This document shows, one piece after another, positions 1 to 64,000 of a stretch of 64,000 nt of DNA. The notes below the pieces were generated by a model. It saw only the letters and a list, made by a program, of their open reading frames with translations, searched no databases and was not told where the DNA came from. This DNA comes from Chitiniphilus eburneus (GTDB lineage: Bacteria; Pseudomonadota; Gammaproteobacteria; Burkholderiales; Chitinibacteraceae). Location: NCBI RefSeq assembly GCF_005048205.1, contig NZ_SUMF01000002.1, positions 428,873 to 492,872 on the forward strand, in the 5' to 3' direction. How positions within the stretch are numbered: the stretch's first letter is position 1; each line of letters begins with the position of its first letter. Position numbers and translations under genes: made by a program.

Positions 1-832
1 CATCGATAACCGAAATCCCGGCGCCACGCTGGAGTTTTATTGGCGGATCAAGCAGGGTGAAACCACCTTCGAATCGGCGCCGTTGTCGGTGGAGGAAATC
101 CGCTCGCTCTTCCTGGAGCGGCTGGTGGTCGAATACGACTACATCTTCTGCCTGACCGTGATGGCCAGCCGCAGCCGCATTCACGAATATGCCACCCAGG
201 CGTCGTTCGGCATCCTCAACAGCTACAAGCCCGTGCGCGAGGCCGCTGGTGTCGGCGGCCCGTTTTCGCTGCGGGTGTTCGATACCGGTACGCTGTTCCC
301 CGGTCAGGGGTTGATCGTGGCGGAGGTGGCGCGGCTGGTGCGCGAGGAGCGTTCCACGCTGGAGATCATCCGTCATATCGAGATGCTGCAACGGCTGACC
401 CAGGCGTTCCTGATCCCGGAAAACCTGGATCAGTTGCGGCGCCAGGCGCGCAGCAAGGGCGACAAGAGCGTGGGGCTGGCATCCTACCTGCTTGGTAGCG
501 CGCTCGATATCAAACCCATCATCCGGGGGTTCCAGGGGCAGACCGAGCCGGTGGGCAGGGTGCGGGGCTTCGAGAGCGGCGCCGAGCGCCTGTTCGCCGC
601 CGCCTGCCAGCAGATCGAGGCCGGCCTGATGGCGCCGACCATTTGTATCAGCTACGGCGGTGAGATCGACCGCATCACGACGTTGCCGGGCTGGAATGCC
701 CTGGTCGAACTGGCGCGGGAACGTGGTGTGACCATCCACGTGGCGGAGATGAGCGCCACGGCGGCCGTCAATATCGGGGTGGACGGGCTGGCGCTGGCCT
801 TTGCCAGCACGCGGGAAGCGCGCTTCGACTGA
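1..832 (+). CDS. DegV family fatty-acid-binding protein, 5' end missing
   Basis: The reading frame is open from base 2, so the gene starts upstream of the window and about 276 C-terminal residues are present. Visible stretches such as EYDYIFCLTVMASRS and ATQASFGILNSYKPVR are typical of the EDD/DegV fold, which binds a fatty-acyl chain; in Firmicutes FakB paralogues present fatty acids to a kinase. The role in Proteobacteria is not established. An in-frame TTG at 83 is not a credible start because the same frame upstream reads as good DegV sequence. The stop is TGA at 830-832. Family call is confident; function is inferred from the family only. Confidence 0.85.
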   Translation, partial: IDNRNPGATLEFYWRIKQGETTFESAPLSVEEIRSLFLERLVVEYDYIFCLTVMASRSRIHEYATQASFGILNSYKPVREAAGVGGPFSLRVFDTGTLFPGQGLIVAEVARLVREERSTLEIIRHIEMLQRLTQAFLIPENLDQLRRQARSKGDKSVGLASYLLGSALDIKPIIRGFQGQTEPVGRVRGFESGAERLFAAACQQIEAGLMAPTICISYGGEIDRITTLPGWNALVELARERGVTIHVAEMSATAAVNIGVDGLALAFASTREARFD

Positions 833-1204
833 ATGCGGTGAACAACGCCAGTGCCGCCGTGCGGGCACGTCGTATGGAACACCCACCACCAGTCCGGGGT
901 TCGCCCGGTTTCCTTCGGCCGCAGGCAACACAAGGTCTGCAATACCTGGCGTGGCATTCCCGCGCGGGGTAACGAGGGCTTGCTGAGCAGCGCCAGTTGC
1001 CGGCAAGAAAAGGCCGGCATTCACCGGCGGGATGAAGTGGTTCACGCCTTGCAGTATTTGTGCCGCCGCGTTCCGGGTATCCCCTGAGCGGGCTTTCTGC
1101 TGAACAGATCAGGCGTGAACGATGGAAGGGTGGGCCATCCAATGCCGGTCGGATCGGGTACGGGGGATACCTTCACTTTCCAGCCGGATGGCCCGGTGAA
1201 CTGG
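833..1204. other. Intergenic, no gene seen
   Basis: About 370 bases between the DegV stop and the stop of the convergent chemoreceptor gene. Short open frames exist on both strands but none looks like protein. A short inverted repeat (GCCGG...CCGGC) lies near 1000-1016, without a T-run on either side. I see no convincing terminator, RNA or promoter. Confidence 0.5.
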
Positions 1205-2899
1205 TCAGGCTGCGTTCAATGCGGTATCCCCGATCTTGAACTGGGCGATCTGCGTGCTGGTTCTTTCGGCGGAGGAAGCCATCGACTGCGCGTTTTCCGA
1301 GGTGACCTGCGAGGCGGCGTGGCCTTCTTCGGTCATCTGGGCCACTGTTTCCACGTGACGGGCGATGTCCTGGCTGGCTGCGCTCTGTTCGCGCAACGCA
1401 CCGGAGATATCGCCGATGGAATCGGACACCCGCGATGCCAGATGTTCGATGCGCCCGATGCATTCGCCCACCTGCTCCGCCAGTTGCTGACCCTGATTGG
1501 CTTCCTCGGCCACCTGCTGCATCTCCTGCACGGCGCCGTTGCTGCTTTGCTGGATGCGCGTCACCATGCCGGAAATTTCCAGCGACGAATTCGCGGTGCG
1601 CTCGGCCAGCTTGCGGATCTCGTCCGCCACCACCGCGAAGCCGCGCCCTTGCTCCCCGGCCCGCGCCGCTTCGATGGCCGCGTTCAGCGCCAGCAGATTG
1701 GTCTGCTCCGCCACTTCCTTGATCGTGGCGACGATGGAGGAGATCTTCTGCGACTCTTCGCCCAACTGGCCGATGGTGTGCGCGGCGGCGTTCACGGTAC
1801 TGGCGATCTGCCGCATGCGGGCCACGGAATCGTTGATGATGGTGGCACTGGATACCGATTCGTCGCGCGCGGCGTTGGCGACGTTCAGCGCGTCGGCGGC
1901 GCTCTGATTGATATGGGATACGCTCACAGTGAGTTCTTCCACCGCCGCGGCCATGGCCGAGGCGGATTGGCTCTGCCTGGCCGAACTGACCGCCACCTGC
2001 TCCGATGCGGTTGCTACGGTGCGGATGGCATCGCGTGATTCGTCGGTGCCCTGGCGGATCAACTGCAATGCGCGTTGCATCCGGCCCAGCAGGCTGTTGA
2101 ACGCGGTGACGGTCTCGGCGATCTCGTCGTGGCCCACCACCGGGGCGCGCAAGGTGAAGTCGCTGTGCTGTTCGACGTCCATTGCGACAGTGCGCACGCT
2201 GTTCACGCCGCGCATGATGACGCGATAGGTGATAAAGCCGAAAAAGGACAAACCAGCCAGTAAAACCGCCCCGAGACCGATCAGGATGGTGATCAGTTCT
2301 TTCTGTTGCGACAGTGCGTACGCGACTTCTCTTTTTGAATCATCGGCATTGAATTGGACCATACGGTCAATGACCGGACGAAGCTCCAGGTAGATATCGT
2401 TTTGGGCGCCGGAAGTGGATTCATACTCCACGAACAATTGTTCAATGTCCTCGCGGTAAGGGTTTTGTTTTAGCGCATTGAGAATGGAAAGGTTGCGGCT
2501 TTTATAAATGGACTGCCACCGATCGACTATTTGTTTCAACTGGTTGAAGCTGGCGATATCTTCGGTGTCTTGAGGCAAAAGCAGCGACTCGTAAACTTTC
2601 ATGTTTTCGTCGAGCTTGACCGTGGCGCGGTCGATCACCTCGCCGATTTCCGTCAGTTTCTTCTGACGCTCATCCGGCGCGCTGTAACGAACCAGGCTGA
2701 GTTCCCAGTCCGCGCGAGTCAAATTGGTTCTCGCCTGATCAATATTCAAAATCGCCGCTGTGGCTGGTAGCTTGTTTTCGCCAACTTCACGCATTGCTGA
2801 CTCTGCGCGTGAGGATGAAAGCAAGAGCGCACCAATGGATAAGCAGAACAAAGATACGAAGGCAACGATCAATAGCGTAAGCCGCTGCTGAATTTTCAC
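1205..2899 (-). CDS. Methyl-accepting chemotaxis protein
   Basis: A transmembrane chemoreceptor of about 564 residues. It has an N-terminal membrane segment (about residues 9-28), a periplasmic helical sensor of the 4HB/Tar type (about 30-180), a second membrane segment near 190-212, a HAMP region, and a cytoplasmic signalling domain with the conserved hairpin tip ([35 protein letters not shown]) that contacts CheA/CheW. GTG at 2899 is chosen because AAGGGAG sits 7-10 bases upstream; an ATG at 2926 lacks a ribosome site. The gene is divergent from the LysR gene at 3060. The ligand cannot be read from the sequence. The 5' third is AT-richer than the signalling domain. Confidence 0.95.
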
Positions 2900-3001
2900 G
2901 ATTACTCCCTTGAGTCCGGGGGACACCCATTTGAGGCAATGAACGATCGCCTTTAGGATATGTCCAGGAAGTAAATATTAAAAAGCATTCTAAAGGTGGT
3001 C

Positions 3002-3022
3002 GTGACAACTTTTGGTTGTCAC
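3002..3022. promoter_or_regulatory. Perfect 8-bp inverted repeat, candidate LysR operator
   Basis: GTGACAAC-(5)-GTTGTCAC lies 38 bases before the LysR start, in the 160-base gap between the divergent chemoreceptor and regulator genes. A second, longer-spaced repeat (CCTTTAG at 2950, CTAAAGG at 2990) frames the AT-rich middle. LysR regulators usually bind dyads in such divergent gaps and repress themselves; assignment here is inference. Confidence 0.45.
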
Positions 3023-3059
3023 CCTTATTTCAGAGCAGAGAGAAATTGGGAACAATCCT

Positions 3060-3950
3060 ATGAAGATTCATCAATTAATTGCACTCTCCACCATATCCAA
3101 GGTGAGTAGTATTCGCGCCGCCGCGCGTACCTTGGGTCTATCCCAACCCGCCGTCACCAAAGCCGTGCGCGAACTGGAATCGTCGCTGGGGCATTCGCTG
3201 CTGGAACGTAGTCATCGTGGCTCGCAACTGACCGAGGCCGGCAGGCTGGTCGCGCAGCGCGCCGGCTACATCGTGGCCGAGTTGCAGTCGCTGGAAGTGG
3301 AGGTGGCGCAGCTCTATTCGGGCAGCCTTCCCCGCGTGGCAGTGGGCATGGCGCCCTACGTGACGCGCGGGCTGTTTCCGCAGGTGGTCGAGCGGCTGCA
3401 TGCGCGCTATCCGGAAGCGTCCATCGTCGCCAACGAAGGGTTGCTGCACGACAGCCTGCGCCAACTGCGCGAAGGCGAAATCGACTTCTGCATCAATGGC
3501 TTGATCAATCTGGAGCAAGGCAGCGAGTTCGAGCTGGAGCCGATGTTCCAGATCCCCTGGCAGGTCGTGGCGCGGCGTGACCACCCGGGTGTTCAGGAGA
3601 CCTCTCTGGAAGGCTTGCGCCAGTACAACTGGACGGCCGCGGGTGGCTGTGGGGATTCGGCCGCGTTGCTGGAAACCGCATTCGGCTCGACGCAGCAATC
3701 CCCGCCTGAGCATGTCGTGCACTGCGTCAGCTATGGCGCGGCCAAGGGATTGATTCTGCACGCAAATTATCTGTGCCTGCTGCCTTGCCGGGATGATACG
3801 GATTTGCATCCGGAGATGTGCGTGATTCCCGTCATCGAGCCGTTGCCCAAGCTTCAGTTCGCCATGATTTCCCTCTCTGGCCGCCCCCGTACGCCTTTCA
3901 TGGCCGAGGCCATGCAGGAGTTCAGGCTCGAGTGCAGGCGGTTTGGCTAA
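3060..3950 (+). CDS. LysR-family transcriptional regulator
   Basis: The protein has 296 residues: an N-terminal winged helix-turn-helix (about 1-60; SIRAAARTLGLSQPAVTKAV is the recognition region) and a C-terminal LysR substrate-binding domain (about 90-290). Length is normal for the family. ATG at 3060 aligns the HTH at its usual place; the open frame extends 16 codons upstream without a better site, and the Shine-Dalgarno is weak (TTGGGA). The nearest target candidates are itself and the divergent chemoreceptor gene. The co-inducer is unknown. Confidence 0.92.
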   Translation: MKIHQLIALSTISKVSSIRAAARTLGLSQPAVTKAVRELESSLGHSLLERSHRGSQLTEAGRLVAQRAGYIVAELQSLEVEVAQLYSGSLPRVAVGMAPYVTRGLFPQVVERLHARYPEASIVANEGLLHDSLRQLREGEIDFCINGLINLEQGSEFELEPMFQIPWQVVARRDHPGVQETSLEGLRQYNWTAAGGCGDSAALLETAFGSTQQSPPEHVVHCVSYGAAKGLILHANYLCLLPCRDDTDLHPEMCVIPVIEPLPKLQFAMISLSGRPRTPFMAEAMQEFRLECRRFG

Positions 3951-4389
3951 GCATGCCCCATATCAGTCACCAGACCGTTTACCCATGCTCCTCCGCGGCT
4001 GCCCAGCCGCCGCCCGGGGGCACCCCCCGTTGAAACGTTCTTCATGATTTCCGCTGTGTCGGCACATTCTCTGTGGGTCTGTTGTTCTGCTTCTTCCCTT
4101 TCTCTTTGGGCGTGCCGCCCATCGCTTGTATCCGCCCGATCCCTCCCCCATTCTCCAAGTGTCAGGGCGAGCCCTAATGAAACTCCTGTTTATCACTGGG
4201 TCTCGCTAATTGCCTTCGAACGCGTGGAAACCAGCCTTCGAACACCCGCTTTTTTTTCCAGCATGTGACATTTTTCGTGCGCAAAAGCGAGTGATCTGCG
4301 CCATGCTTGGGGCAATTCTGGCCCTTCATCGGTAGGGCCATCCCTCACGCTCCGAGGGCATCCTCTTCTCGATCATTGGAGCAATACCC
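3951..4389. other. Intergenic, 439 bases, no gene seen
   Basis: This stretch is pyrimidine-rich and lower in GC than its flanks. It contains a direct repeat CCTTCGAAC (near 4210 and 4233), an eight-T run near 4251-4258, and the ribosome site (GGAG) of ndh at its end. Open frames here show no protein-like features. It presumably holds the ndh promoter, but I cannot place -10/-35 boxes with confidence. Confidence 0.4.
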
Positions 4390-5706
4390 ATGACTGCATC
4401 CAACGCAACGGAACCGCATCGCATCGTGATCGTCGGTGGTGGCGCCGGAGGCATCGAGCTGGCAACCGGCCTGGGCCGCTCGCTGGGGCGCACACACCGG
4501 GCCGAGGTGATCCTGGTCGATGGCGCATCCACCCATATCTGGAAGCCGTTGCTGCACGAAGTGGCGACCGGCGCGCTCAATACCGGCGAAGACGAGGTGA
4601 ACTACTTCGCACATGCCTGGCGCAACGGCTATCGCTTCGAATATGGCTGGATGACGGGCCTGGACCGCGAACACAAGCAGATCGTGCTGGCCGAGGTCCG
4701 CGATGAGGACGGCACGGTGATGACCGAGCCCCGCACATTGCGCTATGACACGCTGGTGATCGCAGTGGGGGCGGTTGCCAACGACTTCGGCACCCCCGGC
4801 GCGGCCGAGCACTGCATGTTCCTGAACACCCCCACTGACGCCGAGCGTCTGCGCAAGCGCATCCTGGCGCTGACCTTTGCCGCCAGCGCGCATGCCAACC
4901 CCGCCACGCCGCTGCGTATCGCCATCATTGGGGCCGGCCCCACGGGGGTGGAGCTGGCGGCGGAAATCCACCACACCATCTGCGAGCTGCACCACTACGG
5001 TTCCAACTTCACACCGGCACAACTGGAGATCACGCTGATCGAAGCGGGCGATCGCATCCTGGGCGCCGCCCCGCCGGCACTGGCCGACTACGCGCGCGCC
5101 GAACTGGAAAAGCGGCGTATCCAGGTGTTCACGCACCGGCGTGTGGCCGAGGTCCAGCCGGGCAACGTGGTGCTGGCCGACGGTACGGTGCTGGCGGTCG
5201 ACGTGGCGGTGTGGGCGGCGGGTGTGAAAGCATCGCCCTGGTTGGCCGAGCTGGGGCTGGCCGTCAACCGGCAGAACCAGATTGAAGTAACCACCACCTT
5301 GCAGACGCTGACCGACCCTGATGTGTTTGCGATGGGCGATTGCTCCAGTGCGCCTGATGGCGAGGGGGGTAAACCGTTGTCGGCTACGGCGCAGGTGGCG
5401 CACCAGGAAGCCGAATGGCTGACCAAGGCATTGGGCGACAAACTGGCCGGCCGCGCCGTCAAGCCATTCGAGTTCAGGCCGCAGGGCATCATGGTGTCGT
5501 TGGGCAAGCACACCGCCGTCGGCAGCCTGGCTGCCATTGTCGGCCCCAAGCGCAACTACTACGTGGAAGGGCGCGGCGCCAAGCTGATCTATGCGTCGCT
5601 GTACCGCATCCATCAGGCATCGGTGCACGGCTGGGTGCTGACGGCATTGCTCTGGATGGGCGACAAGCTGCGGCGGGTGGCGCGGCCGGCGATCAAGCTA
5701 CATTGA
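4390..5706 (+). CDS. ndh: Type II NADH:quinone dehydrogenase
   Basis: A single-subunit, non-proton-pumping FAD enzyme that passes electrons from NADH to quinone at the cytoplasmic membrane face. The 438-residue length is usual. Residues about 12-30 form the FAD-binding dinucleotide fold (IVIVGGGAGGIELATGLG). A second fold for NADH lies at about 175-195 (IAIIGAGPTGVELAAEI), and the conserved VFAMGDCS segment for FAD follows near 315. The C-terminal part is the membrane-anchoring region. GGAG lies 9 bases before the ATG. The gene stands alone, between a LysR regulator and a convergent acetyltransferase gene. Confidence 0.95.
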   Translation: MTASNATEPHRIVIVGGGAGGIELATGLGRSLGRTHRAEVILVDGASTHIWKPLLHEVATGALNTGEDEVNYFAHAWRNGYRFEYGWMTGLDREHKQIVLAEVRDEDGTVMTEPRTLRYDTLVIAVGAVANDFGTPGAAEHCMFLNTPTDAERLRKRILALTFAASAHANPATPLRIAIIGAGPTGVELAAEIHHTICELHHYGSNFTPAQLEITLIEAGDRILGAAPPALADYARAELEKRRIQVFTHRRVAEVQPGNVVLADGTVLAVDVAVWAAGVKASPWLAELGLAVNRQNQIEVTTTLQTLTDPDVFAMGDCSSAPDGEGGKPLSATAQVAHQEAEWLTKALGDKLAGRAVKPFEFRPQGIMVSLGKHTAVGSLAAIVGPKRNYYVEGRGAKLIYASLYRIHQASVHGWVLTALLWMGDKLRRVARPAIKLH

Positions 5707-6102
5707 ACCGGGTTTTGGGGTTGGCTTGGGTTGTTGGGTAGAGGGCGGCAAGCGCCCGGCTCCGCCGGGCGCGACGTTATCCGGGTATGCGGGCACCGGT
5801 TCAATCCTGATTGATCCCACTCCCCCCCACCCTCGCCGTCGCGAGGGAGCCTCGCTGCGCTCGTTCGCTGTACTGAGCTATCTGTGCTGCGTTGAACCGG
5901 GTTTCTGGTTTTGTTTGGGCTGCTGAAGGGTGCAGGCAAAAGGCAAAGCTGGAGGCTCGTCATGGGTGATCTGTCGGGACCGGCTCGAACCTGATGGGTT
6001 GCTCTCCCACTTGGCCATCGCTTGCCAGGTGTTATCCGGCATTGCTGGATGGGCTGGCAGTCAGGTTGTACGAAGTTGAAATCCCCATCCTGCCAGTGGG
6101 GT
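5707..6102. other. Convergent intergenic region with repeats
   Basis: About 395 bases separate the stops of ndh and the acetyltransferase gene. It contains an inverted copy of the REP-like element (5816-5863) and two imperfect copies of a motif beginning TTGAACCGGGTTT (at 5703 and 5891). A CACCGGTTCAATCCTGAT-like segment near 5791 is echoed near 5979. No gene or clear U-run terminator is seen. Confidence 0.5.
5816..5863 (-). repeat. REP-like element, inverted solitary copy
   Basis: The reverse complement of this stretch closely matches the core of the ~168-bp units at 43914-44399 (gagcgcagcgaggctccctc, then gcgacggcgaggg and a G-run before agtgg). The centre folds as CCCTCGC-(4)-GCGAGGG (5830-5847). 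It sits between two converging genes, typical of bacterial REP sequences. Homology is read directly; family name is unknown. Confidence 0.7.
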
Positions 6103-7245
6103 TCAATCGCCGTTCTGCTCCAGGCGGAACGGGAGGTGGGCTTCCAGTTCGTCGCGGTAGGCGTTGACGAGGCGTCGTTCGCGGTCGAGGAAGCGGTCCA
6201 CGGCATCGGCGAAGGCGGGGTGGGCCAGCCAGTGGGCCGAATGGGTCATGACCGGGCTGAAGCCGCGCGCCAGTTTGTGTTCGCCCTGCGCGCCACCTTC
6301 GACCACCGATAGCCCTGTGGCCAGCGCGTGTTCGATGCCCTGGTAGTAGCACAATTCGAAATGCAGGCCCGGCACCCAGCCGGCGGCATCCCATTGCGCA
6401 CCCCAGTATCGGCCATACAGCCGCGCTGGCCCGACCAGATTGAGCGCCGCGGCGATGGGTGCGTCGTCGCGGTAGGCCAGCGCCATCATCCACGCCTCGG
6501 GCTGCGCGGCATGCGCGCGCAGGAAGAAGTCCAGGTTCAGGTAGGGAGTGGAGCGGTGTTCGCGGTAGGTGCTGTCGTAGCAGCGCAGGAAGAACGCCCA
6601 GTCCCCGGCGTCGATCGCGTGCCCGGCCTTGCGCTCGATCCGGACCCCGGCTTCGCCGATCTTGCGTCGTTCCTGGCGTATCTTGCGACGTTTGTCGCGC
6701 GACAGGCTGGCGAGAAAGTCGTCGAAATCCTGCCAACCCGCCTGCCGTTGCCAGTGGAATTGCACTTGCTCGCGCCGGATCAGGCCGACTGCGTCGCAGG
6801 CCGCAAGGTCGGCGTCGTCGCCGAACAGCAGGTGCAGCGATGACATGTCCAGTTGCGCCGCGCGATCCAGCGCGCCCCGGATCAGTGCCTGCCGGTCGGC
6901 ATCGGTGCGTGCCAGCAGGCGCGGGCCGGGCAGGGGGGTGAATGGAATGGCGCCGAGCAGCTTGGGGTAGTACGACAGGCCGTGTTCGGCATAGGCACGG
7001 GCCCAGGCCCAGTCGAAAACGTATTCGCCGTAGGAGTGTTGTTTGGCGTACAGCGGCATTGCGCCGCACAGCACGCCGTCGCGCCACAGCGCAAGATGGC
7101 ATGGCGTCCAGCCACTGTCGCCACCGACGCAGCCGCTTTGTTCCAGCGCATCCAGGAAAGCATGGCGCAGCATGGGTTGTTCGCCGGCCAGGGCATCCCA
7201 GGCGGTGGCAGGTAGTTCGGCAATGGTGGGGTGCAGGCTGATCAT
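6103..7245 (-). CDS. FemAB/GNAT-like acyltransferase (DUF482 family)
   Basis: A 380-residue protein of the peptidogalycan-biosynthesis/DUF482 group, whose members have a double GNAT fold like FemAB peptidyltransferases. Conserved-looking parts include LWRDGVLCGAMPLYAK, the aromatic block EYVFDWAWARAYAEHGLSYYPK and, in the second half, AAALNLVGPARLYGRYWG. Its true acceptor is unknown in characterised bacteria. It is predicted cytosolic, with no signal peptide. It is convergent with ndh; its start faces the oxidoreductase gene at 7352 across about 106 bases that must hold both promoters. Confidence 0.85.
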   Translation of the reverse strand: MISLHPTIAELPATAWDALAGEQPMLRHAFLDALEQSGCVGGDSGWTPCHLALWRDGVLCGAMPLYAKQHSYGEYVFDWAWARAYAEHGLSYYPKLLGAIPFTPLPGPRLLARTDADRQALIRGALDRAAQLDMSSLHLLFGDDADLAACDAVGLIRREQVQFHWQRQAGWQDFDDFLASLSRDKRRKIRQERRKIGEAGVRIERKAGHAIDAGDWAFFLRCYDSTYREHRSTPYLNLDFFLRAHAAQPEAWMMALAYRDDAPIAAALNLVGPARLYGRYWGAQWDAAGWVPGLHFELCYYQGIEHALATGLSVVEGGAQGEHKLARGFSPVMTHSAHWLAHPAFADAVDRFLDRERRLVNAYRDELEAHLPFRLEQNGD

Positions 7246-7351
7246 GGGTATCGGATCGGGTGATAACGAACACTCGCTTGGTGATATGCCCTAGCGACGA
7301 GTGGCGAGCACGGTTATAACATCCGCCTATCGAAGTTGGAGAGTTCGCAGC

Positions 7352-8389
7352 ATGTCCAGTCCCCTGCGCGTGGGCCTGATCGGCTATGGCTATGCCGGCA
7401 AGACGTTCCACGCCCCCCTGATCAATGCCACGCCCGATCTGTCACTGGTGGCGGTGGCCAGTTCCCGCCCGGCCGATGTTATCGCCGACTGGCCCGAGAT
7501 GGCGGTCAAGACCGATCCCGCCGCACTGATCACCCGGCCCGATATCGATCTGGTGGTGATCGCCACCCCCAACGATACCCATGCGCCGCTGGCACGCGCC
7601 GCGCTGGCCGCCGGCAAGCATGTGGTGGTGGATAAACCATTCACGCTGGACGTGGCCGAGGCCGAGGGGCTGGTCGACGCCGCGCGCGAGGCGGATCGCC
7701 TGCTTTCGGTGTTCCACAACCGCCGCTGGGATGCCGATTTCCTGGCGTTGCGCCGATTGATCGACGACGGCGTGCTGGGGCGCGTGACGGAATTCCAGAG
7801 CCGGTTCGATCGCTATCGCCCTGTGGTGCGGCGACGCTGGCGCGAGGGCGACGGCCCGGGCGCCGGCCTCTGGTTCGACCTGGGGCCGCACCTGGTGGAT
7901 CAGGCGCTGGCGCTGTTCGGCATGCCGACGGCGGTCAGCGCCAATATGGTGGTCCGCCGCGATGGCGGCATGGCGGTGGACGATGCGCTGGTGGTGTTGC
8001 ACTACCCGACGCTGCGTGCCGTTCTCGCCGCCAGCATGCTGGTTTCCGGTGGTACACCGCGCTTCCTGGTGCATGGCACCCAGGCCAGCTTCGAAAAGCA
8101 CGGCCTCGATGAGCAGGAGAATCAGCTCAAGGCCGGCCTGACCCCTGCGGATCGGAATTGGGGTATCGATCCGCTGCCCGGCACCTTGCACCGCTGGGTG
8201 AACGATCGCCCGGAATCCGAATCGGTGCCGATGCCGCGCGGTGACTATCCCGCCTTCTATGCCGCGATGGCGGCGGCCATTCGCGGCCACGGGCCGAATC
8301 CCGTGCCCGCGCAGGAAGCGGTGGCCGTGATGCGCGTGCTCGAAGCGGCCATTCTCAGTGCGGAGCACAACGAGCTGATCCAGTTGTGA
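7352..8389 (+). CDS. Gfo/Idh/MocA-family oxidoreductase
   Basis: A 345-residue NAD(P)-dependent dehydrogenase. It begins with a Rossmann fold (VGLIGYGYAGKTFHAPLI, residues about 6-23) and the family motif VVVDKPFTLDVAEAE near 90, in which Lys is catalytic in relatives. The C-terminal half is the Gfo/Idh substrate domain. The order of motifs is closest to the YdgJ/IolW subgroup, some of which reduce inosose or sugar-derived ketones; the substrate here is unknown. ATG at 7352 has GGAG about 10 bases upstream; the frame is open for 17 earlier codons without a better site. Confidence 0.9.
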   Translation: MSSPLRVGLIGYGYAGKTFHAPLINATPDLSLVAVASSRPADVIADWPEMAVKTDPAALITRPDIDLVVIATPNDTHAPLARAALAAGKHVVVDKPFTLDVAEAEGLVDAAREADRLLSVFHNRRWDADFLALRRLIDDGVLGRVTEFQSRFDRYRPVVRRRWREGDGPGAGLWFDLGPHLVDQALALFGMPTAVSANMVVRRDGGMAVDDALVVLHYPTLRAVLAASMLVSGGTPRFLVHGTQASFEKHGLDEQENQLKAGLTPADRNWGIDPLPGTLHRWVNDRPESESVPMPRGDYPAFYAAMAAAIRGHGPNPVPAQEAVAVMRVLEAAILSAEHNELIQL

Positions 8390-8472
8390 TGCGGGAGGGC
8401 GGTGTGCTGGCCGCACCGCCGCGGGGCGTGTTCTAGACTTTCCGGTATCTGGAACCGCCGACTGGATTCTCC

Positions 8473-10212
8473 ATGCGTTCGACCGGCTCGCCCCGGTTTG
8501 CCCTGTTTCTCCGGCTGGCCCTGTCGGCCGGCATCGTGGCGCTGGCGGTGCTGCAATACCATTCCTGGCCGTCCTTGCCCTCCACGTTGTATTGGTGGTT
8601 CGCCGTGCTCGCTGCGCCATGGTTGGCGCTGGCCGCCGGCGTGGGCTGCCTGGCGCGGCCCGGCTACTGGCGAAATCGCTGGGCCGCCCTTGCTGGCGTC
8701 GGATTCGTCGTCTTCATCGGCAGTGCCGCGCTGATGCAGATTCACCCCGGAACCTGGCCGGTCGCGCTTGGGCTGGCGGCCTGGATGGGCGGCCTGTGTT
8801 TTGCGGGGGCGGCGCTGTGCGCGACGCTGCCGCTGATGCGGCCCACCGGGCGGAGATGGCGCGAGGCGTTGCTGCTGCTGATTATCTTGGCGGGCGGTTT
8901 CGCTGTTCCGATGCTGGCTCCGGCCTGGGGTCGGCAGTGGTTTCTCCTGCTGTTGCTGGCGCTGGTGATGACGGCGATGACGCTGAATCCGCGCTCACGT
9001 CGGAAAGTGCAGTGGCTGGCGTTGGCGGGCATGGCCGTGTGGCTGGCGCTGGCGGTATTGGTACGGCATGACGCATCCTGGCCCTCGCTGGTGCCGGTCC
9101 TGATGTTGTTGCTGGCGATGGTGATCTGGCTGGGACATCGCGCGGCGCTTCAGCCGGTCGGTTGCAGGGCCGTGATCGTGCCCGGCGTGCTCTGGGCGTT
9201 GCTGGTCGTCGTGTTGAGGTATGGTTTCCCCGTGTGGCCTACCTGGGCGGTGGCGTTGCTGGCCGGGCTGCTGGTGGCCCCGGCAGGGTGGCGGGGTGGG
9301 CTGGCATATCGCGAACAGCGGTGGACCGAGGCGCTTCAGCGGTTGCTGAACGAGATGACCGGGCTGGACGGGGCTGCAACGCACCAGGCGCGGGATGCGA
9401 TCTGGCGGCGGTTGTTGCGCCGTGTCTATCGGCCGCTGAACAGCATGGTCGTGGCTGATGCAGCCGCTCCGACGCTCGATCGGGGCCAACTGGTTTTGCC
9501 CACGCCGTTTTCCGACGCTGGCCTGCGCTTGACCGGTCGCCAGCCTTATCGATTGTCGCATCAACGCCTGGGCGCCACGCTGCTGGCCTGGTCGGGCCAG
9601 ATGGAACGAGGCCGGACCGCCTACGATCGAGGCGTGGCAGCGGAACGCCAGCGCATTGCGCGCGATCTGCACGATGACCTGGGTGCCGCGCTGTTGTCGG
9701 CGCTCGCTCAGGCGGACCAGCCCGCAGCGCGACACGCGGTGCAGGCCGCCATTGCGCAGATGCGTACCGTTGTCGGCGGGCTGGCGGGCGAGGCCTTGTC
9801 GCTGGAGGAGGTGCTGGCGCAGTTGCGCCACGAAACGGCGCAACGGCTGGATCAGGCCGGGATCGAACTCGACTGGCCCTTCGATGAGGACGTCCTGCCA
9901 CATCGGCTGGACTATCGCTATTACAAGAACTACATGTCGGTCTTCCGCGAGCTGGTCAGCAATGCCATCCGCCATGGGCGGCCCCGGCGATTGAGCGTGC
10001 GGCTGGAGCGTGGCATCGCCGGGCGGCTGGTCACGGTGATCCGCGACGATGGCATGGGCATGGCGGCAGAGCGGCTTGGCCGGGGCCATGGCCTGTCCAA
10101 CCTGCGCACCCGGATGGGCGAGATCGACGGCGATCTCTATTTCTCCGGCGAAGGCGGGGGCACCACCGCTATCGTGGTATTCACGCCGCCACCCTCCCCA
10201 CTGGCAGGGTAG
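8473..10212 (+). CDS. NarL/DesK-type membrane sensor histidine kinase
   Basis: The protein has 579 residues. About 280 N-terminal residues are highly hydrophobic and form some eight membrane segments, so the sensor is an integral membrane domain rather than a periplasmic loop. The HisKA_3 dimerisation box follows (RIARDLHDDLGAALLSAL; phospho-acceptor His400). An HATPase domain comes next, with an N box near ELVSNAIRHG and G boxes DDGMGMA and GHGLSNLRTRMGEIDG. This domain order pairs with LuxR/NarL-type response regulators, and one follows 18 bases downstream. The stimulus cannot be inferred. Confidence 0.93.
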   Translation: MRSTGSPRFALFLRLALSAGIVALAVLQYHSWPSLPSTLYWWFAVLAAPWLALAAGVGCLARPGYWRNRWAALAGVGFVVFIGSAALMQIHPGTWPVALGLAAWMGGLCFAGAALCATLPLMRPTGRRWREALLLLIILAGGFAVPMLAPAWGRQWFLLLLLALVMTAMTLNPRSRRKVQWLALAGMAVWLALAVLVRHDASWPSLVPVLMLLLAMVIWLGHRAALQPVGCRAVIVPGVLWALLVVVLRYGFPVWPTWAVALLAGLLVAPAGWRGGLAYREQRWTEALQRLLNEMTGLDGAATHQARDAIWRRLLRRVYRPLNSMVVADAAAPTLDRGQLVLPTPFSDAGLRLTGRQPYRLSHQRLGATLLAWSGQMERGRTAYDRGVAAERQRIARDLHDDLGAALLSALAQADQPAARHAVQAAIAQMRTVVGGLAGEALSLEEVLAQLRHETAQRLDQAGIELDWPFDEDVLPHRLDYRYYKNYMSVFRELVSNAIRHGRPRRLSVRLERGIAGRLVTVIRDDGMGMAAERLGRGHGLSNLRTRMGEIDGDLYFSGEGGGTTAIVVFTPPPSPLAG

Positions 10213-10230
10213 AAATCGAAGGAGCCCACG

Positions 10231-10902
10231 ATGTCCGAATCCCTCCGTGCTGGATATGCCACCCTGGTCGTGGACGATCTGCCCGCCGCGCGCCAGTCGA
10301 TGCGCGGCGCGTTGCTGGCGGTGCATCCCGATTGCAGTGTGGCCGAGGTGCGCGATTGCGCCGAGGCACGGCAATGGCTGGCGCAGGCCGATGCCTGCCA
10401 GGTGGCGGTGATCGATATCGGTCTGCCCGACGATTCGGGGCTGACGCTGATCCCTGCGATCCTCGGGCGTTTTCCGCACGCGCGGGTGCTGATCAGCACC
10501 ATCTACGACGACGACCAGCACTTGTTCTCCGCCATCGCGGCCGGCGCGCAGGGCTATCTGTTGAAGGGCCAGACGGCTGAGGTGCTGGTGCGGCATCTGC
10601 GCGAGATCGAAGACGGCATGCCGCCGCTGTCGCCCACCATTGCCCGCCGCATCCTGCGGCACTTTCGCGAGCAGCCGGCACCGTTGCCCCAACTGGAGGA
10701 TGAGTCGGCCAGCGAACTCACCCCCCGGGAAACCGAGGTGCTGTCGTTCATCGGCCGTGGCCTGCGTGTTGGCGAGGCCGCGCGCCTGATGGGGCTGACC
10801 GACAATACCGTGGCCGGCTATATCAAGGTGCTGTACCGCAAACTGAATATCTGTTCGCGGGCCGAGGCCGCGTTGGAAGCGGCGCGGCGCGGGCTGGTCT
10901 GA
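10231..10902 (+). CDS. NarL/FixJ-family response regulator
   Basis: The protein has 223 residues: a receiver domain (about 8-125) with phospho-acceptor Asp62 in VAVIDIGLPDDSG, conserved Thr/Lys positions further on (LLKGQTAEVL), and a C-terminal LuxR-type helix-turn-helix (about 160-220; LTPRETEVLSFIGRG, DNTVAGYIKVLYRKL). AAGGAG precedes the ATG. It is encoded 18 bases after the cognate histidine kinase and the two are surely one operon. Targets are unknown. Confidence 0.94.
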   Translation: MSESLRAGYATLVVDDLPAARQSMRGALLAVHPDCSVAEVRDCAEARQWLAQADACQVAVIDIGLPDDSGLTLIPAILGRFPHARVLISTIYDDDQHLFSAIAAGAQGYLLKGQTAEVLVRHLREIEDGMPPLSPTIARRILRHFREQPAPLPQLEDESASELTPRETEVLSFIGRGLRVGEAARLMGLTDNTVAGYIKVLYRKLNICSRAEAALEAARRGLV

Positions 10903-11235
10903 GCAGCCTGTCGATCGGCTGATGTCCCCTGGCGCGTACACCGCGCCTTTTCCCCCTGACTGTCATCAATACGTGGGGCATGCCGGCTTGCGACGTGGCC
11001 GCATCCGCCAACTTGACGGCCTATGGGTCGTCGTTCCCCCTCACGACCCCACCATCCATCGCCACGGCACCGGCCAAACCCAATAGCGGCAAGCCCTGGC
11101 GGGCATCCCCCCGAATCGGGGGCCTGGCTTTGGTGATGCCGCTTCCATGTCGCAAAACCTAGATTGGCGGAAAGCAAAAGAGGCCCGGTCGAAGCAGGCC
11201 CAACCCTTACCGACAACCGATTCGAGGTGCGAAAA
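10903..11235 (+). other. Intergenic leader with an extended hairpin
   Basis: The 333 bases before the lipoprotein gene contain an RNA-like fold at 11085-11143: AGCGGCA pairs with TGCCGCT, inner AAGCC pairs with GGCTT, and a central CCCCC-gaatc-GGGGG forms the apex. No U-run follows, so it is not a standard terminator. It may be a leader structure or attenuation element. The lipoprotein ribosome site (GAGGTG) is at the end. Confidence 0.4.
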
Positions 11236-13002
11236 ATGGAACACGTCAACAAGACTACGGGATTCAACTGGGCCCGCTGGGCCACCTTGCTGGGCGCTAC
11301 CGCCGCCAGCATGATGTTCGTCGCCTGCGGTGGCGGCGGTGGTGGGGGCGGCAGCAGTGGCGGGGGTTCGGGCAGTGGCGGTGGTGGCGATACCGGCACC
11401 ATCGCCGGTGTGGCGGCGGTGACCGAGCCGATCGCCAACGGCACGCTGAAGGCCAAATGTGCCAGCGGCTACGAAGGCAGCGGTTCGACTGGCGCCGATG
11501 GCCGCTTCAGCATCGATGTACCGAGCACGGCCTTTCCCTGCGCCTTGCAGGTAAGTGGCGGCACCAGCGCCGGCAATGCCAATGCGCTGACGCTCCATAC
11601 GCTGGCGCCGCAGGCGGGTAGCTTCCGGCTGACCCCGCTGACCGATCTGATGCTGGTCATGGTCCACGGTAAGCAACCCACGACCTGGTTCGATGAACTG
11701 ACCGCTGCCGACCTGACCGCCGCCGTGGCCGGCGCGCCGACCGCCAATACTACCTTGTCGGATGCGCTCCGCCAGGAGGGCGCGCCGGTACCCACCGGTT
11801 TCAATGCCTTCACCGACGACTACGCACCGCTTGCCAGCAATCCGTACTATGCCCTGCTGGCTTCGTTGTTCAGTGGGCTGGAAACCAACGCGGCGGCGTA
11901 CCAGGCGCTGGTGGGGGTCTTCCTCGACGGCAGCGTGCTGCCGGGGGTGCCCACGCCTACGCCGACACCTGGTAGCGCCACGCCCACTCCTGCGCCCGGT
12001 AGCGCTACACCCACCCCGGCACCCGGTGTGCCGACCCCCACGCCCATACCAGGCGTGCCCACACCCACTCCTGCGCCCGGCACACCGACACCCACTCCGG
12101 TGCCCGGCGTGCCGACTCCCACACCCGTACCCGGAACGCCGACCCCCACGCCCACGCCGGGTGTTCCCACCCCGACGCCTGCACCCGGAACTGCCACCGC
12201 CATCGGTCTTGCCAAGTCGTTCGCGACCACGGGCCTCAGCGATGCCGACCAGATTCTCGACGTGTACGTCGGTACTTACCCGGTGGCGATCTATGACACG
12301 CCCGACGGCATGACCGGACAGATCGGCATGGCCGAGCTGACCGTGGCGCGCGAAGGCAGCGATACCTTGCGCATCACCCTGCGCGACGGTAACGGGCAGA
12401 CCCTTGCCACCATCGCCCAGCAGCGCCCCACATTGACGCTGGGCGTGGGCGGGTTGATCCAGTTGTTCGTCAATCTGGGGCAACTGGTAGTCATCAATAA
12501 CACTGCAGCGCCGTTCAGCCAGGCCAGCCTGACCTTTGGCGCCGATGGGCAGATCACGGGCGTGCTGACGATGGCCGGCTCGGGCCAGGTGCTGCGCTTG
12601 CGCAACAACATCGCTTATTACGGCACCGCGGTACCCAACACGCTGAAGAGTCTGATTGGCACCTGGCGCGGCAATTCGCTCAGCGGCTGCTTGTTGCAGA
12701 GCCCCATCGTGAACCTGACGGTAGGCGCCGGTGGCGATACCACGCTGGCGGGCGGTGGCGGCCTGCTATGCCTGCCCACCAGCGTCAGCGCGGTCTGGGA
12801 TGGGCGCGACGATTACATCGTCCCGACTACGGGCGGCAGCTATGAGATTGTCTTCGATGCTTCGCGCACCGGCGGTCTGCAAGCCGCAGGCAGTATCCGT
12901 ATCGGTATTCCCTCGCTGATGCCGGCCGCTGTCCTCCAGGCCAGCAGCAACCTGGCGCTGCTCGGTGGTCAGATCGCGGTGAACAACCCGGCCAAGCAAT
13001 GA
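11236..13002 (+). CDS. Secreted lipoprotein with Gly tract and Pro-Thr linker, function unknown
   Basis: The protein has 588 residues. A short n-region and hydrophobic stretch end in FVAC, a lipobox-like site with Cys31 as the lipidated residue, followed by an uninterrupted Gly/Ser tract. Residues about 50-236 form a first domain (an opening segment like a beta-sandwich carboxypeptidase-regulatory fold, GTIAGVAAVTEPIANGTLKAK). Residues 237-317 are nine 9-residue Pro-Thr units, and about 318-588 are a second beta-rich domain. ATG at 11236 is preferred because it leads directly into the signal peptide. I do not recognise either domain firmly. The linker resembles those of the two chitinases 7-10 kb downstream, suggesting a surface or polysaccharide-related role, but this is inference. 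Confidence 0.8.
   Translation: MEHVNKTTGFNWARWATLLGATAASMMFVACGGGGGGGGSSGGGSGSGGGGDTGTIAGVAAVTEPIANGTLKAKCASGYEGSGSTGADGRFSIDVPSTAFPCALQVSGGTSAGNANALTLHTLAPQAGSFRLTPLTDLMLVMVHGKQPTTWFDELTAADLTAAVAGAPTANTTLSDALRQEGAPVPTGFNAFTDDYAPLASNPYYALLASLFSGLETNAAAYQALVGVFLDGSVLPGVPTPTPTPGSATPTPAPGSATPTPAPGVPTPTPIPGVPTPTPAPGTPTPTPVPGVPTPTPVPGTPTPTPTPGVPTPTPAPGTATAIGLAKSFATTGLSDADQILDVYVGTYPVAIYDTPDGMTGQIGMAELTVAREGSDTLRITLRDGNGQTLATIAQQRPTLTLGVGGLIQLFVNLGQLVVINNTAAPFSQASLTFGADGQITGVLTMAGSGQVLRLRNNIAYYGTAVPNTLKSLIGTWRGNSLSGCLLQSPIVNLTVGAGGDTTLAGGGGLLCLPTSVSAVWDGRDDYIVPTTGGSYEIVFDASRTGGLQAAGSIRIGIPSLMPAAVLQASSNLALLGGQIAVNNPAKQ
11944..12186 (+). repeat. Coding minisatellite, nine 27-bp units
   Basis: Nine consecutive 9-codon units read G-(V/T/SA)-P/T-TPTP-x-P in the lipoprotein gene. 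Third-base differences show the units have diverged, but the period is exact. Such arrays change length by slippage or unequal recombination. They encode a flexible extended linker. Confidence 0.9.
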
Positions 13003-13075
13003 ACCGACGTCACTGGTCGGTGGCCACCCTCGCAGGGTTCGTCGGCAAGACCCGCACCTCCGCCGCACCTTGCTT

Positions 13076-13103
13076 CTGCCCGGGGCTTCCCGGGCAGTTT
13101 TTT
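13076..13103 (+). terminator. Rho-independent terminator of the lipoprotein gene
   Basis: A perfect 9-bp stem CTGCCCGGG / CCCGGGCAG with loop GCTT is followed by six T. It lies 74 bases after the lipoprotein stop. The remaining ~210 bases before the sensor gene at 13314 show no gene. Confidence 0.92.
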
Positions 13104-13313
13104 ATCCCGGGCCGTCGCGACGGATAGTCCGGGATTCACCGCCCCGCCAGTGGAAAAATCCGATTCTCAGGCGAGAAGAGCAATTACCTTGATCAATCGC
13201 CTGCCAACCACTGGATTTCGTTGGCTGGCCCATCAAGGGGGTGGGGATGGGCGGAAGGCTGGCGCGCATAGTGGGGCTACCTGCCGGTAATCCGGTGTAG
13301 TTCAGGGCACATC

Positions 13314-15467
13314 ATGCGCAGCTTTCTCCGCCGCGTTTCCGCGAATCGGCTCACCATTTTCCTGGCCGTGCTTTGTATCGGCCTGCTGTGTACGGCCATG
13401 CTGCATCTCTGGCTCTATCACACCCAGACGCGCATCGTGCAGGAGCGGCTGACCCAGCAGGCTGCGCTGGCGGCGGTCCGCCTGGAATCGCGCATGGAAC
13501 GCCTGAATGAAATGGTCCGAGGTATCCGTGGCGCCTTCCTGGTCGACCCCGATCTCGACGGCAAGGATTTCGTGCGCCTGCTACGGCAGCAGCGCCTGAC
13601 GCCTGAACTCGGCGATTACCTGATGGCGGCCTACATCCGCGAAGTTCCCGTCGACGAGGTCGCTGAGTTTCTGGCGAAGCGACACAATCCCGAACTCGGC
13701 GATGCCGGGCAGGTGACATTGCATGCGCCGGTCGCGCGCGAGAGCTATTACCTGATCGATTACCTCTACCCCGACAACGAGATCACCCGGGCCTACCAGG
13801 GGTTCGACATTGGGCAGGTGGTGGCACGGCGTCAGGCGCTGGAGTCCATCCGTGACCGAAACCAGCCCGTGTTGAGCCCGCCGATCACCTTGCTGGCATT
13901 GAAAATGCAACCCTTGGCGTTCGCGCTGCGTTACCCGGTGTATCACCCGGAGATGCCGCTTGATTCGGTGGGGCAGCGGCGCGAGGCATTCAATGGTTTC
14001 CTGTCGATCACCGTGCCATTGAGCAGTGTGACGCGCTGGGTGGAGCAGGCGCTGCCCGCCAATGTCCATTACTCGCTCTGGCAGACCTGGCAGGACCCCG
14101 CCTGGGGGGCGGCGACAAAGCCGACGCGCATGCTGGAAGGCGGGCAGAAGGCGCTACAGGGCGGATTACATAGCGAAGCGCTGGTCAACCAGCAGGGTGG
14201 CCAGTGGCGGCTGGTGCTCATTGAGACCCCGGCGAGCCGCGCGAACCTGCTCTGGGTCTGGCCCCTGGGGCTTGCCCTGAGCCTGCTGGCGGCACTGGCG
14301 GCAACCGTCGATCGCCCGCGGCAGGCGTCACGCGGGGGGGCGATTCCGGTGTCGCGGGGTGTCGAGCGCATCGTTACGCTGGTGGAGCATCTCCCAGCGA
14401 TGGTGGTGTTGCGCGATGCCGCCAATGTGGTGATCTACGGCAATCGGGCGGCGCAGGCCTGGCTGGGGGGCGATGTGCCGCTGCTGGGGCGCGAAGATGC
14501 GATCTGGAGCAGTGCCGAGCTGGACCCTGGCCCTGGGCAGGAAGCGCTGCATCTGGTCTTGCCCGACCGGCACGGCGAAGAACGCCACCTGGCATTGAAG
14601 ACGCTGCCGCTGTCGGGCTATCCGGGTCATCGCGTGGTGATCGTTCGCGATGTGACTGACGAACAGCAGCGTGAAGTGGAGCTGACGCTGCGTCGCCAGC
14701 GCATGTCCGAACTGCTGGAGATCGTCTGCGACTGGTATTGGGAGCTGGATACCGAACATCGCATCACCTACGTGTCGAGCAGCCAGTTTGCGCGGGCGGG
14801 GATCAATCTGAGCGCGTTGCTGGGCAAGCGAAGCTGGGAAATCGACGATGGCGGGCTGAGCCAGCAGGAATGGGATGCCCACCGGGAGCGGTTGGACCGC
14901 CGCCAGCCTTATCGCGACTTCATCCTGCGCGTGCCCCTGGAGGGCAGGCATTACATCGTCAGCCTGAGTGGCCGGCCACACTACGATTCGGCGGGGCGCT
15001 TCCAGGGCTATCGCGGCGTGGCGCGTGACGTGAGCGAATCCTTTACCTGGCGCGAACGGGTCCAGGTGGAGTCGGTGCGCTGCAAGCGCATGCTGGAGGC
15101 GCTGGGCGAGGGCCTGATCGGCATCGACGCGTCAGGGCGGGTGCAATACATGAATCCGGCCGCAGCGGCGTTGACCGGCTTTTCCAGCGAGGACGCCGCG
15201 GGCATGCCGATCGAGCGGGTGCTGGTGATGGTGGATACGGCGCGCGGCGTGCCGCTTCCCAATCTGTGCGGTCCATTGCTGCTCGGGCAGGCGCAGACGG
15301 TGCGCCCCCGACGTTGCGTGCTGTTGAACCGCTACAGCCTGCGGATCATGGTCGAGGAGTCGGCGGCCGCGATGCGTGACGATGGTGGCAACCTGGCCGG
15401 GGTGGTGATCACCTTCCGCGATGAAGGCGTACCGGAAAAGCTACCGGAGTTCGAGGCCACGGTGTGA
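13314..15467 (+). CDS. CHASE-domain membrane sensor with three PAS-like domains, no output domain
   Basis: The protein has 717 residues. An N-terminal membrane segment (about 13-32) leads to an extracytoplasmic CHASE domain (about 75-250; the SYYLIDYLYPDN block is typical), a second membrane segment (about 302-325), then three PAS/PAC regions (about 345-450, 465-590 and 590-705; VQYMNPAAAALTGFSSEDA lies in the third). In relatives this order ends in GGDEF, EAL or kinase domains, but here the frame stops right after the third PAS. The following bases encode no such domain in any frame. It is either a stand-alone sensory partner or a truncated gene. The frame itself has no internal break. Confidence 0.85.
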   Translation: MRSFLRRVSANRLTIFLAVLCIGLLCTAMLHLWLYHTQTRIVQERLTQQAALAAVRLESRMERLNEMVRGIRGAFLVDPDLDGKDFVRLLRQQRLTPELGDYLMAAYIREVPVDEVAEFLAKRHNPELGDAGQVTLHAPVARESYYLIDYLYPDNEITRAYQGFDIGQVVARRQALESIRDRNQPVLSPPITLLALKMQPLAFALRYPVYHPEMPLDSVGQRREAFNGFLSITVPLSSVTRWVEQALPANVHYSLWQTWQDPAWGAATKPTRMLEGGQKALQGGLHSEALVNQQGGQWRLVLIETPASRANLLWVWPLGLALSLLAALAATVDRPRQASRGGAIPVSRGVERIVTLVEHLPAMVVLRDAANVVIYGNRAAQAWLGGDVPLLGREDAIWSSAELDPGPGQEALHLVLPDRHGEERHLALKTLPLSGYPGHRVVIVRDVTDEQQREVELTLRRQRMSELLEIVCDWYWELDTEHRITYVSSSQFARAGINLSALLGKRSWEIDDGGLSQQEWDAHRERLDRRQPYRDFILRVPLEGRHYIVSLSGRPHYDSAGRFQGYRGVARDVSESFTWRERVQVESVRCKRMLEALGEGLIGIDASGRVQYMNPAAAALTGFSSEDAAGMPIERVLVMVDTARGVPLPNLCGPLLLGQAQTVRPRRCVLLNRYSLRIMVEESAAAMRDDGGNLAGVVITFRDEGVPEKLPEFEATV

Positions 15468-15504
15468 CGCGGCGGACGTGGCGGGGGCTGCCGGAAAGGG
15501 AATG

Positions 15505-15532
15505 ATCCGCCGCGTGCTGGCACGCGGCGGAT
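15505..15532. terminator. Perfect 13-bp hairpin between converging genes
   Basis: ATCCGCCGCGTGC and its exact complement are separated by two bases, midway between the stops of the PAS sensor and cysK. The U-run is poor on either strand (TCATTCCCTTT on the cysK strand). A bidirectional terminator is plausible. Confidence 0.6.
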
Positions 15533-15581
15533 GGACTTCAGCGGTTGTCGCTGGGCAGCGTGACCGTGCTGCGGTGCATGC

Positions 15582-16514
15582 TCAGTCCAGCAATCCTTCG
15601 AACAGCTTGGTCGAGAGGTAGCGCTCACCGAACGACGGAATCACCACGGCGATCAGCTTGCCGGCGTTCTCCGGCCGACGTGCCACCTGCACCGCAGCCC
15701 ATGTGGCCGCCCCGGCGGATATCCCGCACAGGATGCCTTCGCGGGTTGCCATGGCACGCGCCGTGGCGAACGCATCGTCATTGGATACCCGGATCACTTC
15801 GTCGTAGGAGGAGGTATTGAGAACCGCCGGGACGAAGCCCGCGCCGATGCCCTGGATCGGGTGCGGGCCCTTGGCGCCCCCGGACAGCACCGGGCTGGCA
15901 TCCGGCTCGATGGCGATGGCCTGGAACGATGGTTTGCGCGCCTTGATCACCTCGGCCACGCCGGTGATGGTGCCGCCGGTGCCCACCCCGGCGATCAGGA
16001 TGTCGATCTGGCCGTCGGTATCGTTCCACAGCTCCTCGGCCGTGGTGCGGCGGTGGATCTCGGGGTTGGCCGGGTTTTCGAACTGCTGTGGCATGAAATA
16101 GTTGGCGTGCTCGTCGCACAGTGCCTTGGCGCGGCCGATGGCGCCGCCCATGCCTTCGGGGCCGGGGGTCAGTACCAGCTCTGCGCCGTAGCCGCGCAGC
16201 AGCGCACGACGTTCGCGCGACATGGTTTCCGGCATTGTCAGCACCAGTTTGTAGCCGCGTGCCGCGCAAACCATCGCCAGGCCGATACCGGTATTGCCGG
16301 AGGTGGGTTCGACGATCACGGTATCCGGGCCGATCAGGCCGGCCGCTTCGGCGGCATCGATCATGCTGACCGCGATACGGTCTTTGACCGAATGCGATGG
16401 GTTCATGTATTCCAGCTTGGCCACCACGGTGGCGCCGCACCCCTCGGTCACACGATTGAGTTTGACGAGCGGGGTGTTGCCGATCAGTTGGGTGACATCG
16501 TTGGCGATACGCAT
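15582..16514 (-). CDS. cysK: Cysteine synthase A (O-acetylserine sulfhydrylase)
   Basis: A 310-residue PLP enzyme that joins O-acetylserine and sulfide to make cysteine. Key parts are visible: NPSHSVKDR holds the PLP lysine, PTSGNTG binds the substrate carboxylate, GTGGTITG binds the cofactor phosphate, and the [11 protein letters not shown] segment lies near the pyridine ring. AGGAG lies 7 bases before the ATG. It is monocistronic. A serine acetyltransferase (cysE-like) lies 40 kb away inside a biosynthetic cluster, not next to this gene. Confidence 0.96.
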
Positions 16515-16723
16515 GGCGGACTCCTGGAGGATGGGTGCGGCCGCAGGCCGGACGCACTGGATTCGGGGGCGGCCGGTTGCCGAGGCCGGATGGGCCGCGT
16601 GGCGCGGCGCTTCGCGATTCTGGCCGATTTCCCGGGTGCTGGCATGTTTGTGCAGCGCGTGGGATGAAATGGCGATAGCCGAATGTTTGCAGTGTACGCC
16701 CCGACGGCTGTCACTGGCAGCGC

Positions 16724-17611
16724 TCAGCCCAGCGCGGTATCGAGCACCATCATGATGACGAACCCCACCATCAGCCCGCCCGTGGCGTATACCTCATGCC
16801 CCTTGCGATGCGATTCGGGAATGATCTCGTGACTGATGACGAACAGCATTGCGCCAGCGGCAAAACCCAACCCCCACGGCAGCAGGGCGGCGGAATGGCT
16901 GACCACCGCCGCGCCGAAAACGGCGCCGACCGGTTCCACCAGGCCCGATGCCATGCCCAGGCCCACTGACAGCGCACGCGAGTAACCCACCGCCAGCAGG
17001 GCGGCGGCCACGACCAGGCCTTCGGGCACATCCTGGATCGCAATGCCTGTGGCCAGCGCGCCGGCACTGGTGGGATCGGTGCCGGCGAACGCCACGCCGA
17101 TTGCCAGCCCTTCCGGCAGGTTGTGCAGCGCGATGGCGAACACGAACAGCCAGGCGCGGCGTAGCGCCAGTGCCTGCGGGCCTTCCACGCCCTTGATGAA
17201 ATGCTCGTGCGGCAACAGGCGATCGAGCAGGAGCAGTAACGCACCGCCCAGCAGGATGCTGGCGCCTACGATGGACCCCGCCTGCCACGGCCCCGCGCCC
17301 AGGGATTCGGCGGCGGCGATGCCCGGAACCACCAGCGAAAAGGCGCTGGCCGCGAGCATGACACCGGCGCCGAATCCGAACAGCGTGTCCTGGGTGCGCT
17401 CGGAAAGGCGCTGCGACAACAGCACCGGCAAGGTGCCCAATGCCGTGGCCGCCGCAGCCACCAACCCCCCGACCAGCGCGCCACTCATGGCCGGACCGCC
17501 GACGCCGATGCGTTGCCATAGCATCTGGATCGCCACGATGCCGGCTGCCAGCACGATGGCGAAGCCGAGCATCTTCCGTAGCAGATAGGACCGGGAAAGC
17601 AGGCTGCTCAT
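16724..17611 (-). CDS. ZIP-family divalent metal transporter
   Basis: The protein has 295 residues with eight predicted membrane segments. The metal-site motifs of the ZIP family are present in the fourth and fifth helices: [13 protein letters not shown] and [16 protein letters not shown] (the second normally reads HxxPEG; here Gln replaces His). HSAALLPWG and [12 protein letters not shown] lie in later helices. It is homologous to ZupT/GufA importers of Zn, Fe or Mn. ATG at 17611 has GAGAGG upstream. A perfect Fur-type palindrome lies 52 bases before the start, suggesting iron-regulated uptake. The His-to-Gln change may shift metal preference; this is inference. Confidence 0.9.
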
Positions 17612-17662
17612 GATTGCCTCTCGTTGAACCAACACCGTAAGCGCATCGTCACAATCCATTCT

Positions 17663-17681
17663 AATAAGAATTATTCTTATT
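17663..17681. promoter_or_regulatory. Fur-type operator
   Basis: The 19-bp palindrome AATAAGAAT-T-ATTCTTATT is exact (9-1-9) and closely follows the AATGAGAATnATTCTCATT form of Fur boxes. It lies 52 bases upstream of the ZIP transporter start and 154 bases from cca on the other strand, so the transporter is the likely target. Zur or MntR boxes have other sequences. Confidence 0.75.
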
Positions 17682-17834
17682 TGAAAGGCTGGCAGGCCGA
17701 AATGCTCGGGGCCTTTTCTGCCCCGCACGCGTTGGTCGTACCACCTGAACTGACACTTGCCGGCAGGGGCCGGTCGTGAAAACCCTCCGAACAGGCTTAA
17801 GATCAGACCCGAACGGTCTGGAGCGGATGGCGAG

Positions 17835-19040
17835 ATGAGGATTTACAAAGTGGGCGGGGTGGTGCGTGACCGGTTGCTGGGCTTCGAGGTCCAGGACACC
17901 GACTGGGTGGTGGTCGGCGCGGACGCGGCGCAGATGGAAGCCGCGGGTTTTCGTCCGGTGGGCAAGGATTTCCCCGTGTTCCTGCACCCGCGCACCCAGG
18001 AGGAATACGCGCTGGCCCGCACCGAACGCAAGAATGGGCGCGGCTACAAGGGCTTCACGGTATTCGCCGATGCCAGCGTCACCCTGGAGGAAGACCTCGC
18101 GCGGCGCGACCTGACCATCAACGCCATGGCCGAGGACGACCATGGGCAGGTGATCGATCCCTTCAATGGGCAGGCCGACTTGCGGGCCGGTGTGCTGCGC
18201 CATGTTTCCCCCGCTTTTGCGGAGGATCCGGTGCGTGTGCTCCGGCTGGCCCGTTTTGCCGCCCGCTTCGGGTTCGTGGTGGCACCGGAAACGATGGCCC
18301 TGATGCAAGGCATGGTGGCGGATGGCGAGGTGGATCATTTGGTGCCCGAGCGGGTCTGGCAGGAGCTGGCGCGCGGCATGATGGAGCGCACCCCCAGCCG
18401 CATGTTCGCGGTGCTGCGGCAATGCGCCGCCCTGGCGCGGATCGCGCCGGAGTTGGATGCGCTGTGGGCGTGTTCCACCGCCACGGGTTCTTTCATGCCG
18501 AACCACGGTGACCAGGCCATGTGGGTGCTCGATGATTGTGCGGGCCGGAACTGGCCGCTGCCCACGCGCTATGCCGCGCTTTGCGCACGGTTGGGCGAGC
18601 CGTGCGCCGAGCCAGCGCGGCAGATCGGCGCGGAGCGGATCGACAGCCTGAGCCGCCGTATCCGCGCCCCGGCGGAATGCCGCGATCTGGCCGTGATCAC
18701 CCAACGCGAGCGGCCCTTGGTTCATCAGGCGCTGTCGCTCGATGCGGAGGCGCTGATGGGCCTGCTCGGCCGCACCGATGCGTTGCGCAAGCCCGCGCGC
18801 TTCGATCAATTGCTGGATGCCTGTGCCACCGACCTGCGCAGTGAATCCGGCAACGCGGATCTTCCCTATCCCCAGGCATCCCGTCTGCGCCAGGTACGGG
18901 ATATTGCGCGTGCGGTGGATGCGGGAGCGGTCGCCAGGGCTTGCGCCGATCCGGCGCAAATTCCCGAGCGTGTGGCCCAGGCACGGCGCGATGCCGTCGC
19001 TAGTGCCCTGGAGGGCATGGCCGGCTCGCCTGAGGCCTGA
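17835..19040 (+). CDS. cca: tRNA nucleotidyltransferase (CCA-adding) with degenerate HD domain
   Basis: The enzyme adds or repairs the 3' CCA end of tRNA. The 401-residue length and layout match the E. coli Cca type. Residues 4-25 have the nucleotidyltransferase signature (KVGGVVRDRLLG), then the EEDLARRDLTINAMA motif and the downstream EDPVRVLRLARFAARFGF motif. The C-terminal region aligns with the HD phosphohydrolase domain, but the expected CHDLGK reads CARLGE and the second His-rich motif is absent. The core transferase should work, while phosphatase and 2',3'-cyclic phosphodiesterase activities are probably lost. ATG at 17835 starts the canonical MRIYKVGG. Confidence 0.94.
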   Translation: MRIYKVGGVVRDRLLGFEVQDTDWVVVGADAAQMEAAGFRPVGKDFPVFLHPRTQEEYALARTERKNGRGYKGFTVFADASVTLEEDLARRDLTINAMAEDDHGQVIDPFNGQADLRAGVLRHVSPAFAEDPVRVLRLARFAARFGFVVAPETMALMQGMVADGEVDHLVPERVWQELARGMMERTPSRMFAVLRQCAALARIAPELDALWACSTATGSFMPNHGDQAMWVLDDCAGRNWPLPTRYAALCARLGEPCAEPARQIGAERIDSLSRRIRAPAECRDLAVITQRERPLVHQALSLDAEALMGLLGRTDALRKPARFDQLLDACATDLRSESGNADLPYPQASRLRQVRDIARAVDAGAVARACADPAQIPERVAQARRDAVASALEGMAGSPEA

Positions 19041-19369
19041 AATGGCAATGCGGGCTAATACCACCACTTGTTTTGTCGGGCTGGCCGTCTGTGGCTACCT
19101 TTGGGCCGTTTGTCGTCAGCCAGACGGCATCACTACATCCGTTTGAAAATTTGGCTAATTCGTTGTTATTTAACATGAATTAGTGATTGCTTACTTGGTT
19201 GACACTGACAACCATGATGAATCACCATGCGACCTGCATGCCAAGCGGGCACGACGAAGGTTTCCAGTTGCACCTTCGGCACACCGGGCCCGAATCCACG
19301 AATGGTATTAATCCAAAGACACAACGGCGGGTGGCATGCCCCGAGCCGATAAGGATGGAGAATTTGTTC
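19041..19369 (+). promoter_or_regulatory. Leader region of the first chitinase
   Basis: The 329 bases between cca and the chitinase are AT-richer than the flanks, especially 19141-19200. A perfect -35 hexamer TTGACA lies at 19199-19204, about 170 bases before the ATG, but no good -10 follows at 17 bases. GGAG at 19356-19359 is the ribosome site. The second chitinase has TTGACA at a similar distance (21843). No gene is seen. Confidence 0.35.
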
Positions 19370-21424
19370 ATGTCGCAATTCAAGCGCTTCGCCCTCGCGG
19401 CGATCCCCGCCGCTCTCGCCACGGCCCAGGCATTCGCCGCTTACCCCGCCTGGCAGGAAGGCAATACCTACACCGCCGGTACCAACGTCTCCTACAACGG
19501 CCATGACTACCAGGCCCTGGTGACGCATACCGCCTACGTGGGTGCCAACTGGAACCCCGCCGCGTCGCTGACCCTGTGGAAGGATCTGGGCGTTTCGTCC
19601 GGTACCGCCACCCCGACGCCCGCTCCGGTGACGCCGACACCGACCTCGGTGGTGACGCCCACCCCGACGCCGGTCGTGACCCCCACCCCGACCAGCAACC
19701 CCGGCGCGTCCTGCTATGTGGCCTGGACGGCCAGCGGCGTATACACCGGCGGCACCAAGGTGACCTACAACGGCCGTAACTACGAAGCCAAGTGGTGGAC
19801 GCAGGGCGATAACCCGGCGCAGTCCGGCGATTGGGGCGTGTGGAAGGACCTGGGCGCTTGCACCAGCCAGCCCACCCCGACTCCGACACCGGTGGTTGTA
19901 ACCCCCACTCCGACGCCTGTCGTCGTGACCCCGACGCCGACTCCGGTCGTCGTCACCCCGACTCCCACCCCGGTGGTCGTTACCCCCACACCGACGCCTG
20001 TGGTCGTGACCCCGACGCCGACCCCGGTCATCGTCACCCCGACCCCGACGCCGGTTGGCCCCACTCCGACGCCGATCGCCGGCGCGCAAGTAGGCGCTTA
20101 CTTCACCCAGTGGGGCGTGTATGCCCGCAACTATCAGGTGAAGCACATCGACACCAGCGGTGCCGCGGCCAAGCTCACCTTCATCAACTACGCCTTCGGC
20201 AACCTGTACCAGAAGAATGGTGGCTACGAGTGCGGCATCATCAACAAGCTGGAGCCGGGCGCAACCAACCCGAACGCAGCGGATGCCGGTACCGGCGGTG
20301 ACGCCTGGTCCGACTACCAGCGCGGTATCGGCGGTGGCGATGCCATCGACGGCGTGGGCGACATCTGGGGCTGGCCGCAGTGGGACGACCCGCGTAATGG
20401 CGTGTCCGGTCCGCTCAAGGGCAACTTCAACCAGCTGAAGAAGCTGAAGGCCAAGTACCCGAACCTGAAGGTCTACATCTCGCTGGGCGGCTGGACCTGG
20501 TCCAAGTGGTTCTCCGCGGCTGCCAAGACCGATGCCCTGCGCAAGCAGCTGGTTCGTTCGTGCATCGACATCTACATCAAGGGCAACGTGCCGTTCGACG
20601 CAGGCAGCAATGCCGGTGGCGCAGGCACCGCAGCTGGCGTGTTCGACGGTATCGACATCGACTGGGAATTCCCGGGCGTGATCGGCCAGCCGTACAACAC
20701 CGTGGCGCCGGAAGACAAGCAGAACTTCACGCTGCTGCTGAAGGAGTTCCGTGAACAGCTCGACGCCATCGGCGCCACCAACAGCGCCCGTTACGGCCTG
20801 ACCGTCGCCATCGGCGCTGGCAAGGACAAGATCGAGCAGACCGATCCCGCCGAGTACACCAAGTACCTCGATTGGGTGAACGTCATGAACTACGACTACA
20901 ACGGCGCGTGGGCGGCCCAGGGCCCGACGGACTTCCAGTCGCATCTGTACAAGGACCCGAGCAACCCCAACTACATCGACAGCAAGACCGGCGCGCGCAG
21001 CCTGGTGTCGTACTACAACACCGACGAAGCGATCCAGTTGTTGGTTGCCAAGGGCGCACCGCGCAGCAAGCTGGTGGTTGGCCTGCCGTTCTACGGCCGT
21101 GGCTGGACTGGCGTGCAAGCCGGCCCGAACGGCGATGGTCTGTACCAGGCTGCCAGCGGTGGCGGCAAGGGTACCTACGAGGCTGGCATCGAGGACTACA
21201 AGGTGCTGAAGAACGCAGCCGGTACGCTGCGCTATCACCCGACCACCAAGCAATCGTGGAAGTACGACGGCAGCAACTGGTGGAGCTACGACACCCCGCA
21301 GGACATCGCACTGAAGGTGAACTACGTGAAGTCCAATAGCCTGGGTGGCGTGTTCAGCTGGTCGCTCGATGGTGATACCGCCGATGCCGAACTGACCAAG
21401 GAAATGGCCAAGGTTCGCCAGTAA
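19370..21424 (+). CDS. Secreted GH18 chitinase with two CBM5/12 modules
   Basis: The protein has 684 residues and hydrolyses chitin outside the cell. Signal peptide 1-23 (cleavage [10 protein letters not shown]). The first chitin-binding CBM5/12 spans about 24-72 ([14 protein letters not shown]) and the second 115-164 ([20 protein letters not shown], conserved Trp pair). A Pro-Thr linker follows, then GH18 from about 239 to the end. The catalytic motif [11 protein letters not shown] supplies the acid Glu433 with Asp426, 429 and 431. The final residues lack any extra module. ATG at 19370 is chosen because GGAG precedes it and it opens the signal peptide. A closely similar paralogue follows at 22026. 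The terminator at 21478 makes it monocistronic. Confidence 0.95.
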   Translation: MSQFKRFALAAIPAALATAQAFAAYPAWQEGNTYTAGTNVSYNGHDYQALVTHTAYVGANWNPAASLTLWKDLGVSSGTATPTPAPVTPTPTSVVTPTPTPVVTPTPTSNPGASCYVAWTASGVYTGGTKVTYNGRNYEAKWWTQGDNPAQSGDWGVWKDLGACTSQPTPTPTPVVVTPTPTPVVVTPTPTPVVVTPTPTPVVVTPTPTPVVVTPTPTPVIVTPTPTPVGPTPTPIAGAQVGAYFTQWGVYARNYQVKHIDTSGAAAKLTFINYAFGNLYQKNGGYECGIINKLEPGATNPNAADAGTGGDAWSDYQRGIGGGDAIDGVGDIWGWPQWDDPRNGVSGPLKGNFNQLKKLKAKYPNLKVYISLGGWTWSKWFSAAAKTDALRKQLVRSCIDIYIKGNVPFDAGSNAGGAGTAAGVFDGIDIDWEFPGVIGQPYNTVAPEDKQNFTLLLKEFREQLDAIGATNSARYGLTVAIGAGKDKIEQTDPAEYTKYLDWVNVMNYDYNGAWAAQGPTDFQSHLYKDPSNPNYIDSKTGARSLVSYYNTDEAIQLLVAKGAPRSKLVVGLPFYGRGWTGVQAGPNGDGLYQAASGGGKGTYEAGIEDYKVLKNAAGTLRYHPTTKQSWKYDGSNWWSYDTPQDIALKVNYVKSNSLGGVFSWSLDGDTADAELTKEMAKVRQ
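19892..20053 (+). repeat. Coding minisatellite, six 27-bp units
   Basis: Six units of nine codons, VVVTPTPTP (VIV in the last), join the second CBM to the catalytic domain of the first chitinase. Units differ mainly at third bases. The period differs from that of the paralogue (24 bp), so the arrays evolved separately after duplication. Confidence 0.9.
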
Positions 21425-21477
21425 GGCCCAAACATATGAACTGATTTTGCGCATCCACACTCTCCGCGCAAACACTC

Positions 21478-21508
21478 GCCCCTGCCTTTGGCAGGGGCTT
21501 TTTTTTTT
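21478..21508 (+). terminator. Rho-independent terminator of the first chitinase
   Basis: Stem GCCCCTGCC / GGCAGGGGC with a three-T loop is followed by ten T. It lies 53 bases after the chitinase stop. Confidence 0.95.
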
Positions 21509-21804
21509 GCCGCTATCTCCTCGTGCCAGAAAGTGCGACGGTTCCGGGGCCGGCCAAGACCGAGCGGCGCACCGGGGCCTTCCCTCCTTTACTCGGGATG
21601 GTCGGGTGAAAGTTTTCCATGATTTCATCGCAATTTAAGCTAGTTATGCCATTGATTCTTACTTTATGAAGAGATGGCTGTCTTGGGTGGCACCAGTTCC
21701 AGCAAAAGTATTTCATGTGAAAACCAGAGGTGTTCAAATTCAAGTGGCATTCCGTTCATCTCCGCTCGAAGGGCAGGATGGGGTGCGGGTGGTTTGTAAA
21801 TAAC

Positions 21805-21832
21805 ATTATGTTTTTAAACATAAAAACATAAT
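21805..21832. promoter_or_regulatory. AT-rich 11-bp inverted repeat upstream of the second chitinase
   Basis: ATTATGTTTTT and its exact complement AAAAACATAAT are separated by AAACAT, about 10 bases before a perfect -35 box. The position fits an activator or repressor site of the second chitinase. It is a strong compositional outlier in this GC-rich window. The rest of the gap (21509-21804) shows no gene. Confidence 0.5.
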
Positions 21833-21842
21833 TGTACTTTTT

Positions 21843-21871
21843 TTGACAGTTATGTGCGAATTCGCGAATAT
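21843..21871 (+). promoter_or_regulatory. Candidate sigma-70 promoter of the second chitinase
   Basis: TTGACA (21843-21848) is followed after 17 bases by GAATAT (21866-21871). The -10 is only a partial match. The spacer contains the 10-bp palindrome GCGAATTCGC. Transcription from here would leave a leader of about 150 bases before the ATG at 22026. Confidence 0.45.
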
Positions 21872-22025
21872 GTTCCAGGTATGCCGCCGGGAAGAACCAA
21901 CGTTTTCTTCAAGGCATTGTCCCCGCCCGGTTTTTGACGGAATCGACGGTGGAGGCAACTGGCAACTCTATTTACTTGCATTTATTGCAAGAAAATACCG
22001 AATATCCAAAGAAGGAGGATGTTGC

Positions 22026-24119
22026 ATGTCGCGTTTCCATCGCATGACACTTCTGGCGATCCCGGCGGCGTTGGCTGCCGCCCAGGCATTCGCTGCTTAT
22101 CCCGCATGGCAGGAAGGCAATACCTACGCCGCCGGCACGATGGTGAGCTACGAAGGCCGTGACTACCGCGCCCTGGCTACCCATACGGCATACACTGGTA
22201 CCAACTGGAACCCCGCCGCATCGCCTACGCTGTGGGTGAAGATCGGCGCTTCCGCCGATACGCCCGCTGCCCCGGTCGTAACGCCCACTGCCACTCCGGC
22301 TCCCGCGCCCCAGCCGACTGGGGCGCCGAACACCGGCTGCTTCCAGGCCTGGGGTTCGGACAATGTGTATGTCGGCGGCGATCAGGTGACCTACAACGGC
22401 CGCAACTACAAAGCCAAGTGGTGGACCCGTGGCGACAATCCGACCGCATCCGGCCAATGGGGCGTGTGGCAGGATCTGGGTGCCTGCGGTGGCGGTGATG
22501 TCACGCCGACCCCTGTTCCGCCAACTCCGACGCCAGTCGTGACGCCGACTCCGACCCCGGTGGTGACACCCACGCCGACTCCCGTCGTGACGCCGACTCC
22601 GACCCCGGTGGTGACACCCACGCCGACTCCCGTCGTGACGCCGACGCCGACCCCGGTGGTGACACCCACGCCGACCCCCGTCGTAACGCCGACGCCGACC
22701 CCGGTGGTGACGCCCACCCCGACCCCGGTGGTAACGCCGACGCCGATCGTGACCCCGACCCCGGTTGGCCCGGTCCCGACTCCGGTTGCCGGTGCGCAAG
22801 TGGGTGCCTACTTCGCGCAGTGGGGCATCTACGGCCGCAACTACCAGGTGAAGAACATCGACACCAGCGGTACCGCCGCCAAGCTCACCTTCATCAACTA
22901 TGCGTTCGGTAATGTCTACCAGAAGAACGGTGGTTACGAATGCGGCATGGTCAACAAGCTGGAGCCGGGTGCGACCGACCCGAATGCACCGGGCGCTGGC
23001 ACCGGTGGTGATTCCTGGGCCGACTATCAGAAGGGCATGGGCTCCGACGCTGCGATCGACGGCGTGGGCGATACCTGGGGCTGGCCGCAGTGGGACGATC
23101 CGCGTAATGGCGTGTCCGGTCCGCTCAAGGGCAACTTCAACCAGCTGAAGAAGCTGAAGGCCAAGTATCCCGACCTGAAGGTGCTGATCTCGCTGGGCGG
23201 CTGGACCTGGTCCAAGTGGTTCTCCGCCGCATCGGCCACCGATCCGCTGCGCAAGCAACTGGTGAAGAGCTGTATCGACCTCTACATCAAGGGCAACCTT
23301 GCCGCGTTCGATGGTAGCGGCGGTGTGGCGGCGGCCAATGGCGTGTTCGACGGTATCGACATCGACTGGGAATTCCCCGGCTCGCACGGTGGCCAGCCAT
23401 ACAACACTGTCAGCCCGGCCGATACGCAGAACTTCACGTTGCTGATGAAGGAGTTCCGTACCCAGCTCGACGCGCTGAAGAGCGGGTATCTGTTGACCGC
23501 GGCGGTTGGCGCCGGCAAGGACAAGATCGACCTGACCGAGCCCGCCGAGTACAGCAAGTACCTCGACTGGATCAACATCATGTCGTACGACTACAACGGT
23601 ACTTGGGCAGCGCAAGGCCCGACCGACTTCCAGTCGCACCTGTATCCGGATCCGGCAAATCCCAATGCCATCGACAGCAAGACCGGCGAAGCCAGCCTGG
23701 CAACGTACTACAACACCGATTCTGCGGTGAAGTCGCTGCTCGCCAAGGGCGTACCGGCCAAGAAGCTGCAACTGGGTATTCCGTTCTACGGCCGTGGCTG
23801 GACTGGCGTACAACCGGGCCCGAATGGCGATGGTCTGTATCAGAAAGCCTCCGGTGCCGCGAAGGGAACCTACGAAGCCGGCAACGAGGACTACAAGGTG
23901 CTGAAGAACGCGCCGGGTACGGTTTACTACCATCCGACGACCAAGCAGTCCTGGAAGTACGACGGTAGCAACTGGTGGAGCTACGACACCCCGCAAGACA
24001 TCGCGGTCAAGATCGACTACGCCAAGCGTAACGGCCTGGGTGGTGTGTTCAGCTGGGCGCTGGATGGCGATACCGCCAATGGCGAACTGGCAAAGGAAAT
24101 TGCCAAGATGCGCCAGTAA
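22026..24119 (+). CDS. Secreted GH18 chitinase with two CBM5/12 modules (paralogue)
   Basis: The protein has 697 residues and the same plan as its neighbour: signal peptide 1-23, CBM5/12 at about 24-72, a second CBM5/12 at 105-154 ([20 protein letters not shown]), a Pro-Thr linker, and GH18 from about 257. The catalytic motif [11 protein letters not shown] places the acid at Glu449. The catalytic domain is nearly collinear with that of the first chitinase, including [19 protein letters not shown], so the pair is a tandem duplication. AGGAGG lies 8 bases before the ATG, much stronger than for the first copy. Differences in surface loops (for example a shorter Gly-rich insert before the catalytic motif) may give different product patterns. 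Confidence 0.95.
22536..22745 (+). repeat. Coding minisatellite, eight 24-bp units plus a partial
   Basis: Eight-codon units VVTPTPTP are repeated in the second chitinase linker. Alternating synonymous codons (gtcgtgacg / gtggtgaca) give a higher-order period of 48 bp, so the array grew by duplication of two-unit blocks. Confidence 0.9.
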
Positions 24120-24152
24120 GGCGACTTGTCCACCCTCTGGTTCCACGCTTGA

Positions 24153-24178
24153 ACCCCGCCCTCTGGGCGGGGTTTTTT
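24153..24178 (+). terminator. Rho-independent terminator of the second chitinase
   Basis: Stem ACCCCGCCC / GGGCGGGGT with loop TCT, followed by TTTTT. It lies 33 bases after the stop. Confidence 0.95.
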
Positions 24179-24245
24179 ATGGCCGGAATGGGGGGGAACA
24201 ATGAAAAACGGCCCCGTTGGGGCCGCCGTGGAACAAGGAGAACGC

Positions 24246-25307
24246 TCAGGCCTGACGCCGGTTTTCCACAATGCGCATCCGTTCCGCCAGCGCCTTACCC
24301 CGCAGCTTCGCAACGTGAGGCTGGGCGCCGGCTTCCGCCATCCGCTCCGCCAGGGCGAAGTGCTTTTGCCAATGTACGAACTCGCGGTCGGTACGGCCGA
24401 CTGCCGCGCTGACGCGCGCGAGGACGCCGTGGATCTGCATTTGCAGATACAGCATTGGCGCTTCCTCGACACTGTTCAGGTAATACTGCGCCGCGTGCAG
24501 TTGCCCCAGGTCCAGGCAGGTTTCACCCAGCTCGATCAGGTTGACGGTACGGCCCCACTGGTTGCTGGTGCCGGCATTCAGCGCCAGCGAGCGCTCGAGT
24601 TGCCGCAATGCCGCATGCAGCTTGCCCTGACGGCGATAGATGTGGCCCCGGTAGTAGTAAAGTTCGTGCTCGTACTGGCAGTAACCCATCTCATCGAGCA
24701 GCGCCTCGGCGGAGGCAAGCTCCTTCAGCGCGGCGGAGAAGTCCGCATGATGGCAGGCATCGGCGGCCAGGTTGATGTACAGGCCAAAGGCGACGTCATG
24801 CCGCGTGATCTGCGGCAGGTATTCGCGGGCCTTTTCCAGCATGGCGGTGGTGGTGGGCAGGTCGCCATACATGAAGAACACCTTGCCCAGCCCGAGGTAG
24901 CCCCGCAGGATGGCCAGTGGCTCGTCGCGGTCGAAACCCCGTTCCAGTTGCTTGAGCCAGCCGTCCACGGCGACGTCGTATTGTTCCAGGTCGTAGGCAA
25001 TGCCGGACGCCAGGTCCAGCGTGTCGAACCAGAGTGCCCACAAGGCGTGGGCTTCCGCCATCTCCTGCGCGCGGCGCGCCATCCGTTCCGCGTCCACCAG
25101 CGCATTGCGGGCACTAAATGCGGCGGCCTGGGTGTAGAGCGCCAGCGCTTGCCCGGCATGGTACTCGATGGATTCGGCCAGCATTTGCGCCTGCCCGGCC
25201 AGTTGCAGCGCCTGCTCCGGGGAAACGTTCGCCAGGGTGCCAGCCACCGCCAGGGTCTGGTCGATTTCGGAGCGCAGATCGTGAGCGCGCGGTGGCATGG
25301 TTTTCAT
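24246..25307 (-). CDS. TPR-repeat protein, function unknown
   Basis: A 353-residue, largely helical protein without signal peptide. From residue about 30 to 320 it shows repeated 30-40-residue helical pairs of TPR type, for example HYDSAALK-like blocks DFSAALKELASAEALLDEMG and QGKLHAALRQLERSLALNAG. Such arrays bind partner proteins; in relatives they sit in front of GGDEF domains, but this protein has none. The start (ATG 25307, or 25298) is 4 bases after the ferredoxin stop, so the two genes are probably co-transcribed. No specific function can be assigned. Confidence 0.8.
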   Translation of the reverse strand: MKTMPPRAHDLRSEIDQTLAVAGTLANVSPEQALQLAGQAQMLAESIEYHAGQALALYTQAAAFSARNALVDAERMARRAQEMAEAHALWALWFDTLDLASGIAYDLEQYDVAVDGWLKQLERGFDRDEPLAILRGYLGLGKVFFMYGDLPTTTAMLEKAREYLPQITRHDVAFGLYINLAADACHHADFSAALKELASAEALLDEMGYCQYEHELYYYRGHIYRRQGKLHAALRQLERSLALNAGTSNQWGRTVNLIELGETCLDLGQLHAAQYYLNSVEEAPMLYLQMQIHGVLARVSAAVGRTDREFVHWQKHFALAERMAEAGAQPHVAKLRGKALAERMRIVENRRQA

Positions 25308-25311
25308 CGGG

Positions 25312-25563
<252 letters not shown>

Positions 25564-25800
25564 TTACTTCCTCGGCAATACAGATAAAAAAACGAGTAAA
25601 AACATGGCCCTAGGCCAATCGTGCGCGATTGTCCCACTTTCGGGCCCGGCAAACAATGTCAGTAGGAACGGCTTTGGCCTTTCTTTGCAGCATCACAAGC
25701 ATTGCCGCCGCAGCCTGGGCTTCGCTGGCCGGAAAATCACTGCCGGGCGGTATGCCATATCGTGCAGGCGGTGAGGCTCGAAGCGAAACCGCGCGACCGT

Positions 25801-26346
25801 TCAGTCCGTGTGGCGCAGCAAGGCGTAATGCACGGTGCCGGCCTTGCCTTCGCGCAGGATTTCCCAGCCCTTCAGGTCGGGCCGCTGCGCGCATTCGGCA
25901 TACACCAGCGCACCTTCATTGAGCCGCACCGGCAGCACCGTCAAGGTCTTGACCAGCAGGTCGGAAGCGAAAGGCGGGTCGAGGAACACCACATCGAATT
26001 GCTCCGTACAGCGCGCCAGCCATGCCGCCGCGTCGGCGTGGACCAGCTCGATATGGGTGGCGCCGAGCAATTGACGATTGACCTGGAGCGCGGCATGCAC
26101 CGGCTTGGCCTTCTCCACCATCACCACACGTCGGGCATTGCGACTGGCCGCTTCGAAGCCCAGCGCTCCGCTACCGGCAAACAGATCGAGGCAGGTCTTG
26201 CCGGTGAGATCCTGGCCCAGCCAGTTGAACAGCGTTTCGCGCACCCGGTCGGGTGTCGGGCGCAAGCCTTCTGCATCCGGAAAACGCAGCACGCGGCGAC
26301 GATATTCGCCGCCGACGATGCGTAGCTGATTGCGTGCCTGGCTCAT
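25801..26346 (-). CDS. rsmD: 16S rRNA (guanine-966-N2)-methyltransferase
   Basis: A 181-residue SAM-dependent enzyme that methylates G966 in 16S rRNA during 30S assembly. Visible are the N-terminal LRIVGGEYRRRVLRFP, motif I (CLDLFAGSGALGFEA) and the catalytic motif IV (FLDPPF). ATG at 26346 overlaps the stop of the upstream M16 peptidase gene (ATGA), showing translational coupling. The open frame extends further upstream inside that gene, which is not credible coding for this protein. Confidence 0.95.
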   Translation of the reverse strand: MSQARNQLRIVGGEYRRRVLRFPDAEGLRPTPDRVRETLFNWLGQDLTGKTCLDLFAGSGALGFEAASRNARRVVMVEKAKPVHAALQVNRQLLGATHIELVHADAAAWLARCTEQFDVVFLDPPFASDLLVKTLTVLPVRLNEGALVYAECAQRPDLKGWEILREGKAGTVHYALLRHTD

Positions 26347-27707
26347 GGTGCCGACGCTGCTATGGCGGCGGGCGTTGCATCGGTGGCGGGCTTGGCCGGC
26401 TCGGGGCCTTCGATGGCGATGCGGAAGCGGGTGGGGTCCACATGGCGCTGCCATGCGGCCTTGATATCGGCGGCGTTCAGTTTTTCGATCCGTGCGGCCA
26501 ACTGGTCGTAGTAATCCAGCGGCAGCTTGTAATAGCCGAGGTTGGCAACCAGCCCCAGCAGGGCCTGATTGGTGCTGCCCCAGAAGCTCATGCTGCGCAG
26601 GTAGCGATCCTTGGCTTCGGCCACTTCGGCTTCGGTGGGGCCGTCCCGGGTGAAGCGTGCCAGTTCGTCGTGCAGCAATTGCAGCGCCTGCTGCTCCTGC
26701 TCGCTACGCGTGCTGATGTCGATGCTGAGCATGGCGCTGCCCCGCAGGATATCCAGCGAACTGCTCACGTCGTAGGTCAGGCCGCGCTTTTCGCGCAACT
26801 CGCGCATCAGGCGCGACTGGAAGCCGGAGCTGCCCAGCATGTAGTTGCCGAGCATGATCGCCGCCATGTCGGGGGATTTCCTGTCGATCGGCAGCAACTG
26901 CGCAAGCTCGATGGAGCTCTGGTTCTTCTGGCGAACCAGGCGTTGCGGCGCCGCTTCCACGCTCGATGCGCTCAGTGGGACGGGAGGCAGCGGCGCTGCC
27001 GCGTCGCCTTTGGGCAAATGCTCGGTAAGGAGATTGGCCATCTTTTCCGCATCGGCGCGGCTTACGTCGCCGACCAGCGTCACGATGAGATTGCCCGGTA
27101 CGTAAAAGCTGCGATAGAACCCACGGGCTGCGGAGTTGCCCACGCTTTTCACTGTATCCGGCGTGCGGCGATCCAGATTGGCCAATGGATGATCGCCGTA
27201 CAACGCCAAAGACAGATTGCGCTCGGTGGACGACTTGGCGGGGTTTTCGGGTAGCTGGCCGACCACGGCATCGCGACGGTATTTGAAGTATTCGAACGGG
27301 TACTTGGCATCCGCCATCTGCTTGGCCAGGGTGCTGACCATGGTCATGGGGCCGCGCGTGCTGACCACGCGCAGCAGAATACTGGCCCGGTCACGCCGCA
27401 GGTCCACGCCGTACTGGTTCCCGGTGTCGGTCAGCAACTGGTAGGGCGTGCGCAGTTCGTTGGTTTCGAAGTCCTTGTCCATCAGCCCGTACAGGGTCAT
27501 GGTCGCCAGTCCCGGCGTACCGGCTGGCGAACGGCTTTCGCCCGCATCGACGTCGATGCGCAGATCGATCACGGGCAGATCGTGTCGCTCGACCAGATAG
27601 ACCGGCACGCCATTGGCGGTCTGCCACTGCTGGACGACCGGAAACGCCGCCGCACCGGCGGCCCAGCACAGGGCGATGCCGGCAAACAACCAGTGCTTAG
27701 CGGTCAT
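26343..27707 (-). CDS. M16-family peptidase-like protein, non-catalytic partner
   Basis: A 454-residue secreted or periplasmic protein. It has a signal peptide (about 1-21, WAAGAAAF) and two M16 halves. The zinc motif HxxEH at the position of GLATMTLYGLM is absent, so it should not bind zinc. In known M16B pairs an inactive subunit of this kind dimerises with the active one, here the gene directly upstream. The start at 27707 overlaps that gene by 11 bases; rsmD overlaps its stop. The R/Y pair typical of inactive partners could not be placed by eye. Confidence 0.88.
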   Translation of the reverse strand: MTAKHWLFAGIALCWAAGAAAFPVVQQWQTANGVPVYLVERHDLPVIDLRIDVDAGESRSPAGTPGLATMTLYGLMDKDFETNELRTPYQLLTDTGNQYGVDLRRDRASILLRVVSTRGPMTMVSTLAKQMADAKYPFEYFKYRRDAVVGQLPENPAKSSTERNLSLALYGDHPLANLDRRTPDTVKSVGNSAARGFYRSFYVPGNLIVTLVGDVSRADAEKMANLLTEHLPKGDAAAPLPPVPLSASSVEAAPQRLVRQKNQSSIELAQLLPIDRKSPDMAAIMLGNYMLGSSGFQSRLMRELREKRGLTYDVSSSLDILRGSAMLSIDISTRSEQEQQALQLLHDELARFTRDGPTEAEVAEAKDRYLRSMSFWGSTNQALLGLVANLGYYKLPLDYYDQLAARIEKLNAADIKAAWQRHVDPTRFRIAIEGPEPAKPATDATPAAIAASAP

Positions 27708-29112
27708 GCGTGATTTCCTTGGCGGCGACGGCCTTGTCCAACGGCTGCGCTTCCAGGATGCCAACGACGCGGTTGTCATCCTTCAGGTAGGTGGTGGCCA
27801 CGCGCTCCAGATCCTTCAGGGTCACTTGCTGCATCAGACTCAGGTGATTCACGTATTCCTCGGGCGTGAAGCCATACAACGTCAGCATCCCCAGTTCCTG
27901 GGCACGGTTGGAAAGTTCGTCGTAGGAAAAATAGTTGCGGGCCAGCAGGCGTTGCTGCGCACGTTCGAGCATTTCCCCATACAAGCCGGCACCGTGCAGC
28001 AGCGTCACCTGCTTCTGCATCGCGGATTCCAGCTCGCTCAGGCTGGCGTCCTGGGAAGGAACGGCGTTGAGCATGAACAACGGCTCGCCCCGGGTGGGAT
28101 AGTCGAAGCCGGCATAGAGGCTATCGCTGGCCAGCGCCAGGCGGCGATCCTGATAGTCGTTCGACAGCATTTCCGCCAGCACATCCAGCGCGGCGAGATC
28201 CTTGGGCGGGGTGCCATCCGGAATGCGCCAGCGGAAGCTGACCAGGCTGGAGAGCGACGGCTTCTTCACCACCACGCGCTTGCCGGCCTGCTGCACCGGC
28301 TCCACCGGCTTGGCGCGGGCGGGCAGCTCGTGCCGGGGTATCGATCCGAAGTAGGTCTTTACCAATGACATGACCCGGGCCGCGTCGAAATCGCCGGCCA
28401 GGACCAGCGTGGCGTTGTTGGGCGCATACCATTGGCCATACCACTGGCGCAGATCGGCCACCTTCATCTTGTTCAGGTCGTCCATGTGGCCGATCACCGG
28501 ATTGCGCATCGACGAATCCGGGTAGACCACGCCTTGAACGTTTTCACTGAACGCACGGAAAGCGTTGTTCTCGGTATTGAGGCGGCGCTCTTCCTTGACC
28601 ACTTCGATTTCGGTATTGAACAGCGGCTCCGCCAGCGTCAGGTGCTGCATGCGATCCGATTCCAGGTCCAGCGCGGTTTCCAGGTCGGATGCGGGCAACG
28701 TCAGGTAGTAATAGGTGTAGTCGCGCGTGGTGAACGCGTTGTTCTGCCCGCCCAGCCGTGCCACACGGCCGTGATATTCGCCGGTCGGCACCTTGGTGGT
28801 GCCGCGGAACATCATGTGTTCCAGCGCGTGCGAGATGCCGGTCAGCCCGGCGGGCTCGTCGATGGCGCCGATGCGGTACCACACCTGCAATTCCACCACC
28901 GGTGCCCGGTGATCTTCGTGCAGCACGATCGTCAGGCCGTTATCCAGGTGCGTGATCTGCGTGGCGAGCAGTGGATGGACCAACTGGTGCTCCACCACCG
29001 GTGTGCTGGGCTTCAGCCCGCCAACCGTCTCGGCGGCTCGGGATGGAACGGCGCAAGCCAGCGCCAGGCTGGCGCAACAACAGGCGAGCGCGATGCGATG
29101 TGAGTTCGACAT
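27697..29112 (-). CDS. M16-family zinc peptidase, catalytic subunit
   Basis: A 471-residue exported peptidase. Signal peptide about 1-26 (ending SRAAE); the HxxEH zinc site is ISHALEHMMFRG near residue 95, with the distal Glu in the IEVVKEERRL block about 75 residues on. A second, inactive M16 half follows. It is the first gene of a three-gene overlapping operon with the inactive partner and rsmD, and is divergent from ftsY, an arrangement common in Betaproteobacteria. It probably degrades peptides in the periplasm; the substrate is unknown. Confidence 0.92.
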   Translation of the reverse strand: MSNSHRIALACCCASLALACAVPSRAAETVGGLKPSTPVVEHQLVHPLLATQITHLDNGLTIVLHEDHRAPVVELQVWYRIGAIDEPAGLTGISHALEHMMFRGTTKVPTGEYHGRVARLGGQNNAFTTRDYTYYYLTLPASDLETALDLESDRMQHLTLAEPLFNTEIEVVKEERRLNTENNAFRAFSENVQGVVYPDSSMRNPVIGHMDDLNKMKVADLRQWYGQWYAPNNATLVLAGDFDAARVMSLVKTYFGSIPRHELPARAKPVEPVQQAGKRVVVKKPSLSSLVSFRWRIPDGTPPKDLAALDVLAEMLSNDYQDRRLALASDSLYAGFDYPTRGEPLFMLNAVPSQDASLSELESAMQKQVTLLHGAGLYGEMLERAQQRLLARNYFSYDELSNRAQELGMLTLYGFTPEEYVNHLSLMQQVTLKDLERVATTYLKDDNRVVGILEAQPLDKAVAAKEITHDR

Positions 29113-29213
29113 TAGGGCTTCGGGTGGGCGGTGGGGGGTAACGGAGATAGAATTCTACCAACTTGTCAGCATGCGCTTGCCATGCTGGGTGCCGAAAGGA
29201 AGTCATTCCCCAT

Positions 29214-30308
29214 ATGTTCAGTTTTTTCAAACAAAAGCTTGGTAAGCATGAAACGCCGGAAACGCAGCCAGCGCCAGCGGAGGGCTCCCAATCTGTCGAG
29301 GTAGCGGCAGTGGAAACCCCGCCGCCCGCCCCGGAGGTCGTGGCGCCGGTCGATACCCAGCCTGAGCCGCCCAAGGCGGCCCAGCCGCAGGATAAACCCA
29401 AGCTTTCCTGGACGGAACGCCTTAAAGCAGGTTTGGCCAAGACGCGTACCGCGCTGGGCAAGAATCTGGCCGGCCTGTTCGGCGGTGGGCAGATCGATGA
29501 AGACCTTTACGAAGAGCTGGAAACCGTCTTGCTGACGGCAGACATGGGCATCGATGCCACCGGTCACCTGCTCAAGGATGTCCGTAACCGCGTTTCGCTC
29601 AAGGGTTTGAAGGACAGCAAGGAATTGAAGGGGGCGTTGAAAGAATCGCTCAACGAGCTGATCGGGCCGCTGGAAGTGCCGCTATCGCTGGGCGAGGCCC
29701 GCCCGTTCATCCTGATGGTGGCCGGTGTCAACGGCGCCGGCAAGACCACCAGCATTGGCAAGCTGGCGAAGTACTTCCAGGCGCAGGGCAAGAGCGTGCT
29801 GCTTGCGGCGGGCGATACCTTCCGCGCCGCCGCGCGCGAGCAACTGGTGGTCTGGGGCGAGCGCAATGGCGTGCAGGTGATTGCGCAGGATGGCGGCGAC
29901 TCGGCTGCGGTGGCGTTCGATGCCGTCAACGCGGCTCGCGCCCGGGGTGTCGATGTCGTGATCGTCGATACGGCCGGTCGCCTGCCTACCCAGTTGCACC
30001 TGATGGAAGAAATCAAAAAGGTGAAGCGCGTGGTGCAAAAGGCCGACCCGGCGGGCCCGCACGAGGTCATGCTGGTGCTCGACGCCAATACCGGGCAGAA
30101 CGCGGTAAGCCAGGTCAAGGCGTTCGACGACGCGCTTGGCCTGACCGGGCTGGTGCTGACCAAGTTGGATGGCACGGCAAAGGGTGGGGTGATCGCGGCC
30201 ATTGCCAAGCAGCGCGCCATTCCCGTGCGCTTTGTCGGGGTGGGCGAGGGGATCGACGATTTGCGCCCCTTCGTCGCCAGCGACTATGTTGATGCGCTGT
30301 TCGACTGA
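29214..30308 (+). CDS. ftsY: Signal recognition particle receptor
   Basis: A 364-residue GTPase that docks SRP-ribosome complexes at the membrane. The acidic, Pro/Glu-rich A region covers about 1-65. The N domain follows, then the G domain with the P-loop GVNGAGKTTSIGKL, the insertion-box start DTFRAAAREQL, DTAGRLP and TKLDGTAKGG, ending in the family signature VGVGEGIDDLRPF. ATG at 29214 (MFSFFKQKLG) is the usual FtsY opening; AAGGA lies about 12 bases upstream. It heads the block ftsY, GNAT gene, ftsE, ftsX, rpoH. Confidence 0.96.
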   Translation: MFSFFKQKLGKHETPETQPAPAEGSQSVEVAAVETPPPAPEVVAPVDTQPEPPKAAQPQDKPKLSWTERLKAGLAKTRTALGKNLAGLFGGGQIDEDLYEELETVLLTADMGIDATGHLLKDVRNRVSLKGLKDSKELKGALKESLNELIGPLEVPLSLGEARPFILMVAGVNGAGKTTSIGKLAKYFQAQGKSVLLAAGDTFRAAAREQLVVWGERNGVQVIAQDGGDSAAVAFDAVNAARARGVDVVIVDTAGRLPTQLHLMEEIKKVKRVVQKADPAGPHEVMLVLDANTGQNAVSQVKAFDDALGLTGLVLTKLDGTAKGGVIAAIAKQRAIPVRFVGVGEGIDDLRPFVASDYVDALFD

Positions 30309-30316
30309 CGCTCGCC

Positions 30317-30919
30317 ATGTACCTGCCAGTGCTCGATACCCCTCGTCTGGTGTTGCGTACCCCGCGTGAAGCGGATGTTGCCGGCATCGCTCACCATGCC
30401 AACGACTGGGAGGTGGCGCGAATGACGCGCCGCATGCCCTATCCCTATCTGCCGGCAAGCGCCGAGCGCTGGATTGCCGAGCAGGCGGCGCTGGCCGCGG
30501 CAGAGATCGAGTACAACTTTGTCCTGCAACGGCGCGACGACGGCATGGTCATCGGCGCGGCGGGGCTGATGCGCCACAACGCCACCGAGGCGGAACTGGG
30601 CTACTGGCTAGGGCGTCCGTTCTGGCGCCAGGGGCTGGGCATCGAGGCCGGCCGGGCCGTGGTGCAATTCGGCTTCGGCGCATTGCAACTGAATACGGTA
30701 TACGGTGACTGCCTGGCGCTGAACACTGCATCGGCCGCACTGCTGCGCAAACTGGGCATGCAGCAATACGATGAGATCACCGATACCTGCCGCCCGGGCC
30801 AGGGCCCGGTATCGATCCTGCGATTTCGCCTGCTGGCGCAGGAATGGCAAGATGCGCAGGATGCCTTGTTCGCAGACGCCGGCAACCTGGCGGCCGGCCC
30901 GGATGCCGGCCCTCCTTAG
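30317..30919 (+). CDS. GNAT-family N-acetyltransferase (RimJ/RimL type)
   Basis: A 200-residue acetyl-CoA-dependent acetyltransferase. The opening LDTPRLVLRTPREADV is typical of the RimJ/RimL group; the acetyl-CoA loop lies near GYWLGRPFWRQGLGIEAG, and NTASAALLRKLGM is the usual alpha-4 segment. It starts 8 bases after ftsY and may be expressed with it. The substrate (a protein N terminus, or a small amine or antibiotic) cannot be told. Confidence 0.9.
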   Translation: MYLPVLDTPRLVLRTPREADVAGIAHHANDWEVARMTRRMPYPYLPASAERWIAEQAALAAAEIEYNFVLQRRDDGMVIGAAGLMRHNATEAELGYWLGRPFWRQGLGIEAGRAVVQFGFGALQLNTVYGDCLALNTASAALLRKLGMQQYDEITDTCRPGQGPVSILRFRLLAQEWQDAQDALFADAGNLAAGPDAGPP

Positions 30920-30997
30920 TGCCCGGACCGCTGTTGCGGTGCCAGAACCGGCCCACTATTTTTGATTCGAAGAAAAGTCGTCGGGAATCGAGACTTC

Positions 30998-31651
30998 ATG
31001 ATCCAGTTCCAGCAAGTCAGCAAGCGTTACCCAGGCGGCATCGATGCCGTGAAGCAGCTCAGCTTCGAGATCCAGAGTGGCGAGCTGGTCTTTCTCGCCG
31101 GGCACTCGGGGGCGGGCAAGTCCACGCTGCTCAAGTTGATCGCGGGCATCGAAAAGCCCAGCGCCGGCGCGGTATTGGTCAATCATCAGAATGTCTCCCG
31201 CCTGGGGCGCAAGGCGCTGCCGTACGTGCGTCGGCATATCGGGCTGATCTTTCAGGATCACAAGATCCTGTTCGATCGCAGCGTGTTCGACAACGTGCGC
31301 TTGCCACTGGATATCATCGGCTTCAGCGGCCCGGAGGTGCGCCGTCGCGTACTGGCTGCGCTGGACAAGGTGGGGCTGGCGGGTAAGGAATCGTCCAACC
31401 CCATCGCGCTATCCGGTGGCGAACAGCAGCGGCTGTGCATCGCCCGTGCCGTGGTGCATCGCCCCGCGATCCTGCTGGCTGATGAGCCGACCGCCAACCT
31501 GGATCGCGACTATGCGCACGACATCCTGGAGTTGTTCAAATCCTTCCACCAGGTTGGCGTCACCCTGGTGATCTCCGCGCATGATGAATCGTTGATGGCT
31601 GATTATGGCCGCCGCATCCTGCGGCTCAAGCACGGCGAATTCACGGCATGA
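30998..31651 (+). CDS. ftsE: Cell-division ATP-binding protein
   Basis: The 217-residue ATPase works with FtsX to activate septal peptidoglycan amidases through EnvC-type factors. Walker A is GHSGAGKSTLLKL, the signature LSGGEQQRLCIARAV, Walker B AILLADEPTANLD and the H-loop SAHDE. ATG at 30998 (MIQFQQVSKRY) is the usual start; a frame opening at 30962 adds 12 residues that relatives lack. Its stop overlaps a small open frame and ftsX follows 88 bases later, an unusually large gap for this pair. Confidence 0.96.
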   Translation: MIQFQQVSKRYPGGIDAVKQLSFEIQSGELVFLAGHSGAGKSTLLKLIAGIEKPSAGAVLVNHQNVSRLGRKALPYVRRHIGLIFQDHKILFDRSVFDNVRLPLDIIGFSGPEVRRRVLAALDKVGLAGKESSNPIALSGGEQQRLCIARAVVHRPAILLADEPTANLDRDYAHDILELFKSFHQVGVTLVISAHDESLMADYGRRILRLKHGEFTA

Positions 31652-31731
31652 AGTCGCTCCGCATCTTTTTCCGCCGCGCAGCCGACGGCACGGTACGGCC
31701 GATGCAGCGGCGCGTCCTCCCCTTGCGATAG
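31648..31731 (+). CDS. Possible 27-codon coupling ORF between ftsE and ftsX
   Basis: An ATG overlaps the ftsE stop (ATGA) and opens 27 basic, Arg-rich codons ending in TAG just 8 bases before the ftsX start. ftsX itself lacks a good ribosome site, so ribosomes ending this short frame could re-initiate on ftsX. The peptide resembles nothing I know. It may equally be non-coding spacer. Confidence 0.3.
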   Translation: MKSLRIFFRRAADGTVRPMQRRVLPLR

Positions 31732-31739
31732 GCCCTCAC

Positions 31740-32645
31740 ATGAAACACTGGCTGCGACTGAATCGCCTGGCCCTGGTCCGAACCTTCGGCGGCATGGTTC
31801 GCCATCCCGTCAACAGCCTGCTCAACCTGCTGGTGATTGCCATCGCCGCCTCGTTCCCGTTCGGCTTCTACCTGCTGCTGAGCAGTGTGGCGACGGTGAC
31901 GGACAAGATGCCGGTGGAGCCACAGCTTTCGGTCTTCCTGCGTGCCACGGCCACCGCGGCGGAAATCGGCAAGCTCAAGGAACAACTGGCGCTCGATGAG
32001 CGTGTGGCGCAGGTGCGCTATGTTCCGCGTGACGAGGCGCTCAAGCAGTTGCAGGCGCGCGTGGGCAGCGCCGACCTGATGGCCGGGCTGACCGAGAACC
32101 CGTTGCCCGATGCCTTCATCGTTACCGCGCGGCTGGATGCCAGCCCGGCGGAGCTGGAGCAGTTGCGCGACACGCTGGCCCGTCACTCGGGCGTGGAGGA
32201 AGTGCAACTGGATTCGGCCTGGGCCCAGCGGCTGCATCGGCTGATTGCCTTTGGCGAAGTGTTGTTGCAGGTGGTCGTGGTGTTGCTGGCGGCGGCGCTG
32301 GCGCTCATCACCGGCAACGCCATCCGCATGCAGATCCTGACGCGGCGCGAGGAAATCGAGGTCTCCAAGCTGATCGGCGCCACTGACTCCTTCATCCGCC
32401 GGCCGTTCCTCTACGCCGCGGCGATGCAGGGCCTGCTGGGTGGCCTGGCCGCCTGCGGCATCGTCGCCGGCGCCATGTGGTGGCTGAACCCGGCCGTGCG
32501 CGATCTGGCGGCCACCTATGGCGAAGCCTTCACGCTGCGCATGCCCGAGCCGGCCGAGATCGTCGGGGTGTGCGGCATCACCGTCGTGTTGAGCGTGGCG
32601 GGAGCCTGGATTGCCGTCTGGCGGCATCTGCACCGGCACTTGTAA
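31740..32645 (+). CDS. ftsX: Cell-division permease-like protein
   Basis: A 301-residue inner-membrane partner of FtsE. There are four membrane segments (about 22-45, 170-195, 220-245, 268-290). The large periplasmic loop between the first and second contacts amidase activators, and the cytoplasmic RREEIEVSKLIGAT motif before the third segment is conserved. ATG at 31740 (MKHWLRLNRLAL) follows only a weak AGG. Relatives usually overlap ftsE; here 88 bases intervene. Confidence 0.94.
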   Translation: MKHWLRLNRLALVRTFGGMVRHPVNSLLNLLVIAIAASFPFGFYLLLSSVATVTDKMPVEPQLSVFLRATATAAEIGKLKEQLALDERVAQVRYVPRDEALKQLQARVGSADLMAGLTENPLPDAFIVTARLDASPAELEQLRDTLARHSGVEEVQLDSAWAQRLHRLIAFGEVLLQVVVVLLAAALALITGNAIRMQILTRREEIEVSKLIGATDSFIRRPFLYAAAMQGLLGGLAACGIVAGAMWWLNPAVRDLAATYGEAFTLRMPEPAEIVGVCGITVVLSVAGAWIAVWRHLHRHL

Positions 32646-32747
32646 CGCCTGCTCTAGGCGGATCGTTCATCATGGAAGGCCGGCCGTCACGCTGCGATGG
32701 TGGGCGATACGGCAGGCCCACCCCCCCGCTGTCGACTGTTTCCGGGC

Positions 32748-32774
32748 GGAAACCCTGATACTGCAAGGGTTTCC
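32748..32774 (+). other. Perfect 9-bp hairpin between ftsX and rpoH
   Basis: GGAAACCCT and AGGGTTTCC flank a 9-base loop 100 bases after ftsX. There is no U-run, so it is at best a weak terminator or mRNA-stabilising structure separating ftsX from rpoH. The remaining 32646-32916 holds no gene. Confidence 0.45.
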
Positions 32775-32916
32775 CTGCCGCGCCGTATAGTGAAAAGCTA
32801 TCTTCGCCATGAGAATTTTTGACGTGCAACGCTGGCAAGGCGTGTGCTTGAATCGGAATTCTCCAATTGAAGGCTTTCCGCCCAAGCTCAACGGCGGAAT
32901 GAACTTTCCCGACGGC

Positions 32917-32943
32917 TTAGCACTCCTAAGGTTCGAGTGCTAA
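32917..32943 (+). promoter_or_regulatory. CIRCE element (HrcA operator) before rpoH
   Basis: TTAGCACTC and GAGTGCTAA are exact consensus arms separated by nine bases, 50 bases before the rpoH start. CIRCE is bound by the heat-shock repressor HrcA, usually before groESL or dnaK; here it makes the heat-shock sigma factor itself an HrcA target. Confidence 0.95.
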
Positions 32944-32993
32944 CATGACTGCCGGGGTGAACCAACCCCGGTTTTGTTTGATAGGAGATTCGC

Positions 32994-33845
32994 ATGAGTC
33001 ACAGTCTCACCCTTCCCGTGATCTCGGGCGGCGACAGCATCGAAGCGTATATCCAGCGCGTCAATGCCATCCCTTTGCTCACGCAAGAAGAAGAGACCGA
33101 CCTCGCAACCCGCCTCACCCGTGACAATGATCTGGAAGCGGCGGGAAAACTGGTGATGTCCCATTTGCGGGTGGTGGTCTCGATTGCACGCGGTTACGCG
33201 GGCTATGGGCTGCCGCAGGCGGACCTGATCCAGGAAGGCAATATCGGCCTGATGAAAGCCGTGAAGCGCTTCGAGCCCACACGCGGTGTGCGCCTGTTTT
33301 CGTTCGCGGTGCACTGGATCAAGGCCGAAATCCACGAGTACATCCTGCGCAACTGGCGGCTGGTGCGTGTTGCCACCACCAAGGCGCAACGCAAGCTGTT
33401 CTTCAACCTGCGCTCGATGAAGTCCAGCCTGGCCGCGCTGACGCATACCGAAGCCCAGGCCATTGCCGACGACCTCGGGGTCAAGCGCGAGGAAGTGCTT
33501 GAAATGGAGCTGCGCATGACCGGCCAGGATGTCGCGCTGATGGCCGACGATGGCGACGAAGACGGTTTCGCGCCTATCGACTGGCTGGCCGACAGCGAGA
33601 ACGAGCCGGTCGCCACCATCCAGCGCCGTGCGTATGACCGCTTGCAATCCGAGGGCATCACCGAGGCACTGGACACGCTGGATGCGCGGAGCCGCCGTAT
33701 CGTCGAGGCTCGCTGGCTGGCCGACGATGGCGAGGGCAAGACGCTGCATGACCTGGCCGCCGAGTTCAAGGTGTCGGCCGAGCGGATTCGCCAGATCGAA
33801 TCCAAGGCGTTGCAGAAGATGAAGCAGGCGCTGGTCCCGGCCTGA
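32994..33845 (+). CDS. rpoH: Heat-shock RNA polymerase sigma factor (sigma-32)
   Basis: The 283-residue sigma factor directs transcription of heat-shock genes. Region 2 contains DLIQEGNIGLMKAVKRFEP and FSFAVHWIKAEIHEYILRNW, followed by the RpoH box region (TKAQRKLFFNLR) that takes part in chaperone control. Region 4 ends with SAERIRQIESKALQKMKQ. AGGAG lies 8 bases before the ATG. Expression is probably doubly controlled, by the CIRCE element just upstream and by the usual post-translational routes. The terminator follows 10 bases after the stop. Confidence 0.97.
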   Translation: MSHSLTLPVISGGDSIEAYIQRVNAIPLLTQEEETDLATRLTRDNDLEAAGKLVMSHLRVVVSIARGYAGYGLPQADLIQEGNIGLMKAVKRFEPTRGVRLFSFAVHWIKAEIHEYILRNWRLVRVATTKAQRKLFFNLRSMKSSLAALTHTEAQAIADDLGVKREEVLEMELRMTGQDVALMADDGDEDGFAPIDWLADSENEPVATIQRRAYDRLQSEGITEALDTLDARSRRIVEARWLADDGEGKTLHDLAAEFKVSAERIRQIESKALQKMKQALVPA

Positions 33846-33854
33846 TCGTTTCGC

Positions 33855-33881
33855 AAAAAGCCCGCTTCGGCGGGCTTTTTT
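33855..33881 (+). terminator. Rho-independent terminator of rpoH
   Basis: AAAAAGCCCGC-ttcg-GCGGGCTTTTTT: an 11-bp stem with a UUCG tetraloop that runs into six T. Confidence 0.95.
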
Positions 33882-34048
33882 GTGCGTTGCAAAATGCAAG
33901 GCGCGTACGGCGGAGCGGTCAGTTCAGCCCGCTGAACGAGATTTCTTCCTTTTACGCCAGCAAAACGACCGCCCGTCCGGCCTATGGTCAAGCACGCCGA
34001 TAACCTCCCGATATATCTCCCAAAGCCATTGATTTGGAAGAGATTATC

Positions 34049-34336
34049 ATGCGTCTATTCAACCACGACCTGGTCGAGCCTGTGCTGGCCTTCATCGGCG
34101 CCAGCACCGCCGGCCCACCGCCCTCGCCGGCGCCGAAGCCCGTTGCCGAGGAAACCGTATCGCCCGAGCAGGAAGCGTGGGATGGCGTCGAGCGCCGCAG
34201 CGGCCAGGATCGTCGCCACGAGCAACGCCGGCACGACAGGGTGGATACCACGCTGGACACCCGCTGCAATCAGGACCGCCGCCAGCACGGGCGCCGGGCC
34301 ACGGATCAGGTAACGTCCATTTCCCTCAAGATCTGA
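34049..34336 (+). CDS. Small Arg-rich protein, function unknown
   Basis: A 95-residue protein. The first 30 residues are mildly hydrophobic and Pro-rich, then 49-90 carry a repeated basic pattern: VERRSGQDRRHEQRRHDR, later NQDRRQHGRRATD. Repeats of (x)RR at regular spacing suggest nucleic-acid or membrane binding. GGAAGAG precedes ATG 34049. Third positions are GC-rich and the alternate frames look less protein-like, which supports this one. It converges on the M14 peptidase gene with 10 bases between stops. Confidence 0.6.
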   Translation: MRLFNHDLVEPVLAFIGASTAGPPPSPAPKPVAEETVSPEQEAWDGVERRSGQDRRHEQRRHDRVDTTLDTRCNQDRRQHGRRATDQVTSISLKI

Positions 34337-34346
34337 TCGCCGGCGC

Positions 34347-35480
34347 TCAGCGCAGCGTGTCCACCACTGCCCGCAATGCCAGCAACACCGACGCCCCCAG
34401 TTGCCGGCTGCGTTCGCCATTCCAGCCCACAGCAGGCAACGGCTGATCGGCGGTGTCCTTGAACGGCATCTCGATGGTGAAGGCCAGGCAATCGAAGCGA
34501 TCGCCCACCCAGTTGGTCGCCAGCGTCATCTGCTCCGGGCCAAACTGCCGCACCTCATAGCCGTACTTCACCTGGAAATCCGGGCTGGCTGCCAGCCATG
34601 CCTGCTTGAACGCAGTTTGCAGCCGGTCCTGGTGTTCCGAGAACGAGGGATTGCCTTCGCAGCCGGCCACAAAGTTGTGCGGTATGGCCTCGTCGCCATG
34701 CGCGTCGAGAAAGGCATCGACGCCGACCTCCAGCATCTTGTGCCGCACCAGTGCCACTTCCGGGCTGCGTTCCATGGTCGGCTCGGCCCATTCGCGGTTG
34801 AGGTTGGCCCCTGCTGCATTGGTCCGCAGGTTGCCGCGCACGCTGCCGTCCGGGTTCATGTTCGGCACTACGTAGAACACCGCGCGTTCCAGCAGCGCTC
34901 GTGCTGGCGCGTGTTCGCCATCGAGCAGGGCTTCGATCAGTCCTTCGGCGAACCATTCGGCCATGCTTTCGCCCGGATGCTGGCGGGCGATCACCCAGAT
35001 GTTGCGCTTGCCGGGCGCGGGTTCGCCGATGCGCAGCAGGTCCAGATCCCGGCCGTCCAGTGTGCGGCCCAGCCGTTCCACGGTGCACCACGGCGCCGCC
35101 GCCTGCGCGCAGGCGAGCAGATCCAGGTGGCGCTCCCAGGAATACGGTTCGAAATAGGCGTAATGGATGGTGTCGTATTCGGGCGTGTGAGCGAAGCGCA
35201 GCGTGCCGTCCACGTACTGACTGGGCACGCAGAACCAGTGTTGCCGATCATAGGAGGCGCGCACCGCATAGCCTTCCCAGCCATCGGGATACGCGGCTTC
35301 GCCGGCATTGGCGAGGGTGTAGGCACAGGCAACATCGCGCACACCGCTGGCGCGGAAGTGGAACCATTGCTTGAAGTCGGACGCGTTGTCGGGACGCAGC
35401 GCCAGGCGGATATCGGCGGGGTCGGCGCTCGACAGCACGGTGATGGCGCCGGAGTCGAAGGCGGTGGAGAGTTGGATCAT
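34347..35480 (-). CDS. M14-family zinc carboxypeptidase (cytosolic CCP-like)
   Basis: A 377-residue protein without signal peptide. An N-terminal beta-sandwich of the cytosolic carboxypeptidase group covers about 1-125 (FKQWFHFRASGVR). In the M14 domain, zinc is held by RQHPGES (His and Glu) and LDAHGDE (His). NPDGSVRGNLRTNAAGANLNR binds the substrate carboxylate, and FTIEMPF carries the catalytic Glu. This matches the bacterial relatives of eukaryotic CCPs that trim C-terminal residues; the substrate in bacteria is unknown. Its upstream neighbour on the same strand is an FAD oxidase gene, 31 bases away. Confidence 0.92.
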   Translation of the reverse strand: MIQLSTAFDSGAITVLSSADPADIRLALRPDNASDFKQWFHFRASGVRDVACAYTLANAGEAAYPDGWEGYAVRASYDRQHWFCVPSQYVDGTLRFAHTPEYDTIHYAYFEPYSWERHLDLLACAQAAAPWCTVERLGRTLDGRDLDLLRIGEPAPGKRNIWVIARQHPGESMAEWFAEGLIEALLDGEHAPARALLERAVFYVVPNMNPDGSVRGNLRTNAAGANLNREWAEPTMERSPEVALVRHKMLEVGVDAFLDAHGDEAIPHNFVAGCEGNPSFSEHQDRLQTAFKQAWLAASPDFQVKYGYEVRQFGPEQMTLATNWVGDRFDCLAFTIEMPFKDTADQPLPAVGWNGERSRQLGASVLLALRAVVDTLR

Positions 35481-35511
35481 GCGGTTGCTCGCGAAACAGG
35501 CGCGGCGCAGG

Positions 35512-36909
35512 TCAGTCTTCGGCCTGGATCACCTTGCCCGGATTCATCAGATTGCGCGGATCGAGGGCGCGTTTTACGGCGTGCATCAGCGTCAGTTCGA
35601 GCGGGTCGCGGTAGTGCGCCAGTTCGTCGCGTTTGAGCACGCCGATGCCATGCTCGGCCGACAGCGTACCGTGCAGCGACGCCACCAGCCGGTAGATCAC
35701 GTGGTTGATCGCGGGCTCGTCGGCGTAGACCGCGTTGGTCTTGTCGTCCAGAAATACGTTGTAATGCAGATTGCCGTCGCCCACATGGCCGAAAGCCACG
35801 ATGTCGGCGGTGGGAAATTCAGCCTTCAATGCCGCTTCCGCTTCGGTCAGGAACGCGGGAATCGCCGAGATTGGCACTGCCACGTCGTGCTTGATCGATA
35901 CCCCGCGCCGTCGCTGCGCCTCCGGGATCGATTCGCGCAATGCCCAGAATGCCTGGGCATCCTGTTCCGACTGTGCCACCAGCGCATCGTCGAAATCCAG
36001 CGCCATCAGCGCTTCGGCCAGCCGTTCCAGCAGCGCGTCGCTGTCGCCGGCATCCGAGACCTCCACCAGCACGCACCACTGTGGCGGTTGCGCATGCGGG
36101 TGCGGCAGCTCGGGGCAGTGTTCGGCCAGCAGTTCCCAGCAACGCCGCGAAATCAGCTCGAACGAGGTCACGCGGTCGCCGATGGCGGCCTGCAAGCCGC
36201 GCAGCAGTGCCACCGACGCCGCAGGGTCGGTCACGGTGACCAGCGCCGTGGCGCGTGCCGACAGCACCGGATACAGGCGCAGTACTGCGCGCGTGATCAG
36301 CCCCAGCGTGCCTTCGGCACCGATGAACAGATGTTTCAGGTCATACCCGGTATTGTCCTTGCGCAGGCCCCGCAGCCCGTTCCAGACGCTGCCGTCGGCG
36401 AGCACCACTTCCAGCCCCAGCGTCAGCTCGCGCATGTTGCCGTAGTGCAGCACGTTCACGCCGCCGGCGTTGGTGCCGAGCGCCCCGCCGACCCGTGCCG
36501 AGGCGGAGGCCGCCCATTCCGCGGGAAACAGCCGGTTCGCCGCACGGGCGGCGGCCTGGACTTCCGCGATGGTGGCGCCGGCCTCGACGGTGACGGTGTC
36601 ATTGGCGGCATCCACTTCCACGATGTGGTTCATGCGCTCGAACGAGATCACCAGTTGCCTGCCGGTGGTGTCCGGCGTGGCGGCGCCGCACAAGCTGGTG
36701 TTGCCGCCCTGCGGCACGATGCTGACGCCATGTTCGGCACATAGGCGCACCGCCGCGGCCACGTCACCGGTGGTGCGCGGCCGCGCCACCGCCAAGGCGG
36801 CGCCTTGCCAGCGTCGACGCTGGTCCAGCAGGTAACCGTCGATGTCACGGCCGACGAGCACACCGCCGTCGCCGAGCAGGGTGGTGAGGGAGGAAAGGAA
36901 TTCGTTCAC
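35512..36909 (-). CDS. FAD-linked 2-hydroxyacid oxidase/dehydrogenase (GlcD/Dld-like)
   Basis: A 465-residue flavoprotein of the VAO/PCMH fold. The FAD-binding PCMH domain (about 30-215) shows IVPQGGNTSLCGAA and VGGALGTNAGGVNVLHYGNMRELTLGLEVVL (split across two binding loops). The C-terminal cap has FGHVGDGNLHYNV and ends in LSAEHGIGVLKRDEL and LMNPGKV, as in D-lactate, glycolate and D-2-hydroxyglutarate dehydrogenases. GTG at 36909 is chosen because family similarity begins there; an upstream ATG at 37017 adds 36 unlikely residues. Substrate is not determinable. It is probably expressed with the M14 gene. Confidence 0.9.
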   Translation of the reverse strand: MNEFLSSLTTLLGDGGVLVGRDIDGYLLDQRRRWQGAALAVARPRTTGDVAAAVRLCAEHGVSIVPQGGNTSLCGAATPDTTGRQLVISFERMNHIVEVDAANDTVTVEAGATIAEVQAAARAANRLFPAEWAASASARVGGALGTNAGGVNVLHYGNMRELTLGLEVVLADGSVWNGLRGLRKDNTGYDLKHLFIGAEGTLGLITRAVLRLYPVLSARATALVTVTDPAASVALLRGLQAAIGDRVTSFELISRRCWELLAEHCPELPHPHAQPPQWCVLVEVSDAGDSDALLERLAEALMALDFDDALVAQSEQDAQAFWALRESIPEAQRRRGVSIKHDVAVPISAIPAFLTEAEAALKAEFPTADIVAFGHVGDGNLHYNVFLDDKTNAVYADEPAINHVIYRLVASLHGTLSAEHGIGVLKRDELAHYRDPLELTLMHAVKRALDPRNLMNPGKVIQAED

Positions 36910-37076
36910 GGGATGGCCTATCGGACGGAATCGCGTGGGGCCGGTCGTCAGGGCCGGTCGGTACTGTTCAGATTGGGATGCCCGCCGCACGTTGCAAGGA
37001 GCGCATTGCGGCGGCAACGGGTGTTAGTTGCGTTCAATCCATCCACCGTGGGCATGGCGGGCATCCGACGCCCGGT

Positions 37077-38015
37077 TCACACCCAGAAATCCCGCCGTGC
37101 CACGTGCCGCGACAGCACGCGATGGAAATGGCCCGGGTCTTTGGCGAAAGTCATTTCGCCGGCGGCCGGCTTGTGGAAATCGAGCAGGCGCGATGTCCAG
37201 AAACGGATCGCCGCACCGCGCAGCATCAACGGCCAGGCGGCCACCTCGGCATCGCTGAGCGGGCGCACGCCCTGATAGCCCTTCAGCAGCGCGCGGGCGC
37301 GCTCCGCGTCGATGTCGCCATCGGCGGTCACGCACCAGTCGTTGAGCGTGATCGCCACGTCGTACAACAGCACGTCGTTACAGGCGTAATAGAAATCGAT
37401 GAAACCGCCCACCTGCTCGCCGTCCATCAGCACGTTGTCGCGGAACAGGTCGGCGTGTACCACGCCATGCGGCAGCGTGCTGAAATCGGCCTCGGCCTGC
37501 AACGCCAGTTCGCGACGCAGGAAATCGGCCTCGGCCGGCGGCATGAGGGCGTAGACCGATTCGGCGGTGTCGCGCCACCAGCCCAGCCCGCGCGGGTTGT
37601 CCATATGGCCGTGGTAATGCGCGGCCGAGCGATGCATCTGCGCCAGCATCTCGCCCACCTGGGCGCACTGGCCCGGTGTCGGCGCATCGATCACCTGGCC
37701 GGGCACGCAAGTGACCAGCAGCGTTGGCCGGCTATTGAGCGTATCGATATAGGCATCGTCCAGATTGGCGATGGGTGCCGCCACCGCGATACCGTGCTGC
37801 GCCAGGTGCGCCATCAGGTTCACGTAGTACGGCAGCTCGCTGGCGCGCAGCGTTTCGAACAGCGTCAGTACGTAGCGACCGTGCGTGGTGGTGACGAAAT
37901 AGTTGGTGTTGGTCACCCCGGCGGCAATGCCCTTGAGGTCGACGAGCGTGCCGATGGCGTAACGTTTCAGGAACGGTTGCAGATCGTCGGCGGTGACGGT
38001 GGTGAAGACGGACAT
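37077..38015 (-). CDS. thrB: Homoserine kinase, ThrB type of choline-kinase fold
   Basis: A 312-residue enzyme that phosphorylates homoserine in threonine synthesis. It belongs to the aminoglycoside-phosphotransferase fold used by Beta- and some Gammaproteobacteria rather than the GHMP fold of E. coli. Visible are MSVFTTVTADDLQPFL at the start, the ATP-binding GVTNTNYFV, the catalytic loop HGVVHADLFRDNVL and the magnesium motif GFIDFYYAC. The gene lies near DUF2782 and polA, a known neighbourhood, here interrupted by a GNAT gene and a repeat. Confidence 0.95.
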   Translation of the reverse strand: MSVFTTVTADDLQPFLKRYAIGTLVDLKGIAAGVTNTNYFVTTTHGRYVLTLFETLRASELPYYVNLMAHLAQHGIAVAAPIANLDDAYIDTLNSRPTLLVTCVPGQVIDAPTPGQCAQVGEMLAQMHRSAAHYHGHMDNPRGLGWWRDTAESVYALMPPAEADFLRRELALQAEADFSTLPHGVVHADLFRDNVLMDGEQVGGFIDFYYACNDVLLYDVAITLNDWCVTADGDIDAERARALLKGYQGVRPLSDAEVAAWPLMLRGAAIRFWTSRLLDFHKPAAGEMTFAKDPGHFHRVLSRHVARRDFWV

Positions 38016-38094
38016 TGGTGCGCTCGGAATCGGGGCCGCGGGAAAGCCCGCAGTTTACGCAAGCCGCCGCCGAAAGACGATGGCCGGGCCGCGT

Positions 38095-38601
38095 TCACAC
38101 CTTGCGGCCGACGATCACCAGATCGCGCGCCACGCCATCCAGAATTGCCACCTCGGGCAGATCGCCCCAGCGGGCGAAGCCGTGCGCCTCGAACAGCGCC
38201 AGGCTGGGCGCGTTGTGGCCGAAGATCAGCCCGACCAGCGTATGCAAGCCCAGCGCGGGCGCATGGGCGATGGCGTCGCGCAGCAGTTGCCGCCCCAACC
38301 CGTGCCCGCGCTCCGTTTCATTGACATAGATGCCCAGCTCGGCCGTCCCATCGTAGGCGGAACGGCTGTGGAAGGCGGAGTAACTCAGCCAGCCCACCAC
38401 TTGCCTGTCGCGCTCCGCCACCCAGAGCGGATGGCGCTGCGGCGCATGGGCATCGAACCACGGTTCCCGGCTGGCGACGCTCACCGGCACCAGATCGGCG
38501 GTGACCTGGCGGGAGGGAATGGTGGCGTTGTAGATCTCGACGATGCGCGGCAAATCGGCGCGGGTGGCGATGCGATGGGTATAGCGAGCGTCGGTATGCA
38601 T
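38095..38601 (-). CDS. GNAT acetyltransferase of the phosphinothricin-acetyltransferase group
   Basis: A 168-residue protein with HRIATRADLPRIVEIYNATI at the N terminus, the conserved GWLSYSAFHSRSAYDGTAELGIYV (split strands beta-4/5) and the acetyl-CoA loop ERGHGLGRQLL. This order fits Bar/Pat/YncA-like enzymes that acetylate small amines such as methionine sulfone or phosphinothricin. ATG at 38601 has no clear ribosome site; the open frame continues upstream into repeat DNA. It lies between thrB and DUF2782. Confidence 0.88.
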   Translation of the reverse strand: MHTDARYTHRIATRADLPRIVEIYNATIPSRQVTADLVPVSVASREPWFDAHAPQRHPLWVAERDRQVVGWLSYSAFHSRSAYDGTAELGIYVNETERGHGLGRQLLRDAIAHAPALGLHTLVGLIFGHNAPSLALFEAHGFARWGDLPEVAILDGVARDLVIVGRKV

Positions 38602-38639
38602 GAGGAGCGAGCTGGGTAGGCAGGAAGGGCAATTGCGGC

Positions 38640-38794
38640 AAAATCTGTGGACACAGCGGGCACCGAGAACACAGAGAGCACGGAGAAATCTATCGTATAG
38701 AGCGATGACCCAAGCCGCCATACGCATGACGGCATGGATTTACTCCCGTTTGGTTTTCTCCGTGTTCTCCGTGCTCGCTGTGTTCACAGGTTTT
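38640..38794. repeat. Palindromic extragenic element, copy A
   Basis: Two arms of about 40-50 bases are imperfect reverse complements: the left contains aacacagagagcacggagaa and the right ttctccgtgttctccgtgct. They flank a 64-base loop. A second copy lies at 46950-47073. The elements are non-coding and lie in gaps between genes, like a miniature inverted-repeat element or a long REP structure. Confidence 0.75.
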
Positions 38795-38813
38795 GTTTTT
38801 CACAAACCCACTC

Positions 38814-39137
38814 TCACCATTCAAACAACACCCAGCGAGGCACGGAGATATTGGCGCCGCCGCCGTCTTCGCGATCGAAGCGGCCGTCGCCTTCGCGGTC
38901 GATCAGCACGTAGGGCTTACCCACCCTGGGCGTCACCCGCATCATGTAGAGCTTGCCCTGGATGCGGTACTCGGCCACGGTGGCGTCGTCCTTTTCGATG
39001 ATGCGTACCTCCGGCTCCTCGGCCGTGGCGGCGTCGGCGCCTTCGTCGGGCATGGGGGGCGGCGTATCGTCGGCGGCGATGGCAACGGCGGCGAGCAGGC
39101 TCAACAGGCAGGCAAGATAGCGCGGGCTGACAGGCAT
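38814..39137 (-). CDS. DUF2782-family small exported protein
   Basis: A 107-residue protein with a signal peptide (about 1-21, LLAAVAIAA), an acidic Pro/Asp/Glu-rich spacer, and a compact conserved domain (about 45-107; VRIIEKDDATVAEYRIQGKLY, DREGDGRFDREDG). It has the size and pattern of the DUF2782 family found next to polA and thrB in many Proteobacteria. GGAGAA precedes the ATG. Function is unknown; a periplasmic location is likely. It is divergent from polA, with about 225 non-coding bases between them. Confidence 0.92.
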   Translation of the reverse strand: MPVSPRYLACLLSLLAAVAIAADDTPPPMPDEGADAATAEEPEVRIIEKDDATVAEYRIQGKLYMMRVTPRVGKPYVLIDREGDGRFDREDGGGANISVPRWVLFEW

Positions 39138-39362
39138 GGGGTTCTCCGGTTGGTTGTCCGGGCGCTTCGGAGCCGGCGGGCCCGCGTGCGCGGTTGTGAA
39201 AGGCGGGAAGGATACGCGGTGTCGCCGGGACGGCGGGCAGCGCGGTCAAGCTGTCCGCAACGCTTATAATGGCCGGGGTTCGCGGCACGACATGCTGCCT
39301 TCCTATTTCTTACAACGAGTATAGCAGGCGGTAAGCCCGTCTCGCTGCCAGGTTCCCTTCCC

Positions 39363-42149
39363 ATGCCCACGCTGCTTTTGATCGACGGTTCGTCCTATCT
39401 CTATCGCGCCTTCCACGCGATTCGTGAGCTGTCTGCGCCCGACGGCACGCCGACCAACGCGCTGTATGGCTTCGTCAACATGCTCAAGCGGCTGCGCAAG
39501 GGCACGCCGGCCGATTACATCGCCTGCGTGTTCGATGCCAAGGGCAAGACGTTCCGCGACGATATCTATGCCGACTACAAGGCCAACCGGCCGCCGATGC
39601 CCGACGAACTGCGGGTGCAGGTCGATCCGATCCACGCGGCCGTCAAGGCGTTCGGGATACCGCTGCTGTGCGTGAGCGGCGTGGAGGCCGACGATGTGAT
39701 CGGCACGCTGGCGCGGCAGGCGGCCGCGCAGGGCATCGAAACCATCATTTCCACCGGCGACAAGGACATGGCGCAACTGGTGGATGGCCATGTGCGCATC
39801 GAGAACTCGATGACCGAAGAGGTGCTGGACGAAGCCGGCGTTTTCGCCAAGTTTGCCGTGCGCCCGGACCAGATCGTCGATTACCTCACCCTGGTGGGGG
39901 ATGCGGTGGACAACGTGCCCGGCGTGCCCAAGTGCGGCCCCAAGACCGCCGCCAAGTGGCTGGCCGAATACGGCACGCTGGACGAACTGATCACGCACGC
40001 CAATGCCATCAAGGGCGTGGTTGGTGACAACCTGCGCGACACCTTGTCCTGGCTGCCCACCGCGCGCGCGCTGGTTACCATCAAGACCGACGTGCCGCTG
40101 GACGACGAACTGCCGCACGGTCTGCCCGACCTGGCGCCCAGCGCCGAGGACTGGAACACCTTGCTGGCGATGTTCCGCCGCTACCATTTCCGCACCTGGA
40201 CCACCGAGGCCGAGGCCAAGGTGGCGGGCGGCGGCGCCGAGCCGGCCGTCGCGCCCACTGGCGTCAGTGGCGCATTCGATTTTGGCGATGCACCCGCGCC
40301 CGTGCCGGCGCCCACCATCCACGTGGATGAGCCGGCGCTGGTCGAGCGTCACTACGAAGCCATCACCACCGAAGTGCAACTGGATGACTGGCTGGCGCGG
40401 ATGATGGCCGCGCCGGTGGTGTCCATCGATACTGAAACCACCAGCCTGGATCCGATGCAGGCGCGCATCGTCGGCATGTCGTTCGCGCTGGAGGCCGGCC
40501 GCGCAGCCTATCTGCCGCTGGCGCATCGCGGCCCGGACAGCCCCGTGCAACTGCCGTTCGACGCCACGCTGGCACGGCTGAAGCCATGGCTGGAGGCCGA
40601 GGCGCACAAAAAGCTGGGGCAGAACCTCAAGTACGACCAGCATGTGTTCGCCAACCACGGCATCACGCTGCGCGGTGTGATCGACGACACCCTGCTGATG
40701 AGCTACGTGCTTGCCAGCCACGAACGCCATAACCTGGACGACCAGGCCGCGCGCGAACTGGGCGAGACCACCATCCTGTACGAAGCGGTATGCGGTAAGG
40801 GGGCCAAGCAGATCGGCTTCGACGAAGTGGCGGTCGATACCGCCACCGCCTACGCCGCCGAGGATGCCGACATCGCGCTGCGCCTGGCCGGCCGCCTGAT
40901 CGCGCGCTTGTCCGATCAGCCGCGGTTGATGGCGCTGTACCGCGACATCGAACTGCCGGTGCGCGAGGTGCTGTTCAAGATGGAACGCAACGGCGTGCTG
41001 ATCGACGCCAGAAAACTGGCGCAGCAAAGCCACGAGATCGGCCACAAGCTGCTTGCGCTGGAATCCCAGGCGTACGAACTGGCCGGCCAGCCGTTCAACC
41101 TTGGCTCGCCCAAGCAGATTGGCGAAATCTTCTTCGACCGCCTCAAACTGCCGGTCGTGAAGAAAACCCCCAAGGGCGCGCCGTCCACCGACGAAGACGT
41201 GCTGACCGAACTGGCCAAGGATTTCCCGCTGCCCAAGGTGCTGCTGGAACACCGCTCGCTGTCCAAGCTGAAATCCACGTACACCGACAAACTGTCGTCG
41301 ATGGTGAACCCGGCCACCGGGCGCGTGCATACCAGCTTCAACCAGACCGTGGCCGTTACCGGCCGGCTGTCGTCCACCGAACCCAACCTGCAGAACATCC
41401 CGATTCGTACCGCCGAAGGTCGCCGCATCCGCGAAGCGTTCATCGCACCGGAAGGTAGCCGCATCGTCTCGGCCGACTACTCGCAGATCGAGCTGCGCAT
41501 CATGGCGCACCTCTCGGCCGACGCCGCGCTGCTCAAGGCCTTCGCCGAAGGCGTGGACATCCACCGTGCCACCGCCGCCGAAGTGTTCGGCGTGGCGCTG
41601 GACGAAGTGAGCAGCGAACAGCGCCGCTACGCCAAGACCATCAACTTCGGCCTGATCTACGGCATGAGCGCCTTCGGCCTGGCCGCACAGCTCGAAATCG
41701 ACCGCAGTGCGGCGCAGAACTACATCTCGCGTTACTTCGGGCGCTTCCCCGGCGTGGCCGAGTACATGGAGCGCACCCGTACCGAAGCACGCGACCGGGG
41801 CTACGTGGAAACCGTGTTTGGCCGCCGCCTGTGGTTGCCGGAAATCAAATCGGCCAACGCCGCCCGCCGCGCCGGCGCCGAGCGCGCCGCGATCAACGCG
41901 CCGATGCAGGGTACGGCCGCCGACCTGATCAAGCTGGCGATGCTGGCGGTGGACCGCTGGCTGGAACAGGCCGGCCTTGCCAGTCGCGTGATCCTGCAAG
42001 TGCACGACGAACTGGTGCTGGAAGTGCCCGATGCCGAGCTGGCCGTGGTCCGCGAGGAGCTGCCACGCCAGATGGCCGAGGTGGCCAGGCTCTCGGTGCC
42101 GTTGGTGGCGGAAGTGGGGGTCGGCGACAACTGGGAACAGGCGCACTGA
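39363..42149 (+). CDS. polA: DNA polymerase I
   Basis: A 928-residue repair and Okazaki-fragment enzyme, full length. The 5'-3' exonuclease domain covers about 1-290 (LLIDGSSYLYRAFHA, VSGVEADDVIGTLA), the 3'-5' proofreading domain about 330-510 (SIDTETTSLDPM keeps the metal ligands), and the polymerase domain the rest. Motif A is VSADYSQIELRIMAHLS, motif B RRYAKTINFGLIYGMSAFG and motif C LQVHDELVLEVP. All three activities appear intact. The start MPTLLLIDGSS is canonical although the ribosome site is weak. It is convergent with yaeQ. Confidence 0.97.
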   Translation: MPTLLLIDGSSYLYRAFHAIRELSAPDGTPTNALYGFVNMLKRLRKGTPADYIACVFDAKGKTFRDDIYADYKANRPPMPDELRVQVDPIHAAVKAFGIPLLCVSGVEADDVIGTLARQAAAQGIETIISTGDKDMAQLVDGHVRIENSMTEEVLDEAGVFAKFAVRPDQIVDYLTLVGDAVDNVPGVPKCGPKTAAKWLAEYGTLDELITHANAIKGVVGDNLRDTLSWLPTARALVTIKTDVPLDDELPHGLPDLAPSAEDWNTLLAMFRRYHFRTWTTEAEAKVAGGGAEPAVAPTGVSGAFDFGDAPAPVPAPTIHVDEPALVERHYEAITTEVQLDDWLARMMAAPVVSIDTETTSLDPMQARIVGMSFALEAGRAAYLPLAHRGPDSPVQLPFDATLARLKPWLEAEAHKKLGQNLKYDQHVFANHGITLRGVIDDTLLMSYVLASHERHNLDDQAARELGETTILYEAVCGKGAKQIGFDEVAVDTATAYAAEDADIALRLAGRLIARLSDQPRLMALYRDIELPVREVLFKMERNGVLIDARKLAQQSHEIGHKLLALESQAYELAGQPFNLGSPKQIGEIFFDRLKLPVVKKTPKGAPSTDEDVLTELAKDFPLPKVLLEHRSLSKLKSTYTDKLSSMVNPATGRVHTSFNQTVAVTGRLSSTEPNLQNIPIRTAEGRRIREAFIAPEGSRIVSADYSQIELRIMAHLSADAALLKAFAEGVDIHRATAAEVFGVALDEVSSEQRRYAKTINFGLIYGMSAFGLAAQLEIDRSAAQNYISRYFGRFPGVAEYMERTRTEARDRGYVETVFGRRLWLPEIKSANAARRAGAERAAINAPMQGTAADLIKLAMLAVDRWLEQAGLASRVILQVHDELVLEVPDAELAVVREELPRQMAEVARLSVPLVAEVGVGDNWEQAH

Positions 42150-42158
42150 AAGACGGCG

Positions 42159-42266
42159 GGGAAGGGAGAAGGGAGAAGAAGGAAGGGTAAGTACCACAGC
42201 AACAGCCACCTTGTTCCGACCGTTGCTTTTGACTTCACCCTTCCTTCTTCCCCCTTCTCCCTTCCC
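42159..42266. repeat. Polypurine/polypyrimidine inverted repeat after polA
   Basis: A 34-base all-purine arm (gggaagggagaagggagaag onward) and its near-perfect complement, with one mismatch and one extra base, flank about 39 bases. It sits between the converging polA and yaeQ genes, so it may end both transcripts. Pure-purine arms can also form triplex or cruciform DNA. Confidence 0.75.
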
Positions 42267-42278
42267 AGGGCAAAGCCC

Positions 42279-42818
42279 TTACCCCAGCAACGTCCGTAGC
42301 GTGATCGCTATGTTGTCGTCACCGTTGGATAGTGAAATCTCGCCTTCCTGGATTGTCACGTGCAGCGTCATCCCGCGCTCGGCGAGCGTGCCCAGCGCGG
42401 CCATGGTGTCGCCGTCCAGCGCGCGCACGTGCAGGTTGTCATAGCGCCCGGCCTGGCTGGATACGCCTTGCCACCACACATCGGCGGTGCGTGCGCCGTA
42501 GGTGTACACCCAGGCCTCGGCGGCGCGGTTGGCCGCTTTTTTCAAACGGCGCTCGTCCGGCTGGCCCAGGTCGATCCACAGTTCCACCTCGTCCACCAGG
42601 TTGCGCCGCCACAGCGCTGGCTCGTCCTCGTCGCTGATGCCGCGACCGAACTCCAGCCCCTCGCCAGCGTGCAATGCGAAGGCCAGCACGCGCAGCATCA
42701 TGCGCTCGTCGGTTTCCGACGGATGTCGGGCGATGGTCAGCGCATGGGTGCCGTAGTAACCGTGATCCATGTCTGCAACATTCAGCTCGACCTTATAGAT
42801 GGTTGATTTGAGCGCCAT
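42279..42818 (-). CDS. yaeQ: YaeQ family protein
   Basis: A 179-residue cytosolic protein matching the YaeQ family in length and along its whole extent (MALKSTIYKVELNVADMD, HPSETDERMMLRVLAFAL, WIDLGQPDERRLKKA, GDDNIAITLRTLLG). The fold belongs to the PD-(D/E)xK nuclease superfamily, but a biochemical role is not established. GGGAGGGG lies before the ATG at 42818. The frame stays open far upstream only because of high GC; those codons overlap the AraC gene and are not part of this protein. Confidence 0.93.
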   Translation of the reverse strand: MALKSTIYKVELNVADMDHGYYGTHALTIARHPSETDERMMLRVLAFALHAGEGLEFGRGISDEDEPALWRRNLVDEVELWIDLGQPDERRLKKAANRAAEAWVYTYGARTADVWWQGVSSQAGRYDNLHVRALDGDTMAALGTLAERGMTLHVTIQEGEISLSNGDDNIAITLRTLLG

Positions 42819-42971
42819 CGCCCCTCCCGTGAAAGCCGGCAAGTATAGAGGGAGTCCCGCGCCAACAGGGCGGGGCATGCGCAATTGGCGACCCTGATCG
42901 CGCAATGCCGGCCGCATGCCATGCTGCTGGCATCCGCTATCATGGACAGCCCAATCGTACGGAACGCACCC

Positions 42972-43847
42972 ATGCACGCCAGCATCCTCCAGCACCTGCT
43001 GCGTATCGACCGCCATGGCGAGCGCATGCAGCTCGGGCGGGCCGGGCTGTTCCAGTTCCGCCGCGAGACGCGCGTGCTGCGTGCGCCGTTCTTTTCGCCC
43101 TGCCTGATCGCCGTGCTCGCCGGCGAAAAACGCATCCATCGCGGCGAGGAAACGCTGCTGTGCCGACCCGGCCAGTGGATCGGCGTCGGTGCGGGGCAGG
43201 AGGTCAGCTTTACCAACCTGCCCGATCCGCACCTGGGCTATTTCGCCGGCCTGACCATCGTCGGCGATACCGGCTGGATGAAACGCTTCGCCGACCAGTA
43301 CGCCGCCGAGCTGCCGTCCACGCTGGATGCCGACCTGGTGTTCACGCCGGATGGCGTGTGCTGGAAAACGCTGTCCGACTACGTGGAACAGGTCCTGCTG
43401 CCGCAAAGCAGCGCGCTGGATGCCGCGCTGGTCGAACATCGCTGGCAGGCGTTGTGGCTGGCGCTGGCACGCCAGGGTGTGGCGCGTGACCTGGTGCTGG
43501 CGCAGCCAGGAAGCTGGCGCGAGCGCGTGGCGCGCCTGATCGACTATGACCCCGCGCAGGATTGGCGCATGGGTGAGGTGGCACGGCGGCTGGCGGTCAG
43601 CGAAGCCACGTTGCGGCGCCGGCTTCTGGAGGAAAACACCAGCTTTGCCGCGCTGCTCAGCGACGTACGCATGGGCCGGGCGCTGGGACTGGTGATGCAG
43701 ACGCAGCAGCCGATCCAGCGCGTGGCGCAAGCGTGCGGCTACAACTCGCCGTCGCGCTTTACCGATGCTTTCCGCGCCCGCTTCGGCCTCACCCCCACCG
43801 CGCTGCGCGAATCGCACGAACAGGAACGCGAAGCCGAACCAGCCTGA
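42972..43847 (+). CDS. AraC-family transcriptional regulator
   Basis: A 291-residue protein with an N-terminal cupin-like AraC ligand domain (about 15-150) and two C-terminal helix-turn-helix motifs (about 185-285; MGEVARRLAVSEATLRRRL, and IQRVAQACGYNSPSRFTDAFRARFG). The pattern in the N-terminal half (LFQFRRETRVLRAPFFSP, RPGQWIGVGAGQEV) is like the cluster of regulators related to YqhC. ATG at 42972 gives the most usual length; 42942 is an alternative. It is divergent from yaeQ. Target unknown. Confidence 0.9.
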   Translation: MHASILQHLLRIDRHGERMQLGRAGLFQFRRETRVLRAPFFSPCLIAVLAGEKRIHRGEETLLCRPGQWIGVGAGQEVSFTNLPDPHLGYFAGLTIVGDTGWMKRFADQYAAELPSTLDADLVFTPDGVCWKTLSDYVEQVLLPQSSALDAALVEHRWQALWLALARQGVARDLVLAQPGSWRERVARLIDYDPAQDWRMGEVARRLAVSEATLRRRLLEENTSFAALLSDVRMGRALGLVMQTQQPIQRVAQACGYNSPSRFTDAFRARFGLTPTALRESHEQEREAEPA

Positions 43848-43913
43848 ACGCCGATCGAGGACGGGACTGGTCGGGGCCGCTGAATACCGCTGGTAGCCCA
43901 TTCCTGCCCTCCA

Positions 43914-44399
43914 ACCACATCGAACGCAGCAAGGCCCCCTCGTAGCGGCGAGGGCGGGGGAGTGGAACGGAACAAGCAAGCGCCCATGCCGGCATACCAC
44001 CCACCTTGCGCAGCCGGCTAGGCCGGGGACTTTGATCCCGTTTCCCATCAACGCGGCTGACACCTACAGGCACGGCTCCCACCACATCGAGCGCGGCGAG
44101 GCTCCCTCGCGACGGCGAGGGCGGGGGGAGTGGAATGGAACAAGGAAGCGCCCCCTGTCTGCGCGCAACCTACATGCCGCACCCGGCTTTGCCGGGGACT
44201 TTGATCCCATTTCCCATCAACGCGGCTGATACCTACAGGCACAGCCCCCACCACATCGAGCGCAGCGAGGCTCCCTCGCGACGGCGAGGGCGGGGGGAGT
44301 GGAATGGAACAAGGAAGCGCCCCATGTCTGCGCGCAACCTACATGCCGCACCCGGCTTTGCCGGGGGCCTCGATTCCGTCTCCTCATCAACGCCATCGG
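43914..44399 (+). repeat. Three tandem ~168-bp repeats with REP-like core
   Basis: Units start with (a)accacatcga at 43914, 44081 and 44250 (spacings 167 and 169). Each contains the core gcagcgaggctccctcgcga, which folds as CCCTCGC-(4)-GCGAGGG, then a G-rich run, agtggaa-tggaacaaggaag, and pyrimidine-rich tails. Units 2 and 3 are almost identical; unit 1 is more diverged and unit 3 lacks the last part. No credible protein is encoded. A single core copy in inverse orientation lies at 5816-5863. The array fills most of the 657 bases between the AraC and PEBP genes. Confidence 0.88.
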
Positions 44400-44504
44400 C
44401 CGATTCAGGCGCTGAGCGCCGCAGGCGATAACCTGCACGTTTCAGGCGAGACGATACCGAAGGCGTGACGTATCGTGGGCTATCCCTTACCGGAGATTCC
44501 CCCG

Positions 44505-45044
44505 ATGAAGCGCCTCCTCGCCATGTTCGCTTTCCTGCCCGCCCTCGCCTGGGCCGATTTCACCCTGACCAGCCCCGACGCGCCAGCCGAAAGCACCCTG
44601 TCCGATAAGCAGGTGTACATCGGCTATGGCTGCAATGGGGGCAACACCTCGCCCGCGCTGAAGTGGCAGGGCGCGCCGGCCGGCACCCAGAGCTACGCGG
44701 TGGTGGTGCACGACCCCGATGCGCCGGTGGAAGGCGGCTGGTATCACTGGATCGTCTATGACATCCCGGCCAGCGTTACCACGCTGGCCACTGGCGCGGG
44801 GGTCAGCACTGGCGCCAAGGTGCCCAAAGGCGCGGTCCAGGGTCTGACCAGCTTTGGCGGCAAAGGCTACGGTGGCGCCTGCCCACCGATCGGTCACGGC
44901 CGTCATCGCTACAACTTCGTGCTCTACGCACTCAAGGTGAAGCAGCTCAAGCTGGACGAATACGCCACCCCGGCCGAGCAGGAAAAAGCCATCCAGGCCG
45001 CCAGCCTGGACCAGGCGAAGTTCACCGCCTACTACCAGCGCTGA
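44505..45044 (+). CDS. Periplasmic PEBP-family protein (YbhB/YbcL, Raf-kinase-inhibitor-like)
   Basis: The protein has 179 residues with a clear signal peptide (MKRLLAMFAFLPALAWA). The phosphatidylethanolamine-binding-protein fold follows: SPALKWQGAPAGTQSYAVVVHDPDAP is the first conserved block and the second includes GKGYGGACPPIGHGRHRYNF (DPDAP and the GxxPP-H segments line the anion pocket). Bacterial members have no settled function; a YbcL variant modulates host responses in E. coli. GGAG precedes the ATG at 44505. Confidence 0.92.
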   Translation: MKRLLAMFAFLPALAWADFTLTSPDAPAESTLSDKQVYIGYGCNGGNTSPALKWQGAPAGTQSYAVVVHDPDAPVEGGWYHWIVYDIPASVTTLATGAGVSTGAKVPKGAVQGLTSFGGKGYGGACPPIGHGRHRYNFVLYALKVKQLKLDEYATPAEQEKAIQAASLDQAKFTAYYQR

Positions 45045-45427
45045 CCGCGAAATTCCCTCCTGCGCGGCCGTCCGTCGAGACGGCCGCCCGCCGTTCGCCG
45101 GGCCGGCGCGACAGCCGGCCGAACTTCCCCCCGCGCCTCTCGCTCGGAGCAAGAGCCGCCACCGTGGTGGCAACCCGGCATTGCCCGATGCGGCAGCCGG
45201 TCCGTGGCGTTCACAAGCTTCTCCAGGCGCCAGTCCAGTGTTTCATCCTGCCGTGCCAGGGCGCCGTCACTGCGCTCCTTTTCAGCCGAATCGAAGGCTT
45301 TTCCCCCTGGCCGAGCCGACGGACGTTGCAAATGGCGTCCTGTCCGAAAAAAACTCGCAATGTTCGCGGTCTATGCTGGGAGGCCCATGTCGCCAGCATG
45401 CCTTCATAACCTCTAGCGACGAGATTG
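45045..45427. other. Intergenic with two adjacent GC-rich hairpins
   Basis: In this 383-base gap, GCGGCCGTC / GACGGCCGC (45064-45087) and GGCCGGC / GCCGGCC (45101-45120) are perfect stems with six-base loops placed in series after the PEBP stop. Neither has a U-run. They could be a terminator pair or a leader for the Rof-like gene. The rest shows no gene. Confidence 0.45.
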
Positions 45428-45691
45428 ATGATGACCGACTACAGCCCTATCTCGTGCGAGCTGCACGATTACCTCGAAATTGCCTGCATGCACCGTTACC
45501 CCCTGCTGGTCGAACGGCGCGAGGCGCCCGATTGTCTTGGCGTGGCGCTGGATGTGTTCGGCCGCCACGGCGGCGAGTACCTGCGGCTTTCCACCCGCGA
45601 TGGCGTGCTCGATGTGCGCCTGGACAACCTGGTTGCCATCACGCCCACTGAGGAACAGGCGCGCTTCGGCCGGGTGGAATACAGGATTTGA
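45428..45691 (+). CDS. rof: Rof/YaeO-like Rho-binding antiterminator
   Basis: A small (87-residue) acidic protein matching the Rof family end to end: Y-x-P-I-(S/N)-C near the start (YSPISCELHDYLEIACMHR), then alternating beta-strand hydrophobics and the conserved RLDNLVAITP. E. coli Rof binds the Rho hexamer near its primary RNA site and inhibits termination. ATG at 45428 or 45431 (tandem ATGATG) may be used. Upstream hairpins might be part of its control. Family call is by motif pattern. Confidence 0.82.
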   Translation: MMTDYSPISCELHDYLEIACMHRYPLLVERREAPDCLGVALDVFGRHGGEYLRLSTRDGVLDVRLDNLVAITPTEEQARFGRVEYRI

Positions 45692-45803
45692 AGGAGCCCT
45701 CGGGTTTCTCGCAGGCTTTGGTGATGGATCACCCACAGCAAGCCCCCGGCCAGACCGGGGGCAAGCGTTTTCTGGTGGGCGAGCATCGGTTTCCGCTGAT
45801 TGA

Positions 45804-46937
<1,134 letters not shown>

Positions 46938-46949
46938 GGGGTTTTCAGC

Positions 46950-47073
46950 ATCTGAAAACACAGAGCGCACGGAGAAACCACGAACGGAATCCGCGTTGTC
47001 ACTCACCTGGCTTGGTTTTCTCCGGGCTCTCTGGGTTCTCCGTGTTGCTCTGTGTCTACAGACCTTCCAACCC
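46950..47073. repeat. Palindromic extragenic element, copy B
   Basis: Arms aacacagagcgcacggagaa and ggttttctccgggctctctg (continuing gggttctccgtgttgctctg) flank a short loop, as in copy A at 38640-38794. It lies just after the adenine deaminase stop. Non-coding. Confidence 0.72.
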
Positions 47074-47153
47074 ACCCCGGGCTCCTCAATCCCTCGTGCC
47101 CTGATGCTTTTCATGATGCACACTGATAATTCTTGTTTATCGATGATGCCCCC

Positions 47154-48032
47154 ATGCCGCTGTCCCGTCGTGCCTCAGGGATTTTGCTGATCCTGCTGTC
47201 CGCTGTTGCCTTTGGCCTGATGCCGATCTTCGGTACGTGGGCTTTGCGTAGCGGCGTGGATACGCAGGGCCTGCTGCTCATCCGTTTCAGCGTTGCCGCC
47301 GTGGTGATGAGCGCGATCATGCTGTGGCGCGGTGCGCGCTGGCCGCGCGGGAGGGTGCTGGCGGGGCTGGCCGCGATGGGGGGCATCGGCTATGCGGGAC
47401 AGGCGTTCAGCTACTTCACCGCCCTGCAATACGCCAGCACCGCACTGGCGGCGTTGCTGCTCTACCTCTACCCGGTGATCGTCACGCTGTTGTCGGCCTG
47501 CTTTCTCGGCGAGCGGCTGCGCCGCCGCGTCTGGGGCGCGCTGGCGCTGGCCTGCGTCGGGCTGGTACTGACCATCGGCGCCGCGCTGCGCGGCAGCGTG
47601 CTGGGCGTGGTGTTCGGCGTGGCCGCGGCGCTGATCTACTCCTGCTACATCCTGGCCGGCGCCCGGCTCACCCCGCGCGCGGGTGCGTTGCCGGCGGCCA
47701 GCGTGGTGATGATCGCCGCCGCCGCTGTCCTGTGGGGCTCCACCGTATTCCGCCAGCCGCACTGGCCTGCCGGCGCCGAAGGCTGGGCAGCGGCGCTGGC
47801 CATTGCGATCATCTCCACCGTGATCGCCATCTTCGCCTTCCTGGCCGGGCTGGATCGCCTGTCCGCCGCCGAAGCGTCCACCCTGTCCACGCTGGAGCCC
47901 GTCGTCAGCGTGCTGCTGGCCGCGTGGCTGCTGGCCGAACCGCTCAGCCCCGGGCAATGGCTGGGCGGCACCGCCATCCTCGCCGCCGCGCTGATCATCT
48001 CCCTGGCGCCGCCGCTGCCAGTGCCGGAGTGA
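47154..48032 (+). CDS. EamA/DMT-superfamily permease
   Basis: A 292-residue inner-membrane protein with ten predicted helices in two EamA repeats (first near 5-130, second near 140-285). Repeat signatures appear as QAFSYFTALQYASTALAALLLYLYPV and the second-half equivalent ending in EASTLSTLEPVVSVLLAAWLLAEPL. Such proteins are drug/metabolite exporters (amino acids, nucleosides, etc.). ATG at 47154 is preferred; there is no strong ribosome site. It lies between a repeat element and creB. Substrate unknown. Confidence 0.88.
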   Translation: MPLSRRASGILLILLSAVAFGLMPIFGTWALRSGVDTQGLLLIRFSVAAVVMSAIMLWRGARWPRGRVLAGLAAMGGIGYAGQAFSYFTALQYASTALAALLLYLYPVIVTLLSACFLGERLRRRVWGALALACVGLVLTIGAALRGSVLGVVFGVAAALIYSCYILAGARLTPRAGALPAASVVMIAAAAVLWGSTVFRQPHWPAGAEGWAAALAIAIISTVIAIFAFLAGLDRLSAAEASTLSTLEPVVSVLLAAWLLAEPLSPGQWLGGTAILAAALIISLAPPLPVPE

Positions 48033-48086
48033 GTTTGAACCCCACACCTTGAAGATTTGGATTTCAAAAAAACCTAAAATCCCCGC

Positions 48087-48773
48087 ATGACCGCCCGCAT
48101 CCTGCTGATCGAAGACGAAACCGCCATTGCCGATACGCTGTCGTTTGCGTTGCGCCGCGATGGTTTCGACGTGGCGTGGCATCGGCTGGCGCGTGATGGC
48201 GAGGCTGCGCTGCTGGCGGGGGCCGATCTGGTGATCCTGGATGTCGGCCTGCCCGACGACAGCGGTTTCGAGGTGCTCAAGCGCATTCGTCGCGCTGGCG
48301 ACCTGCCGGTGTTGATGCTCACCGCCCGTGCCGATGAGGTGGACCGCATCGTCGGCCTGGAGCTGGGCGCCGACGACTACGTGGTCAAGCCATTCAGCCC
48401 GCGCGAGGTGGTGGCGCGGGTGCGCGCCATCCTCAAGCGTACCGGCGCGCGCACCGCCCATGTCGCGACTGCCGCGCCGGGGGCGGCGCTGGAACACGAC
48501 GCGGCTGGCCGCCGCCTGCGCTATCGTGGCCATTGGCTGGCGCTCACGCCGTCCGAGTATCGCGTGCTGGTACTGCTGGCCAGCGCCCCGGGCCGTGTCT
48601 TCAGCCGCGCCCAGTTGCTCGACGCGCTGGGCGAGGCCGCCGAGGACAGTTTCGAGCGCGTGATCGACAGCCATGTGAAAAGCGTGCGCGCCAAGCTGCG
48701 GGAGATCGCGCCGGACGCCGATCCCATCGAAACGCATCGCGGCTTTGGCTATGCCTACCGGGCGGACGCCTGA
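48087..48773 (+). CDS. creB: Response regulator CreB
   Basis: A 228-residue OmpR-family regulator: receiver domain about 1-120 (phospho-acceptor Asp52 in LVILDVGLPDDSG, conserved Lys in GADDYVVKPFSPREV) and winged-helix DNA-binding domain about 135-226 (LTPSEYRVLVLLASAPGRVFSR, DSHVKSVRAKLREI). Its stop overlaps the creC start by one base. CreB and CreC respond to carbon source or fermentation products in E. coli. The gene order creB-creC-creD supports the name. Confidence 0.93.
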   Translation: MTARILLIEDETAIADTLSFALRRDGFDVAWHRLARDGEAALLAGADLVILDVGLPDDSGFEVLKRIRRAGDLPVLMLTARADEVDRIVGLELGADDYVVKPFSPREVVARVRAILKRTGARTAHVATAAPGAALEHDAAGRRLRYRGHWLALTPSEYRVLVLLASAPGRVFSRAQLLDALGEAAEDSFERVIDSHVKSVRAKLREIAPDADPIETHRGFGYAYRADA

Positions 48774-50194
48774 TGCGCTTCAGCCTGCGCATCTTCCTCG
48801 GCTACTTCCTCATCGTCGCCGTGCTCGGCTGGTACGTGGTGGACCTGATCCGCAACGAGATCAAACCCGCGATGCGCCAGTCGGCCGAGGAAATCATGAT
48901 CGATACCGCCAACCTGATGGCGGAACTGATCCGGCCCGATTTCGTCGCCGGCACGCTGGGCAGCGGCGAGTTCGCCCGAGCGGTGGAGGACTACGCGCGG
49001 CGCTCGCCCAACGCGCGCATCTGGGGCGTGGCCAAGGGGGCGGTCGATCTGCGCGTCTATGCCACGGACGCGCGTGGCATCGTGGTGTTCGATTCCACCG
49101 GCAATGCCGTGGGGCAGGATTACTCGCAGTGGCGCGATGTCCATCTAACGTTGCGCGGCCAGTACGGCGCGCGTACCTCGCGCCATGAATACGCCGACGA
49201 AGCCACCACCGTGATGTACGTCGCCGCGCCGATCCGCGTGGATGGCCGCATCGCCGGCGCGCTGACCGTTGCCAAGCCCAACCACGCCATGCAGCCCTAC
49301 ATCGAACGCGCGCACGGCAAGCTGCTGCGTGCGCTGGTGCTGATTGTCGGTCTGGGGCTGGCGTTCGGGGCCGGGTTCTCGTGGTGGCTGTCGCGCGCCA
49401 TCGGCCGCCTCACCGACTTTGCCCATGCCGTCAGCGCCGGCCGCCCCGCACCGGTGCCGGCCTTGCCCGGCAACCGTGAGCTGGCCGTGCTGGCGCAGGC
49501 GCTGGGCGAAATGCGCGAGCGGCTGGAGGGCAAGGCGTACGTGGAGCACTACGTCCATGGCCTGACGCATGAACTGAAAAGCCCACTGGCGGGTATCCGT
49601 GGCGCCGCCGAACTGCTCGACGACGACCTAGACCCGGCCGAGCGCGCGCGTTTCGCCGGTCACATCCGCCGCGAGGCCGAACGTCTTCAGAGCATCGTCG
49701 ACCGCCTGCTGGAGCTGGCGCGACTGGAAACGCGGCAGGCGCTGGCCGTGCACGAACCGGTGTCGCTGGCCGACGCAGCCCATATCGTCCTTGGCGCGCT
49801 GGCGCCCCGGCTGGACGCCGGCCGCATCGGGCTGGAGCTGGCCATCCCGCCCGATGCCAGCGTCACCGGCGAACGCTTCCTGATCGAGCAGGCATTGCGC
49901 AACCTGCTCCAGAACGCCATCGACTTCACCCCGCCTGACGGCCTGATCCGCATCACCGCCACCCCCGATGGTGGTGGCTGGACGCTGCGCATCCACAACG
50001 ACGGTCCCGCCATCCCCGACTACGCGCTGCCGCGCCTGGGCGAGCGCTTCTACTCGTTGCCACGCCCCGATGGCAACCAGCGCGGCACTGGCCTGGGCCT
50101 GGCGCTCACCCGCACCATCGCCGAACTGCACGGCGGCGGCGTGACGGTGACCAATCACCCGGCGGGCGGTGTGGTGGCCGTGTTGCGGCTGTAG
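48773..50194 (+). CDS. creC: Sensor histidine kinase CreC
   Basis: A 473-residue membrane kinase, almost the same length as E. coli CreC. Membrane segments at about 7-25 and 185-207 enclose a PAS/CACHE-like periplasmic sensor with conserved ATDARGIVVFDSTG. HAMP follows (about 208-255), then HisKA with His266 in GLTHELKSPLAGIRGAAEL and an HATPase domain (N box near ALRNLLQNAIDF, G2 box GTGLGLALTRTIAELHGG). TGATG overlap with creB indicates translational coupling. Confidence 0.94.
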   Translation: MRFSLRIFLGYFLIVAVLGWYVVDLIRNEIKPAMRQSAEEIMIDTANLMAELIRPDFVAGTLGSGEFARAVEDYARRSPNARIWGVAKGAVDLRVYATDARGIVVFDSTGNAVGQDYSQWRDVHLTLRGQYGARTSRHEYADEATTVMYVAAPIRVDGRIAGALTVAKPNHAMQPYIERAHGKLLRALVLIVGLGLAFGAGFSWWLSRAIGRLTDFAHAVSAGRPAPVPALPGNRELAVLAQALGEMRERLEGKAYVEHYVHGLTHELKSPLAGIRGAAELLDDDLDPAERARFAGHIRREAERLQSIVDRLLELARLETRQALAVHEPVSLADAAHIVLGALAPRLDAGRIGLELAIPPDASVTGERFLIEQALRNLLQNAIDFTPPDGLIRITATPDGGGWTLRIHNDGPAIPDYALPRLGERFYSLPRPDGNQRGTGLGLALTRTIAELHGGGVTVTNHPAGGVVAVLRL

Positions 50195-50198
50195 CCGG

Positions 50199-50242
50199 TT
50201 CTCCATCCTTTCTCCACATTCCCTCCATCGTCCCTCTACATC
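50199..50242 (+). promoter_or_regulatory. Four phased CreB-box-like direct repeats before creD
   Basis: TTCTC at 50199 and 50210, then CCCTC at 50221 and 50232, form a 11-base period (YYCTC-N6). The E. coli CreB tag is TTCACnnnnnnTTCAC, the same 5-6-5 spacing. The array lies between creC and creD, ending 55 bases before the creD ATG, where a CreB target is expected. Confidence 0.6.
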
Positions 50243-50296
50243 GCCGTCGCACAGTCGTTTCATCCGCGCCGCTGGCGCCTTTGAGGAGACGACAAC

Positions 50297-51715
50297 ATGA
50301 ACAAATCCCTGGCCTGGAAACTGGCCGCCCTGGCATTTCTGGTGGTGTTGCTGCTGTTCCCGCTATCGATGGTGCGTGGGCTGGTGACGGAGCGGCAGGA
50401 ACGTGCGCAACAGGTGGAACAGGAAATGGCCGCCTACACCGCACGGCCGCAGACACTGGTCGGGCCGCTGCTGGTGCTGCCCTATCGCAAGACGGTCTGG
50501 ACGCTGCTGGAAAAGCAGGAAAACGGCCGCACGCTGAAGGAATGGCGCGCGGAATCGGCCGATGAATCGGTGGTGGCGTTGCAGCCGGAGCAACTCACGC
50601 TCAAGGCCGGGCTGGATACCGAAACACTGAAGCGCGGCATCTACGAATCGCGGCTGTTTCACGCCGACGCGCGCATATCCGGCGGCTTTCGCATCCCGGC
50701 GCTGTCCACGCTGGAAGCGCCGGCCGGCAGCGGCAAGCGCGTCGAATACCAATGGGGCCAGCCCTTCCTCACGCTGGGTGTGAGCGACGCGCGCGGTATC
50801 GGCGCGCTGGCGGGGCAACTGGACGATGCGCCGCTACAGTTCCTGCCGGGCACGGATGTGAGCTGGCTGGGCGCCGGCCTGCACGCGCCGCTGGCGGCAG
50901 GGCCGGGGGTGGAGGCGCGGAGTGTGTCGTTCGCGTTGCAGCTCAAGCTCACCGGCACCGGCGAACTGGCGGTGGCGCCGGTGGGCAAATCGGTGAACGT
51001 CACGCTGAGCGGCAACTGGCCACACCCCAGTTTTGCCGGCCGCTTTGCGCCGGTGCGGCGCGACGTCACCGCCAACGGCTTTGCCGCCGAATGGCAGACC
51101 AGCTACTGGGCCAGCGGCTTTACCGACGAAACGATCAACGCCTGCGCCGCGCGCGGCGCGGAGTGCGGCCTGTTCGACGGTGAACAGCTCGGCCTGCGAC
51201 TGATCGACCCGGTGAACCGCTACCTGCTGACCGAGCGCACCGTCAAATACGCCGAACTGTTCCTGCTGCTGATCTTCGGGGCGGTGCTGGTGATGGAAGT
51301 CGTCAAGCGTGTGGCGGTCCACCCGGTGCAGTACGGCCTGGTGGGGCTGTCGCTGGCGCTGTTCTTCCTGCTTACGCTGTCGTTGGCCGAGCACATCGCC
51401 TTTGCCGCCGCCTACTGGATCGCCGCCGTGGCCTCCACCGTGCTGCTGGGCTTTTATGGCGCCCATGCGCTGGGCGGCTGGCGGCGTGGCGCGGGGTTTG
51501 CCGGCCTGTTGGCGGGTTTGTACGGCCTGCTGTTCGGTATCCTGCAATCGGAGGATATGGCCTTGCTGATGGGCAGTATCGCCCTGTTCGCGCTGCTGGC
51601 CGTGGTGATGGTGCTGACCCGCCGCGTGGACTGGTACGCGCTGACCGCCAGCCGCCCGGTCCGCACCGACCCGGTGCCGCAACTGGCCGGGCAGCCCGAC
51701 GAATTGGCCCCATAG
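50297..51715 (+). CDS. creD: Inner-membrane protein CreD
   Basis: The 472-residue protein has an N-terminal membrane anchor (about 9-27), a large extracytoplasmic domain (about 30-310), and a C-terminal bundle of about five or six helices (starting at YAELFLLLIFGAVLVMEVVKRVAVHPVQYGLVGLSLALFF, which is the CreD hallmark region). CreD is the main CreBC-regulated product, linked to envelope integrity and colicin or beta-lactam phenotypes; mechanism is unknown. GAGGAG lies 9 bases before ATG. It is separated from creC by 102 bases containing the CreB-like array. Confidence 0.93.
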   Translation: MNKSLAWKLAALAFLVVLLLFPLSMVRGLVTERQERAQQVEQEMAAYTARPQTLVGPLLVLPYRKTVWTLLEKQENGRTLKEWRAESADESVVALQPEQLTLKAGLDTETLKRGIYESRLFHADARISGGFRIPALSTLEAPAGSGKRVEYQWGQPFLTLGVSDARGIGALAGQLDDAPLQFLPGTDVSWLGAGLHAPLAAGPGVEARSVSFALQLKLTGTGELAVAPVGKSVNVTLSGNWPHPSFAGRFAPVRRDVTANGFAAEWQTSYWASGFTDETINACAARGAECGLFDGEQLGLRLIDPVNRYLLTERTVKYAELFLLLIFGAVLVMEVVKRVAVHPVQYGLVGLSLALFFLLTLSLAEHIAFAAAYWIAAVASTVLLGFYGAHALGGWRRGAGFAGLLAGLYGLLFGILQSEDMALLMGSIALFALLAVVMVLTRRVDWYALTASRPVRTDPVPQLAGQPDELAP

Positions 51716-51731
51716 GCCATCCCTGAATGAG

Positions 51732-51762
51732 ACAGCCCCCACGTCGCGCGCGGGGGGGCTGT
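51732..51762 (+). terminator. Probable terminator of creD
   Basis: ACAGCCCCC pairs with GGGGGCTGT around a 13-base GC-rich loop, 17 bases after the creD stop. The U-run is nearly absent (TT only), so strength is uncertain. Confidence 0.5.
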
Positions 51763-51822
51763 TCCGGTGGATGGAGCGCTGCGATACCCTTGGCGGCGTC
51801 TCCATCCGCCTTTCCGCCCGCC

Positions 51823-52302
51823 ATGAGCCAACCCCTGCTGCTGCTGCACGCGCTGCTCCACAAGATGTACACCCAGGCCTGCATCGAACTGGTGCAGCGC
51901 ATGTCGGCGCTTTGGGGGTACTTCCACGATCGCGCCGACCAGGTAAAGCCCGAATCGAAAAGCGCGCGCAAGCGGCTGGCATTCAACAAGATCGACAGCC
52001 GCGCCTTCGAGCACCTGCTGACGGAGATTGCACCGTCCGGTATTGCCCGCCCGCACTTCCTGTCGCTGGAACTGCTGTCCAGTCTGAAATCGCGCGGCAA
52101 GCTGGCGGCGCCGGTACCCGCAGTGACCACCGACATTAGTTCGCGCGCCTTCCGGGTCTACCCGCATATCGACCATGATCACGTTGCCACGCCGGACGGC
52201 GCGCGCGAATTGCAGCGCAAGGGCGTGGACGCCGCGTGGCTGGCGCGCCCCGATGCCGCGTTCGCCGTGGCGGATCGGTTGCTGGCGGCGGTGGGTCGAT
52301 GA
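51823..52302 (+). CDS. Hypothetical protein, upstream of App1 phosphatase
   Basis: A 159-residue protein without recognisable motif or clear signal peptide. It begins with a helix (MSQPLLLLHALLHKMYTQ), has a Lys/Arg-rich middle (KPESKSARKRLAFNKIDSRAF), and ends with a conserved-looking segment HIDHDHVATPDGARELQRKG. Its TGA is one base before the phosphatase start, so the two genes are translationally linked. No ribosome site is obvious. The function is not known to me. Confidence 0.65.
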   Translation: MSQPLLLLHALLHKMYTQACIELVQRMSALWGYFHDRADQVKPESKSARKRLAFNKIDSRAFEHLLTEIAPSGIARPHFLSLELLSSLKSRGKLAAPVPAVTTDISSRAFRVYPHIDHDHVATPDGARELQRKGVDAAWLARPDAAFAVADRLLAAVGR

Positions 52303-52303
52303 C

Positions 52304-53266
52304 ATGCGCGCCGTGTTGCTCGGGCTGACGATGGGCTGGAGCGTGCTGTCCTGGGGCGACGATATCCTGCACAACACCGTGGACGACGCGCTGGTGGGCG
52401 CTGGCGGGCTGGCGCTGAGTGGCCGGGTCACCGAGGCGCGCACCGCCGCGCATGCCGACGCCGGACGCCTGCGCACGCTGTATCGCAGCGCGCGGCAATT
52501 GCTCACCGATGGCGAACACGCGGAAGTCAGCGTGCGGGTGGGCGAGCGCGCGTGGCGCGCTGAGGTGGACGACGACGGTTACTGGCTGGTGAGCGAAGCG
52601 CAGGCGCCATCACTGGCGCCGGGGTGGCATCTCGTCGAAACCGATCCCGCGCCGTCCAGCGCGGCCGGTGTGCTGGTCCCCTCGCCGCTGCACCGCGTCG
52701 CCATCGTCTCCGATGTGGACGACACCGTCATGGTGTCCGAGGTGAACGCCACGCGCCGCCTGCTGAAGAACAGCCTGATGCGCACGCCGGAACGGCGCCA
52801 CGCCGTGCCGGGGATTGCCGCGCTGTACGCACGGCTGGTGGCCGCCACGCCGCATCCGGCGTCGGCGCCGCTGTTCTACCTGTCGGCCTCGCCGCGCCAG
52901 TTCACCGACAACCTGCGGCGCTTTTTCGCCGCCAATGATTTCCCACGCGGCGTGCTGCTGACCAAGCGGCTGGGGCAGGGCTCGCTCACCGACCAGCGCG
53001 GCTACAAGACAGCGCGGCTGGAAACGCTGCTCAACGCCTTGCCCACGCAGCGCTTCGTCTTGTTCGGCGACGATGGCGAGCAGGACCCGGAAATCTACGC
53101 CGCCCTCGCCGAGCGCCACCCCGGGCGCATCGCGGGCATCTGGATCCGTCGCGTCAACCCGGACCCCGCGCGGCCACGCCTGCCGGGGCAGGGCGACCTG
53201 GATGCCCTGCTGGCCGATCCGGCCCTGCTGGACATCGCAGCGATGCAGGCGCAACCGTTGCCCTGA
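52304..53266 (+). CDS. App1-family (DUF2183) phosphatase, exported
   Basis: A 320-residue protein with an N-terminal hydrophobic signal-like segment (about 1-20). The second half matches the App1 phosphatidate-phosphatase catalytic domain of the HAD superfamily: VAIVSDVDDTVMVSEV carries DxDxT, FYLSASPRQF carries the second HAD motif, and FVLFGDDGEQDPEIYAALA the acidic end motif. In yeast App1 dephosphorylates phosphatidic acid; bacterial members are poorly studied. It follows the hypothetical gene with one base between. Confidence 0.88.
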   Translation: MRAVLLGLTMGWSVLSWGDDILHNTVDDALVGAGGLALSGRVTEARTAAHADAGRLRTLYRSARQLLTDGEHAEVSVRVGERAWRAEVDDDGYWLVSEAQAPSLAPGWHLVETDPAPSSAAGVLVPSPLHRVAIVSDVDDTVMVSEVNATRRLLKNSLMRTPERRHAVPGIAALYARLVAATPHPASAPLFYLSASPRQFTDNLRRFFAANDFPRGVLLTKRLGQGSLTDQRGYKTARLETLLNALPTQRFVLFGDDGEQDPEIYAALAERHPGRIAGIWIRRVNPDPARPRLPGQGDLDALLADPALLDIAAMQAQPLP

Positions 53267-53469
53267 TCGTCAGCATTCGTCAGCAAGCTTTCGCCAGTGG
53301 GCGGTGAATACCGGCCATTGGGCGGACGGACGTCAATTCATGCCGCCACAACGTAAACAGAAAAGATTGATTGGAAAATAACCCGCACCAATACAGCGGA
53401 CAGGCGGCCGAACGGGCGATTTGGTGCATGGAAGGGCACGAATTGAATGGATGCCCGGGCGGGCTTGGT

Positions 53470-54183
53470 TCAATTGAGCAGGCCGAGCATCGCGGCGCGA
53501 ACCACGGCGGCCGTCTTGTTCGCGGTCTGCAATTTGGCCACCGCGTTCTTGATATGGAAATTGACGGTGTTTTCCGAAACGGAAAGGATATCGGAGATTT
53601 CGCCAGATGTTTTTCCGTCGCCGGTCCATTTCAGGATTTCGATTTCCCTGGCGGTGAGCGAAGGGGGCGCCGCCTTGCGCATCTCTGATTTATGCGCACT
53701 GGAAAGCGCCAGGTGCGTGATATTCACCAGCCAGCGCATCTTGAATTCTTTGCCGGCCAGTTCCTCGGGGGTGAGTATCTCGCCCGAGCGTGCCAGCGTC
53801 AGCATGCTGCCGACCCCCTGGGCATCCAGGCTGGACTGCGCCCAACCCACACACAAACCGAATGAATTCGCCTCTTCCCACAGTTTTGGCGCGTTGTGGA
53901 ACACTTCGCGTGACCAGACCAGCGGGGCTTGCGACTGACGGCCGTGCAACACTGAAGGATCGGAATCGAGATATCCGGCGGCGACATAACGCTGTTGCCA
54001 TTCGATAGGGTAATTGCTCTGGATGAAGGTACGGGGATTCGATAATGGCAATGGCAGGCGCAATCCATGCGCCACATAATCGAAACCCAATGCCGCGGCA
54101 GCGGTTTCAATCTTCTGGAAAGTCTGCGTTTCATCCTGAATGCCTTCCAGGCTGGATAGCAGATCTTCCGCCCAACTCTTCAT
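53470..54183 (-). CDS. LuxR-family quorum-sensing-type regulator (no luxI nearby)
   Basis: The 237-residue protein has an autoinducer-binding domain (about 20-160) and a LuxR helix-turn-helix (about 172-235; LTAREIEILKWTGDGKTSGEI, NTVNFHIKNAVAKL). The residues that contact N-acyl-homoserine lactones in the TraR/LasR family are present at matching spacing: Trp62, Tyr66, Asp75, Pro76, Trp90 (each five higher than TraR numbering). GGAG precedes the ATG. No AHL synthase is seen in the window, so it may be a LuxR solo or have luxI elsewhere. It is divergent from a biosynthetic cluster whose leader carries a lux-box-like palindrome. GC content dips here relative to the cluster. Confidence 0.92.
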   Translation of the reverse strand: MKSWAEDLLSSLEGIQDETQTFQKIETAAAALGFDYVAHGLRLPLPLSNPRTFIQSNYPIEWQQRYVAAGYLDSDPSVLHGRQSQAPLVWSREVFHNAPKLWEEANSFGLCVGWAQSSLDAQGVGSMLTLARSGEILTPEELAGKEFKMRWLVNITHLALSSAHKSEMRKAAPPSLTAREIEILKWTGDGKTSGEISDILSVSENTVNFHIKNAVAKLQTANKTAAVVRAAMLGLLN

Positions 54184-54301
54184 CCTGTTCTCCTCGCCAT
54201 CGCATTACGGTGCATTGCCGTTTCCAATGGGTGCAATCTTCAAATCCAGCGATCCGGCTCCCGGGGGGGAATGGACATGCTTCCTGCCGCATATTGCGCC
54301 G

Positions 54302-54320
54302 ATCAATCTTTCCGATTGAT
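54302..54320. promoter_or_regulatory. Perfect 7-bp inverted repeat near the luxR promoter
   Basis: ATCAATC and GATTGAT flank five bases, 120 bases upstream of the LuxR start in the 389-base divergent gap (54184-54572). It is a candidate operator for luxR or for another regulator. The remaining gap is AT-richer than the flanks and has no gene. Confidence 0.4.
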
Positions 54321-54489
54321 GAACCTGTCGAATAGCCATTCTAAAATCCCTGCACGATGCTAACACAAAGCGTTATGCGGATCGCATTGCAACGTGTGAC
54401 TTCAACATCATTTGCTGATGTAGAACTTACTTTGTATCCGATGATTTTCATGGGGGATGCCAGCACCAGCTTTCGCGAGGCAAGGATCA

Positions 54490-54534
54490 CTACCAGAGTT
54501 GGTAGCTTCGGACACCGTCGCTTTCCTGTTCAAT
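54490..54534 (+). promoter_or_regulatory. lux-box-like palindrome with downstream -10
   Basis: CTACCAGAGTTGGTAG (54490-54505) has the CT-N12-AG frame of LuxR-type boxes with perfect CTACCA/TGGTAG arms. TTCAAT (54529-54534) is a 4/6 match to the -10, 23 bases after the box, which puts the box over the -35 as in classical LuxR-activated promoters. The predicted start near 54541 leaves a ~30-base leader to the first cluster gene. Confidence 0.72.
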
Positions 54535-54572
54535 TCGCAGCAGTCGAATCAACACCTTGACGGGAAAGCAAC

Positions 54573-55955
54573 ATGTGCCTGCTGGCGGAATACCGCGTTA
54601 CCCAAGCTGCCTGCGCAACGGCCCGGCCGTTGTCCTTGGGCCGGGGTGCGCGCCGCGCGGCGGTGCTCCCGAGGGGGCTGTGCCGGCTCTGGACGGGTGG
54701 CGCGATTGTGGCGACGCTCGGCGCGCTGCTGGCGGCACCGTGCCGTGCCGCCGACGGCGAAGACTGGTTGCCGGACAGCGCCGACGTCCCTGTCATTGCC
54801 GCGCCCGACCCACAGACCGGCAAGCTGTTTCTCGAACTGGCGCTCAACCGCCTGTACCGGCATGCGCCGTTGGACGACACCTGGCACGGCAACCTGGGGC
54901 TGGATGGCTATGTCACGCGCCGGATCGGCGCCGACTGGCGCGCCACGCTCAATGTCCGCGTCGATGTGGATAGCGAACCGGGCGCCGGGCTGGATGCTGA
55001 CAACCTCAGCCTGACGTTGCGCGAGCTGTACGCCAGTCGCTCGGGTGACGACTGGGCGGTGAATATCGGCCGCATCAATATCCGCGATGGCGTCGCCACC
55101 GGCTTCAACCCGTCGGATGTGTTCCGCGACGGCGCGCTGCTGGCGCGCCGCACCGCCGACCCCGCCACCCTGCGCGAAAGCCGGCTGGGCGTGGTCGGCG
55201 TCCGGGCGCAGCACAGCCTGGCCGGCGGCACGCTGGCCGGCATGCTGGTGCCGGCGCTGTCCAACGGCACGCCCGAACATTGGTACGACCCGCGCTGGGG
55301 GGCCGTCAACGATGGCCAGGCCCAGGCCTACCTGATGTATGCGCTGCCGCGCTGGGAGGGGCTGTACAGCAACGTGGTGTTCCACGCGATGGATCACGGG
55401 GCGACCACCTGGGGCTTCAATCTCACCAACAACATAGGCCGCTCGGTGGTGGCGTATCTGGAATACGCCAATACCCGCCGCCCGCGCCTGCTCGATCTGG
55501 CCCAGGACGCCGATGCCGCGCCGCAACGCTATTCGCAGGCGGCCACCGGGTTTTCGTTCAGCACCGAGTGGAACCAGACCCTCACCGTCGAATACGACTA
55601 CAACGGCGGCGGCCTCGACCGCGACGACTGGCGCAACGCGTGGCAATCGCTGTCGCCGGCGCAGGTCGGCCGCGCGCTCGGCATCGCCGGCCAGCGCCAG
55701 GACCCGCTTACCGAACACAGCGTGATGGGCATGGTGCAGTGGGATCGCTTCCTTGCGCACGACGCCGATCTGAACTGCCTGATCCGCGCCAGCCTGGTGG
55801 ATGACAGCCGCTTCGCCTGGTGCGAGTGGCGCAACCGCTGGCCGCGTACCGAGCTGGCGCTCAGCGCGAGCTGGGCCGACGGCGATGCCAACTCCGAATA
55901 CGGCGCCGCCGGGCAAGCATGGATGCTTGCCGCGAAGCTCCGGGCGTACTTTTGA
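54573..55955 (+). CDS. Outer-membrane beta-barrel protein, first gene of the cluster
   Basis: The 460-residue protein has an unusually long basic n-region (about 1-40), a hydrophobic core (41-57) and probable cleavage near APCRA/ADG. The body is dominated by alternating amphipathic strands with aromatic girdle residues (for example GNLGLDGYVTRRIGADWRATL), and the last residue is Phe in LAAKLRAYF, the usual C-terminal signal of outer-membrane barrels. Substrate is unknown; a conduit for the cluster product is inference. A GGGAAAG ribosome site precedes the ATG. It lies 68 bases after the lux box. A shorter start at an internal GTG (codon 31) is possible. Confidence 0.72.
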   Translation: MCLLAEYRVTQAACATARPLSLGRGARRAAVLPRGLCRLWTGGAIVATLGALLAAPCRAADGEDWLPDSADVPVIAAPDPQTGKLFLELALNRLYRHAPLDDTWHGNLGLDGYVTRRIGADWRATLNVRVDVDSEPGAGLDADNLSLTLRELYASRSGDDWAVNIGRINIRDGVATGFNPSDVFRDGALLARRTADPATLRESRLGVVGVRAQHSLAGGTLAGMLVPALSNGTPEHWYDPRWGAVNDGQAQAYLMYALPRWEGLYSNVVFHAMDHGATTWGFNLTNNIGRSVVAYLEYANTRRPRLLDLAQDADAAPQRYSQAATGFSFSTEWNQTLTVEYDYNGGGLDRDDWRNAWQSLSPAQVGRALGIAGQRQDPLTEHSVMGMVQWDRFLAHDADLNCLIRASLVDDSRFAWCEWRNRWPRTELALSASWADGDANSEYGAAGQAWMLAAKLRAYF

Positions 55956-56120
55956 GGGCCGGGAAATGAGTCCATCGACATCAAGCACCCGGCAAAGCCG
56001 GCTGCATGAAACGACACCGGCATCGGCCGTTTCCGGCCGATCCCACTGCCCTCTCGAACAGGTCTCGCGTTGCCCGGCGATACGCCCGGTCGACCGCACG
56101 CCGCGCGCCGGAGTTGCGCG

Positions 56121-56939
56121 ATGATCGACTGTCTTCCCGTCCGCGAAACCCCGGCACTCGATGTCGATCCAGCGTGGCGCGCCTTGCAGGACCTCGCCCG
56201 CGCCGAAGCGGCCCGTGATCCGCTGCTGCGCAGCTTTCTCGATGCCGCCGTGCTGTCGCATCCCGACCTGGGCCACGCGCTGGCGGCGTTGCTGGCCGAC
56301 TTGCTCGCCAATCGCCACCTCGACGCCGCGCGGCTGCGTACGTTGATCCTCGACATCTACGCCGACGCGCCTAGCTTGGTGCGCGCCGCGCAATCCGACC
56401 TGGACGCCGTGGCCGCCCGCGATCCGGCGACCCGCGATCCGCTGGCGCCGCTGCTGTTCTACCGGGGCTATCGCGCCTTGCAGTCGCAGCGCATCGCGCA
56501 CTGGCTGTGGGGGCGCGAGCGCCACTCGCTGGCGTTGTGGGTGCAGAGTCGCAGCGTCGAACTGTTCTCCATCGACATCCATCCCGCCGCGCGCATCGGC
56601 GAGCGCGTGATGCTCGACCACGGTACCGGCATCGTCATCGGCGAAACCGCCGTGATCGAAGACGATGTGTCCATCCTGCACGGCGTCACCCTGGGTGGCA
56701 CCGGCAAGGCCGCGCAGGACCGCCATCCCAAAGTGCGGCGCGGCGTGATGATCGGCGCTGGCGCCAAGGTGCTCGGCAATATCGAAGTGGGCGAGGGCGC
56801 GCGTGTCGCCGCCGGCTCCATTGTCCTCAAGCCTGTGCCGCCGCATGCCACCGTGGCCGGTGTGCCCGCGCGGGAGGTCGAACGCGTCGGCAACATCTGG
56901 CCCGCGCTCGACATGCGCCAGACCCTGGTCACGGAGTGA
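56121..56939 (+). CDS. cysE: Serine O-acetyltransferase (CysE type)
   Basis: A 272-residue enzyme, the same length as E. coli CysE. The N-terminal helical domain (about 1-145) is followed by the left-handed beta-helix of hexapeptide repeats (about 150-245). Catalytic residues are visible in SIDIHPAARIGERVMLDHGTG (Asp and His) and the acetyl-CoA loop TLGGTGKAAQDRHPKVRRGVMIG. It would make O-acetylserine from serine and acetyl-CoA. Here it sits inside a polyketide/fatty-acid-type cluster with no other cysteine genes, so the acceptor may differ from serine. GGAG lies 9 bases before the ATG. A hairpin (56022-56041) stands in the gap before it. Confidence 0.92.
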   Translation: MIDCLPVRETPALDVDPAWRALQDLARAEAARDPLLRSFLDAAVLSHPDLGHALAALLADLLANRHLDAARLRTLILDIYADAPSLVRAAQSDLDAVAARDPATRDPLAPLLFYRGYRALQSQRIAHWLWGRERHSLALWVQSRSVELFSIDIHPAARIGERVMLDHGTGIVIGETAVIEDDVSILHGVTLGGTGKAAQDRHPKVRRGVMIGAGAKVLGNIEVGEGARVAAGSIVLKPVPPHATVAGVPAREVERVGNIWPALDMRQTLVTE

Positions 56940-56946
56940 AGGCGCG

Positions 56947-57753
56947 ATGACGACCGAACGCTACGTCCTGCTGAGCCATCGCCACCCCGGCCGCGCGGGA
57001 TCGCCCGACGTACCGGTGCGCCTGGTGGCCTATGGGTTTGCCGGGGGAACCGTCACCGCACTGCTGCCACTGTTGCGGCATCTGCCGCCGGGCATCGAAG
57101 TCTGGGGCGCCGAATATCCCGGCCGGGGCCTGCGCTGGCGCGAGCCGCTGCTCGACCGCGCGGCCGACGTCATCGACGACCTGCTGCCCGGCCTGCAACG
57201 TCTGGCCGACCGACCGCTGGCGCTGCTCGGCTACAGCATGGGCGCGCACTTCGCCTACCGGCTTTCGCTGGCTGCCGCCTTCGCACCGCTAGGCCTGGTC
57301 GCGATCAGCGCCCGCGCGCCGGGTGGCGTCGTGGTGGCGCCCTCCTGGTCCGAACTGGACGACTCCGATCTGCTGCGCCGGTTGCGTGCCCTCGGTGGCA
57401 TGCCGGACGAGGTGCTGGAGAACCCGGTGATGCGCGATGCCTTCCTGCCGGTGGTCCGTGCCGATCTCGCCTGCTGCCGCAGCCTGGAACGTCTGCCGGT
57501 ACGGCCGGCACCGTGCCCGGTGCTGGCGCTGCGCGGCGACGCCGACCCACTGCTCACCCCATCCGATCCCGCGCAATGGCTGGCGCTGGCGCCGCGTCGC
57601 GCCAATGCCACGCGGCGCTATCCGGCGGGGCACTTCATCCACCCCGGGCGCGAAGCGCAGGTGGCTTCCGACATCGCCACCTGGCTGGCGCGTGCCACGT
57701 CGCCCGCCACCGACCACAACCCCGCCTTGCTGGCGGCATCAACCAGAAGGTAA
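56947..57753 (+). CDS. Type II thioesterase (GrsT/TEII family)
   Basis: A 268-residue alpha/beta-hydrolase. The nucleophile is Ser97 in LLGYSMGAHFAYRL; the acid is in LRGDADPLLTP and His in PAGHFIHPG. RLVAYGFAGGTVTALLPLLRHLP at the front (LxxFPxAGG-like) and WGAEYPGRGLRW are typical of stand-alone thioesterases that remove stalled acyl groups from carrier proteins of PKS or NRPS systems. AAGG lies 6 bases before the ATG; the stop of cysE is 8 bases upstream. It may edit the carrier encoded directly downstream. Confidence 0.93.
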   Translation: MTTERYVLLSHRHPGRAGSPDVPVRLVAYGFAGGTVTALLPLLRHLPPGIEVWGAEYPGRGLRWREPLLDRAADVIDDLLPGLQRLADRPLALLGYSMGAHFAYRLSLAAAFAPLGLVAISARAPGGVVVAPSWSELDDSDLLRRLRALGGMPDEVLENPVMRDAFLPVVRADLACCRSLERLPVRPAPCPVLALRGDADPLLTPSDPAQWLALAPRRANATRRYPAGHFIHPGREAQVASDIATWLARATSPATDHNPALLAASTRR

Positions 57754-57760
57754 CGACGAC

Positions 57761-58012
57761 ATGTCCCACCGCCCCACCGTACTCGCCGCGTTCTGCGACG
57801 CGGTCAACGCCCTCAAGAAAACCGCCTTCGACGCGGATCGCATCGACCCCGCGCTCTACCTGGGCGGCGACCTGGGCATCGACTCCATCGAAATGCTGGA
57901 GATCTGGTTCCGCATCGAACGCAGTGTCGGCGCGCGCATCCCGGACGATGCCAAGCGCGACATCTATACGGTCGGCGAGGTGGCTGCCGTGGTCGAGGGC
58001 GCGCTGGCCTGA
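57761..58012 (+). CDS. Acyl carrier protein (first of two)
   Basis: An 83-residue acidic four-helix protein. The phosphopantetheine site is Ser42 in GDLGIDSIEMLEIWF, a PKS-like rather than FAS-like motif (canonical FAS ACP reads ADSLD). It begins 8 bases after the thioesterase stop. It must be activated by a phosphopantetheinyl transferase encoded elsewhere. Confidence 0.93.
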   Translation: MSHRPTVLAAFCDAVNALKKTAFDADRIDPALYLGGDLGIDSIEMLEIWFRIERSVGARIPDDAKRDIYTVGEVAAVVEGALA

Positions 58013-58030
58013 CGCCGGCACGGCCGGTAT

Positions 58031-58080
58031 CGGCCCGATCGAGCGCGGCCCGGCCTGACCCGGCGCCGTGGATCGGGCCG
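58031..58080 (+). other. Intra-operon hairpin before the SDR gene
   Basis: CGGCCCGATC and GATCGGGCCG form a perfect 10-bp stem around a 30-base GC-rich loop within the 93-base gap after the first ACP gene. It could attenuate transcription or protect mRNA. Confidence 0.5.
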
Positions 58081-58105
58081 GGTAACCGCTTCTGAAGGAA
58101 TGGAC

Positions 58106-59014
58106 ATGTTCAGGAATGATCTCTTCGAAGGCCACGTTGCCTTCGTCACCGGTGGCGGCAGCGGCCTGGGCCGCGCCATCGCCGAGCACCTGGTGCGACA
58201 TGGCGCGCGCGTGGCCATCGTCGGCCGCCGCGAGGATGTGCTGGCGCAGACCGCGCGCGAACTGGGCGCCGAGCGCGTGCTGCCGGTGCGCTGCGACATC
58301 CGCTTCGCCGATGAGGTGGAGGATGCCGTGGCCCACACGCTGGCGCACTTCGGCCGCATCGACAGCCTGGTGAACAGCGCGGCCGGCAACTTCGTCGCGC
58401 CCACCGAACGGCTCAGCAACAACGCCTTCAAGCTGATCGTAGATACGGTGCTGATGGGCACCGTGCATTGCACGATGACGCTGGGCAAGCACTGGATCGA
58501 ACGCGGCCAGCGCGGCAGCGTGCTCAGCATCAGTACCAACTACGCCAGTACCGGTTCCGCCTTCGTCGTGCCGTCCGGCTGCGCCAAGGCTGGCGTGGAA
58601 AACCTGATCAAGTCGCTCGCCGCCGAATGGGGCCGCTACGGCCTGCGCTTCGTCGGCATCTCGCCCGGCCCGTTTCCCACGGATGGCGCCATGGCGCAGT
58701 TGCGCATCCATGAGGACCTGCTGCCCGGTGTGGACATCGCCGCGATGATCACCGAGCGCATCCCCATGGGCCGCCTGGGCAAATTGCAGGAACTGGCCGA
58801 CCTCGCGCTGTTCCTGCTCAGCCCCAATGCCGAATACATCAACGGCGAAATCATCCGCATCGATGGCGGAGAAACCCCCAACCTCGCCGGCGAGTTCAGT
58901 TTCATGCGTGACGTGCCGGCCGAGGTCTGGGAACAGAAGGCCGGTGGATTGAAGCGTCAGCAGCCTCGTTCCGCCCACCCCACGTTGGCCACCGTCGGCA
59001 ACGTCTCACCCTGA
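58106..59014 (+). CDS. SDR oxidoreductase of the 2,4-dienoyl-CoA reductase (DECR) group
   Basis: A 302-residue short-chain dehydrogenase. The cofactor motif is VTGGGSGLGRAIAEHLV and the NAG-like motif SAAGNFVAP. The usual YxxxK is replaced by a distal arrangement: Tyr in STNYASTGSAFVVP and Lys in PSGCAKAGVENL, the layout of mammalian DECR1-type dienoyl reductases, together with the ISPGPFPTDGA segment. It should act on conjugated enoyl/dienoyl thioesters with NADPH. ATG at 58106 has GAAGGA six bases upstream; an ATG at 58100 is possible. It lies between the two ACP genes, suggesting ACP-bound substrates. Confidence 0.88.
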   Translation: MFRNDLFEGHVAFVTGGGSGLGRAIAEHLVRHGARVAIVGRREDVLAQTARELGAERVLPVRCDIRFADEVEDAVAHTLAHFGRIDSLVNSAAGNFVAPTERLSNNAFKLIVDTVLMGTVHCTMTLGKHWIERGQRGSVLSISTNYASTGSAFVVPSGCAKAGVENLIKSLAAEWGRYGLRFVGISPGPFPTDGAMAQLRIHEDLLPGVDIAAMITERIPMGRLGKLQELADLALFLLSPNAEYINGEIIRIDGGETPNLAGEFSFMRDVPAEVWEQKAGGLKRQQPRSAHPTLATVGNVSP

Positions 59015-59036
59015 TCGACCCAACCGAGGAACCACC

Positions 59037-59288
59037 ATGAATGCCACGCAAGAACGCATCGTCGAAATCTGTCTGCAAGTCATCGAAATGGATCGCGCCG
59101 AAATAGGCCTGAACGACGAGTTTCGTTCGTTCGCCCACATCGATTCGCTCAAGTCGCTCGATCTGATGACCGCGCTGGAACGCGAATTCAAGCTGAAGCT
59201 GCCCGAAGCGGAACTGCGCGAATTCGAAACCATCGCCAAGGTGATCGCCGTCGTCGAGCGGTATCTGCCCGAAACCGTCGCCGCCTGA
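59037..59288 (+). CDS. Acyl carrier protein (second)
   Basis: An 83-residue protein with the phosphopantetheine Ser37 in HIDSLKSLDLMTALE. It is only distantly similar to the first ACP, so the two probably serve different enzymes (for example starter loading and chain extension). GAGGA precedes the ATG. A 105-bp tandem duplication follows directly. Confidence 0.92.
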   Translation: MNATQERIVEICLQVIEMDRAEIGLNDEFRSFAHIDSLKSLDLMTALEREFKLKLPEAELREFETIAKVIAVVERYLPETVAA

Positions 59289-59308
59289 TTGCCCAGGACG
59301 AATGCCGG

Positions 59309-59518
59309 GCGCATTGCGGCGTTGCATCTCGCTAACGGGGGAAAAGCCCCGTGTCGCTCGGTGCGCCTTGCACTGCATCCCGGCCTTCGTCCCGGACCCG
59401 GAATCTGCGCCGAGCGCATTGCCGCGTTGCACCACGCTGGCGGGGAAAAGCCCCGCGTCGCCCGGTGCGCCTTGCACTGCATCCCGGCCTTCGTCCCGGC
59501 TTCCGGCGCCTGCGCCAA
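59309..59518 (+). repeat. Two tandem ~105-bp repeats inside the cluster
   Basis: Units begin at gcgcattgc (59309 and 59414) and share ggggaaaagcccc and gtgcgccttgcactgcatcc with few changes. The core folds as GCGGGG-aaaag-CCCCGC in the second unit. The 326-base gap (59289-59614) stays open in more than one frame, but the internal repetition makes protein coding unlikely. The family looks like a dispersed extragenic repeat. Confidence 0.8.
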
Positions 59519-59614
59519 GCCCGTTGTCCCGCGACCGCAGCGCGCTTTGCCCAGGTTCCGCCCTCCGGCGGTTGTGAAAAGACTTTAAACAGGCTTCCAG
59601 CCAAGGAATCGAAC

Positions 59615-60637
59615 ATGCGCGTCCTTCTCACCGGCGCCACCGGCTTTGTCGGCCTCAACATCGTCCAGGCGCTACATGCGGCCGGGCACGACGTGCTCTG
59701 CCACGTACGCCCGCAGGCGCGGCGGCAATACCTGGATCGCCTGCCGGTCGCCGTCGTTGCCGGGCAACTGGGCGACGTGCCCGGGCTGGCCGCCGCCATG
59801 CGCGGCATCGATGCGGTGATCCATACCGCTGGCGATACCAGTTGCCTGCCGTGCGACCTGCCGCGCCTGACCGAAACCAACGTCGAAGGCACCCGCGCGG
59901 TGCTGGAGGCGGCGCGCCGCAGCGGTGTGCGGCGCGTGGTGTACACCAGCACCACGTCCACCATCGGCTCCACCGAAACGCCGGGCATGGCGGCCGACGA
60001 AACCATGCCGTTGCAGGCATGGCGCGCCGCGTCGCCCTATGGCCGCACCAAGCTGGCCGCCGAAACGCTGGTACGCGAAGCGCGCGGCGTGGAAGGCATC
60101 GTGCTCAACCCGGCCGAGGTGCTGGGCGCGTGGGATCACACGCTGCAATGGGGGCGCATCGTGCTCGCCGTTGCCAGTGGCCGCCTGCCGTTCATGCCGC
60201 CCGGCAGCGGCACCTTCGCGCCGGCCGCCGACGTGGCCGATGCCCACGTCGCCGCGCTGACGCGGGGCGTGCCGGGCGAGCGCTACATCCTGGGCGGACA
60301 CCACCTGACTTTTACCCGCCTGATCACCGAAATGGCCATTGTCACCGGCGGCAGCGCCGCGCCGCTGTCGCGCCGGCCGTACGCGCTGCAACGGCTGGAG
60401 GCACAACTGCGCCAATGGCTGCCGCCGCTGGCGCCGCCCGCGGTCGATGCCTATCGCATGCGCGTGTTCGGCGGGCACCACCTGTTCGACGACGGCAAGG
60501 CCCGCCAGCACCTGGGCTATGGCGCCCAGCCCATCCGGCAGGCCATCGAAGCGTGCTTCGCCTGGTATCGCGAACACGGCTTCCTGCCCGCCGCGCCGGA
60601 TACCCCGATCAACACTCCCCAATGGAAAACAGCATGA
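59615..60637 (+). CDS. NAD-dependent epimerase/dehydratase-like (extended SDR)
   Basis: A 340-residue extended-type SDR. The cofactor motif is [14 protein letters not shown], and the catalytic pair is Tyr/Lys in [14 protein letters not shown] with Thr/Ser in [10 protein letters not shown]. The layout resembles dihydroflavonol reductase and HpnA-type enzymes, which reduce or isomerise a carbonyl on a small molecule. AAGGA precedes the ATG. Its stop overlaps the FabG start (ATGA), so it is translationally coupled to the chain-elongation genes. Substrate unknown; a role on the finished or released chain is inference. Confidence 0.88.
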
Positions 60638-61389
60638 GCGACATCAACGAACAGCAGGCGCCGCAGCCGGTGGCGCTGGTCACCGGCGGCTCGCGCGGCG
60701 TCGGCGCCGCCATCGTGCGCGCGCTGCACGGCCAGGGCTGGCGCGTGGCCTTCACTTACCTGGGCAACGAAGCGCGGGCGCGCGAACTGGTGGACGAACT
60801 GGGCGAAACGCGCCTGCTGGCGATGCGCGCCGATGCGCGCGATCCGGCCAGCGCCGGCACGATGCTGGGGCGCACCCTCGCCCGGTTCGGCCAACTGGAT
60901 GCGCTGGTCAACAATGCCGGCGTCACGCGCGACGGCTCCATCCTGATGATGAACGAGGACGACTGGCGCGAGGTGCTTTCGGCCAATCTGGACGGCGCCT
61001 TCCACACCTGCAAGGCGGTGATCCCCACCTTCCTCAAGCAACGTGCCGGCGCCATCGTCAATGTGTCGTCGGTGGCCGGCGTGGTCGGCGTGCCGGGGCA
61101 GGCCAACTATTGCGCCAGCAAGGCCGGCCTGATCGGCATGTCGCGCGCCCTAGCGCTGGAGTGCGCCGGCCGCAATGTCCGCGTCAACGTCGTGGCGCCC
61201 GGCTTCATCCGCACCGACATGACCGATGCGCTGAACGAGCGCCAGCAGGCCGACGCCATGGCGCGCATTCCCCTCAAGCGTTTTGGCGAAGCGGCCGAGG
61301 TGGCCAGCCTGGTCGCCTTCCTGCTGTCGCCCGGCGCGTCCTATGTCACCGGCCAGGTGTTCGTCGTCGATGGGGGGCTGACGACATGA
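60634..61389 (+). CDS. 3-oxoacyl-ACP reductase (FabG-like ketoreductase)
   Basis: A 251-residue classical SDR. NADPH motif [30 protein letters not shown], catalytic Ser in [10 protein letters not shown] and Tyr/Lys in [13 protein letters not shown], then the C-terminal [12 protein letters not shown]. These are standard FabG features. It reduces the beta-keto group after each condensation. Both ends overlap neighbours by ATGA junctions (with the epimerase and the dehydratase). Confidence 0.95.
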
Positions 61390-61895
61390 GCGATCCCGCC
61401 CTGCTCGATATCGACCCGCTGACGTTGCCGGTGGCCGATGTGATCCCGCATCGCGCGCCTTTCCTGCTGATCGACACCGTGACCGAAGGCGTGCCCGGCG
61501 AATGGGCCAGCGCGCGCTACACGGTGCAATCCGACAACCCGGTGCTGCGTGGCCATTTTCCCGGCGAGCCGGTGTTTCCCGGTGTGCTGCTGCTGGAAAA
61601 CATGGCGCAGACCGCCTGCTGGGTGATGGCGTCGGCCGAGCTGGCCGAGCGCGGGCTGTACGTGCTGGTGCGCGTCACCCAGAGCACGTTCCAGCAGATG
61701 GTGCGCCCCGGCGATGTGCTGATCACCCACGCCCGGCTGAGCCGCCGGCTGGAGCAGTTCTCGCAGTTCGAATGCGACATCACGGCGGCCGGGCGCCGCG
61801 TGGCGAGCGCGGAGCTGCTGGTATCGCGGCGGGCGAAAGCGCCGCAGTCGCTTCCCCAACCCGTGTCGTCAACGCAAGCAGAGAGGCACTCATGA
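61386..61895 (+). CDS. 3-hydroxyacyl-ACP dehydratase (FabZ-like, hot-dog fold)
   Basis: A 169-residue protein. The active-site loop [21 protein letters not shown] contains His57 and the catalytic Glu71 equivalent; [15 protein letters not shown] is the usual FabZ opening strand. It dehydrates the beta-hydroxyacyl intermediate to an enoyl chain. It begins on the last bases of the ketoreductase gene and its own stop overlaps the ketosynthase start. Confidence 0.93.
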
Positions 61896-63121
61896 AATCA
61901 GCAAATCCCCCGCGCATCGTCGTCACCGGCATGGGCGCGGTGACCACCATCGGCCGCGATGTGCCGACCTTTTTCGCCAACGCGTTGGCGGGTGCCATCG
62001 GCATCAGCGCGGTACGCGGCATCGACGTATCGCGGATGAACTCCGATCGGGGCGGCGAGGTGCACGATTTCGATATCGCCGAGCACTTTCCCGGCCGCGC
62101 CGATCTGGCGCAACTGGGCCGCGCCAAGCAACTGGCGCTGGCGGCGGCGCGGCAGTGCGTCGAGGACGCCGGCTTTCCCATTGCCGAGCACGCGTTCGAT
62201 GTCGGCGTGGCACTGGGCTACACGCAGGGTGAATCCAAGGAACTGGAGTTCTGCTGCGACCAGATTGCCGCCGGCCGCCTGGACGACGAGGGCTTGCGCG
62301 CCTTCGCCGGCTACGCGCCGCAGACCGTATCGCAGGGTATCGGCCATGAGTTCGGCGCTTGCGGGCCGATGATCACCATCGGCAACGCCTGCTCCGCCAG
62401 CAACTTCGCCATTGGTGCCGCCATCGACCTGATGCGGCGTGGCGACGCGGTGGCGATGATCGTTGGCGGTGCCGATGCGTTCTCGCGCTACGGCTATGCC
62501 GGGTTCTCGCGCCTCGGCGCCATCGCACCGGACGTGCCCCGTCCGTTCAGTCGCGATCGCCAGGGTATGGTGCCGGCCGAAGGCGCGGCGATGCTGTTCA
62601 TCGAAACGCTGGACAGCGCGCTGGCACGTGGCGCCGTCATCCATGCCGAGATCACCGGCTATGGCGAAAGCTGCGACGCCCACCATATCACCCAGCCCAA
62701 CCCGGCCGGCATCGCCCAGGCCGCGCGTGCCGCGCTCGACAGCGCGCAACTGGCGCCGGAGGCCGTCTGCTACCTGTCGGTGCACGGCACCGGCACCCAG
62801 GCCAGCGACAAGGTCGAATCGGCCGCCTTTACCCAGTTGTTCGGCGAGCGCATCCCGCCGCTGTCGTCGGTGAAATCGATGGTCGGCCACGCCATGGGCG
62901 CCGCCAGCGCCATCGAATGTGTCGCCGCTGTTTCCTCGCTCAAGGCGCAGGTGCTCACGCCGACCATGAACCACCTTGGCCCGGACGAGCAATGCCCCGT
63001 CGATTGCGTGCCGCTCCAGGCGCGCCCGGCGCGCGTGCGCAACGTGCTCAAGACAGCCTCCGCCTTCGGCGGCAACAACGCCGTCGTGCTGTTCCGCCAA
63101 TACCCCGCACAGGAAGACTGA
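61892..63121 (+). CDS. Ketosynthase, catalytically complete (KS-alpha/FabF-like)
   Basis: A 409-residue thiolase-fold condensing enzyme. The catalytic triad is intact: Cys167 in TIGNACSASNFAIG, His298 in LSVHGTGTQASDKVE and His333 in KSMVGHAMGAASAIE. The protein starts IVVTGMGAVTTIG, as FabF does. It extends an acyl chain with a malonyl-ACP unit. GAGAGG lies 8 bases before the ATG, and the next gene starts 2 bases after its stop, so the pair is probably a KS-alpha/KS-beta heterodimer. The motif ACSASN differs from the housekeeping TACASG. Confidence 0.95.
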   Translation: MKSANPPRIVVTGMGAVTTIGRDVPTFFANALAGAIGISAVRGIDVSRMNSDRGGEVHDFDIAEHFPGRADLAQLGRAKQLALAAARQCVEDAGFPIAEHAFDVGVALGYTQGESKELEFCCDQIAAGRLDDEGLRAFAGYAPQTVSQGIGHEFGACGPMITIGNACSASNFAIGAAIDLMRRGDAVAMIVGGADAFSRYGYAGFSRLGAIAPDVPRPFSRDRQGMVPAEGAAMLFIETLDSALARGAVIHAEITGYGESCDAHHITQPNPAGIAQAARAALDSAQLAPEAVCYLSVHGTGTQASDKVESAAFTQLFGERIPPLSSVKSMVGHAMGAASAIECVAAVSSLKAQVLTPTMNHLGPDEQCPVDCVPLQARPARVRNVLKTASAFGGNNAVVLFRQYPAQED

Positions 63122-63123
63122 CC

Positions 63124-64000
63124 ATGCATGCCGAACTCGTCATCACCGGCGCTGCCGCGCTGTCGCCCTATGGCCTGGGCGTGGAAGCACTGATCGAGGG
63201 CCTGCGCGCCGCGCCGCCCGCCTATGCCCCGGTGGACGGCGCCCTGTGCGACGGCCCGGCCGTGGCCCGGGTGCCCGACTACGACGCGCGCGAGTTGCTC
63301 GCCACGCGCAGCGTCGCCAACTTCGACCGCCTGACGCTGCATGTCTGCGCCGCCGCCACCCAACTGCACCAGCGCATGGGGCTGGCCGACACCGCCGCGC
63401 GCCAGGCGCAGGTGCCGGACGAGCGCGTCAGCCTGGTGCTGGGCAGCAGTGGTCCGCTGCAAAGCGTGCTGGCGTTCGACCTGCAGGCCATCGAAGAGCC
63501 GCGGTATGTCCAGCCCAGCATCTATCCCAACGTGGTGTTCAACGTGCCGGCGAGCTATGCCGCCATTCGCCACACCATCCGTGGCAGTTGCATCACGCTG
63601 ACCGACGGTGACGCATCCGGCCTGATCGCGTTCTCGGTGGCCGCAGCGCAACTGGAATCCGGCCGCATCGACCTTGCTCTGGTGGGGGCGGCCGAAGAGG
63701 CCACTCCCGCCTACGCGCTGTACCGCCACAGTCTGGCGCACCAGGCCGGCGTGCCAGCGCAGCCGCAGGTGGAAGGCGCCGCGCTGCTGGCGCTGGAAAC
63801 CGCCGGACAGGCGCAGCGTCACGGTCGCGCCACGCTGGCTGGCGTCTTCGGCTGCGCCCACGTGTATGCGCCGGGCCGCGCCGAACAGGGGCTGGCCGCG
63901 TGCCTGGACAAACTGCGTCGCCGCTTCGGCACGCTGCTGGACGAAGTGGGCACCGTGGCGCTGGCGCCGGAACTGGACGCCGCCGCGCTGGGCCTGGGCG
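63124..64000 (+). CDS. Ketosynthase-like KS-beta/chain-length-factor protein, 3' end missing
   Basis: The open frame runs to the window edge (292 codons seen). It begins VITGAAALSPYGLGVEAL like a ketosynthase and has the LVLGSSGPLQSVLAFD and SIYPNVVFNVPASYAA segments. The active-site loop reads TLTDGDASGLIAFSVA: Asp163 stands where the nucleophilic Cys of FabF (Cys163) should be. It therefore cannot form the acyl thioester and fits the chain-length-factor/KS-beta role, as in type II PKS and in aryl-polyene systems (where CLF carries Gln or another residue). Asp at this site is unusual. It starts 2 bases after the active ketosynthase. Confidence 0.85.
   Translation, partial: MHAELVITGAAALSPYGLGVEALIEGLRAAPPAYAPVDGALCDGPAVARVPDYDARELLATRSVANFDRLTLHVCAAATQLHQRMGLADTAARQAQVPDERVSLVLGSSGPLQSVLAFDLQAIEEPRYVQPSIYPNVVFNVPASYAAIRHTIRGSCITLTDGDASGLIAFSVAAAQLESGRIDLALVGAAEEATPAYALYRHSLAHQAGVPAQPQVEGAALLALETAGQAQRHGRATLAGVFGCAHVYAPGRAEQGLAACLDKLRRRFGTLLDEVGTVALAPELDAAALGLG

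Follow-up and report, generated by a model that had tools for sequence, protein, structure and literature searches.

Our analysis suggested that the window, that is, the whole stretch of 64,000 nucleotides of Chitiniphilus eburneus DNA that was analysed, carries the opening half of a type II PKS-NRPS cluster that is predicted to be under quorum control and whose product would be an exported short peptide with an unsaturated amino-lipid tail. We hold this reading, made from sequence data, with moderate confidence. The contig stops at base 64000, the window end, and the cluster goes on over contigs C64 and C10, so the earlier sequence-only reading had seen half a cluster. It had proposed a polyene or specialised lipid under quorum sensing; the type II PKS and the LuxR link stood, but the proposal was incomplete, as the missing half adds NRPSs. 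With its two NRPSs, one of them led by a FAAL, its alpha-oxoamine synthase and its ABC/FtsX/LolA-like set, the cluster most likely uses the lipid chain as a component of a lipopeptide.

Genes in the window

All of the genes named in the sequence-only reading, from LuxR to KS-beta, were found where it had placed them by Pfam, NCBIfam and junction reading (Table 1). The ATGA overlaps that it described were seen at three of the nine printed junctions (extended SDR/FabG, FabG/FabZ and FabZ/KS-alpha). The LuxR is 88% identical to the C. shinanonensis copy. A second cysE-type match in the genome, at C3:34656, is stronger than that of the cluster. ACP 1 had no match in the Pfam scan and is conserved in loci L012 and L013, where homologues of the DECR-type SDR were also found (73% and 57%, respectively). 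Against solved structures, this SDR scored 244.2 bits with Decr1 and 242.4 bits with mitochondrial 2,4-dienoyl-CoA reductase. The extended SDR is predicted to be a beta-keto reductase.

Table 1. Features of the cluster identified in the window.
Feature	Position	Strand	Basis and remarks
LuxR-type AHL receptor/regulator	53470..54183	-	Pfam Autoind_bind 112.9 bits, GerE 65.4 bits; divergent from operon
Predicted lux box CTACCA-GAGT-TGGTAG	54490..54505	.	Perfect 6-4-6 dyad in the luxR-operon gap
Outer-membrane beta-barrel, OprD/AlgE-type fold	54573..55955	+	Start codon uncertain
Second CysE-type serine acetyltransferase	56121..56939	+	TIGR01172 229.6 bits, over cut-off
Type II thioesterase	56947..57753	+	PF00975 73.1 bits
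Acyl carrier protein 1	57761..58012	+	Sub-cutoff NCBIfam ACP matches; sequence LGIDSIEM
2,4-Dienoyl-CoA-reductase (DECR)-type SDR	58100..59014	+	Closest solved structures: Decr1, mitochondrial 2,4-dienoyl-CoA reductase
Acyl carrier protein 2	59037..59288	+	PF00550 42.1 bits
Extended SDR (3-beta-HSD/OleD-like)	59615..60637	+	PF01370 114.5 bits, PF01073 79.6 bits; HpnA/SdmB/OleD models below cut-off
FabG-type ketoreductase	60634..61389	+	TIGR01830 295.3 bits, slightly below cut-off 297.75; ATGA overlap
FabZ/FabA-like dehydratase	61386..61895	+	PF07977 62.7 bits; ATGA overlap
KS-alpha	61892..63121	+	PF00109 and PF02801; C167, H298, K328, H333 by motif
KS-beta (chain length factor)	63124..64000	+	Cut by contig end; remainder on contig C64

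The second half of the cluster

The second half was found whole in C. shinanonensis and, in C. eburneus, on C64 and C10, whose proteins are 61-93% identical to those of C. shinanonensis. The contig of the window (C12), C64 and C10 do not overlap one another, and their order was taken from C. shinanonensis. This half encodes an AMP ligase, two acyl-CoA-dehydrogenase-like proteins, a hydrolase, two NRPSs, an ABC/FtsX/LolA-like exporter set, a PLP alpha-oxoamine synthase, a PPTase and LuxI. The AMP ligase gene, for which the sequence-only reading had advised looking past 64000, is thus present both in C. shinanonensis and on C64/C10, while no glycosyltransferase or MMPL was found among the cluster proteins scanned with Pfam. 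The two species have 24 of these genes in common, which in C. shinanonensis reach from the LuxR receptor gene to the signal synthase gene.

NRPS1 was read as FAAL-T-C-A-T-C and NRPS2 as A-T-E. In NRPS1, Pfam marked AMP-binding and carrier stretches, two of each, and three Condensation stretches; as there are two HHxxxDG motifs, these three were taken as two C domains. FAAL-type solved structures head the matches of the NRPS1 N-terminus. A FAAL domain followed by a carrier and C-A-T points to the architecture of a FAAL-initiated lipopeptide NRPS. The C-terminus of NRPS2 matches the C/E-superfamily regions of bacitracin, pyoverdine, tyrocidine and gramicidin S synthetases, and it carries the motifs HHLVVDAHCW and NYLG-FD, which we take to be an epimerase signature.

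The adjacent exporter genes were identified by Pfam as an ABC ATPase (PF00005), an FtsX-type permease (PF02687; 81.6 bits with the lolCE model, below cut-off) and a LolA-like carrier (PF17131), together a putative Lol-type export set. The PLP enzyme scores as a member of the BioF/Kbl/SPT family, below the cut-offs.

Relatives of the cluster

In a Lautropia MAG, 20 cluster genes are colinear, spread over two contigs, and a luxR is found besides, at the opposite end of the cluster. As 20 genes keep the same order, the grouping is more than chance. The Lautropia cluster has a homologue of the thioesterase (46%), but no match to the serine acetyltransferase was found in the Lautropia loci (E up to 1e-4). 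The inclusion of the acetyltransferase in the cluster, as first read, is borne out in both Chitiniphilus species but does not extend to the core common to the Lautropia MAG. Ten cluster genes and the FAAL start of the NRPS were found in a Desulfobacula MAG.

Proposed pathway

In the pathway that we propose, the LuxI signal would bind LuxR, and luxI and the operon would be switched on. The AMP ligase would put a starter acid on an ACP, and the acyl-CoA-dehydrogenase-like proteins would desaturate it. KS, FabG and FabZ would elongate the chain to give conjugated double bonds, one of which the DECR-type SDR may remove or shift. The PLP enzyme would lengthen the chain by an aminated carbon unit, and reduction of the ketone by the extended SDR would give a beta-hydroxy-alpha-amino lipid. 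This lipid would be loaded by the FAAL domain, the NRPSs would attach two residues, the last one in D form, and the type II thioesterase or the alpha/beta hydrolase would free the lipopeptide. The ABC/FtsX pump, the LolA-like carrier and the barrel would then carry it across the envelope.

It is possible, although we consider it rather unlikely, that the PLP enzyme acts last: decarboxylative condensation with an amino acid would free the lipopeptidyl chain as a peptidyl aminoketone, and the lipid would carry no amino group. A release enzyme would be needed, as no thioesterase or reductase domain was detected past the terminal C/E-type domain of NRPS2; the enzyme is of the alpha-oxoamine synthase family, and its gene sits after the NRPSs in both the Chitiniphilus and the Lautropia clusters. 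Against this, the cluster has a free type II thioesterase and a hydrolase as well, and a 61% identical enzyme of solanimycin type is placed by its authors, in the parts of their reports used here, at the lipid end of the product (PMC9765074, PMC10204066).

Predicted quorum control

The link to LuxR drawn from the window gained support from two further findings: the far end of the cluster holds a luxI, and the operon and luxI each have a matching palindrome. In C. shinanonensis, the ends of the cluster gave 103.1 bits with Autoind_synth (LuxI) and 121.3 bits with Autoind_bind (LuxR), and this linkage of AHL synthase and receptor genes points to a LuxI/LuxR circuit. Each of the two Chitiniphilus genomes has the exact palindrome CTACCA-N4-TGGTAG at two sites only, one preceding the operon and the other at the 5′ end of luxI; a third genome (G001), which has no KS-beta match, has 0 such sites. 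The luxI copy overlaps the opening codons of the longest luxI reading frame, and it would lie upstream only if translation begins further in.

We consider it improbable that LuxR and LuxI control something else and that the cluster is constitutive or under another regulator. The Lautropia luxR is placed elsewhere, and in the Lautropia stretches examined there is no luxI match and no CTACCA palindrome, with two other CT...AG dyads only. Moreover, the palindrome count alone is not special, since a reversed control pattern is commoner (5, 7 and 6 occurrences in three genomes, against 2 palindromes per Chitiniphilus genome). The argument for control by LuxR is one of place and conservation: the same half-sites stand ahead of the operon and at luxI in both species and at no other place in either genome, and the operon palindrome is identical between the species, within a gap of 54% overall identity.

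The ketosynthase pair

KS-alpha is a 409-aa protein, separate from other domains, whose C167, H298, K328 and H333 presumably have catalytic roles. In an alignment of 39 KS-beta rows (38 protein matches, one of them from Streptomyces, and the C. shinanonensis copy), there is no Cys at the active-site column and no His at either His column, with one gap at each His column. A stand-alone KS-alpha with an adjacent Cys-less KS-beta indicates a predicted type II PKS pair, in agreement with the sequence-only reading. The best solved relative of KS-alpha is 9s5h_B, followed by 6kxd_A (283.9 bits), and that of the complete C. shinanonensis KS-beta is 6kxd_B (75.5 bits). We take PDB 6kxd to be the ishigamide polyene KS pair Iga11/Iga12.

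Two known gene sets do not fit. A housekeeping fatty-acid set would hold the only KS genes of the genome and lie with fabD/fabH; eight KS-family matches were found in the genome (e.g. C45:40283, 192.6 bits), and no fabD or fabH was identified among the cluster proteins scanned. Aryl polyene clusters, as usually defined, have an MMPL exporter and no NRPS. Here there are two NRPS genes and no MMPL among the cluster proteins scanned, and the dehydratase scored 19.9 bits as ApeP-like, under the cut-off of 27. APE-type neighbours (an ApeP-like dehydratase of 62 bits, LolA_3 and an MMPL-like protein) instead surround another KS pair in C. eburneus, so the earlier judgement that this is not an aryl-polyene set was upheld.

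The genes could also be read as making a membrane or pigment lipid, in the manner of aryl-polyene or specialised fatty-acid clusters, with the NRPS genes as a separate neighbouring cluster. This would agree with the similarity of the KS/CLF, FabG, FabZ and ACPs to such clusters and with a KS pair near a polyene-type pair, but it is improbable given the NRPS genes in the same order in Chitiniphilus and Lautropia, the FAAL-led NRPS start in Desulfobacula, the dehydratase under the ApeP-like cut-off when that of another KS cluster is well over it, and the absence of MMPL and glycosyltransferase from the cluster proteins scanned.

Implications

Known bacterial lipopeptides mostly use ready-made fatty acids or modular-PKS chains; in this cultured betaproteobacterium, an NRPS seems to receive its chain from a dedicated type II PKS, under predicted quorum control. 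More tentatively, we suggest an undescribed cluster family in Chitiniphilus, Oxalobacteraceae, Lautropia-type and mostly uncultured bacteria. In it, a type II PKS pair, not a modular PKS, may grow the chain, a mitochondrial-type dienoyl reductase may edit its double bonds and a SolC-like alpha-oxoamine synthase may turn it into a sphingoid-like amino acid, which a FAAL-NRPS would cap with a D-ended dipeptide and a Lol-like pump and OprD/AlgE-type barrel would secrete at quorum. As the sequence-only reading had expected, no described pathway matching the gene set was found in literature searches, and the product is for this reason worth isolating. The predicted promoter sites point to AHL addition as a probable switch for the cluster.

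Comparison with known systems

The stand-alone KS-alpha and Cys-less KS-beta are shared with ishigamide-type type II PKSs (Iga11/Iga12), the pair of which comes from an actinomycete. The present cluster differs in lying beside LuxR/LuxI in Gram-negative bacteria and in encoding a DECR-type SDR, an AMP ligase, a pair of acyl-CoA-dehydrogenase-like proteins and an NRPS led by a FAAL. Aryl polyene clusters have part of the same gene content (KS/CLF, ACPs, FabG, dehydratase and a LolA-like protein) but differ from it in the NRPSs and the PLP alpha-oxoamine synthase found here.

Clusters with their own luxR and luxI, like this one, have been surveyed among luxR-linked clusters in Proteobacteria, in which luxI was present in 47% (PMC5872303). 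The main text of that survey contains none of the terms 'type II', 'aryl polyene', 'lux box' or 'Chitin-'.

The PLP enzyme is 61% identical over 414 aa to a Dickeya protein, which fits SolC of solanimycin by its identity figures: 76%/90% against an L. enzymogenes protein, with SolC printed as 77/89 (PMC10204066/PMC9765074). This suggests that the cluster encodes a SolC-type PLP enzyme. According to the parts of the solanimycin reports used here, deletion of solC abolishes solanimycin activity, a solB mutant accumulates a compound that the authors take for a polyenyl aminomethyl ketone, and SolC is proposed to act by oxidation and transamination; glycine feeding gave no label in that unit (PMC9765074, PMC10204066). 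The cluster proteins scanned included no P450, which makes the oxidation/transamination route unlikely here, though our own route is not thereby proven; nor was a modular PKS of the SolA type found among them. The cluster would offer a second, independent setting for deciding between two roles of SolC-like enzymes, the transaminase role put forward for solanimycin and the C-C-bond-forming alpha-oxoamine synthase role that their family suggests.

As far as those reports were drawn on, the two systems share a SolC-like PLP enzyme, a free ACP and, as predictions for the present cluster, a polyunsaturated chain passed into an NRPS and AHL control, and SolB and the extended SDR belong to the same broad NAD-dependent epimerase/dehydratase family. 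The solanimycin cluster is built on a trans-AT type I PKS (SolA) and also has a P450, three NRPSs and a MATE pump (PMC9765074, PMC10204066), whereas the Chitiniphilus cluster relies on a type II KS/CLF set, with predicted FAAL loading and ABC/FtsX/LolA/barrel genes.

Gene content and extent of the cluster

The sequence-only reading had described a luxR gene divergent from a same-strand set running from a beta-barrel protein to a ketosynthase pair, and had proposed a LuxR-gated type II PKS-like cluster for a polyene or specialised lipid. All the genes it named were found in the window, in the places it had assigned to them. The ATGA overlaps were seen at extended SDR/FabG, FabG/FabZ and FabZ/KS-alpha among the nine junctions read. 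The DECR label of one SDR was borne out by its best solved relatives: Decr1 scored 244.2 bits, mitochondrial 2,4-dienoyl-CoA reductase 242.4 and the next SDR 190.

The end of the window coincides with the end of its contig (C12, 492872 bases). The nearest relative of KS-alpha, at 91%, is that of Chitiniphilus shinanonensis DSM 23277 (locus L011), in which the cluster is unbroken and covers about 33 kb. There, KS-beta is followed 3′ by an AMP ligase, an acyl-CoA-dehydrogenase-like protein, an alpha/beta hydrolase, NRPS1, NRPS2, an ABC ATPase, an FtsX permease, a LolA-like protein, a PLP enzyme, a second dehydrogenase-like protein and a PPTase, with LuxI after them on the other strand. The AMP ligase sought beyond base 64000 is present in this species. 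In the window's own genome it was found on another contig, C64, whose 3129 bases also hold the end of KS-beta and most of dehydrogenase 1. The end of a third contig, C10, when reversed, carries the remainder of the cluster, including 63 columns that match the end of dehydrogenase 1. Gene by gene, therefore, all 24 C. shinanonensis cluster genes have a counterpart in this genome, on three contigs; since the ends of C12, C64 and C10 do not overlap, their order here is inferred.

Location of the features discussed, with identity to C. shinanonensis
Feature	Location	Identity to C. shinanonensis
CTACCAGAGTTGGTAG	window, 54490-54505	identical
Best-conserved 30-base stretches of the luxR/operon gap	window, 54512-54552	
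Direct repeats, ACP2/extended SDR gap	window, 59304-59499	
AMP ligase	C64	79%
Dehydrogenase 1 (most)	C64	71%
Hydrolase	C10 end	80%
NRPS1	C10 end	75%
NRPS2	C10 end	79%
ABC	C10 end	93%
FtsX	C10 end	89%
LolA-like	C10 end	90%
PLP enzyme	C10 end	89%
Dehydrogenase 2	C10 end	61%
PPTase	C10 end	74%
LuxI	C10 end	74%
Another KS pair and neighbours	C10 (L010), about 3803-14488	
MATE-type transporter (by eye), ahead of the cluster version	Desulfobacula MAG (L013), 1-1353	

At the start of C64 (L105), about 64 bases do not match KS-beta, whose match begins directly after them; they are possibly an assembly-end artefact. Between ACP2 and the extended SDR lie two families of direct repeats, one of 58 nt (97%) and one of 46 nt (80%), their copies spaced 104-105 bases apart.

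Conservation and distribution

The cluster was also found in a Lautropia MAG (L012). Its first contig carries the barrel, thioesterase, ACP1, DECR, ACP2, extended SDR, FabG, FabZ and KS-alpha up to the contig end; the second (22.6 kb) carries, in the same order and on the same strand, KS-beta, AMP ligase, dehydrogenase 1, hydrolase, NRPS1, NRPS2, ABC, FtsX, LolA-like, PLP enzyme and a weak dehydrogenase 2 (E 7e-7), followed by LuxR. This gives 20 cluster genes, with luxR at the other end than in Chitiniphilus. No match to CysE, PPTase or LuxI was found in the Lautropia loci (E up to 1e-4; search of 11.3 kb of the 62.2-kb first contig and of all of the second). As nothing in these loci matches CysE, the cluster CysE looks like an accessory gene. 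A stronger cysE is present on contig C3 of the window's genome (247.1 bits against 230.8), which makes the cluster copy a second one. In a Desulfobacula MAG (L013) the ten genes between ACP1 and dehydrogenase 1, both included, keep their order and are followed, at the contig end, by the FAAL-coding start of an NRPS gene.

A protein search with KS-beta scored 7998 candidates and retained 38 proteins, 37 of them at 40-100% identity; the last, at 33%, is from Streptomyces. Of the 37, those shown with an organism name belong to C. shinanonensis or Oxalobacteraceae bacterium GrIS 1.11. For five of 27 barrel proteins, the longest contig had the same size as for a KS-beta protein (22735, 22232, 21240, 26684 and 26420 bases), which suggests that these five share contigs with KS-beta proteins. 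No such pairing was seen for the other 22, including the window's own and one from Variovorax dokdonensis. KS-beta matches occurred in one of 369 genomes of the class, in two of 399 of the order (both Chitiniphilus) and in one of 74 from the family of the Lautropia MAG, namely that MAG. With an E-value of 1e-100 or lower, the PLP enzyme was found in one of 369 genomes, the window's own. Among plasmids, 41 records matched KS-beta, none over 80% of the query, while the 663 matching the PLP enzyme and the 257 matching the extended SDR were all under 60%.

Loci with KS-alpha relatives of 33-41% (Paenibacillus, Chloroflexi and others) were rejected as the same cluster: when matches had to cover at least 40% of the query at E 1e-10 or below, the ACP/DECR/extended-SDR set was present in only three of 55 loci (L011, L012 and L013). 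In two alphaproteobacterial MAG loci (L063 and L064), at about 8.1-9.1 kb, the PLP enzyme has a relative of 34-36% identity, with a KS relative of 35-36% close by.

Ketosynthases and NRPSs

KS-alpha retains the Cys, two His and Lys. In KS-beta, none of the 39 aligned rows has the Cys or either His, and the Lys column holds a gap or another residue. The best solved relatives were 9s5h_B (316.8 bits) and 6kxd_A (283.9 bits) for KS-alpha, and 6kxd_B (75.5 bits) and 9s5h_C (55.9 bits) for the C. shinanonensis KS-beta. We take 6kxd to be the Iga11/Iga12 pair of ishigamide; its structure listing reads only Ketosynthase.

NRPS1 opens with a FAAL-type domain, followed by T-C-A-T-C, three Pfam Condensation stretches being read as two domains. 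NRPS2 consists of A-T and a C-terminal domain matching C/E-superfamily regions, with HHLVVDAHCW and NYLG-FD, which are read here as epimerase motifs. The Pfam scan detected no thioesterase or reductase domain on either protein. The A-domain specificity residues of NRPS2, judged by eye on alignments with linear gramicidin synthetase, seemed to differ between Chitiniphilus and Lautropia, and the amino acid is left unassigned. More NRPS-type frames lie on contigs C5, C20, C48 and C54 of the window's genome; C5 also carries a KS domain.

Putative quorum-sensing control

The gap between luxR and the operon is 389 bases. Its palindrome CTACCAGAGTTGGTAG is identical in C. shinanonensis, while the gap as a whole has only 54% identical columns; the best-conserved stretches lie directly downstream of the palindrome. 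In both species the 5′ end of luxI carries CTACCAGATATGGTAG, which overlaps the opening codons of the longest luxI reading frame, and we take the true luxI start to lie further in. With zero mismatches, CTACCANNNNTGGTAG occurs in the two cluster-bearing Chitiniphilus genomes only at the operon and luxI sites; it is absent from another genome of the genus (G001), in which a KS-beta match was likewise not found. A reversed control pattern occurred 5, 7 and 6 times in the window's genome, C. shinanonensis and G001, so that palindrome counts prove nothing, and the 64-kb window holds one perfect CT...AG 6-4-6 dyad, about chance by simple arithmetic, which does not count as evidence on its own. It is the locations that argue for these palindromes as predicted lux boxes.

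The predicted lux box at luxI separates it from a neighbouring DUF4902 gene of the same strand (74.1 bits; L098); by eye, the same reading frame lies upstream of luxI in C. shinanonensis.

Comparison with known systems

The literature searched, with subscription papers mostly outside it, yielded no description of a pathway having this gene set, and among papers joining Chitiniphilus with biosynthetic gene clusters none, by title, concerns this one. AFC-BC11 of Burkholderia, which shares FAAL, a lipopeptide and a quorum link, was rejected because its assembly, in the part of the source available, proceeds without condensation domains (PMC12186527). Tundrenone was also considered, as an unusual metabolite under quorum control; the passages searched give no list of its cluster genes (PMC6977074).

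An aryl-polyene-type cluster is expected to show a KS pair with LolA_3, MMPL-like, ApeP-like dehydratase and FabG-like genes. C10 has such a set, namely another KS pair with 4HBT, LolA_3, MMPL-like (19.1 bits, just under cut-off), ApeP-like dehydratase (62 bits, cut-off 27) and FabG-like genes, the last assigned by eye, and it is separate from the window's cluster. In the latter the dehydratase scores below the ApeP-like cut-off, MMPL was not found in the proteins scanned and two NRPSs are present, and aryl polyene identity was rejected.

A further comparison was made with solanimycin of Dickeya. The PLP enzyme scores as a member of the BioF/Kbl/SPT family, under each family's cut-off. Among the best 120 of its 476 relatives, 27 are at 69-90% and the rest at 58-67%, the latter including Dickeya, Lysobacter, Collimonas, Erwinia ErVv1, Rouxiella and others. 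In the sections available, the solanimycin literature mentions several of them as taxa with the cluster or lists them in its gene table (PMC9765074). The Dickeya and L. enzymogenes PLP proteins are 76% identical and 90% similar, and the printed values for SolC and its L. enzymogenes homologue are 77/89 (PMC9765074, available part). By this agreement SolC, or else a close orthologue of it, is very probably what the Dickeya protein represents; the cluster PLP enzyme is 61% identical to this Dickeya protein.

According to the available parts of the two solanimycin papers, antifungal activity ends on loss of solB, solC or solI, the solB mutant accumulates a pigment assigned by the authors as a polyenyl aminomethyl ketone, and P450 oxidation with transamination is proposed (PMC9765074, PMC10204066). 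No P450 was found among the cluster proteins scanned; from this and from its family membership, we infer that the PLP enzyme would form a carbon-carbon bond rather than follow the authors' route. Glycine labelling of solanimycin, as far as the available sections give it, speaks against glycine as the partner. The solanimycin cluster ends in the MATE pump SolL (PMC9765074, PMC10204066, available parts); a MATE-type transporter, assigned by eye, precedes the Desulfobacula version of the present cluster. The solanimycin PKS is of the type I trans-AT kind, and so the likeness is kept as partial homology, not as the same pathway. We file the cluster as one that joins known kinds, a type II PKS and a FAAL-NRPS beside LuxI/LuxR.
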